A DNA stretch of 35,110 bases, from contig JAIECF010000032.1 in the NCBI GenBank assembly GCA_029068655.1, positions 1-35,110 on the forward strand. The letters run 5' to 3'. The first letter of the stretch is position 1. Every line of letters begins with the position of its first letter. The notes under the pieces were generated by a model. The model worked only from the letters and a program-made list of their open reading frames with translations, searched no databases and was not told the origin of the DNA. The stretch comes from Muribaculaceae bacterium. Its GTDB lineage: Bacteria > Bacteroidota > Bacteroidia > Bacteroidales > Muribaculaceae. Positions 1 to 35,110 of this stretch are shown in pieces. Both the position numbers and the translations under genes were made by a program.

Positions 1-3000
1 CAGCTTTATTTCTCAAATCCATGCAGAGAGAACTATCGGAATATGCTTAGATATGTGAGAAGCATTTCAACTCCGGGACGTTTCGGAGATATGGAGTATT
101 CGGAACCGATAGCTATGCCTTCTAACATGTATTATCATCTTGAAGCGGGAAAATATTTTGATAAAGCAGTTCAGCTAACTGAATATCTCAAGAAAAAAGG
201 ACTGTATTCTCCTTCGGGCAAAAATGTTGCGTTTGTATCAGGTGTGAATTTCCCGGTTGAGAACAACCGTGCTCATATAGATACTCTCGTGACTCGCCTG
301 ACTCAAGACGGATATAACGTATATCCTCTTACTGCTACAGGGAAAGCACGCGAAAGTATGATAAAGGATGTCATGCCGAATGCGATAATATATCTTCCTA
401 TGGGTCGTCTCGGCAATGACTCGCTTATAAATTGGGCATACGATAATAAGATCCCACTATTCATGCCATATCCGCTTATTCAGTCAAGGGAGGAGTGGCT
501 TGATATAAATAATCCGATGGGAGGCGGAACCCTCAACGCGCGTATAGTGGTGCCGGAGATTGATGGAGGAATGACACCATTGTGCATTTCCACACAGGAT
601 CCATCTCCTGAAGGGTATCTGCTTTATAATCCGGACAAGGAGAGAATGAATGCCTTTATCACTCAGTTTGAGCGATTCATGAATCTTCGTGAACAATCAA
701 ACTCTGAAAAGAAAGTTGCCATCGGCTATTTCAAGTCTCCCGGTAAAGACGCTTTGCTTGCTTCCGGAATGGAAGTTGTGCCATCGTTGTATAACTTTCT
801 TAAAAGACTCAAAAAAGAGGGATATAATGTACAAGGTCTGCCTTCTACTCTTGATGAATTCAAACGACAGATCATTACAAAGGGAAGCGTAATGGGTGAC
901 TATGCCCCTGCTGCACAGAAGAAATTCATGGATGAGGCAGACCCATTGTGGATAAATAAGGTGGAATATGAAAAATGGGCAAAGGAGATACTGTTGCCCG
1001 AAAAATACGCTGAAGTAGAGAAGCGTTACGGAAAAGCTCCGGGTTCTCTTCTTGCAAGAGGCGACAGTATTGCAGTAGCAGCCTTGAGATACGGCAATGT
1101 GATGTTGTTTCCTCAACCACGTCCCGCTTTGGGAAATGATGATTTCAAGCTGGTGCATGGAGTCGATGTCGTGCCTCCCCATAGCTATCTCTCCCCTTAT
1201 CTTTATATGCAGAAGGAGTTTGATGCTGATGCCCTTATACATTTCGGGACACACGGAAACCTTGAGTTCACTCCCGGCAAGAATGCCGGACTCTCCCAGG
1301 CTGCCTGGGCGGAGGTTCTTGTAGGCAACCGTCCTCATTTCTATTTTTATACCACCGGCAATGTCGGAGAGGCGATAATTGCCAAGCGCCGTAGTCACGC
1401 TGTGATAGTGACGCATCTCACGCCTCCATACGTGGAAAGCGGACTGCGTCAGAAATATAACGCCCTGATAGAAAATATTCATGCCGCTATTGCCGATCCC
1501 TCTCGTAATTCGACTTCCCTGAAGCGTCAGATCATAAGTCTCGGTTTTCATCGGGATCTTAAGCTTGATTCCACTTTTTCCGGCACATATACTATTGAGG
1601 ATCTGAAGAGAATCGATTCATTTGTCGAGGAATTGGCAAACGAGAAGATAACCGGTGCCTATTATGTGATGGGAGAGCCCTATTCATCTGAAGACATGAC
1701 CACAAGTGTACTCGCCATCACCGCCGACAGACTCGCCTATGGCCGGGCCAAAAAAGATTTTGAGAAGGGAAAGATATCGAAGGAATCTCTTCAGGACTTC
1801 ACTTTCATTTCCCATCATTATCTTCCGGAAGCAAGAAAACATCTATCTCAGGTTCTTGCGGGTAATATCCCTGAGTCCCGGAATGATGATGACGCACTTG
1901 AAGTGCGTAGATTGCTTAAAGCTTCTGCGGGCGCAGAGATAGACGCTATGGTGAATGCTCTCAACGGTATACCGGTACGTCCCGCTCCGGGTGGCGACCC
2001 TGTATTGAATTCAAATGTCCTTCCTATGGGGCGAAACATGTACAGCATCAATGCCGAGGCAACTCCAGGTCCTCAGGCCTGGGAAAAGGGAACCGCCCTT
2101 GCGGAGCAGACCTTGTCTGACTATCTGAAAAAGCATGGCGAGTATCCGAAGAAAGTCAGCTATACATTCTGGGCAGGAGAGTTCATATCCTCACAGGGAG
2201 CAACTGTAGCGCAGGCATTGCGTATGCTTGGTGTGGAGCCAATACGCGACGAACAGGGACGTGTCATGGATCTGAGACTTATTCCATCCGAGGAACTCGG
2301 AAGACCGAGAATCAATATATTGGTTCAGGTTTCAGGTCAGTTGCGCGATATCGCATCTTCGCGTCTCAAGATGATTACTGATGCGGTGAAACTCGCTTCT
2401 GATGCAAAAGACGATTTATATCCCAATTATGTCGCAGACGGCTCGATTGAGCAGGAAAAGGCATTGATAGATAAAGGAGAATCGCCTAAGCGTGCTCGTG
2501 AATTGTCGAGGATGCGTGTTTTCGGTCCGGTTAATTCCGGCTACAGCACCGGTATGCTCCGTTATACGGAGAATTCCGGTGAATGGGACGACAGAAGCGA
2601 ACTTGCCGACGGATATCTCAACAATATGTGTGCGATGTATGGCGATGATGAAAACTGGGGTACGATCAATAAAAATGCCCTGGAATCCGGAATATCGGGA
2701 ACGGATATTATCGTGCAGCCCCGTCAGAGCAATACATGGGGCCCGATATCACTCGATCATGTGTATGAATTTACCGGAGCTTTGTCGCTTGCCGCTAAAA
2801 TCCTGGGTGGGAAGGAACCGGATGCCGTAATGGCTGACTATCGCAATTCATACATTCCCCGTCTGCAGGATACTAAAGAAGCTATCGCGGTAGAGACGAG
2901 GGCCACTATTCTTAATCCCGATTTCATAAAGGAGAGAATGAAGGGTGATGCTACGACTGCGCAGATGTTCGGAGAGATATTCAGGAATATCTTCGGTTGG

Positions 3001-3510
3001 AGCGCGACACGTCCGGGAGCTTTGAATGATAGGATCTATGATGATCTTTATGAAGTCTATATAGAGGATATTCATGGTCTTGGTGTAAAGGATTATTTCG
3101 ATAGAACCAATCCTGCGGCTCTTCAGGAGATGACCGCTACTATGATGGAAAGTGCCAGAAAAGGTTTCTGGAATCCTACGGATAATCAGTTGAGTGCAAT
3201 AGCCAGCCTTCATGCTGATGTGACTGAGGAACATGGTGCCCCGTGTACGGAATTCGTATGTGGTAACAGAAAGCTTCAAGACTACATTTCGTCTCGACTG
3301 GACGGAAAGGATGCTGAAAGATACCAAACGAAGATCGCAGAGGCAGTCGCAGAGACTTCGGGTTCTAAGCTGCTGAAGGCTGAATCAAAGGGATTCCTGT
3401 CTGATAAGGTCAATGAAACCAATGCTGATTATATTGCGGTGGTTATTGTGGCGGTATTGCTGATAATCGTGTTTGGGGCAATAACTATAAGGAGAAAGAA
3501 GAGTAAATGA
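1..3510 (+). CDS. CobN/HmuS-like chelatase, membrane-anchored (5' partial)
   Basis: Large subunit of the CobN/BchH chelatase family. The frame is open to base 1, so the N-terminus lies upstream; about 1169 residues are visible and family members usually have 1250-1450. The first in-window ATG is at 43 but is probably internal. The family core is clear around 1230-1300: HFGTHGNLEFTPGKNAGLS. The protein ends in a single hydrophobic segment (about 3420-3490) followed by RRKKSK, which predicts a C-terminal anchor with the bulk outside the cytoplasm. The next three genes (small membrane protein, ExbB-like, DUF2149) match the hmuS-hmuT-hmuU-hmuV order known from Porphyromonas and Bacteroides, where HmuS acts on haem. 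No CobS/CobT chelatase ATPase subunits are nearby. Whether this copy handles cobalt/corrinoid or haem cannot be told from sequence; the adjoining cobalamin operon favours corrinoid or cobalt. Its stop overlaps the next start as ATGA. Confidence 0.88.
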   Translation, partial: QLYFSNPCRENYRNMLRYVRSISTPGRFGDMEYSEPIAMPSNMYYHLEAGKYFDKAVQLTEYLKKKGLYSPSGKNVAFVSGVNFPVENNRAHIDTLVTRLTQDGYNVYPLTATGKARESMIKDVMPNAIIYLPMGRLGNDSLINWAYDNKIPLFMPYPLIQSREEWLDINNPMGGGTLNARIVVPEIDGGMTPLCISTQDPSPEGYLLYNPDKERMNAFITQFERFMNLREQSNSEKKVAIGYFKSPGKDALLASGMEVVPSLYNFLKRLKKEGYNVQGLPSTLDEFKRQIITKGSVMGDYAPAAQKKFMDEADPLWINKVEYEKWAKEILLPEKYAEVEKRYGKAPGSLLARGDSIAVAALRYGNVMLFPQPRPALGNDDFKLVHGVDVVPPHSYLSPYLYMQKEFDADALIHFGTHGNLEFTPGKNAGLSQAAWAEVLVGNRPHFYFYTTGNVGEAIIAKRRSHAVIVTHLTPPYVESGLRQKYNALIENIHAAIADPSRNSTSLKRQIISLGFHRDLKLDSTFSGTYTIEDLKRIDSFVEELANEKITGAYYVMGEPYSSEDMTTSVLAITADRLAYGRAKKDFEKGKISKESLQDFTFISHHYLPEARKHLSQVLAGNIPESRNDDDALEVRRLLKASAGAEIDAMVNALNGIPVRPAPGGDPVLNSNVLPMGRNMYSINAEATPGPQAWEKGTALAEQTLSDYLKKHGEYPKKVSYTFWAGEFISSQGATVAQALRMLGVEPIRDEQGRVMDLRLIPSEELGRPRINILVQVSGQLRDIASSRLKMITDAVKLASDAKDDLYPNYVADGSIEQEKALIDKGESPKRARELSRMRVFGPVNSGYSTGMLRYTENSGEWDDRSELADGYLNNMCAMYGDDENWGTINKNALESGISGTDIIVQPRQSNTWGPISLDHVYEFTGALSLAAKILGGKEPDAVMADYRNSYIPRLQDTKEAIAVETRATILNPDFIKERMKGDATTAQMFGEIFRNIFGWSATRPGALNDRIYDDLYEVYIEDIHGLGVKDYFDRTNPAALQEMTATMMESARKGFWNPTDNQLSAIASLHADVTEEHGAPCTEFVCGNRKLQDYISSRLDGKDAERYQTKIAEAVAETSGSKLLKAESKGFLSDKVNETNADYIAVVIVAVLLIIVFGAITIRRKKSK

Positions 3511-4007
3511 TGTGGTTTAAGATGATTTTCTTTACAATAATAGCATTGGCGGCGATTGTGAGAATATCCATTCTTCACAAAAGAGCATGGATCCCGATTG
3601 TAGTGTGTTGGGGTATTTTAGCTATGTCTCTGACCCTTTATATGAGTGGATTGACCACGGATGAAATCAACGGGATGCTATTCTCAAAGACGCTTGTGGT
3701 GTGTGAATTTATAGAATTACTGTTGTTTGTTTTGATTGTGTTTTCGTCTGGAACAGCCGGCAGGATTATCGGGTATTATCCCGGAATAATGATATTGGCT
3801 CCGATAGCATTGCTGTCATCGGTTGGCTCGCGGTCTTTCCCGGGATTGGATTTCATGATTCCGGGGCTGATTGCCGGAGTGTCGGTATGTCTGGTTTCTG
3901 CATCCCTCGTATTATTATGCCGTTTTCAGCGGTTTGGAAAAGGAAGTCTCTATAATGTCTCTCTATTGGGAATCTTGACATGTATAATTTATTATGGAAT
4001 GCCATGA
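3507..4007 (+). CDS. HmuT-like small multi-pass membrane protein
   Basis: A 166-residue hydrophobic protein with about five predicted transmembrane segments and no catalytic motif that I recognise. It starts at an ATG overlapping the chelatase stop (ATGA at 3507) and ends overlapping the next start in the same way, so it is very probably translationally coupled to both. By position it corresponds to the membrane protein called HmuT in the Porphyromonas hmu operon; that assignment rests on gene order rather than on a motif. It is likely an inner-membrane partner of the chelatase and the ExbB-like protein. Confidence 0.7.
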   Translation: MMWFKMIFFTIIALAAIVRISILHKRAWIPIVVCWGILAMSLTLYMSGLTTDEINGMLFSKTLVVCEFIELLLFVLIVFSSGTAGRIIGYYPGIMILAPIALLSSVGSRSFPGLDFMIPGLIAGVSVCLVSASLVLLCRFQRFGKGSLYNVSLLGILTCIIYYGMP

Positions 4008-4594
4008 AGATAATTTCCGAAATACTCTTTACAGTCTCCAACGGGCTTTTGATTCCTGTAGTCCTGCTTTTGCTCTCTCTCTTAGCCCGGGCAATATGGA
4101 TTCTTGCAGGATTATATGGCGATGTTAAGCTTCACCGCCGGGTGTCGTCAGTGATTAAGGACACCGTTAGGAACTATTCTTATGAAAGGCTTCAATGCAC
4201 TCTCGGCAATCTAAAAGAAATGAAAGGCTGCATGGTCACCGAATATTTAGCAAGAATTATGGATCATAAGGACGATCACGCCTATTGCGAACACGAACTG
4301 GCGGATTTTCAGGTAGACGTGCAGAAAATTCTGGTAAAATACCGGATGCTGATAAAGTTCGGGCCTATGCTTGGACTCATGGGTACCCTCATACCTATGG
4401 GGCCGGCGCTGGTCGGACTCGCTGTAGGTGACATATCTTCGATGGCATACAACATGCAGGTCGCGTTTGCCACTACCGTCATCGGGATGCTTGAGGCCGG
4501 CATAGGATTATGTGCCTTGCAGCTCAATCAAAGGTTTTATGCCGGATGCCTGAACGATTTAGAATTTATAATAGCTAAAATTACTGACAGATGA
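4004..4594 (+). CDS. MotA/TolQ/ExbB-family proton channel (HmuU-like)
   Basis: A 196-residue protein with an N-terminal membrane segment, a polar cytoplasmic stretch, and two C-terminal membrane segments. The second half carries the typical TolQ/ExbB pattern GPMLGLMGTLIPMGPAL, followed by AFATTVIGMLEAGIG. The family forms the proton-driven stator that energises outer-membrane transport or periplasmic machines. The ATG at 4004 is chosen because it overlaps the previous stop (ATGA), the pattern used throughout this operon; an upstream ATG at 3980 would add eight residues. Together with the DUF2149 protein it probably forms a dedicated ExbB/ExbD-like pair for the CobN/HmuS-like protein. Confidence 0.85.
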   Translation: MKIISEILFTVSNGLLIPVVLLLLSLLARAIWILAGLYGDVKLHRRVSSVIKDTVRNYSYERLQCTLGNLKEMKGCMVTEYLARIMDHKDDHAYCEHELADFQVDVQKILVKYRMLIKFGPMLGLMGTLIPMGPALVGLAVGDISSMAYNMQVAFATTVIGMLEAGIGLCALQLNQRFYAGCLNDLEFIIAKITDR

Positions 4595-4920
4595 AACAGA
4601 ATCCGATTCTTAGTAACGATGGCGATGACGACCCGATGGGTATGCTCACCAATCTGTTTGATGTCGCTATGGTATTTGCCGTCGCCCTTATGGTGGCGTT
4701 GGTGAGCCATTTCAGTATGAGCGAGATTTTCTCAAAGGATGATTTCACTATCGTCAAGAATCCCGGTGCTGAGAATATGGAAATAATCACCAAGGAGGGT
4801 GATGAGATAAAGAAATACTCCTCTTCTGACGATGATTCTTCCTCTTCAGGGTCCAAGGGAAGGAAAGTGGGGACTGCGTATCAACTTGAGAATGGAGAAA
4901 TAATATACATACCTGAATAA
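4591..4920 (+). CDS. DUF2149 protein (HmuV-like, ExbD-like topology)
   Basis: A 109-residue protein matching the DUF2149 pattern: an N-terminal DDDPMGMLTNLFDVAMVF stretch leading into one transmembrane helix, then a periplasmic-facing tail. The single N-terminal helix plus periplasmic domain resembles ExbD/TolR, and the gene follows an ExbB-like gene directly (ATGA overlap at 4591). A serine- and aspartate-rich low-complexity segment (about residues 70-87) lies before a short conserved C-terminus. In hmu operons the equivalent gene is hmuV. Its role as the proton-channel partner is inferred from topology and gene order. Confidence 0.82.
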   Translation: MKQNPILSNDGDDDPMGMLTNLFDVAMVFAVALMVALVSHFSMSEIFSKDDFTIVKNPGAENMEIITKEGDEIKKYSSSDDDSSSSGSKGRKVGTAYQLENGEIIYIPE

Positions 4921-4932
4921 AACAAATCAACT

Positions 4933-6078
4933 ATGCGAAAACTTAGATATTTCCCGATTCTGCTTTTGCTACAGCTTGTGTTCTCATGTGGCGGCCATAG
5001 GAATCAATCGGACGCCAAGTCTGGGACAAATGTGGATATGGATTCAGCTTCTATGATAGTCCCTCGCTATGCCAAAGGCTTTGACGTGAGCTATGGAGAT
5101 GATATTACACTTCTTGACATCAATGACCCCGAGAACAAGGAGGCCGAGCGGTTTCACTTTGCTCTCGTAGACAAGGAGTACAAAGGAGAGATACCGGAAG
5201 GATACATACGGCTGAATGTGCCGGTAGAGACGGCAATATGTATGACTTCCCTGCAGCTTTCAAATTTCCTGAAACTTGACATTCCGGAAAAGGTGGTCGG
5301 AATCACGAGTACGCGTCATCTGCACAACGAAAAGATAAATCAGCAGCTGAAGGATGGAAAGACCCATAAGATAGGGATAGAGGGAAATTTCGACAATGAG
5401 GTGATAATGGCCATAAATCCGGATGTGATCTTCATCTCGCCATTCAAGCGTGGCGGTTACGATGCCATCCGTAATGTAGACATACCGATGATCCCCCATC
5501 TCGGATATAAGGAGCTGACTCCGTTGGGACAGGCTGAGTGGATAAAGGTGATCGGTCTGCTGACCGGCAATGCCTCTCTCGCCAATTCTACCTTCGAGGG
5601 CATAGAAAGCCGTTATAACGGACTGAAGGCTATGGTCGATACCGTTAAGATTCGTCCTACAGTATTCAGCGGAGAGATGCGGGGTGGCAATTGGTATGCT
5701 GTAGGCGGCAGGAGTTTCCTCGCTCAGCTGTTCAGGGATGCCGGTGGCGACTACTTCCTGAAAGACAACACTGAGTCAGGAGGAGTGACCCTTGACTACG
5801 AGACAGTATACACAAATGCAGCCCATGCTGATTACTGGAGGATAGTCAATAGTTTTGACGGTGACTATAGCTATGATGTCCTCAAGGAGCAGGATAACAG
5901 ATATACTGATTTCGACGCATGGAAGAAACGCGGTGTCATCTACTGCAACATGAAGGAGGTACCTTTCTACGAGCGTATGCCCGTGGAGCCGGAAGTCGTC
6001 CTTTCTGATTTTATCCATGTATTCCATCCGGAAGTGCTACCGGACCACAAACCTGAATATTACCATATCTTGAAATGA
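4933..6078 (+). CDS. ABC transporter substrate-binding lipoprotein (BtuF/FecB-like)
   Basis: A 381-residue periplasmic-binding protein of the BtuF/FhuD/FecB class. It has a lipoprotein signal peptide: charged start, hydrophobic LLLLQLVF, then SCGG with the lipid-anchored cysteine at residue 19. The middle carries typical class III features, such as INPDVIFISPF (a DVI-type strand) and a YKELTPLGQAEWIKVIGLLTG segment. It begins 12 bases after the DUF2149 gene and overlaps the permease (ATGA at 6075), so it belongs to the same operon. Binding partners of this class are iron chelates, haem or corrinoids. Placement between a CobN/HmuS-like module and cobalamin synthesis genes suggests a corrinoid or other tetrapyrrole. 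Confidence 0.85.
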   Translation: MRKLRYFPILLLLQLVFSCGGHRNQSDAKSGTNVDMDSASMIVPRYAKGFDVSYGDDITLLDINDPENKEAERFHFALVDKEYKGEIPEGYIRLNVPVETAICMTSLQLSNFLKLDIPEKVVGITSTRHLHNEKINQQLKDGKTHKIGIEGNFDNEVIMAINPDVIFISPFKRGGYDAIRNVDIPMIPHLGYKELTPLGQAEWIKVIGLLTGNASLANSTFEGIESRYNGLKAMVDTVKIRPTVFSGEMRGGNWYAVGGRSFLAQLFRDAGGDYFLKDNTESGGVTLDYETVYTNAAHADYWRIVNSFDGDYSYDVLKEQDNRYTDFDAWKKRGVIYCNMKEVPFYERMPVEPEVVLSDFIHVFHPEVLPDHKPEYYHILK

Positions 6079-7109
6079 GCAGAAGCAGTACGATTATATT
6101 GATGGGGTTGTTGGGAATCTCGATCGCAGGATTCTTTATACTGAATCTTCTTTTAGGCTCGGTCCATATTCCTGTCGATGAAATCATGGGGATTCTTTCA
6201 GGTCGGGATAATGGCAATGTGATATGGACGAACATCATACTTAAGTCAAGATTGCCCCAGTCTCTTACGGCGATGATGGCTGGAGCGGGACTTGCCGTCA
6301 GCGGCTTGCTTATGCAGACGGTTTTCCGCAATCCACTTGCCGGACCTTCGGTACTCGGCATAAGTTCCGGTGCAAGTCTTGGCGTGGCATGTGTGGTCCT
6401 CCTGTCCGGAAGCATTGGGGGAGTGGCCCTGAGTAAGCTTGGAGTAATCGGAGAGGTTACCATCACGCTGTCTGCGATTGTCGGATCATTGCTCATCATG
6501 GCGCTTATAGCTTTCGTAGCCCAGAAGGTAAGAGGTAACGTCACTCTCCTCATAATGGGAGTCATGATAGGATATATCGCCAACGCCATCATCGGTGTGC
6601 TCAAGTTTTTCAGTGCGGAGGAGGATATCAGGGCATACGTGATATGGGGGCTTGGAAGTTTCTCAAGAGTTTCCGGAGGTCAGACATCGGTATTTATCCT
6701 ATTGATGGTTGTCCTTCTGCCGGTTTCCTTTTTTCTGATAAAGACCCTCAATCTTCTTCTTTTAGGAGATTCATATGCAAAAAATCTGGGATTGAACATC
6801 AAGAGGGCGAGGCTGCTGGTAATCGGTTGTTCCGGTGTGCTTGTAGCTGTGGTTACGGCTTATTGCGGTCCCGTTGTCTTCCTCGGGCTTGCAGTTCCAC
6901 ATATATGCAGAGGGCTTTTTCATACCTCTAATCATGCTGTGATACTCCCCGCCTCGCTTTTAGGAGGCGCTTCGCTTGCGTTGCTGTGCAACCTCATAGC
7001 GAGGATGCCCGGTTTCGAGGGGGCCTTACCGGTTAATTCTGTAACGGCGCTTGTGGGAGCTCCCGTGGTGATGTGGGTGTTGTTCAACAAACGTAAAAAC
7101 GATGTGTGA
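6075..7109 (+). CDS. ABC transporter permease, BtuC/FecCD family
   Basis: A 344-residue, roughly ten-helix permease of the BtuC/FecCD family. Family signatures visible: SRLPQSLTAMMAGAGLAVSGL followed by MQTVFRNPLAGPSVLGISSGAS near residues 60-100, and GPVVFLGLAVPHICR near residue 275, which contacts the ATPase. It overlaps the binding-protein stop by ATGA and its own stop overlaps the ATPase start. It imports iron-chelate, haem or corrinoid substrates delivered by the upstream lipoprotein. Motifs make the family assignment firm; the substrate comes from context only. Confidence 0.92.
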   Translation: MSRSSTIILMGLLGISIAGFFILNLLLGSVHIPVDEIMGILSGRDNGNVIWTNIILKSRLPQSLTAMMAGAGLAVSGLLMQTVFRNPLAGPSVLGISSGASLGVACVVLLSGSIGGVALSKLGVIGEVTITLSAIVGSLLIMALIAFVAQKVRGNVTLLIMGVMIGYIANAIIGVLKFFSAEEDIRAYVIWGLGSFSRVSGGQTSVFILLMVVLLPVSFFLIKTLNLLLLGDSYAKNLGLNIKRARLLVIGCSGVLVAVVTAYCGPVVFLGLAVPHICRGLFHTSNHAVILPASLLGGASLALLCNLIARMPGFEGALPVNSVTALVGAPVVMWVLFNKRKNDV

Positions 7110-8104
7110 TGAGAAGGAATGAAACCATAAGGGTTACAGGTCTGGATACCGGATACTCAGACAGGAAGCATACGACGGTCATTACACATGACATCAACGC
7201 CTCGTTGTATTCAAGGGAACTTACCTGTCTCTTAGGACCCAACGGAGCGGGAAAGTCAACACTCCTTAAGACTCTGACAGCATTTCTGCCTCCTTTGAAA
7301 GGTGATATAATGATTGAGGGCAGACTGTTGAATACCTATTCAGAATCCGAACTGGCTAAGGTGATCGGCGTGGTTCTTACCGAACGCCTTAACATCAACA
7401 ATATGTCGGTCGATGAGCTTGTGGGTATGGGACGCAGCCCATATACAGGTTTCTGGGGACACATGTCTGCTGATGACAGGCGTATAGTGGAAGAATCTAT
7501 CGCTTTGGTGGGAATAGAAGGCCTTCGAGGACGTATGGTGCAGACTCTCAGTGACGGTGAGCGTCAGAAAGTGATGATTGCCAAGGCTCTTGCACAGGAG
7601 ACACCGTTGATTTTCCTTGATGAGCCAACCGCCTTTCTTGACTATCCCAGCAAGGTCGAGATCATGCAGCTGCTCCAGACACTTTCCCGCGAGCGGAACA
7701 AGACGGTTTTCCTTTCCACTCACGACCTTGAGCTTGCACTTCAGATCGCAGACAAGGTATGGCTTCTTGACAAGCCTCATGGTGTGACTATCGGCACTCC
7801 GGAGGATCTTGCCCTGAAGGGTGAAATGACAAAATATTTTCATAGGGATGGTGTGACTTTCGATATAGAGAGCGGCCTGTTCAAGATCGACCATAGACTG
7901 ACTGATTCGATTACTCTCGAGGGTAAGGGCCCGGTTGCTAATATGGTAAGGAAGGCACTGGCCCGTCACGGCATTTCGACGGATGCTGAAGTCAATAACA
8001 ACAGGATATATGCGGATGAATCAGGAATTAGCCTGAATGGTGACAGTTATCCGGATATAGACTCTCTTCTTGATGCTGTGGATCTTCTATTCGATCGCAG
8101 ATAA
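7109..8104 (+). CDS. ABC transporter ATPase, BtuD/FecE family, with C-terminal extension
   Basis: ATP-binding subunit of the importer. Walker A GPNGAGKST, signature LSDGERQK, Walker B LIFLDEPTAFLD and the switch histidine in STHD are all present. The ATG at 7109 overlaps the permease stop as TGATG; a GTG at 7106 is an alternative. At about 331 residues it is longer than the usual 250-260. The last ~90 residues (from about 240) form a separate domain with GKGPVANMVRKALARHGIST; I know similar tails from other Bacteroidota iron/B12 ATPases but not their function. It may be a regulatory or ligand-sensing module. The stop is 5 bases before the next gene. Confidence 0.92.
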   Translation: MRRNETIRVTGLDTGYSDRKHTTVITHDINASLYSRELTCLLGPNGAGKSTLLKTLTAFLPPLKGDIMIEGRLLNTYSESELAKVIGVVLTERLNINNMSVDELVGMGRSPYTGFWGHMSADDRRIVEESIALVGIEGLRGRMVQTLSDGERQKVMIAKALAQETPLIFLDEPTAFLDYPSKVEIMQLLQTLSRERNKTVFLSTHDLELALQIADKVWLLDKPHGVTIGTPEDLALKGEMTKYFHRDGVTFDIESGLFKIDHRLTDSITLEGKGPVANMVRKALARHGISTDAEVNNNRIYADESGISLNGDSYPDIDSLLDAVDLLFDRR

Positions 8105-8109
8105 GGTGA

Positions 8110-9171
8110 ATGGCGATGAAGAAACTTTTGATAATAATAGATGGGATGGATGATGAACCTTCCGCAGTCCTCGGGGGTAGAACTCCGAGGGAGAGTGCCT
8201 TCATGCCGGGACTTGACATTATGCGGAATAAGGGTCGTACACGAATGATGACTACAGTTCCGTATGGCAACACACCATCGTCAGAGACTGCTATACTCAA
8301 TATACTTGGCAATGATGTAGAGCCCGCTTTTTCCGGTCGTTCGTGGCTCGAGGCGATCGGTTCCGGAGTTGAGGTTTCACCGGGTGATTTATGTTTGCGA
8401 TGTAACCTGATCAGGACTGAAGATAATGTCATAGTTTCGCATTGTTGCGAGAATCTTTTAGATGAAGAAGCCAAGGAGATTATAGAGCGGCTTAACGGGT
8501 TTTTGGACAGTGAAAGGATCTCTTTCCATTTCGGTAAAGGCTATAGAAATATGCTCGTCATAAAAGATTGTAGGGCTGATGTAATTGCTGACCCGGTTCA
8601 TGAATTGATTGGATGCGACGTATCGGCACTTGACATGAAAAGTAAGGATCCGGATCTTAAGGATTTGCTCAACTCCATTATGCACCGATCAAGGGAGATT
8701 CTTTATAAATCCGGTAAAAGAGTAAACGGGATTGCTTTATGGGCACCGGGACGTAAGCCGTCCATGAAATTCAATCAACTGCGGGGAGCTGTGGTTGCCG
8801 GTACAAATCTGGTAAAAGGAATAGGAAAGGTATGCGGGATGAGGATTATCGATGTCATCGGAGCTACGGGTGACCGTAATACCGATTATTCAGGGAAATG
8901 TGAAGCCGCTTTAGCGGCACTCGAAGATAATGATTTCGTTCTGCTTCATATTGAGGCTGCAGACGAGGCCTCCCATCGGAGAGATCCGTGGCTGAAAGTG
9001 GAGATACTTGAAGAGATTGACAGGCAAATTATTTCCCCGATCCTGAAATGCGGCAGGGAGTTGGAAATAGTGGTGCAGTCCGACCATGCCACATCGTCTG
9101 TCACAGGACGGCATCTTGATCAACCGGTAGAAGTGATAACATATGTATTGACTATAGCAAATGAAAGCTAA
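8110..9171 (+). CDS. ApgM-family phosphoglycerate-mutase-like protein in a cobalamin operon
   Basis: A 353-residue member of the alkaline-phosphatase superfamily, closest in pattern to archaeal-type cofactor-independent phosphoglycerate mutase (ApgM), a family that also contains proposed homoserine kinases. Metal-site motifs: IIIDGMDDE (D11), PSSETAILNILGND with probable nucleophile S58, HIEAADEASHRRD, and QSDHAT. The middle section GAVVAGTNLVKGIGKVCGM and GATGDRNTDYSGK are typical of the family. The gene sits between the importer and cbiHC and overlaps the latter by 11 bases. Glycolysis is an unlikely role here. An attractive inference is that it makes threonine phosphate (PduX/BluE function) for the CobD-like decarboxylase at 18605, since no PduX-type kinase is visible. 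An alternative ATG at 8116 is possible. Confidence 0.8.
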   Translation: MAMKKLLIIIDGMDDEPSAVLGGRTPRESAFMPGLDIMRNKGRTRMMTTVPYGNTPSSETAILNILGNDVEPAFSGRSWLEAIGSGVEVSPGDLCLRCNLIRTEDNVIVSHCCENLLDEEAKEIIERLNGFLDSERISFHFGKGYRNMLVIKDCRADVIADPVHELIGCDVSALDMKSKDPDLKDLLNSIMHRSREILYKSGKRVNGIALWAPGRKPSMKFNQLRGAVVAGTNLVKGIGKVCGMRIIDVIGATGDRNTDYSGKCEAALAALEDNDFVLLHIEAADEASHRRDPWLKVEILEEIDRQIISPILKCGRELEIVVQSDHATSSVTGRHLDQPVEVITYVLTIANES

Positions 9172-10564
9172 GATAACAGTGATAGGTATCGGCCCCGGCC
9201 ATCCGGGAGACATGACATCTCAAGCTATAGATGCTTTACGCGACGCAGAAATAATAATTGGGTATAAATACTATATCCCTTTTATATTACACCTTTTGAA
9301 GGAAAGTGTTGAAATCATTCAAAATGGAATGCGTCAGGAGCAGGCGCGTATAGAAAAAGCGTTTGAGATTGCAGAAAACGGACATGATGTGTGCGTAATC
9401 AGTTCCGGGGATGCCGGTATATACGGGATGGCTCCTCTCGTGTATGAGATGCTGAGGGAGCGCGGTTCGGAAATTGAGGTAGAGGTTATACCCGGAATCA
9501 GCGCCTTCCAGAAGGCTGCATCATTATTGGGTGCCCCGGTCGGGCATGATTTCTGTGTCATCTCGCTCAGCGACCTTATGACTCCATGGATGGTGATTGA
9601 GAAGCGTATCAAGGCGGCAGCTGAGGCCGACTTTGTGACTGCAGTCTATAATCCCAAGAGTCATGGCAGATATTGGGAGCTGTATCGGTTGAAAGAATTA
9701 TTTCTTAAATACAGAGATTCGGACACACCGGTAGGATATGTGCGTCAGGCAGGAAGAGAGGAGCAGAAAGTCACAGTAACAACATTAGGATCTTTTGATC
9801 CCGAAGATGTGGATATGTTTACGGTTGTCATTATAGGTAATTCTCAAACCTATAGGTTTGAAGAGCATATGGTGACACCAAGAGGATACTTTGGGGTGGA
9901 AACACATGAGGATACAGGGATCGGACAGTCGATAATGATCGAGAGTTTCCGGACTATTGAGCGGGAACTGGCAGATCCGGATATCCCGCTTGGCAGGAAA
10001 TGGCCTCTTCTGCATGCCATACATACCACTGCTGATTTCGATATGGAGAATATCGTAAAGGTTGATGAAGGATCGGTAGAAAAGATTTATAATGCATTTT
10101 CTTCGGGAGACGTGAAAACCATAATCACTGATGTGACTATGGCGGCTTCGGGAATAAGAAAAGGGGCGTTGGAGCGTCTCGGAATCTCGGTGAAATGTTA
10201 TTTGTCTGATCCGAGGGCCTTGGATCTTGCAAAAAAGGCGAATATTACCAGGACTCAGGCAGGAATACGTCTGGCTGTTTCTGAATATCCGGATGCCCTT
10301 TACGTATTCGGTAATGCTCCGACAGCTCTTATGGAACTATGCACACTGATACGCTCCGGTAAAGCAAGACCATGTGGCATCATCGCAGCTCCTGTCGGTT
10401 TCGTGCATGTATGCGAAAGCAAGCACATGGTGAAGCCCTTCAAGAATATTCCTAAAATAATAGTCGAGGGTCGAAAAGGTGGAAGCAATCTCGCTGCAAC
10501 CCTTGTTAACTCCATACTCTGCTGGCCCGATGCGGAGCAATTAAGACCCGGAAGAGATGTCTGA
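9161..10564 (+). CDS. cbiHC: CbiH-CbiC fusion: C17-methyltransferase / precorrin-8 methylmutase
   Basis: A 467-residue bifunctional enzyme. Residues 1-245 are a tetrapyrrole methylase of the CbiH/CobJ type, with SAM-loop GIGPGHPGDMT at 9-19 and the ring-contraction pattern SSGDAGIYGMAPLVYE; it methylates C17 and contracts the ring of cobalt-factor III. Residues from about 255 are CbiC/CobH, with HAIHTTADFDM, which carries the catalytic histidine region, and APVGFVHVCESKHMV; it moves the C11 methyl to C12 to give cobyrinate. Both halves look full length. It overlaps the upstream gene by 11 bases and the downstream gene by 8. The two activities are not consecutive in the pathway, so the fusion is not simple channelling. 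Confidence 0.93.
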   Translation: MKAKITVIGIGPGHPGDMTSQAIDALRDAEIIIGYKYYIPFILHLLKESVEIIQNGMRQEQARIEKAFEIAENGHDVCVISSGDAGIYGMAPLVYEMLRERGSEIEVEVIPGISAFQKAASLLGAPVGHDFCVISLSDLMTPWMVIEKRIKAAAEADFVTAVYNPKSHGRYWELYRLKELFLKYRDSDTPVGYVRQAGREEQKVTVTTLGSFDPEDVDMFTVVIIGNSQTYRFEEHMVTPRGYFGVETHEDTGIGQSIMIESFRTIERELADPDIPLGRKWPLLHAIHTTADFDMENIVKVDEGSVEKIYNAFSSGDVKTIITDVTMAASGIRKGALERLGISVKCYLSDPRALDLAKKANITRTQAGIRLAVSEYPDALYVFGNAPTALMELCTLIRSGKARPCGIIAAPVGFVHVCESKHMVKPFKNIPKIIVEGRKGGSNLAATLVNSILCWPDAEQLRPGRDV

Positions 10565-11747
10565 GAAGCAGTTTATAGTAATAGGATTGTCCGATAGCCG
10601 CAGTCAGTGGTTTACTCCGGAAGTGAGGGAAGTAATCAATTCATGTCACGTCTTTTCAGGGGGCAGACGACATCATGAGATCGTGAAAGACCTTTTGCCT
10701 GAAGGGTGTGTCTGGATCGATATTGTAGTTCCTTTGGATAAAGTGTGGGCAGCATATTCTCAATATAATAGCAAGATTTTAGTTTTTGCCTCAGGAGATC
10801 CATTATTTTATGGCTTTGCCGCCACTTTGAGCCGTGAGTTTCCTGATTGCTGCATGAAAGTGTATCCGGCGTTCAATTCACTTCAGATGCTGGCCCACCG
10901 TATGCTTATCCCGTATGCGGATATGGTGAATGTATCGTTGACGGGTAGACCATGGAAAGGCCTTGATACAGCAGTCATCAGGCAGTGTCCACTTATTGGC
11001 ATATTGACCGACCATAAAAAGGGACCTGCGGAAATAGCCGACAGATTGCTTGAATATGGATATGACAATTATATGATGACGATTGGAGAAAATCTTGGAA
11101 ATGAGAATGGTGAACTGGTCAGGTCTCTTTCTCTTAAGGAAGTCTCAGGAAATATCTTTTCTCATCCAAATTGCGTGATCCTTACCAAGACCTGTTCCCG
11201 AAAGAGATATTTCGGCATCCCGGAGACGGAATTTTCCCATCTTGAGGGAAGAAAGAATATGATAACCAAGATGCCGGTCCGATTGCTGACACTCTCAATG
11301 CTTGACCTTTATGGGAGAACAACCCTTTGGGACATTGGTTTCTGCACAGGTTCCGTTTCGATAGAGGCTAAACTTCAGTTTCCTTCGCTTGAAGTGGTAG
11401 CGTTTGAACGTCGGGAAGAATCGAGAGAACTTCTGGTTGAGAATTGTCGTAAATTTGGAGCACCGGGGATAACTGGAGTGATCGGAGACTTTATGAACTG
11501 TGATCTCAGTCGCTATCCCACTCCCGATGCTGTGTTCATAGGAGGACATGGCGGAAGGCTTGATGAGATGGTCTGTCGCATATATAAGGTTTTAAACAAA
11601 GACGGAGTAATTGTCTTTAACTCTGTGAGCGCGGAAAGTTGTCATCTATTCCGTAAGGCTGTGGAATCCTGCGGTGGAGTCATCGAAGCAGAGCACATAT
11701 TGATTTTAGATGATCATAACCCGATAACAATACTGAAAGCAAAATGA
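10557..11747 (+). CDS. cbiET: CbiE-CbiT fusion: precorrin-6B C5/C15-methyltransferase, decarboxylating
   Basis: A 396-residue fusion equivalent to CobL. Residues 1-210 are the CbiE tetrapyrrole methylase (ASGDPLFYG at 78-86), which methylates C5. Residues about 230-396 are the CbiT Rossmann methyltransferase with SAM motif LWDIGFCTGSVSIEA (259-270 core), which decarboxylates the acetate on ring C and methylates C15. The second position of the SAM motif is FCTG where GAGTG is more usual. Starts inside the 3' end of cbiHC and stops overlapping cbiGF by ATGA (11744), so the genes are translationally coupled. This is a common fusion. Confidence 0.93.
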   Translation: MSEKQFIVIGLSDSRSQWFTPEVREVINSCHVFSGGRRHHEIVKDLLPEGCVWIDIVVPLDKVWAAYSQYNSKILVFASGDPLFYGFAATLSREFPDCCMKVYPAFNSLQMLAHRMLIPYADMVNVSLTGRPWKGLDTAVIRQCPLIGILTDHKKGPAEIADRLLEYGYDNYMMTIGENLGNENGELVRSLSLKEVSGNIFSHPNCVILTKTCSRKRYFGIPETEFSHLEGRKNMITKMPVRLLTLSMLDLYGRTTLWDIGFCTGSVSIEAKLQFPSLEVVAFERREESRELLVENCRKFGAPGITGVIGDFMNCDLSRYPTPDAVFIGGHGGRLDEMVCRIYKVLNKDGVIVFNSVSAESCHLFRKAVESCGGVIEAEHILILDDHNPITILKAK

Positions 11748-13513
11748 AATACATAGTTTATATAAACGATGCCGGACTTAAGTTAGGAGAGATAATACGG
11801 AAAGAAAAGTCCGATTACGTACTTATTGACCAAAGAGCGTTCTCTTCAGTTGATTACCAGGCAATAGAGGCAATCATCTTTATCGGAGCTTTGGGAATAT
11901 GTGTGCGTATGATAGCCCCAATGGTAAATGACAAATACACTGATCCGGCTGTAATTTGTGTGGATAGTGTCGGCCGCAACGCCATAGCGGTCCTTTCCGG
12001 CCACGTCGGTGGGGCCAACCGCTTGTGTGAGGAGGTGGCTCACATCATAGGAGCAAGACCTGTGATTACTACTCAGAGTGACAATACCGGAGTGTGGAAA
12101 CTTGACATTTTGGGAAAGTGTATGGGCTGGGCTACCGATGCATCGCGAACCGAAATGAACCAAGCAATTGCTATGCTTGTCAATGGTAAGCCTGTAGGTC
12201 TGTTGCTCGATATCCGCGACAATGGAACAGATTATCTGGAATCAACTCTTCCTCCCAATGTTTCTGTTGTCACTGATCGAACTGATATGACGCAATATCA
12301 ACTGATAATTGCGGTGACTCCTTATGTTTATAATTATGATATTCCTACACTCTACTATCGTCCTTTGGTATTGAATCTTGGTATTGGTTGTCGGCGCGAT
12401 TGCAATCCTGACGGTGTGGCAGAGTATATCGGTAAGACTTTGGTTGAGAATGGTATCAGTCCTAAAGCAATAAAGTCGATTTCAACAATTGATTTGAAGA
12501 AAGACGAGCCTCTCCTCGCCGAGCTTTCAAAGTGGCAAAACATTCATTTGTGCAACATATATACCCCCGATCAGCTTTCAGGTATCGTTGTGCCAAATCC
12601 TTCGGAGAAGGTCATGGAAGTGACAGGCTTAGCGGGGGTTGCGGAAAGCTGCGCCATAAAATCGTCTGATTATGGTAAAATTATTTTTGAGAAGCATAAG
12701 GGCAAGGTTTCTGAAGACTCCGATTTCACATTTGCAGTCGCTCTTGATAAAGGATCATTGCGTGGAGGTCATATTGAGATAGTCGGGGCAGGTCCGGGCG
12801 ATCCTGAACTCGTATCGGTGCGGGGAAAGCGTTTCCTTGAACAAGCCGACCTTATCTTATATGCCGGAAGTCTTGTTCCTGTAGAATTGACTTACTATGC
12901 CAAGTCCGGTTGCGTTGTAAGAAGTTCCGCATCAATGAATCTTGAAGAGCAGTTTGCTTTGATGAAGGAGTTTTATGATAGAGACAGACTTGTGGTTCGT
13001 CTCCATACAGGCGACCCTTGCATATATGGCGCGATTCAAGAACAGATGGCTTACTTTGACCGGTATGGCATGAACTACCATATCACACCGGGTATCTCAT
13101 CATTCCAGGCAGCGGCTGCCGCTTTAAAATCTCAGTTTACGATTCCCGAGAAAGTGCAGACCATTATTCTGACGAGAGGGGAAGGTCGCACACCAATGCC
13201 GGAAAAAGAGCAGCTTCATAAACTTGCAGCTTCACAGAGCACTATGTGCATATATCTCAGCGCTGGAATCGTCGATGATGTGCAGAGGGAGCTTTTGATG
13301 GAATATCCACCGGAAACACCTGTGGCAGCGTGCTACAAACTGACTTGGAAAGAAGAGAAAATCTATCGTGGTCAGCTTAAGGATTTGGCTAAGATAGTTC
13401 ATGATAATAAGCTCACTTTGACTACTCTTCTTGTGGTGGGAGAGGCGATAGACAATCGTGAAGGACTGTCACGCCTTTATAATGACGGTTTCAAGCATCT
13501 TTTCAGAAAATGA
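11744..13513 (+). CDS. cbiGF: CbiG-CbiF fusion: lactone hydrolase / C11-methyltransferase
   Basis: A 589-residue fusion. Residues 1-335 are CbiG, with the hallmark LSGHVGGANRL at 84-94 and a CobE-like C-terminal part (LNLGIGCRRDC onward); CbiG opens the delta-lactone of cobalt-precorrin-5A and releases acetaldehyde, a step specific to the anaerobic route. Residues from about 343 are CbiF/CobM, SAM loop GAGPGDP at 348-354 and RLHTGDPCIYG; CbiF methylates C11 to give cobalt-precorrin-5A. The fusion therefore joins two consecutive steps in reverse order along the chain. ATGA overlaps occur at both ends (11744 and 13510). Confidence 0.93.
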   Translation: MKYIVYINDAGLKLGEIIRKEKSDYVLIDQRAFSSVDYQAIEAIIFIGALGICVRMIAPMVNDKYTDPAVICVDSVGRNAIAVLSGHVGGANRLCEEVAHIIGARPVITTQSDNTGVWKLDILGKCMGWATDASRTEMNQAIAMLVNGKPVGLLLDIRDNGTDYLESTLPPNVSVVTDRTDMTQYQLIIAVTPYVYNYDIPTLYYRPLVLNLGIGCRRDCNPDGVAEYIGKTLVENGISPKAIKSISTIDLKKDEPLLAELSKWQNIHLCNIYTPDQLSGIVVPNPSEKVMEVTGLAGVAESCAIKSSDYGKIIFEKHKGKVSEDSDFTFAVALDKGSLRGGHIEIVGAGPGDPELVSVRGKRFLEQADLILYAGSLVPVELTYYAKSGCVVRSSASMNLEEQFALMKEFYDRDRLVVRLHTGDPCIYGAIQEQMAYFDRYGMNYHITPGISSFQAAAAALKSQFTIPEKVQTIILTRGEGRTPMPEKEQLHKLAASQSTMCIYLSAGIVDDVQRELLMEYPPETPVAACYKLTWKEEKIYRGQLKDLAKIVHDNKLTLTTLLVVGEAIDNREGLSRLYNDGFKHLFRK

Positions 13514-15306
13514 TACTTGTTTTCGGAGGAACGACGGAAGGTCGTATATCGGTGAAGACGCTCGACGAAGGTGTAGGACACTACTTCTATTCGACGCGTG
13601 GAGATCTTCAGAAGATAGAATGTGCTCATGGCGAACACATAAATGGCGCAATGACACACTCGGACATGGTTGGTTTCTGTAGATCTAACGCGATACGTCT
13701 GATAATTGATGCGGCGCATCCGTTTGCATCGTCGTTACATTCCACTGTAAGCAAGGTCAGCCGTGAACTGGGTCTTCCGGTCATAAGGTTTGAGCGCAGG
13801 TATCCTGCTGTTGACTGCGAAAACATTGTGTGGTGTGACGACTATGATGATGTCGTGAATGCCATGGAGAAGTGCGGTACCAATAGACTTCTTGCATTGA
13901 CCGGGGTGCAGACCATAAGGAATCTCAAACCATATTGGAGGAAGCATGAGACTTGGTTCCGTATTCTGAAACGCGAAGAGTCTTTCAAGTTAGCGACAGA
14001 AGAAGGATTCCCCATGGATAGACTGGTATATTATGATGACTCTTCTGTGGATTCCTTGATTCAGGATATTCAACCTGATGCTATTCTTACCAAGGAAAGT
14101 GGAGAAACCGGTGGTTTTATGGAAAAGATAGAGGCTGCTGAGAGTCATGGAATAAAGGTTTTTGTAGTTAAGCGTCCGAAACTGCCGGATAACTTTATTG
14201 TCGTAGAAGGTCGTCATGGACTTCGCCGTGAAGTAGAGAGATTATTGCCTGAGTTTTATCCGTTGCATACAGGTTTTACCACAGGCTCTTGTGCCACAGC
14301 TGCTGCAAAGGCTGCCCTGATGGCATTATTGACCGGGGAAAAGGTGAGAGACATTGACTTCAAGATACCGGAAGGTGAGACCCTTCATATGCCCGTTGGA
14401 TCCATAAGAATGGATAACGATTCCGCCACTGCTTATGTAGTCAAGGATGCAGGAGACGATCCGGATGTGACCGACAAGTCACTTATTTCTGCTAAGGTGT
14501 CGTTTGCTGATCATGATGGAATCTGCTTCTTTGGAGGAGAAGGGGTAGGTACTGTCACTCTGCCCGGACTTGGACTCCCTGTGGGAGAGGCGGCCATCAA
14601 TCCGGTTCCTCGCTCTATGATGAGTTCCGAACTTTCGGCTTTATATGATGGTGGACTTGATGTGACGGTGTCTCTGGAAGGTGGAGAAGAACTTGCGGAA
14701 AGGACATTCAATCCAAGGGTCGGGATTGTGGGTGGAGTTTCCATTATCGGTACATCCGGCATAGTGCGTCCATTCTCCCACGAAGCGTTTCTGGAGTCAA
14801 TCCGAAGGGAGATGAAAGTGGCTTTGGCCAACGGATGTGAAAAGGTAATCGTGAATTCCGGAGGCAAAAGTGAGAAATACATGAAGACTCTTTTCCTTGA
14901 ATTGCCTCAACAAGCCTTTATTCATTATGGCAATGCTATTGGAGATACCATGAAGATAGCTGAGGAGTGTGGAGTCAAACACCTCATTATCGGACTTATG
15001 TTAGGCAAAGCCGTGAAACTCGCGGAAGGCAATATGGATACACATAGTCATAAAGTGACTGTAAACAGGGAATTCCTAAAGTCTTTGGCCGAGGAATGCG
15101 GCTGCTCGGAGGGTTCCAGGAAAGCTATCGCCAATCTGTCACTTGCAAGGCAACTGCCTTCACTCCTTAGTGAAACTGATGCCGCCCGCTTTTTTCCTGA
15201 GCTTTTAAGACGCTGTCATTTGCATTGTTCTGAGATTTTTAAAGGAAATTTAGATGCTGTCCTCATAGCAGATGATGGTAAGATATTAAGCAAGACATGG
15301 CGATGA
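13510..15306 (+). CDS. cbiJD: CbiJ-CbiD fusion: precorrin-6A reductase / C1-methyltransferase
   Basis: A 598-residue fusion. Residues 1-245 are CbiJ/CobK, the NADH-dependent reductase of cobalt-precorrin-6A, with the N-terminal dinucleotide motif ILVFGGTTEGR and IDAAHPFA. From residue 253 the CbiD domain begins with HTGFTTGSCATAAAKAA, its family signature, and includes TGEKV and GGKSEKY-type segments; CbiD methylates C1. CbiD then CbiJ are consecutive steps, so substrate hand-over is plausible. CbiD is diagnostic of the anaerobic pathway. Starts by ATGA overlap with cbiGF and overlaps cbiA at the 3' end. Confidence 0.93.
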   Translation: MILVFGGTTEGRISVKTLDEGVGHYFYSTRGDLQKIECAHGEHINGAMTHSDMVGFCRSNAIRLIIDAAHPFASSLHSTVSKVSRELGLPVIRFERRYPAVDCENIVWCDDYDDVVNAMEKCGTNRLLALTGVQTIRNLKPYWRKHETWFRILKREESFKLATEEGFPMDRLVYYDDSSVDSLIQDIQPDAILTKESGETGGFMEKIEAAESHGIKVFVVKRPKLPDNFIVVEGRHGLRREVERLLPEFYPLHTGFTTGSCATAAAKAALMALLTGEKVRDIDFKIPEGETLHMPVGSIRMDNDSATAYVVKDAGDDPDVTDKSLISAKVSFADHDGICFFGGEGVGTVTLPGLGLPVGEAAINPVPRSMMSSELSALYDGGLDVTVSLEGGEELAERTFNPRVGIVGGVSIIGTSGIVRPFSHEAFLESIRREMKVALANGCEKVIVNSGGKSEKYMKTLFLELPQQAFIHYGNAIGDTMKIAEECGVKHLIIGLMLGKAVKLAEGNMDTHSHKVTVNREFLKSLAEECGCSEGSRKAIANLSLARQLPSLLSETDAARFFPELLRRCHLHCSEIFKGNLDAVLIADDGKILSKTWR

Positions 15307-16577
15307 AAAAGAATTCTTTTCTTATAGCGGCGGCTTCGTCAGAAAGTGGCAAGACCACGCTTTCACTGGGGCTTATGAAAGCCCTTTCGCGAAGGGGACT
15401 GAGGATCCAACCGTTTAAATGCGGTCCCGACTATATAGATACCCAATACCATTCACTGGCAACGGGACGCAGTTCAATCAATCTGGATTTATTTATGTCG
15501 ACAGAAAAGCATGTAAAGGAGATTTACAGCCAGTATGGAGCTGACAGCGATGTAAATATAGTCGAGGGCGTCATGGGTATGTTTGATGGTTATGACAGGA
15601 TGGCGGGTAGCAGTGCAGAACTTGCAGAAAAACTGAATATTCCGGTTATCCTTCTTGTCAACGCCGCATCTACGGCTTTTTCTGTGGCCGCTACAATATA
15701 TGGATTCACCCGTTTTCGCAAAGACATAAGGGTTGTGGGAGTGATTTTCAATCGTGTGGCATCAGAAAACCATTATGCTTTTCTTAAAGAAGCTTGTGAC
15801 GCGACCGGAATTCCTTCATTGGGTTATATCCGCAAGAACGATGCCCTTAGGACACCGTCACGTCATCTGGGACTGTCACTTGATTCGGTCGCTGAGATAG
15901 AGCGGTTTATTAATGCGGCGGCTGACGAGGTGGAACGTAATATAGATATTGAGACTCTGATTTCGCTTACCGAGGTAGATCCAGACGCACCTCAGCAGTA
16001 TGAGAGAGCGGTTGATGACAAGGTAGTCGCTGTAGCCAAGGATGAGGCTTTTAATTTTATATATCCGGTCAACATAGAGGCGTTACGGAGCAGAATCGTT
16101 TATTTTTCTCCGCTTCGGGACACTTCGCTTCCTGATGCGGAAATGGTATATCTGCCGGGTGGTTATCCGGAACTGTTCGCAGAGGAACTGGAGCGGAATG
16201 TCGGTATGCGTAATGCTATACGGGAATATGCGGAAGCGGGAGGAAAGATACTGGCGGAATGCGGAGGCATGATATATCTTACAGAAGAGATCGACGGGAA
16301 GCGGATGTGTGGAGTTTTTCCATTGAAGACCACAATGGAGAATGCCCGACTGACATTAGGGTACAGGCAGATGGTTTTCCCGGGATTAAAAATAAAGGGA
16401 CATGAATTTCATTACTCCCATACTTTGAATACAGCAGATCTTCCATCTGTGGCGCAACAGTTCAATGTGAAGGGAGTGCCTGTGACGACTCCTGTATATA
16501 GATACCGTAATACCTTCGCAGGATACACTCACCTCTATTGGGGAGAGACAGACATATTTAATATTTGGAATCTATGA
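15297..16577 (+). CDS. cbiA: Cobyrinate a,c-diamide synthase
   Basis: A 426-residue glutamine-dependent amidase. N-terminal P-loop ASSESGKTT (13-21) and PFKCGPDYIDTQYH place it in the DTBS/CobB/CbiA group; VEGVMGMFDG follows. The C-terminal glutaminase domain has its nucleophile Cys322 in LAECGGMIYL, and a late histidine in GYTHLYWGE. It amidates the a and c side chains of cobyrinate using ATP and glutamine. The ATG at 15303 would give the ATGA overlap seen elsewhere in the operon; the listed ATG at 15297 adds two residues. The stop overlaps the adenosyltransferase start. Confidence 0.94.
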   Translation: MAMKKNSFLIAAASSESGKTTLSLGLMKALSRRGLRIQPFKCGPDYIDTQYHSLATGRSSINLDLFMSTEKHVKEIYSQYGADSDVNIVEGVMGMFDGYDRMAGSSAELAEKLNIPVILLVNAASTAFSVAATIYGFTRFRKDIRVVGVIFNRVASENHYAFLKEACDATGIPSLGYIRKNDALRTPSRHLGLSLDSVAEIERFINAAADEVERNIDIETLISLTEVDPDAPQQYERAVDDKVVAVAKDEAFNFIYPVNIEALRSRIVYFSPLRDTSLPDAEMVYLPGGYPELFAEELERNVGMRNAIREYAEAGGKILAECGGMIYLTEEIDGKRMCGVFPLKTTMENARLTLGYRQMVFPGLKIKGHEFHYSHTLNTADLPSVAQQFNVKGVPVTTPVYRYRNTFAGYTHLYWGETDIFNIWNL

Positions 16578-17146
16578 ACAGGATATACACAAGGACAGGT
16601 GATAAAGGTACTACTGCTATTCATGGCGGATTGAGGGTGCCTAAAACCGATATACGCATAGAGGCTAATGGCACTCTCGACGAGCTGAACGTGGCAGTGG
16701 GTGCTTTACGTACATCGTTAGCTTCTGATCATATGTGGCAGCCTAAGCTACGTGAAATACAGCTCAATCTAATGACCCTGATGAGTCTTGTAGCTACACT
16801 GAACGAACAGCGCCCGAATAATCCTAATCAGCTTCCGGATAATCTGGTAGGTGAACTGGAACGTTGGATTGACGATATCAATTCGCAATGTACCCCTCCC
16901 GACAGTTTCATCCTGCCGGGAGGAACACGATTGTCTACCGTGATGCAACAGGCGAGAGTGACTGCAAGAAGGGCGGAGCGGAATCTATGGCATCTTAATG
17001 ATCTGGATACGGTGCCTGAGAATATTCTTCAGTACGTCAACCGTCTGTCTGACCTTTTCTTCATTATGGCACGCTATGAACTTCAGCATTCCGGATGCAA
17101 GGAGGAAGTATGGCGTGAATTTGGATATAAACGAAAGCTAAAATGA
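16574..17146 (+). CDS. PduO-type ATP:cob(I)alamin adenosyltransferase
   Basis: A 190-residue PduO/MMAB-family enzyme: N-terminal YTRTGDKGTTAIHGG with the ATP-binding residues, central NGTLDELNVAVGALR, and C-terminal VTARRAERNLWHL and NRLSDLFFIMARY segments. It transfers the adenosyl group of ATP to the reduced Co(I) corrinoid, between CbiA and CbiP in the pathway, which matches its position between those genes. The ATG at 16574 overlaps the cbiA stop by ATGA; an in-frame TTG nine bases earlier is unlikely. It needs a Co(II) reductase, which has no obvious gene here apart from the PepSY-TM candidate at 23347. Confidence 0.93.
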   Translation: MNRIYTRTGDKGTTAIHGGLRVPKTDIRIEANGTLDELNVAVGALRTSLASDHMWQPKLREIQLNLMTLMSLVATLNEQRPNNPNQLPDNLVGELERWIDDINSQCTPPDSFILPGGTRLSTVMQQARVTARRAERNLWHLNDLDTVPENILQYVNRLSDLFFIMARYELQHSGCKEEVWREFGYKRKLK

Positions 17147-18612
17147 AACGACTGTCACCTATAATGTTGGCCGGTACAGGAAGCGATGTTGGTAAAAGCC
17201 TCATCGCAACCGGACTGTGTCGTATCTTTCTTCAGGACGGATATTCTCCGGCTCCTTTCAAGGCCCAGAATATGGCGCTCAATTCCTATGCCACTACCGA
17301 TGGGCTGGAAATAGGCAGGGCTCAGGCGGTTCAGGCGGAGGCTGCAGGTATTCCTTGTTCTTCCGACATGAATCCGATTCTTTTGAAACCATCCGGTGAG
17401 CATACATCGCAAGTCGTGCTGAATGGAAAACCCTCCGGCAATCGAGATGCATATTCCTATTTCCGCAAGGATGGGAAAGAGGAACTGCGCAGATTGGCCC
17501 ATGAGGCGTTCGACAGGCTTTCATCCCGTTATAATCCAATTGTGCTTGAAGGAGCAGGCAGTATTTCCGAATTGAATCTGCGTGACGGGGATATAGTCAA
17601 CATGTCTATGGCCCGTTATGCCGGCGCTGATGTTATTTTAGTTGCCGATATCGACAGGGGTGGGGTTTTCGCAAGCGTATACGGATCGGTCATGCTCCAG
17701 ACACCGGAAGACCGTAAACGTATCAAAGGGATAATCATTAACAAGTTCAGAGGAGATTTGAGGTTGTTTGAGAGTGGTAGGCAGTTGTTAGAGGATTTGT
17801 GTGGTATTCCCGTCCTTGGTGTCGTACCGATGGCTAAACATATAAAGATCGAGGAAGAGGATTCGGTATCCCTTGAGAATAAAAACAGAGCAATAATTGG
17901 AGATAAGGTAAAGGTAGGAGTCGTGACATTACCGCATATTTCCAATTTCACTGATTTTAATGTTCTGGAGCGTCATCCCGAGGTAAATCTCTTCTATATT
18001 ACTGTTCCCGAAGATGTAGATGAAGCCGACATCATCATAATTCCGGGAAGTAAGAATACACTTTCTGATCTCAATTATCTTCGCAAGAAAGGTTTCGTAG
18101 GGCGGATAATCCGTGCGCGAGGTGCGGGAAAGAGTGTAATCGGAATTTGCGGAGGATATCAGATGATGGGAAGGATGATATCCGATCCTGATGGTGTAGA
18201 GGGGGATATCCTGGAGATGCCGGGACTGGGATTGCTCCCTGTCTCCACAGTTCTCACCCGCACAAAGACTACAAGACAGGTTCAATTCCATTTTCTTGAT
18301 TCGGAAGAAATCTGCGAGGGTTATGAAATCCATATGGGGCATACTGAATCAAAATATCCTTTGACGAGGAATACGAAAGGGGGCCAAGACGGATGTTTCG
18401 TAGATGAGTGGTGTTTCGGGTCCTATATACATGGAATCCTTGATAACCCTGCGGTATTGGATTATATTTTAGCACCATATAGGACCCGGAACTCTATGTC
18501 TGATTTTGATTATCACTCGTTCAAGGAGTCGCAGTATGATGCATTGGCTGAATGGCTCAGGGTATATGTTGATATTGACAGGCTTTATAAAATAATGACG
18601 AATCATGATTGA
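17143..18612 (+). CDS. cbiP: Adenosylcobyric acid synthase
   Basis: A 489-residue CbiP/CobQ enzyme that amidates the b, d, e and g side chains. Seen: P-loop AGTGSDVGKS (residues 10-19), PFKAQNMALNSY, the glutaminase nucleophile C336 in GICGGYQMMG, and catalytic His430 in GSYIHGILD. Length is normal for the family. It starts inside an ATGA overlap with the adenosyltransferase and overlaps the CobD-like gene by 8 bases. Confidence 0.95.
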   Translation: MKRLSPIMLAGTGSDVGKSLIATGLCRIFLQDGYSPAPFKAQNMALNSYATTDGLEIGRAQAVQAEAAGIPCSSDMNPILLKPSGEHTSQVVLNGKPSGNRDAYSYFRKDGKEELRRLAHEAFDRLSSRYNPIVLEGAGSISELNLRDGDIVNMSMARYAGADVILVADIDRGGVFASVYGSVMLQTPEDRKRIKGIIINKFRGDLRLFESGRQLLEDLCGIPVLGVVPMAKHIKIEEEDSVSLENKNRAIIGDKVKVGVVTLPHISNFTDFNVLERHPEVNLFYITVPEDVDEADIIIIPGSKNTLSDLNYLRKKGFVGRIIRARGAGKSVIGICGGYQMMGRMISDPDGVEGDILEMPGLGLLPVSTVLTRTKTTRQVQFHFLDSEEICEGYEIHMGHTESKYPLTRNTKGGQDGCFVDEWCFGSYIHGILDNPAVLDYILAPYRTRNSMSDFDYHSFKESQYDALAEWLRVYVDIDRLYKIMTNHD

Positions 18613-19630
18613 CGGACATGGTGATGATCTTTTCCGTTATAATGGAAAGGTTAAGGTGAATTTCAGCACCAATATCCATCAAGGTGTTGATCATTCAGGA
18701 TTGATGAGGCATCTTGCCTCTTGTCGGGAACTTCTGTCTAATTATCCTGAGCCGGAACCGGTCAGCGTGGAAAAGAAGCTGAGTGATACCTATGGGTTTC
18801 CGGTCGATAATATTATAGTTACAAATGGAGCGACAGATGCAATCTATCTTATAGCCCGTAAGATGCAAGGAGCAAGATCTGCCGTTGTAGTTCCTACATT
18901 TCGTGAATATCAGGATGCATGCGCTATGTTCGGACATGATGTCCGGTTCATTCGGGAATCAGCCATTTTGGAAGGAGCTCTTTCTGCCTGTAAAGCAGAT
19001 GTGGTGTGGCTCTGCAATCCCAATAATCCTACGGGACAGGTCTTTGTTCATGAGGAACTTCTCAAGATCATTGACGCCAGGCCCGAAACGCTGTATGTAA
19101 TCGATCAGGCCTATGCCGATTATTCGGTTGTTGATGTTGTTACAGTTCAGGATATATTATCACGAAAAAACGTTATTATGCTTCAATCGCTCACCAAGCA
19201 GTTTGCGGTTCCGGGACTTCGTATAGGTTATGCGTTAGCCTCGGCAGATATAATATCCGGACTCCGTATGATGCGTATGCCATGGTCGGTGAATTCTTTT
19301 GCGATCGAGGCATCTCTTTATCTTTTAGAGCATAGGAATGACTATCATATTGATAGATATTTGCTGCATAAAGAAGCATTAGGCATATCTCAGGCTTTAC
19401 GATGTCTTGGTATTGAATGTCGGGAGACGGACTGTAATTTTATCCTTTGCAGCTTGCCTGAAGGAAAGGCGTCTGAGCTGAAGGAGTGGCTTATGGAAAT
19501 GTATGGTCTGCTTATCAGGGATGCTTCTAATTTCGAGACCCTGGATCATACATATTTTCGCGTAGCTGCTCAGGATCATGAGAGTAATGAACTGCTTATA
19601 AAATGTATTGAGGAATGGGTATCATTGTAA
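18605..19630 (+). CDS. cobD: CobD-like L-threonine-O-3-phosphate decarboxylase
   Basis: A 341-residue fold-type I PLP enzyme. Seen: NFSTN near the start, TNGATDAIYL, CNPNNPTG (137-144), DQAYADY, and the PLP lysine K198 in SLTKQFAVPGLRIGYA. The N-terminal GHGDDLFRYNG and the cobalamin context separate it from histidinol-phosphate aminotransferase. It makes (R)-1-amino-2-propanol phosphate, the arm that CbiB joins to cobyric acid. The next gene, cbiB, starts 16 bases before its stop. The threonine phosphate substrate requires a kinase; the ApgM-like gene at 8110 is a candidate. Confidence 0.88.
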   Translation: MIDGHGDDLFRYNGKVKVNFSTNIHQGVDHSGLMRHLASCRELLSNYPEPEPVSVEKKLSDTYGFPVDNIIVTNGATDAIYLIARKMQGARSAVVVPTFREYQDACAMFGHDVRFIRESAILEGALSACKADVVWLCNPNNPTGQVFVHEELLKIIDARPETLYVIDQAYADYSVVDVVTVQDILSRKNVIMLQSLTKQFAVPGLRIGYALASADIISGLRMMRMPWSVNSFAIEASLYLLEHRNDYHIDRYLLHKEALGISQALRCLGIECRETDCNFILCSLPEGKASELKEWLMEMYGLLIRDASNFETLDHTYFRVAAQDHESNELLIKCIEEWVSL

Positions 19631-20571
19631 ATCTCTCTCCGTTGCTTATAGGTTGGATTCTCGACCTTATGTTTGGGGATCCTGCCAGGTTGCCACATCC
19701 TGTAGTGTGGTTTGGAAAGACTATAACAAGATTGGAGCATCTTCTCAATAAGGGGTCAAATAGAAAGATCAAGGGTGCTTTGGTGTCTGTCTTTCTTATC
19801 TTTGGCACGTTTGCAGTGACGTGGCTGTTCTTGAATCTAATTTCATCAGTATGGTGGCTTGATATTGCGGTGCAGTCGATATTGGTATTTTACTGTCTTG
19901 CCGGTACGACGCTCATTCGCGAAGTTAGAATGACCTTCGCTGCGGTTGATGAGTCCCTGGAATCAGGACGTAGGCAGGTCGGAAGGATAGTAGGCCGTGA
20001 TACGTCAGGACTTTCAGCGCAGGAGATCCGTACCGCGGCGCTTGAGACTTTGGCGGAGAATCTCAGCGACGGAGTAATCGCTCCGCTTTTCTGGTATGCC
20101 GTTTTGGGGGTGCCGGGCATGATGGCCTATAAAATGGTTAATACTCTTGACTCCATGATCGGATATCGAAACTCCAGATATAAGGATTTCGGTTGTGTTG
20201 CAGCACGTATCGACGATGTGGCCAACTATATTCCGGCAAGGTTGACGGCTTTTCTGATGGTTATGGTATCCGGTAGGTTGAGCCTGTTGCGGTTCGTCGG
20301 AAAATATGGAAGTCAACATCTAAGTCCTAACAGCGGCTATCCGGAGGCTGCTTTGGCCGGCATTCTTGACTGCCGTTTCGGAGGTCCCCACGATTACTTC
20401 GGTGAAAATGTTGACAAACCCTTCATTGGAGAACGCCCCAGGGATTTCATCTCTAATGACGTAACAAAAGCTATCTGTATAAACCGCAGAACCGAAATTA
20501 TTACTATATTATTGACCGTCGGTGTCAGATTGTCAGTTCTATTACTGAGCCGAATGGTGGAATATTTCTGA
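19615..20571 (+). CDS. cbiB: Adenosylcobinamide-phosphate synthase
   Basis: A 318-residue membrane protein of the CbiB/CobD family. It carries LDLMFGDPARLPHPVVWFGK at the N-terminus, NLSDGVIAPLFWY, MVNTLDSMIGYRN and NSGYPEAALAGILDCRFGG, all family signatures, plus four to five hydrophobic segments. It condenses cobyric acid with aminopropanol phosphate at the inner membrane. It is the last gene of the + strand operon. Its final 47 bases overlap the 3' end of the - strand cobC gene, with no room for a conventional terminator between the two operons. Confidence 0.94.
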   Translation: MGIIVNLSPLLIGWILDLMFGDPARLPHPVVWFGKTITRLEHLLNKGSNRKIKGALVSVFLIFGTFAVTWLFLNLISSVWWLDIAVQSILVFYCLAGTTLIREVRMTFAAVDESLESGRRQVGRIVGRDTSGLSAQEIRTAALETLAENLSDGVIAPLFWYAVLGVPGMMAYKMVNTLDSMIGYRNSRYKDFGCVAARIDDVANYIPARLTAFLMVMVSGRLSLLRFVGKYGSQHLSPNSGYPEAALAGILDCRFGGPHDYFGENVDKPFIGERPRDFISNDVTKAICINRRTEIITILLTVGVRLSVLLLSRMVEYF

Positions 20572-21058
20572 ATAGGGAATTGTAATCCCTGCCTGAAAAG
20601 ATGTTGAGGGCGTGCACGAGGATACCTCCGTGAGTGAATACCGCTACGTTGGCGGCTTGTGGAGTTTCGCTTCGTAAGGAATCCATGAAGTCAATGAAGC
20701 GGCTTCTTTGCTGCATCGCTGATTCTCCTCCTGTCGGCGCGACGTTCATATAGTCGTCAAACCATTCCTGAAGCCGTGGATCCTTTATCTCATTGAAGTC
20801 GTGCATCTCCCATTCTCCGAAATTCATTTCCATAATTCGGGGATCAGGTATGGCATCAGGGAATCCGCAAAATGAGGCGAGTTCCCGGCATCGGCTCAGT
20901 GGACTGGTGAAGACTTTGTCAAAAGAACCGGATCCTAATCTTTCGGCTACTTTCTCTGCTTCCTGTGGAAATGTATCAGCCAATTCCACATCGGTCTGTC
21001 CGTAGCACATCCCTCGTGGCACAGCTACGGATGTATGTCGTATAAGCGTTATCTTCAT
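20525..21058 (-). CDS. cobC: CobC-like alpha-ribazole-5'-phosphate phosphatase
   Basis: A 177-residue histidine phosphatase. The phosphohistidine motif is LIRHTSVAVPRGMCYGQTDV at residues 5-24, a variant RHT typical of CobC rather than the RHG of glycolytic mutases. EMNFGEWEMHDF and FTHGG supply the other catalytic residues. The start at 21058 overlaps the cobS stop by ATGA; the open frame extends 25 codons further upstream but lies inside cobS. It dephosphorylates alpha-ribazole phosphate or adenosylcobalamin phosphate. Last gene of the riboswitch-controlled - strand operon. Confidence 0.9.
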   Translation of the reverse strand: MKITLIRHTSVAVPRGMCYGQTDVELADTFPQEAEKVAERLGSGSFDKVFTSPLSRCRELASFCGFPDAIPDPRIMEMNFGEWEMHDFNEIKDPRLQEWFDDYMNVAPTGGESAMQQRSRFIDFMDSLRSETPQAANVAVFTHGGILVHALNIFSGRDYNSLFRNIPPFGSVIELTI

Positions 21059-21813
21059 AGAGCTTGAATATTGTAAATCATTGCTGTCGCGGCAAGCATA
21101 GAGAGCTCGCACAGCAGACAGGCTGCACCGCAACAGTCTCCGGTATATCCCCCGATTTTATGCCGCATATATAATATCAACAATCCTATGACTAAAATAG
21201 GCGCGAATATCGACATTATCAAGCATACATCAAGGTATGCCAATAGACATACTGGCAACAGTCCAGATAATATCACGATCAATAGCTGCCAAATCGTCAT
21301 TCGGTCATAACTGATTTTGTTTTTGGCTCCTTCCGGTCTGGCATAGGGTAGAATGTTTACGAGCTGGGCAGCACAGGCTTTGGAAAAGGCGTCAGAGGCA
21401 AATACGCCGGCGACAGCTATTTCTAGAGGAAGAGAATCGACTGTCGAAACATACCAAAGATAGTAGAATATCAATCCGATCACGCCATATGTCCCGATGT
21501 GGGAATCCTTCATTATTGCGAGAATGCGATCCTTGGTGGTTCCTCCTCCGAATCCGTCGCAGAAGTCAGCGAGTCCGTCTTCATGCAGCGCACCGGTAAG
21601 AAGAGTCCTGCCTGTAAGAGCGATGATGACAGCCGTCAACATCGGAAAGACTTGGGCAGTAAGCCATAATAGTGAGGCTGTGATGCCCCCTGTCACCCAT
21701 CCGGTCAATGGCCAGTAGACCACTACCGATGAATAGTTTTTCTGAGGGATCTCAGTCCATTTCCATATAGGTATGCGCGTAAAGAAGGTCAGTGCAGCTG
21801 CTATTCGTTTCAT
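21055..21813 (-). CDS. cobS: Cobalamin synthase (adenosylcobinamide-GDP ribazoletransferase)
   Basis: A 252-residue polytopic membrane protein. Typical start [15 protein letters not shown], then YWPLTGWVTGG, the metal-binding ALHEDGLADFCDGFGGG with acidic residues, KDSHIGTYGVIGL, and KIGGYTGDCCGAACLLCE near the C-terminus. It joins adenosylcobinamide-GDP with alpha-ribazole (phosphate). The ATG at 21813 overlaps the cobT stop (ATGA); the longer open frame to 21900 is not needed. This is the cobalamin-synthesis CobS, unrelated to the CobS chelatase subunit. Confidence 0.95.
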   Translation of the reverse strand: MKRIAAALTFFTRIPIWKWTEIPQKNYSSVVVYWPLTGWVTGGITASLLWLTAQVFPMLTAVIIALTGRTLLTGALHEDGLADFCDGFGGGTTKDRILAIMKDSHIGTYGVIGLIFYYLWYVSTVDSLPLEIAVAGVFASDAFSKACAAQLVNILPYARPEGAKNKISYDRMTIWQLLIVILSGLLPVCLLAYLDVCLIMSIFAPILVIGLLILYMRHKIGGYTGDCCGAACLLCELSMLAATAMIYNIQAL

Positions 21814-22853
21814 CAGAAATATTTGGTTACATTGACAGACTGGAAGCTGTCCATTCTGTTGATCATCCTTACTGCTGATTCTATGATAGGGTAGGCGCAA
21901 ACTGCTCCGGACCCTTCTCCCAGACGAAGGTCAAGGTGCAATAAAGCTTTTACACCCATTGCGTCCAGCATCAGTTTATGTCCGCTCTCATCACCCTGAT
22001 GTCCGAAAACGGCATAATCCATTATTGCGGGATACAATTTTGAGGATGCCAATATCACGCTTGTCATGATGAATCCGTCTACTATTATCGTCAGTCCAAG
22101 TTCAGCAGCCTTCAGCATTCCACCCAAAGCCATTACCATTTCATAACCTCCAAACCATGCTATTTTTGCTTCAACTGTATCGACACCTTTATAATTTGCT
22201 ACAGCCATTGACAGGACATCGTATTTATGTCGTATTCCGATGTTGTCCAGTCCTGCTCCGGCACCAATGCATTTTTCCAATGGTATGCCGGTGAAAAGAT
22301 GCATCCATACTGCTGATGGTGAGGTGTTGCCGCTTCCCATTTCTCCGAAACTTATGACATTGCAACCGGATCCGGTATGTATCTCTTCCACTATTCTTGC
22401 TCCCCGTTCAATGCAGAGATTCATTTCCTCTTCAGTCATGGCTGGACCATGCAGAAAATTGCGGGTTCCGCGTCCTACCTTCATGTCGATAATTCCGTGT
22501 CCCGATGGAATGTCGTAGTCTACCCCGGCGTCGACCAATATAAGTCTGAAACCATGCTGGTCACATAGAAAGTTAATGCCGGCACCTCCCTTTGAGAAGT
22601 GACTGAGCTGTTGCCATGTCACTTCCTTAGGAGATACACTTACGCCTTCTTCTATAATTCCGTGGTCTCCCGCGAAAAGCACGTTATGTGGCTCCCGGAG
22701 TGAAGGAACAAGTGTCTGCTGGATCAGACAGATTTGTTCGGCTAATTTCTCCAATCGTCCTAAAGAGCCTTTTGGTTTTGTGAGGTTGTCTATTTTTTTC
22801 TTGATTTCAGGTTCAAGATTTCTATTGACTTTCTTTATATTGAATTGTTTCAT
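21813..22853 (-). CDS. cobT: Nicotinate-nucleotide-dimethylbenzimidazole phosphoribosyltransferase
   Basis: A 346-residue CobT enzyme. Seen: [16 protein letters not shown] at the N-terminus, [31 protein letters not shown] (substrate pocket), and the C-terminal [12 protein letters not shown] holding the catalytic glutamate region. It activates the lower-ligand base to its alpha-ribotide. No BluB or BzaABC lower-ligand synthesis gene is visible in the window, so the base may be imported or made elsewhere. Overlaps cobU at 22850-22853 and cobS at 21813. Confidence 0.95.
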
Positions 22854-23386
22854 TTTATTTTAACAGGTATTCCCGATATTATAAAATATACATCTTCCGC
22901 CTTTTCAGCAATAAACTGGTTAAGATAGCCCTGAAGGTCGCTGAATCGTCGCTGCATGGCATTGGCGCTTACCCCTCCGAGACCGACTTCATTGGCAACC
23001 ATTATAAAAGTAGCTCCCGTATTGATTACGACTTCTATCTGTCTCTTCATTTCTTTTAGAGCCTCCTCGATATGTTCATTTAGTTCAAAAAACCAGTTAG
23101 TAGCCCACAATGTAAGGCAGTCAAGTAATACTATATCCGTGTCTTGAAAGATATTTTCAGTAATATAAAGGGGACTTTCTAAATTCTTCCATTGATCTTT
23201 ACGCCTTTGCTTATGTATTTCTACACGATGGCGCATTTCCTCGTCATAAACTCGTGCTGTGGCGAGGTAGACAGGACGAGCTGACAGATTTAGCGCGAGA
23301 CGTTCGGCAAAGACGCTTTTCCCTGAGCGCTGGCCTCCCGTCACCATTATAATCCGTGATTTTTTCGAATTAATCGCTTTATCCAT
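22850..23386 (-). CDS. cobU: Adenosylcobinamide kinase / guanylyltransferase
   Basis: About 178 residues from the ATG at 23386. P-loop [38 protein letters not shown] (with the guanylated histidine region), [12 protein letters not shown] and VANEVGLGG are all CobU signatures. Start choice is uncertain. The ATG at 23347 would form a TAATG overlap with the PepSY gene but removes two residues of the first strand; 23386 gives a complete strand but overlaps by 40 bases. The enzyme phosphorylates adenosylcobinamide and transfers GMP to it. Confidence 0.92.
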
Positions 23387-24420
23387 AGATAATAACCTGT
23401 GATTGGAAGTGACGCGCCAATAATGACGCAGATGAGATAAAGTATTTTGGAGATCCATCCTCCCCATGAGCCGACGTGTAGAGTGTATATCCATCCTTTT
23501 ATGTGATTGGCTCTCTCTTTTTTGGAGTATGGTGTGATATCGGTTATTTTTCCGGTCTCATTGTCAAAGCGATATGTCTTGTAGGCTTGCTGGTTGCCGA
23601 AGCTGCCCACTACTACGTCAACCTCCCCTTGATACATCCTTATTTCCGAATCTGAATTTACACTTTTGATATCCTTATAGGCGGTTTGCCAGGCAGGAAA
23701 ATTTTCTGCTTGAGTCTTGTGTAGCGATGGTTTAGGTGTCTGGCTTCCGAAGGTCGAGTACAATGCATTTCGATACCATCCGAACGACCAGCTTAACCCG
23801 GTAAGTATACATATCAACAATATGATCGATGTAATGGCACCTCCTACACAGTGGAAATCATACCATAAACGGTATCTTCCATTTTTTGTGGAGATCGAAA
23901 GTTTTTTCCTCCATGTTCCCCTTGTTGGCCACCATATCACTAATCCCGACAGCAATATGAATAATGTCACTACTGATGTTATCCCGACGATTACCTTACC
24001 TGTTTTTGCTCCGAAAGCACCTTCGGCTTTCGATTTTCCGAACAGTCTTCGATGGGCGGAACTTGCCAGCTTGAAAATCCTTGCCCTCTCATATTCTCCG
24101 ATGACTTTTCCGGTATATTGGTCTACCCACACGGCAGCCATGGCTGGCTTGTCGAGCATAACCTTATAGGCATGAGAGGGATCGACATAGGTTGTTACGC
24201 CGGTGATTTTTTTATTATGTGGGATCTGCTCACTTACTGATAAAAGAATGGTGTCTAATGCAAGTGGTCGACGTTTCATGGGTTTGACATCAGCCTGCCC
24301 GACATGTCCGAAATCACGCTCAAAAATAAGAACCGCTCCCGAGAGGCAAATCAACGTAATGATGAGTCCAAATGGTACTGATAGCCATAAATGTATGGTC
24401 TTGAAAAGTTTTCTGCTCAT
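23347..24420 (-). CDS. PepSY-associated transmembrane protein under B12 riboswitch control
   Basis: A 357-residue protein of the PepSY-TM (PiuB/FoxB-like) family. It has four hydrophobic segments: the first at about residues 14-34, two in the middle and one before the C-terminus, with a periplasmic PepSY region after the first. Histidines sit at or near helices (TIHLWLSV, SSAHRRLFG, YDFHCVGG, TLHVGSWGG), as in haem-binding reductases of this family. It is the first gene of the - strand operon, directly behind a cobalamin riboswitch, and is coupled to cobU. Known relatives reduce ferric siderophores. Here reduction of a corrinoid or of cobalt is a reasonable inference, with ferric reduction or a role in import as alternatives. 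Confidence 0.85.
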   Translation of the reverse strand: MSRKLFKTIHLWLSVPFGLIITLICLSGAVLIFERDFGHVGQADVKPMKRRPLALDTILLSVSEQIPHNKKITGVTTYVDPSHAYKVMLDKPAMAAVWVDQYTGKVIGEYERARIFKLASSAHRRLFGKSKAEGAFGAKTGKVIVGITSVVTLFILLSGLVIWWPTRGTWRKKLSISTKNGRYRLWYDFHCVGGAITSIILLICILTGLSWSFGWYRNALYSTFGSQTPKPSLHKTQAENFPAWQTAYKDIKSVNSDSEIRMYQGEVDVVVGSFGNQQAYKTYRFDNETGKITDITPYSKKERANHIKGWIYTLHVGSWGGWISKILYLICVIIGASLPITGYYLWIKRLIRKNHGL

Positions 24421-24469
24421 ATAACTAATTATTTTGTTCCAGAAATAATCCTTTAGTCACATTATAACC

Positions 24470-24640
24470 GAGGCAGGTTTCCTGACTTACTCCATCTCTG
24501 TCCGGCCTTCCCTCCTTGTCGGAAGTGACCCTTATGTGGGCAGAGATTGCGTGGAGATCACAGTAGCTGGAACTGTACCGGAATCACACCGGTTTCCCTC
24601 AAGCCGACAATAATATTTGTCGGTTCACCTGATTATGAGG
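24470..24640 (-). promoter_or_regulatory. Cobalamin (B12) riboswitch
   Basis: Reading the - strand from about 24640 down to 24470 gives the AdoCbl aptamer landmarks in order: GAGGGAAACCGGTGTGATTCC (the GGGAA...GGTG...TCC core), CCGGTACAGTTCCAGC followed by TACTGTGATC (the GC-rich core with ACTGTGA), and the B12 box AGTCAGGAAACCTGCCT at 24488-24472. The 5' CAGGT near 24630 can pair with ACCTG of the B12 box to form P1. It lies 50 bases upstream of the PepSY gene and is expected to switch off PepSY-cobUTSC when cobalamin is plentiful. Exact ends are approximate. Confidence 0.93.
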
Positions 24641-24648
24641 CAAAATTA
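24641..24648 (-). promoter_or_regulatory. Candidate -7 promoter box for the riboswitch transcript
   Basis: TAATTTTG on the - strand fits the Bacteroidota -7 consensus TAnnTTTG and sits immediately upstream of the riboswitch aptamer, so transcription would begin at the aptamer's 5' edge. No good -33 TTG was found at the usual spacing. Confidence 0.5.
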
Positions 24649-24769
24649 CAAAAAAAAATTGAATTGAGTATGGTTGTATCGGCAGATTTTAAGACGGACG
24701 TAATCTTTTGTGTCAAGACGAACACTCGTAGATTGTCTTTTCAGCTATTACGCAAATAACAGGTTTTAT

Positions 24770-24800
24770 TTGCGAGTTAGTATTAGATTATGTAAATTTG
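24770..24800 (+). promoter_or_regulatory. Bacteroidota-type promoter for the GH78 gene
   Basis: TTG at 24770-24772, a 20-base spacer, and TAAATTTG at 24793-24800 match the Bacteroidota -33/-7 consensus. The start point would fall about 20 bases before the ATG at 24828, giving a short leader. It also rules out the in-frame TTG at 24798 as the translation start because that codon lies within the -7 box. Confidence 0.6.
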
Positions 24801-24827
24801 CAGAAAATATACCTTACATTTACCTAT

Positions 24828-27689
24828 ATGACGACTAAACTTGCTGGTGAAATACTGGCGCTGGGATTTGCCACGCTTGGTATGCTGTCTGACGCGGCTA
24901 TCTTGGATCCGTTTGAAGGAGCAGAGTGGATTTCGGTACATCCTGACTCACTTCCTCTGTATCCCGATTATCTGTCGGTATTTAGACTCGGCTTTAATGT
25001 TGATATACAGCCCGGCAGTCCAGCCTCTATTCTTTTTGGAATGGACGATCCGCGTCTGATGGACTCAGATAAAAACGTCTATGGACTTGCCAAAAATCAG
25101 GGAGAATCATATCTGCGTCTTAGTTTCGAAGGCGATTCGATAAAACTGTATCGGAGTGGATATCATCCGCAGGACGATCCGGCAAGGGTATTGGCCATCT
25201 TTCCCGTGGATAATTTCCGTCATACCGGCGACAGTGTTGAAATTGCCGTCAACTACGGACATCTGGATGTATTCGTCAACGGCAGGAAGGTAGGATACAA
25301 GGGTGTCAATCCTCGCGGCAATGGCGGTGATTATATAGCTTTTCCCGTGCTTGGCGGTGTTGCAGTAGATATTCCGGAAGGATCGGAGACTACTGTCAGA
25401 GACATTACCATAAGTAATTTTCGGGATCCCCGGAATGTCATAGCACGACTTCCGGTAATGAGTCAAGATTCAAGAGTCAATGGACAGGGATTTACCAGGA
25501 TGAAGGTGCCGGTACGGTCTATACCGGAAATGCGGAGTATGATTTCGATAAATCCCCGGAAGAAGGTACGGAAGGCCACGGTTAATGCCACAGCCATGGG
25601 TATCTACGACCTCTATGTAGATGGCAAGAGGGTTAACGAAGAATATTTCCTTCCGGGCTCAACCCAATACAATAAGACTCATCTTTACCATGAGTTCGAC
25701 CTTACGGATCAAGTAAAGCCAGGTGATAATGAGATCCGTGTCAGATTGGGCGAGGGCTGGTGGAGCGGCCCATCGACATTTATGGGGGAGTATTGGAACT
25801 TCTTCGGTGATCGTCAGGCGTTCCTTGCTGAGATAACTGTTGAATATACTGACCGATCGGAAGACCGATTTGTCACCTCGCCGGAGACATGGGAGTATTC
25901 GGTAGATGGTCCGATGGTTGTGGGGAGTTTCTTTCAAGGTGAGATCTACGATTCACGTCGGGATGATATGGGGCGGAATGCCGAAGAGCGTACTTGGCAA
26001 AAGACTGTGAAACTTCAATTTGATGAGACTGTGGCTCCTGTGTCCGGCGGATGGTCTGACGTAAATCTGAGACCATCGTTTGGCGATCGAGTACTTGCCG
26101 TAGATACGATTGCGGCCGTTTCCATGACGGAGCCGCGCCCCGGAGTGTATGTCTACGATATGGGGCAGAACATGGCTGCGGTCCCATATCTGGAGTTAAA
26201 AGGTCTTGACCGCGGACAGGAAGTGACAGTAAGGCACGGGGAGGTGCTTTATCCCGATATGCCGCAATATGCGTCCAACTCGGGGATGGTGATGACTGAG
26301 AATCTTCGTGCCGCAATGTGTACTGACAAATATATCGCTTCGGGGGCAGACACCGAAGTATTCTCTCCACGCCATACGCTTCACGGATACCGCTATCTGG
26401 AATTGACCGGACTTGACGCGCCGCTCCCGTTGGAGGCAGTGAAGAGTATTCCGGTAAGCTCAGTGCATGGCTTCAAGGCTCATTTTGAATGTTCTGATTC
26501 TCTCATAAACCGACTTTGGGAGAATGTAAAATGGTCGACTTTGAGCAATTTTGTATCGATACCTACCGACTGCCCGCAGCGCAACGAACGCCTCGGATGG
26601 ATGGGAGATATATCGGTTTTCTCACCTACTGCCACAAAAATAGCTGATGTATCGCCGTTGCTTAATCAATATCTGCAGTCTGTTCGTGATTGTCAGGCTG
26701 AAAACGGCAGATTTCCGGATGTGGCTCCTACAGGTGTGGGATTCGGGGGCTTCCTGTGGGGCTCGGCGGGTATCACTGTGCCATGGGAGTATTACCGTCA
26801 GTATGGTGACACCACGGTGCTTTCGGAGCATTATCCTGCTATGAAAAAATATATGGATTATATCTTCAGGGAGACAATTGAACCATCTACCGGCGTGCTC
26901 GTACAGAACAGGGAGTGGGGGGATCTTGGCGATTGGCTGAGTCCGGAGTATGAACGCAACGATAAATCCTTGCTATGGGAATGCTATCTGATATATGACC
27001 TCGGCATCATGCGGGATGTAGCTGAATTGTTGGGGTTTGCAGAGGATGTAGCCCGCTATGAAGACCTTCTCTCAGAGAGGAAGCGGTTTTTTGCCGATAC
27101 ATATATAGACCCGGCTACAGAGAAGACACGCTGGTCGGCTTTTGATCCGGTACGCGCTGGTCAGATTGTAGACACACAGAGTTCCTATGCACTGCCGTTG
27201 GCAATGGGAATATATGATTCACCTAAATTCAGGGAGAATCTCGTTGCTTCCATCGAGAGGGAGAATATAGCCGACGACGGCACTGTGTGTATGCCATATT
27301 CGCTGATGACAGGGTTTATCGGCACGGCGTGGATAATGGAGGCGTTGTCGAGGATCGAGCGCGACGATGTCGCGTATTTTCTGCTGACTTCCACTAATTA
27401 TCCCTCATGGCTATATCCTGTAACACAAGGAGCTACGACCGTATGGGAGCGGCTTAACTCCTACACTGACAAGGATGGTTTCGGAAGCAACAACAGTATG
27501 AACTCCTTCAATCACTACTCTTTCGGATCGGTAGCCAACTGGCTTCTTACACGCTGCTTAGGCATTACTATAAGTCCTGACGGCGAAGTGTCGTTGAATC
27601 CGACACCGGATCCGACAGGCCGCATCAGGTATGCCCGCGGCTGGATCGACACACCTCAGGGCCGCGTCGAATCCTCATGGGGAGAATGA
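24828..27689 (+). CDS. GH78 family alpha-L-rhamnosidase-type glycoside hydrolase
   Basis: About 953 residues from the ATG at 24828. Domain order fits GH78: N-terminal beta domains, the rhamnosidase N-domain (KVRKATVNATAMGIYDLYVDGKRVNEE style), then the (alpha/alpha)6 catalytic barrel and a C-terminal beta domain. Catalytic signatures: TDCPQRNERLGWMGD with probable general acid E587, and TTVWERLNSY with probable base E874, followed by NHYSFGSVANWL. The usual DCPQRDER is DCPQRNER here. The N-terminus (TTKLAGEILALGFATLGMLSDA) may be a weak signal peptide, which would place it in the periplasm. It removes terminal alpha-L-rhamnose from plant or microbial glycans. It stands alone, without SusC/SusD genes nearby. 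Confidence 0.92.
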   Translation: MTTKLAGEILALGFATLGMLSDAAILDPFEGAEWISVHPDSLPLYPDYLSVFRLGFNVDIQPGSPASILFGMDDPRLMDSDKNVYGLAKNQGESYLRLSFEGDSIKLYRSGYHPQDDPARVLAIFPVDNFRHTGDSVEIAVNYGHLDVFVNGRKVGYKGVNPRGNGGDYIAFPVLGGVAVDIPEGSETTVRDITISNFRDPRNVIARLPVMSQDSRVNGQGFTRMKVPVRSIPEMRSMISINPRKKVRKATVNATAMGIYDLYVDGKRVNEEYFLPGSTQYNKTHLYHEFDLTDQVKPGDNEIRVRLGEGWWSGPSTFMGEYWNFFGDRQAFLAEITVEYTDRSEDRFVTSPETWEYSVDGPMVVGSFFQGEIYDSRRDDMGRNAEERTWQKTVKLQFDETVAPVSGGWSDVNLRPSFGDRVLAVDTIAAVSMTEPRPGVYVYDMGQNMAAVPYLELKGLDRGQEVTVRHGEVLYPDMPQYASNSGMVMTENLRAAMCTDKYIASGADTEVFSPRHTLHGYRYLELTGLDAPLPLEAVKSIPVSSVHGFKAHFECSDSLINRLWENVKWSTLSNFVSIPTDCPQRNERLGWMGDISVFSPTATKIADVSPLLNQYLQSVRDCQAENGRFPDVAPTGVGFGGFLWGSAGITVPWEYYRQYGDTTVLSEHYPAMKKYMDYIFRETIEPSTGVLVQNREWGDLGDWLSPEYERNDKSLLWECYLIYDLGIMRDVAELLGFAEDVARYEDLLSERKRFFADTYIDPATEKTRWSAFDPVRAGQIVDTQSSYALPLAMGIYDSPKFRENLVASIERENIADDGTVCMPYSLMTGFIGTAWIMEALSRIERDDVAYFLLTSTNYPSWLYPVTQGATTVWERLNSYTDKDGFGSNNSMNSFNHYSFGSVANWLLTRCLGITISPDGEVSLNPTPDPTGRIRYARGWIDTPQGRVESSWGE

Positions 27690-27703
27690 TCTTTGGATAA
27701 AAA

Positions 27704-27739
27704 AAGCCTGCATCGGAGATTGACGTTCGATGTAGGCTT
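27704..27739. terminator. Inverted repeat downstream of GH78, possible terminator
   Basis: AAGCCTGCATCG (27704-27715) pairs with CGATGTAGGCTT (27728-27739), one G-U wobble, 12-base loop. On the + strand it is not followed by a T-run; on the - strand it is followed by six or seven Ts. It may be a + strand transcript end for GH78 lacking a U-tract, or a bidirectional element. Confidence 0.5.
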
Positions 27740-27816
27740 GGGTATATATCTGTCGGGACAAAATCGTGCTTTTGGAGAGACAGTTTCGTGAGGAAGAAAA
27801 ATAGCAATCCATTTGG

Positions 27817-27847
27817 TTGGGAATCTTGAAAATAAGTATTATCTTTG
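27817..27847 (+). promoter_or_regulatory. Bacteroidota-type promoter
   Basis: TTG at 27817-27819, a 20-base spacer and TATCTTTG at 27840-27847 match the Bacteroidota consensus. The expected start point (about 27852-27855) coincides with the first arm of the stem described next. It could drive that RNA, the helicase gene, or both. Confidence 0.55.
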
Positions 27848-27850
27848 CAA

Positions 27851-27945
27851 TCAGTAACGGAAATCTGAAAAAGACCAGAGAATCATAATACCCCTTCGGC
27901 TCCCAGCCGAAAAAACTTTGGGAATATCCTTGTGGTCGTTACTGG
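27851..27945 (+). ncRNA. Candidate structured small RNA or leader (6S-like architecture)
   Basis: A 95-base segment closed by TCAGTAACG (27851-27859) pairing with CGTTACTGG (27937-27945). Inside, ACCA at 27874-27877 can pair with TGGT at 27933-27936 after an A-rich 14-base bulge, and the tip is a strong hairpin TTCGGCT-CCC-AGCCGAA (27894-27910). It begins where the promoter above would start transcription. A long stem with a large one-sided bubble recalls 6S RNA; I do not recognise the family with certainty, and a leader for the helicase gene is the alternative. No clear terminator with a U-tract follows. Confidence 0.35.
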
Positions 27946-27993
27946 CTTTGGTCAGCCTTCAGATGCTGCTTGGGGTGTTCTATATTTAGTAAG

Positions 27994-28881
27994 ATGTTAA
28001 GTGAACCGCAAGCAAAATATTTAGCCCATTGGCTTACCCGGAGTTTGCCTTCAGACAATCTCGGAAAACTTACTGCGTCCTTACAGGATGCGCAGGTTGA
28101 CTTGACACCCCATCAGATTGACGCTGCTCTTTTTGCATTCAAATCCCCACTCTCAAAAGGTGCGATACTTGCAGATGAAGTAGGTCTTGGAAAGACAATC
28201 GAAGCTGGAATCATATTATCCCAATTTTGGGCAGAACATCGTCGGCATCTTCTCATAATCGCTCCAGCTAATCTCCGTAAGCAATGGGCTGCAGAATTAC
28301 AGGAAAAATTCTATTTGCCATCCCGGATACTTGAATCCAAGATTTTCAATGGATATATCAAGCAAGGAAATCTCAATCCTTTCAATTGTGAGGAGATAGT
28401 GATTTGCTCATATCAGTTTGCAGAATTGGGAGCGCCAAAGAAAGCACTTATTTTCACTGAAAGTCGCCAGACACAGGATTTTCTTTTCGAGCTTCTGGAA
28501 AAGAGAGGGTATAAGGGAAAGGTAGTTCTTTTCAATGGATCCAATTCCGACAAACTGTCTACTTACATTTACAAAGCCTGGAAGGAGAAGTATAAAGGAA
28601 CGACTAAAGTGACAGGTTCTGCTACCGCTGACAAACGTGCGGCGTTGGTAGACTATTTTCGTGAGGAAGCCACAATCATGATTGCCACAGAGGCTACTGC
28701 GGAAGGAATAAACCTTCAGTTTTGCTCGCTTGTGGTAAACTACGATATGCCTTGGAATCCTCAGCGCATAGACATCATCACCTTCCCGGAAATCGAAGAT
28801 GAGGAAGAATCGGAGGATTCCGATTTGAATGGAGCGGAGAACCTGTTTAATGATGAAGAACCTAATCTTTTCAATCAATGA
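27994..28881 (+). pseudogene. SNF2-type DEAD/DEAH helicase with large internal deletions
   Basis: An open frame of 295 residues from the ATG at 27994 (the open frame reaches to a TTG at 27970). N-terminal helicase parts are present: LTPHQIDAALFAF, Walker A ILADEVGLGKTIEAG and LLIIAPANLRKQW. At VICSYQFA the text jumps straight to ELGAPKKALIFTESRQTQ, which begins the C-terminal helicase lobe in intact relatives; the DEAH box and several hundred residues between are missing. A second jump follows NYDMPWNPQRI, where the arginine-finger motif (QRIGRCHRYGQ in relatives) is absent and an acidic tail ends the protein. It can hardly be an active ATPase. Both junctions are in frame, so an expressed mini-protein cannot be excluded. 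Its stop overlaps the DUF1016 start (ATGA). Confidence 0.8.
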
Positions 28882-29942
28882 GCGGCAGAGTGATTTTAGA
28901 CGAAGAATATAAGGAATGGATAGGTCAGTTATCCATTCAATACCGCAATGCTCAGATAAAAGCGGCAGTAGCGGTCAATACAGAAATGCTTCAATTCTAT
29001 TGGGAACTGGGTCGAGGCATAGAATCCATGCAGTCTGATAATAAATATGGCAGTAGATTTTTCGATACATTGAGTCGCGATTTGAAAGCAGCTATTCCGG
29101 AGGCCAAAGGATTTTCAAGCCGGAATTTACAAGCAATTAAAAAGTTTTATCTGATGTACTCGAAGATTTTGCCACAAGTAGCGGCAGAATCTCCATCATC
29201 AAATCTGCCACAAGTTGTGGCAGATTTGTTCCGAATTCCATGGGGACATCATAGATTGCTTATGGATAAATTTTTCAGTGAGCCGGAGACAGCTTTGTTC
29301 TATGTTAAGGAAACAGTGAAACATGGATGGTCGCGCGCAATGTTAGACCACATGCTTGACATGAAGTTGCATCTCCGTCAAGGGAAGGCCGTCACTAATT
29401 TCAAAGAGCAGCTTCCTGAAATCACAAGCGAGTTGGCACAGGAGATGACTAAAGATCCATATATATTTGATTTCACTAATCTAACAGTGCCTTATAAGGA
29501 AAGAGAACTGAAAGAGGAACTACTGAAAAACATTACGAAATTTCTACTTGAACTTGGAGAAGGTTTTGCTTTTGTAGGTCAGGAATATAAACTTAATGTG
29601 GGACAGACAGAACAATTCACCGATCTTCTTTTTTATCATCTGAAACTTCGTTGCTATATAGTAATCGAATTGAAAGTGACAAAATTTGAACCCGGCTATA
29701 TCGGGCAGCTCGGTATGTATGTAACGGCTGTGAACCATATCCTTAGAACGGAACATGACAATCCTACGATCGGACTGTTAATATGCAAGACAAAGGATGA
29801 TGTTTTAGCACAATACTCCCTTGAGGGTTATAATCTGCCGATCGGAGTATCGCAATACCAATTAGAAAAGTTTCTGCCTGATAATTTTAAAAGTGCGTTG
29901 CCTTCTGTTGAAGAAATTGAGGCAAAATTAAAAAATCAATAG
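28878..29942 (+). CDS. DUF1016 (YhcG-like) PD-(D/E)XK nuclease family protein
   Basis: A 354-residue protein with the two-part DUF1016 layout: an N-terminal domain (YRNAQIKAAVAVNTEMLQFYWELGRGI, SRDLKAAIPEAKGFSSRNLQ) likely to bind DNA or partners, and a C-terminal nuclease-like domain with D249 in FTDLLFYH and E264/K266 in VIELKVTKFEPGYIGQLGMYV, a PD-(D/E)XK core. The linker (about 98-120) has a duplicated LPQVVA-type segment encoded by palindromic DNA. Such proteins often accompany restriction-modification genes. Looks intact in length and motifs even though its neighbours are broken. Starts by ATGA overlap with the helicase remnant; the next gene begins 1 base after its stop. Confidence 0.85.
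   Translation: MSGRVILDEEYKEWIGQLSIQYRNAQIKAAVAVNTEMLQFYWELGRGIESMQSDNKYGSRFFDTLSRDLKAAIPEAKGFSSRNLQAIKKFYLMYSKILPQVAAESPSSNLPQVVADLFRIPWGHHRLLMDKFFSEPETALFYVKETVKHGWSRAMLDHMLDMKLHLRQGKAVTNFKEQLPEITSELAQEMTKDPYIFDFTNLTVPYKERELKEELLKNITKFLLELGEGFAFVGQEYKLNVGQTEQFTDLLFYHLKLRCYIVIELKVTKFEPGYIGQLGMYVTAVNHILRTEHDNPTIGLLICKTKDDVLAQYSLEGYNLPIGVSQYQLEKFLPDNFKSALPSVEEIEAKLKNQ
29201..29227. repeat. Perfect palindrome inside the DUF1016 linker
   Basis: AAATCTGCCACAA and its exact reverse complement TTGTGGCAGATTT flank a single G, giving 13-base arms. An imperfect relative (GATTTTGCC ... GGCAGAATC, 29165-29192 region) lies just upstream, so the linker holds two similar inverted repeats in tandem. It encodes NLPQVVADL-type linker residues. 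Confidence 0.85.
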
Positions 29943-29943
29943 G

Positions 29944-32648
29944 ATGAACTCTACTGCCAACAATATACGTCAACGTCTGTCTCTCCGTAAACCTCTTGCA
30001 GAGGCACTTGATCTTACTTCGCGAATTGTAGATAATCTTTCGCTTCAAAAGCCCCCAAAGGAGGAGCCTGAACTGAAAGATTTTCTAAAAAAAGAACTGG
30101 CTGCTGTTCGAGAAGTTGTGCCGAGTGTAAAAGCCTTTGACAGAGATTTTCCTTCCCTTGCCTTTTCCATAGCCACCGGAATTGGCAAAACCAGATTGAT
30201 GGGAGCTATCATTGCTTATCTCTATCTCAAGAAAGGGATAAAGCATTTCTTTGTGCTTGCTCCTAATTTGACTCTCTACAATAAACTCATCAAGGATTTT
30301 GGAGATCCCGGATATGAAAAGTATGTTTTCAAAGGAATAAGTGAATTTGTATCCAGTCCTCCGCAAGTTGTGACAGGAGAAACTTACAGTGACCGGACTC
30401 CCTCGCTTTTCTCATCACTCCAAATCAACATATTCAACATATCCAAGTTTAACAAAGACAGCAAGGAGACCAAAAACGGTGTCCCTAAGATGCGTCGGTT
30501 GTCTGAATATATCGGTCAGTCTTATTTCGATTATCTTGCTTCGCTTCCGGATCTGGTAATATTGATGGATGAGGCTCACCGTTATCATGGCCATGCTTCG
30601 AAAAACGCCATCAACGAACTTCGACCGGTACTCGGTTTTGAAATGACAGCCACGCCGATTGACGAAAAGAATAAATCGTTTAAAAACATTGTGTTTGAGT
30701 ATAATTTGGCTCAGGCACTTCCCGACAAACGGTATGTCAAAGACCCTACTATTGCCGGGCGGAAGAATTTTGATAAGAAAGATTGGTCGCCCGAGGAAAT
30801 AGAGATGGTAAAACTTCAGGACGGTGTCAATGTTCATGAACGTACCAATTCAGCCATAGAACTTTATGAGAAGCAGAATGACCGACACGTAGTCCATCCA
30901 TTTATCCTTGTCGCTTGCCGGGATATTGCACATGCTAAAGCCGTAGCGGAAAAGTTGGAAAGCGATGAGTTCTTCCATGGCAGATACAAAGGGAAAGTGC
31001 TCCGTATAGACAGTGATACCAAGAAGGATGAGGAAATAGAGCAGCAGTTTGTAGCTCTTGAATCCCCTGATAATAAGATTGAGATCGTAGTGCATGTAAA
31101 TATGCTCAAGGAGGGTTGGGATGTAAATAATCTTTATACAATTATCCCTCTTCGAGCTGCTGACGCTGCTATTCTTATTGAGCAGACCATAGGGCGGGGT
31201 CTTCGTCTTCCTTATGGTGGAGAACGAACGGGAACAAAGACGTTGACACTCTTACCGTGATTGCCCATGACAATTTCGCTCAGGTAATCAATAAATCCAA
31301 AGACCCCAACAGTGTACTCAGCAAAGTGAGCTATGTAGAGTTGGATGAAGATGATGATATTGGAGGAAACGTGGGAAAGGTTGTCAAGACTGATTCATCC
31401 GTCGTATCAAAATATCAGGAAAGAATTGAGAAGGCTCAGAATGATTATGAAAAGAAGGTTGCTCAACAGGTTTGTGATTCGGTTCGCGCAGTTGTTGAGG
31501 TCATACCTATTGTCGCTGAAAGTTATGCGCATTACGGTGAACTGAAAAAACCGGAAGCGATTGAAAAAATAAGGGAGAAGGCGATTGATGTCATCAAGCA
31601 AAGGGCTGCCGCTTCAAATGAAATATTTGCTGAAGATGAAGCTGAGGCTCAAATCAAAGAACTTGATAAAGTAATAACGGCTGTCGTCATTGATTACGAA
31701 AAGAACGTAATTGAGATTCCTCGTCTTGTCATTGAACAGCCAAGAATCCGTAAGGTATTCGAAGATTTTGATCTTAATACAGAAGAGGGATATGATCTTG
31801 CGGATATCAGTTATGAGATTATTCGCCAAAGTCTGGTGACTAATGAGATAGACATCATTTCTGGTAAGAACGGTTTATCGAGAGGAAATCCTGCCGATAT
31901 ATTGGTGTCGCGTCTTATGGATTACGATGACGTGGACTATGACCTATATGCGGATTTGCTTTATAAACTGGCGTATCAGGCGGTGTTTGCGATAAAATCC
32001 AATTCTCCTGGAGCATCTGAAGATGATATCGCTGATAAAATACATACATATAAGGAACCTCTCGCAAGAAATATCTATCAGCAGATGTACGCTCATTCAC
32101 ATGTGGAGAAGGATCCTCAACCACCCAAACGAGTCTTGCCTTTCAGCCGTATTCTTGACCAGCATATTATTGTCAATGAATATGGTTATCGAGTTGTTGA
32201 TGATGTTCCTAATCCTGCAAGTTGGGCTAAGAAATATGTAGTTAGAGGTTTCTTGAAGTCTTTCTATCCGGAGTATCGTTTTGACAGCATGACTGAATGG
32301 GATTTTGCATATGTGCTTGAACATGATCCGAAGGTACTAAAATGGTTGCGTCCGGTTCCCCAGCAATTCAATATTTATTGGGCGGATGGCTCCAAAAGAT
32401 ATGAGCTTGATTTCATTGTAGAGACTGACGATGCAATTTACATGTGCGAGACTAAGGCCGAGAAAGACATGATGGACGAAGAGGTTCAAAAGAAAGCGGA
32501 AGCTGCACGAGCCTATTGCTCCGTAGTATCTGAGTATAATGCTGGTCATGGAGGTAAACCCTGGAAATACGTCATAATTCCGCATACTGCCGTGAAGCGC
32601 AACTTTTCTTTTGACTACATCATTGGCAAATCCAACTTATTCATCTGA
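29944..32648 (+). pseudogene. Type III restriction-like helicase/nuclease, split by a frameshift
   Basis: A roughly 900-residue gene now in two frames: 29944-31260 and 31257-32648. First part: Walker A SIATGIGKTRLMG, DEAH box LMDEAHRYHG, FEMTATP, and motif V/VI VNMLKEGWDVNN ... LIEQTIGRGLRLPYG. It then reads GGERTGTKTLTLLP and stops. Shifting by one base at the A-run 31236-31238 gives K-D-V-D-T-L-T-V-I-A-H-D-N-F, the family's normal continuation, so one A is missing. The second part ends in a PD-(D/E)XK-like site (YELDFIVETDDAIYMCETKAEKD), expected for the Res subunit nuclease. No Mod methyltransferase is present. Either a real inactivating deletion or a sequencing error in a homopolymer. Confidence 0.85.
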
Positions 32649-32665
32649 CAAAGTTTGTGTCATGA

Positions 32666-33154
32666 AAAAACCTATCATGTATCCAAAAGATGCTGCGAAT
32701 GGTCGGATTTGGCGATAACATCGGCTCCGGATTCCGAAAGATCATGAATGTATGGAAAAGTATCGGCTTTCCTAATCCGGATATTCATGAAGAAGATGAA
32801 GTAAATGAAGTGTGGTTGACTCTGCCTATTGATTCTCCTGGAGAAGATAATAATGGTAAAGAAACAAGTAATGGTGGAAGTAATGGTGGAAGTAATGGTG
32901 GAAGTAGGAATAGTAAAGTCCGCTCAAAGAAAACGCCATATACCTTATTAAGCAAACAGATTATGGAGTATTGTAATTCATGGAGAAGCAATCAGGAAAT
33001 AGCAGAATCTTTAGGTTATGATGTAAAATATCTTGGAAGTCGAGTGATTCCACAAATGGTTGCAGAAGGCTTATTGGAAAAGATGGATAAAGAATCCAAT
33101 CGAAGTCCGAAGCAAAAATACAGAGCTCTTAGGAGAACTGATTACAATGTTTGA
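32666..33154 (+). pseudogene. 5'-truncated AlbA_2/COG2865-type regulator fragment
   Basis: The open frame begins after a TGA at 32663; the first ATG is at 32690 (154 residues). MLRMVGFGDNIGSGFRKIM matches the C-terminal part of AlbA_2-domain putative transcriptional regulators, where an FRLVGFGDNxGSG-like line follows a long N-terminal region absent here. After a flexible NGGS-repeat linker (about residues 61-72) there is a winged-helix-like tail (LSKQIMEYCNSWRSNQEIAESLGYDV). A shortened but expressed DNA-binding protein is possible; the abrupt start makes a remnant more likely. Confidence 0.7.
32870..32905 (+). repeat. Three tandem copies of a 12-base unit (NGGS linker)
   Basis: AATGGTGGAAGT is repeated exactly three times, at 32870, 32882 and 32894, encoding NGGS each time. 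In-frame copy-number change would only vary linker length. Confidence 0.9.
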
Positions 33155-33258
33155 GTATAGGCTTACTCACCTATAGTCAGTGATAAGTTTGATTCAGGAT
33201 AACATCGGTTGGCTTAGAGTTGGCTAAAATGTATACAAAATTTAAAAGGAATAAGAAT

Positions 33259-33382
33259 ATGGATAACGGGCAGATAATACTTTTTCAGACGCAGGGAGGC
33301 GAGACGAAGGTTGAGGTTCGGCCTGCCGATTAATCTATGTGGTTTACTGCCGACCAGATTTTTGTACACCGGTTTATTGGAG
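33259..33382 (+). pseudogene. Remnant of a RhuM-family protein N-terminus
   Basis: ATG at 33259 reads MDNGQIILFQTQGGETKVEV then RPAD and a TAA at 33331; after the stop the same frame continues SMWFTADQIF. This matches the N-terminus of RhuM-like proteins (xGEIxLYQT-dG-t-kieVRled-tVWLT-aQm). Only about 40 codons are recognisable and the rest is gone. RhuM-like genes often sit beside restriction or defence genes. Confidence 0.65.
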
Positions 33383-33421
33383 AAAAATAGAATAAAGGGT
33401 GTAGGTATCGGCTTTTTTTCG

Positions 33422-33429
33422 TAAATTTG
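33422..33429 (+). promoter_or_regulatory. Candidate -7 promoter box for the potassium channel gene
   Basis: TAAATTTG matches TAnnTTTG and lies 24 bases before the channel ATG. No TTG was found at the usual upstream spacing. Confidence 0.4.
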
Positions 33430-33452
33430 CGACTGATTTGAATATTAATCCA

Positions 33453-34205
33453 ATGAGAATGATAAGGGAGAAGATATATAATCTTATCAATAGGGATAGG
33501 AAGGGAATGTGGGCCAGCCGGATTTATGACTGGTATATGCTTGTAATGATTATTGCGAGTATAGTGCCTTTGATGTTTGTGGAGGATTATCCCTTCTTCA
33601 GGATCATCGAAATTGTGACGGTGACGGCCTTTATCATAGACTATGCGTTGCGATGGTTTACGTCGGATATCCAGCTGAAGCGAGGATGGGTATCTTATCT
33701 GGTCTATCCGTTCACTCCCATGGCTATAATCGACCTGCTGTCGATCCTTCCCGGACTGAACCTTATCAGTCCGGAGTTCAAACTGCTTAGACTGACGCGG
33801 CTCCTGAAGATAGTGCGTCTGCTGAAGATTTTCCGCTATTCTGATAAGATCTCGATGTTCCTGCGGGTGCTTCAGAAGGAGAGGCAGGTGCTTCTTTCGG
33901 TACTGATGCTGGCTCTCTTCTATATCTTCATCACAGCTCTCATCATGTTTAACGCTGAGCCGCATATCAACCCGAATACAGGAGCCGAGACGTTTCATTC
34001 TTTCTTTGATGCGCTGTATTGGGCAACCGTGACTTTGACTACGGTTGGCTATGGGGATTTGTGTCCTGTCACAGATATAGGAAGGGTAGTCTCGATGTTC
34101 TCATCACTTTTCGGAGTAGCCATAATAGCCCTCCCGTCAGGCGTGATTACGGCGAGCTACCTTGACGAGTTGAGGGAATACAAAAAGGAACATCGTAGCC
34201 ATTAG
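33453..34205 (+). CDS. Voltage-gated-type potassium channel
   Basis: About 250 residues from the ATG at 33453 (an upstream TTG at 33438 is less likely). Six membrane segments are predicted. The fourth is a voltage-sensor-like helix with regularly spaced positive charges (LLRLTRLLKIVRLLKIFRYS), and the pore loop has the potassium selectivity filter TTVGYGD at 196-202. The C-terminus is short, with no cyclic-nucleotide or RCK domain. It likely controls membrane potential or potassium leak. It stands alone, with its own candidate promoter, convergent with the - strand alaX-like gene. Confidence 0.93.
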   Translation: MRMIREKIYNLINRDRKGMWASRIYDWYMLVMIIASIVPLMFVEDYPFFRIIEIVTVTAFIIDYALRWFTSDIQLKRGWVSYLVYPFTPMAIIDLLSILPGLNLISPEFKLLRLTRLLKIVRLLKIFRYSDKISMFLRVLQKERQVLLSVLMLALFYIFITALIMFNAEPHINPNTGAETFHSFFDALYWATVTLTTVGYGDLCPVTDIGRVVSMFSSLFGVAIIALPSGVITASYLDELREYKKEHRSH

Positions 34206-34284
34206 AACTTAGATTATTTTTGCGTTCTGAGAAAAACTATTCATTAAAGACGTTCTACCCGCTTGGAGAGCCGGTTTTAAAAGA

Positions 34285-34767
34285 CTATTTATCGAGTTTG
34301 AAGACGAGGCGTTGCACTCCGTCTTGGTAACGGCTGCTGGAGATGCGGAAAGTTCCTATTTCGGCGGTGTGGGCTACGTGGGTGCCCGCACAGAGGCATT
34401 CGTCGTAGTCGCCGATTCGCACTACTCTTACAGTATCGGATGCACCCTCCGGAAGACGGCTCATGTCGAAGCGGTCTATGGCTTCATTCTGTGTGATGAA
34501 TTCCTCTGTCACAGCTACATCTTCGGCGACAATGCCATTGATATAGTCTTCGAGGGCTTTTATTTCCTCCGGGGTCAATGCTCTCTCCATATGATAGTCG
34601 AGTTTCGACTTCTTGCGCTCAATGTGTGCGCTGAAGGCGCGGCCGCAGCCATAGCGGCGGGCTATCTCTCCGTTTAGCAGATGCTCCGCAGTGTGCATCG
34701 GCGGATATTCTTGCTTGTTATGCTCGTTTATGATATTGTCTTGCATGTTTATGATATTGTCTGTCAT
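34285..34767 (-). CDS. AlaX-like trans-editing alanyl-tRNA deacylase
   Basis: A 160-residue protein with the editing-domain zinc ligands: HTAEHLL (H25, H29) and CLCAGTH (C126, H130). These match the editing domain of alanyl-tRNA synthetase and free-standing AlaX proteins, which hydrolyse seryl- or glycyl-tRNA(Ala). Like short AlaX forms it lacks a glycine-rich N-terminal module. The first 23 residues are unusual: DNIIN occurs twice, encoded by a 21-base tandem repeat; a start at residue 24 would remove them. The ATG at 34767 overlaps the upstream HTH gene stop (ATGA), so the two are probably cotranscribed. Confidence 0.85.
   Translation of the reverse strand: MTDNIINMQDNIINEHNKQEYPPMHTAEHLLNGEIARRYGCGRAFSAHIERKKSKLDYHMERALTPEEIKALEDYINGIVAEDVAVTEEFITQNEAIDRFDMSRLPEGASDTVRVVRIGDYDECLCAGTHVAHTAEIGTFRISSSRYQDGVQRLVFKLDK
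34726..34761. repeat. Tandem repeat, 21-base period, at the alaX-like 5' end
   Basis: The 15-base sequence GTTTATGATATTGTC occurs at 34726-34740 and exactly again at 34747-34761, separated by TTGCAT. It encodes the doubled DNIIN on the - strand. Confidence 0.85.
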
Positions 34768-35099
34768 TGCTTTGTCTTTCTCCCTTTGTAGGCTTTGGTT
34801 TTTCCTTTGTTTCTGCGGATCTGGAGGAGTTCCTCCATTGTGGAGTATTTTGGAGTGGCGAATATGTTCTTGATTTCGAGGTTGTAGCCGAGCGCTATGG
34901 CAAGTTCTATGAGATTGTTGAGCGATATGAGTGCTTTCTGCTCGAATCTTATTATGTTTGCGATGGAGATTCCAGATTTCTTTGCGATGTCAGCGCGTGT
35001 CAGTCCTTTCTCGACGCGGCGCTGGCGGAAGTCGTCGGCAATCTTCCGCGCCACGTCTTCTGCAGGCTCCGGCATAATGCTTTCCAAAAGAGCTAACAT
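34764..35099 (-). CDS. XRE-family helix-turn-helix protein (antitoxin-like)
   Basis: A 111-residue protein with an HTH at about residues 25-70: FRQRRVEKGLTRADIAKKSGI followed by SIANIIRFEQK. The tail is basic (RRNKGKTKAYKGRKTKQ). Small stand-alone XRE proteins of this form are often HipB-like antitoxins or repressors, but the next gene is an AlaX-like editing gene, with ATGA overlap, and not a recognisable toxin. The frame is still open upstream of 35099 to the window edge, so the start could be earlier; ATG at 35075 is another option. Confidence 0.75.
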   Translation of the reverse strand: MLALLESIMPEPAEDVARKIADDFRQRRVEKGLTRADIAKKSGISIANIIRFEQKALISLNNLIELAIALGYNLEIKNIFATPKYSTMEELLQIRRNKGKTKAYKGRKTKQ

Positions 35100-35110
35100 A
35101 TTATCACTTG

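Follow-up and report, generated by a model that had tools for sequence, protein, structure and literature searches.

The window, by which we mean the whole stretch of 35,110 nucleotides analysed in this study, carries a closely packed run of plus-strand genes from cobN (position 43) to cbiB (20571), and a gene of the ApgM family lies within this run. What does an ApgM-like protein do among genes for cobalamin synthesis? The initial annotation had suggested that it may be the missing kinase that makes L-threonine phosphate for the CobD-like enzyme, as no PduX or BluE kinase was visible and the phosphatase role was already taken by cobC.

In the window, cobD and cbiB are on the same strand as the ApgM-family gene, and cobC, cobS, cobT and cobU then follow on the opposite strand. 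The CobD-like and CobC-like genes that had been claimed are both present (Table 1). TIGR01140 is the best family match of the CobD-like protein, although the score is below the cut-off; cobS and cobT, like btuD and cbiP, were named from reading of the sequence, without a family scan. The plus-strand run starts at the contig edge, and the riboswitch of the window heads the minus-strand block, not the strand carrying the ApgM-family gene. The interval 3507-4920, between cobN and btuF, contains a gene with no match in Pfam, one that is MotA-like by reading of the sequence, and one of DUF2149 type; these genes are kept in several relatives and may form a unit for the transport of cobalt or corrinoids. 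The region 27970-32648 contains helicase/restriction-like genes that seem broken, as judged from the list of open reading frames without a scan.

Table 1. Features of the cob locus in the window, and HAD-IB proteins of other loci (L numbers)
Feature	Position	Strand	Evidence
BtuD-like ABC ATPase, gene just 5' of ApgM	7106..8104	+	named from sequence reading, without family scan
Candidate L-threonine kinase (CbiU-like), ApgM family, short cob-linked form, 353 aa	8110..9171	+	profiles, alignment, model
IIDGMDDE segment, presumed metal ligand D11	8134..8157	+	D11 invariant 33/33
PSSETAIL segment, presumed nucleophile S58 (S/T in relatives)	8275..8298	+	alignment
AADEASH segment, presumed metal ligands D285 and H289	8956..8976	+	invariant 33/33
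Segment with presumed metal ligands D325, H326, H335	9082..9114	+	invariant 33/33
CbiH-CbiC fusion, gene just 3' of ApgM, 11-base overlap	9161..10564	+	PF00590, PF02570
CbiP, cobyric acid synthase	17143..18612	+	named from sequence reading, without family scan
CobD-like L-threonine-O-3-phosphate decarboxylase, presumed product user	18605..19630	+	TIGR01140 244.7 bits, cut-off 290.55
CbiB, adenosylcobinamide-phosphate synthase	19615..20571	+	TIGR00380 221.6 bits, above cut-off
CobC-like alpha-ribazole phosphatase	20525..21133	-	TIGR03162 162.6 bits, cut-off 162.9
Cobalamin riboswitch 5' of PepSY/cobU/T/S/C block	24454..24647	-	RF00174 80.1 bits, gathering 31.5
Pre-cobU HAD-IB protein (207-225 aa)	L119:14369-14992	-	
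Pre-cobU HAD-IB protein (207-225 aa)	L122:4276-4953	+	
Pre-cobU HAD-IB protein (207-225 aa)	L223:9085-9741	+	

The open reading frame of the ApgM-family gene starts with ATG, lies 5 bases from the end of btuD and overlaps cbiHC by 11 bases, in agreement with the location inside the cob operon given by the initial annotation. The Pfam matches of the protein were PF10143 (114.6 bits) and PF01676 (89.1 bits), both above cut-off, and the GHMP kinase domain, a trait of PduX, is missing. The best NCBIfam subfamily was apgM (TIGR00306, 293.9 bits), under its curated cut-off of 320; the proposed homoserine kinase family TIGR02535 gave 282 bits, under its curated cut-off of 446.3. By these scores, the protein appears to fall outside both named subfamilies.

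The catalytic motifs proved intact, as the initial annotation had stated. That is, D11, D285, H289, D325, H326 and H335, which we take to be metal ligands from knowledge of the iPGM/alkaline phosphatase superfamily, do not vary in any of the 33 aligned relatives. S58 in the PSSETAIL segment, presumably the nucleophile on the same grounds, is occupied by Ser or Thr in the relatives of this 33-sequence alignment. When the gene was compared with its 68%-identical homologue in the genome G524, the dN/dS value was 0.20, indicating that the gene is under purifying selection and is not a chance open reading frame. Of the 11 operon genes compared, the other ten all had lower values (0.056-0.195), and the protein identity of 68% compares with 83-95% for the ten neighbours.

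An AlphaFold2 model built with nine sequences had a mean pLDDT of 92.2 and a pTM of 0.90, and its best PDB match was the archaeal ApgM PH0037 (2zkt_B; TM 0.78, 25% identity). The window protein resembles the archaeal phosphoglycerate mutases (2zkt; 3kd8 and 3idd of T. acidophilum) in fold, presumed metal ligands and nucleophile. In contrast, the DRRAGR segment of these structures is replaced in the window protein and missing in all 33 aligned relatives, and this segment is probably required for phosphoglycerate mutase activity.

Taking together the gene, predicted fold, motifs, linkage and distribution established in this analysis, we consider that the window protein is probably an L-threonine kinase that makes L-threonine O-3-phosphate for CobD; the activity, the substrate and the donor are inferred. 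In the proposed reaction, two metal ions held by the six presumed ligands would activate S58, which would be phosphorylated by a phosphate donor, and the hydroxyl group of L-threonine would then accept the phosphate from S58. CobD would decarboxylate the threonine phosphate to (R)-1-amino-2-propanol O-2-phosphate, which CbiB would join to adenosylcobyric acid. A point against this reaction is that we know of no nucleotide-binding motif for the ApgM fold. PduX is a GHMP kinase, and its fold is unrelated to that of ApgM. The donor might be ATP, or PEP as the TIGRFAM curators suggested for ThrB2, the proposed homoserine kinase of the TIGR02535 type (PMC7311316, accessible portion).

D. restrictus, which belongs to a phylum other than that of the window organism, offers the closest precedent. 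Its TIGR02535-like gene cbiU (Dehre_1608), which lies in an operon with nucleotide-loop genes, was proposed in 2015 to encode an L-threonine kinase, and according to the accessible part of that paper there is no pduX in the Dehalobacter restrictus genome (PMC4285132). The window protein is likewise ApgM/TIGR02535-like, lies in an operon with nucleotide-loop genes and has the same proposed reaction, the comparison being one of descriptions. No pduX was found in the window's own genome (G000, an assembly that is 86% complete) either; the only GHMP matches there are galactokinase and IspE, leaving neither a PduX nor a GHMP-type ThrB candidate among its GHMP kinases and bearing out the absence of PduX noted in the initial annotation. 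The threonine-kinase reading is the best supported of those considered; it is inferred, and it is not a new idea, the window protein being a divergent variant of an already published proposal. L-threonine kinase activity of PduX and BluE has been demonstrated by assay (PMC6249242, available in part), and their likeness to the window protein lies in the proposed product. In the literature accessible to our search, mostly outside subscription journals and partly as incomplete texts, we found no test of the threonine-kinase idea for the ApgM family. Two other candidates from the accessible literature were set aside: CblZ, which can stand in for CobC according to one list (PMC6593275) and hence is by that use no threonine-kinase candidate, and DUF71 of B12 salvage (PMC3541065), which is another family.

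The distribution was surveyed in 397 genomes of the same family. ApgM of any kind occurred in 116 of them; the 84 non-duplicate ApgM rows (family and order) comprised 52 beside thrA/thrC, 13 beside cob genes, 10 short forms and 9 others. Cob-linked ApgM was found in 13 of the 397 genomes (G000, G524, G290, G442, G369, G514, G428, G569, G425, G631, G502, G445 and G609); the copy of G609 is a fragment, the available stretch beginning within apgM. Three gene arrangements cover 12 of the 13: btuD-apgM-cbiHC in seven, with two genes inserted before cbiHC in G569; apgM-cbiP-cobD-cbiB in two (G290, G442); and apgM-cobU-cobT-cobS-cobC in three (G425, G631, G502). On the 4.3-kb contig of G445, apgM points away from cobU, so that operon linkage is not demonstrated in that genome. 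An overlap of apgM with the next gene downstream is seen in the window and also in loci L073, L074, L099 and L102. The same-strand run containing apgM has a cobalamin riboswitch (117 bits) at its head in L004 (1376-1559) and L010 (1398-1582); none reached the gathering threshold in L006, L007, L008, L012, L073, L074, L081, L098, L099 and L102. Twelve records came from a search of plasmids for more remote relatives of the cob-linked kind, taken irrespective of gene surroundings.

Among the 13 genomes with cob-linked ApgM, CobT was found in 12, CobD in 10 and CbiGF in only seven (missing in G442, G425, G290, G631, G445 and G502), which indicates that cob-linked ApgM mostly tracks nucleotide-loop assembly. 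Cob-linked ApgM was present in 10 of 88 CobD-positive genomes compared with 3 of 309 without a CobD match (Fisher p 3e-5, kinship ignored); the contig of G369 breaks inside cbiP. The 88 were counted from 90 matches, those of G415 and G301 (E about 4-6e-31, 29-33% identity) being excluded because they were taken as HisC-like by sequence. CobT was found in 93 of the 397 genomes, and because CobD and CobT co-occur almost everywhere, they are inseparable as partners of ApgM. The initial annotation had proposed a comparison of co-occurrence with cobD and with other cobalamin genes. The association with CobD indeed exceeds that with CbiGF, but it cannot be told apart from that with CobT, and one carrier, G514, has no cobD in its cob locus.

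The 88 CobD-positive genomes comprise 10 with cob-linked ApgM, 27 with thr-type ApgM (above the TIGR00306 cut-off or beside thrA/thrC), two with a stand-alone ApgM (G347 and G396, placed in neither group of the ThrC comparison below) and 49 without ApgM. The counts of ThrC, ApgM by HMM, GHMP and CbiGF refer to 63 genomes, that is, 60 of the 88 CobD-positive genomes and the three cob-linked genomes without a CobD match.

G514 leads to the rival explanation that survives best, namely that the protein serves another cobamide step, as a second alpha-ribazole/adenosylcobalamin phosphatase or as a serine kinase for an ethanolamine-phosphate linker (norcobamide). In this genome (75% complete), apgM and the ring genes are present up to cbiP, where the contig is unbroken, and 3' of cbiP there are only a 93-residue piece of cobU and a PepSY gene (L240:11190-14806); cobD, cbiB, cobC, cobS and cobT were not found in the cob locus between cbiP and the cobU piece. 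The block was either deleted or lost through faulty assembly, and an apgM retained without cobD fits this rival and counts against a threonine kinase. On the other hand, a CobC gene lies near ApgM not only in the window but also in L073, L074, L098, L099 and L102, so that the phosphatase role seems filled, as had been claimed for the window. Serine phosphate, reportedly the substrate in the norcobamide route of S. multivorans, is formed in ordinary serine synthesis as an intermediate, and a serine kinase would therefore be less needed. The accessible part of one paper proposes that a CobD homologue of S. multivorans makes ethanolamine phosphate for norpseudo-B12 (PMC4585668), meaning that CobD need not imply threonine phosphate. 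On balance, we regard a role in another cobamide step as unlikely.

A homoserine kinase of threonine synthesis (ThrB2), present in the cob operon by happenstance, is less likely still. The window protein shares the family and the catalytic residues of ThrB2, as its TIGR02535 match indicates, and is about 35-42% identical to it; this comparison used the sequences of relatives, and BT2402, the ThrB2 of B. thetaiotaomicron, by description. In contrast to the window protein, however, ThrB2 is usually located beside thrA/thrC, has about 400 residues with a C-terminal tail of about 50 residues that is missing from the window protein, and, in the thr-operon homologue of L107, reaches 534 bits, over the TIGR02535 cut-off, which the window protein falls far short of. 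No second ApgM and no ThrC match were found in G000 (86%-complete assembly). ThrC (at least 110 bits) is missing in 11 of the 13 cob-linked genomes, in which no match exceeds 95 bits, and five of the 11 are 91-99% complete (G369, G425, G631, G442, G524); ThrB2 is missing in 12 of the 13, the exception being G609. These absences argue against a role of cob-linked ApgM in threonine synthesis. Matches of up to 95 bits were excluded as probably IlvA-like, and the ThrC proteins of G405, G428 and G445 were counted although they are below the curated cut-off of 167.1. Among CobD-positive genomes, ThrC was present in 2 of 10 with cob-linked ApgM compared with 25 of 27 with thr-type ApgM (kinship ignored). 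In favour of the homoserine kinase, ThrB2 is missing from G428 and G445, which do have thrA-thrC; their sole ApgM is the cob-linked copy, which might also serve threonine synthesis there. Among the matches listed, a third GHMP match was present in the cob-linked G524, G609, G445 and G514, a point against the threonine-kinase reading. According to the accessible text, BT2402 is required for growth of B. thetaiotaomicron without threonine, but an E. coli thrB mutant was not rescued by it (PMC7311316); thus, even the homoserine kinase activity of ThrB2, also discussed in the part available of PMC9026213, remains a proposal.

The weakest rival, a phosphoglycerate mutase or generalist phosphatase placed in the operon by chance with no cobamide role, draws on the best subfamily being apgM and on the archaeal fold, but G000 has a GpmI (one, 670.6 bits), DRRAGR is absent from all aligned relatives and the cob linkage is kept through three arrangements, which makes it very improbable and a phosphoglycerate mutase role unlikely. 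In 59 of the 63 genomes, a second match, a weak one, came from a frame of 503-554 residues, which is the size of GpmI; the identity as GpmI was checked for G000 alone. In the most likely reading, that of an L-threonine kinase, the window protein is a phosphotransferase of the ApgM/ThrB2 group dedicated to this task.

If a threonine kinase is indeed encoded in the cob operon, what phosphorylates threonine in relatives without the gene? In G456 and G599 the cob operon is the same, with CobD 79-81% identical, but apgM is missing from it; ThrB2 is located elsewhere in these genomes. G456 (99% complete; CobD 79% identical) is a natural control for the absence of the cob-linked copy: 70 bases separate btuD from cbiHC with no gene between them, and ThrB2 and ThrC are both found elsewhere in the genome. 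Its GHMP proteins are two among the matches listed, by size like GalK and IspE. The simplest reading would be that ThrB2, where present, covers threonine phosphorylation; that is, in relatives that make threonine and have ThrB2 without a cob-linked copy, ThrB2 may phosphorylate threonine for CobD too. If the threonine-kinase reading is true, a further kinase family is added, and threonine auxotrophy is tied to the position of the kinase gene. G524 and G456 are closely related genomes that differ in the presence of the kinase gene in the cob operon, and this makes the kinase question testable.

The same consideration is not sufficient for all CobD-positive genomes. ApgM is missing in 49 of the 88, namely in all 39 of genus g181 and in 10 of the 49 elsewhere, and a search with the family HMM confirmed the absence in 21 of these genomes; CobD can thus exist without ApgM, which counts against the reading. 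Kinase-less genomes other than the three with a HAD-IB protein described next may rely on serine phosphate and make a norcobamide, as suggested for S. multivorans, or may have another kinase. In three CobD-positive genomes without ApgM (G447, G451, G279), a HAD-IB protein is encoded directly 5' of cobU, its gene abutting cobU or overlapping it by 1-4 bases, and this slot before cobU is the one held by ApgM in G425, G631 and G502. The pre-cobU HAD-IB protein is a possible alternative maker of threonine phosphate. A HAD survey covered 80 genomes (61 CobD-positive, the three cob-linked without a CobD match, and 16 without CobD); HAD matches above 190 bits were found in 9 of 22 CobD-positive genomes without ApgM, 1 of 39 with ApgM and 0 of 16 without CobD. 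Five of these ten (G508, G563, G436, G455, G298) are outside cob loci in the stretches examined. The copy of G338 is nearer to a HAD from outside the cob loci (51%) than to those of cob loci (34-36%), and that of G413 is on the strand opposite cbiB and was not kept as slot-sharing, so that the set kept consists only of G447, G451 and G279. Four HAD proteins fell outside ThrH, scoring 22-34 bits where the cut-offs are 133 and 223.4, and no riboswitch reached the gathering threshold in four HAD-bearing loci. One cob locus encodes a restriction endonuclease of the AccI type and a methylase resembling Eco57I between btuD and cbiP (L119:2402-5247).

We can speculate on a wider scheme, which we consider rather unlikely: ThrB2 of the Bacteroidales would be a dual homoserine/threonine kinase feeding both threonine and cobamide synthesis, lineages that lost threonine synthesis would keep a short divergent copy in the cob operon, and others would fill the pre-cobU slot with an unrelated HAD-IB phosphotransferase. 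Separately, in seven of the CobD-positive genomes without ApgM (L227-L231, L235, L239), thrA-thrC pairs are found with neither a thrB-like gene nor ThrB2 between them or alongside, a possible gap in homoserine kinase; one shared enzyme may account for this gap and the threonine-kinase gap there.

The relationship of the cob-linked copies was examined in trees. The full tree had 84 rows, duplicates and rows of less than 260 residues being excluded, and its 13 cob rows represent 12 of the 13 cob-linked genomes and L009. The cob rows needed four changes in the free 84-row tree and two in a free 44-row tree, both with long branches, and a single clade for the 13 rows was not rejected (AU p 0.594). 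Nine of the 13 form a supported core in both trees; L081, L098, L099 and L102 have long branches and shift position between trees.

The 10 rows of short ApgM forms (about 290 residues, one clade) were set aside as cobamide enzymes, 6 of the 10 carriers having no CobD match. These ApgM-like proteins of 274-300 residues (L087, L088, L089, L090, L091, L092, L093, L094, L096 and L097) form a separate clade and seem to be without most of the middle domain; that of L087 has polysaccharide-export (SLBB/Wzz) genes as neighbours, a further reason for setting them aside. Finally, one cob-linked ApgM (L012:10007-10597; L086:8932-9522), in a cob operon that otherwise looks normal, lacks about 155 internal residues with the frame kept; this could be decay or an effect of assembly, and another cob locus of that genome (L075) encodes a full-length ApgM.
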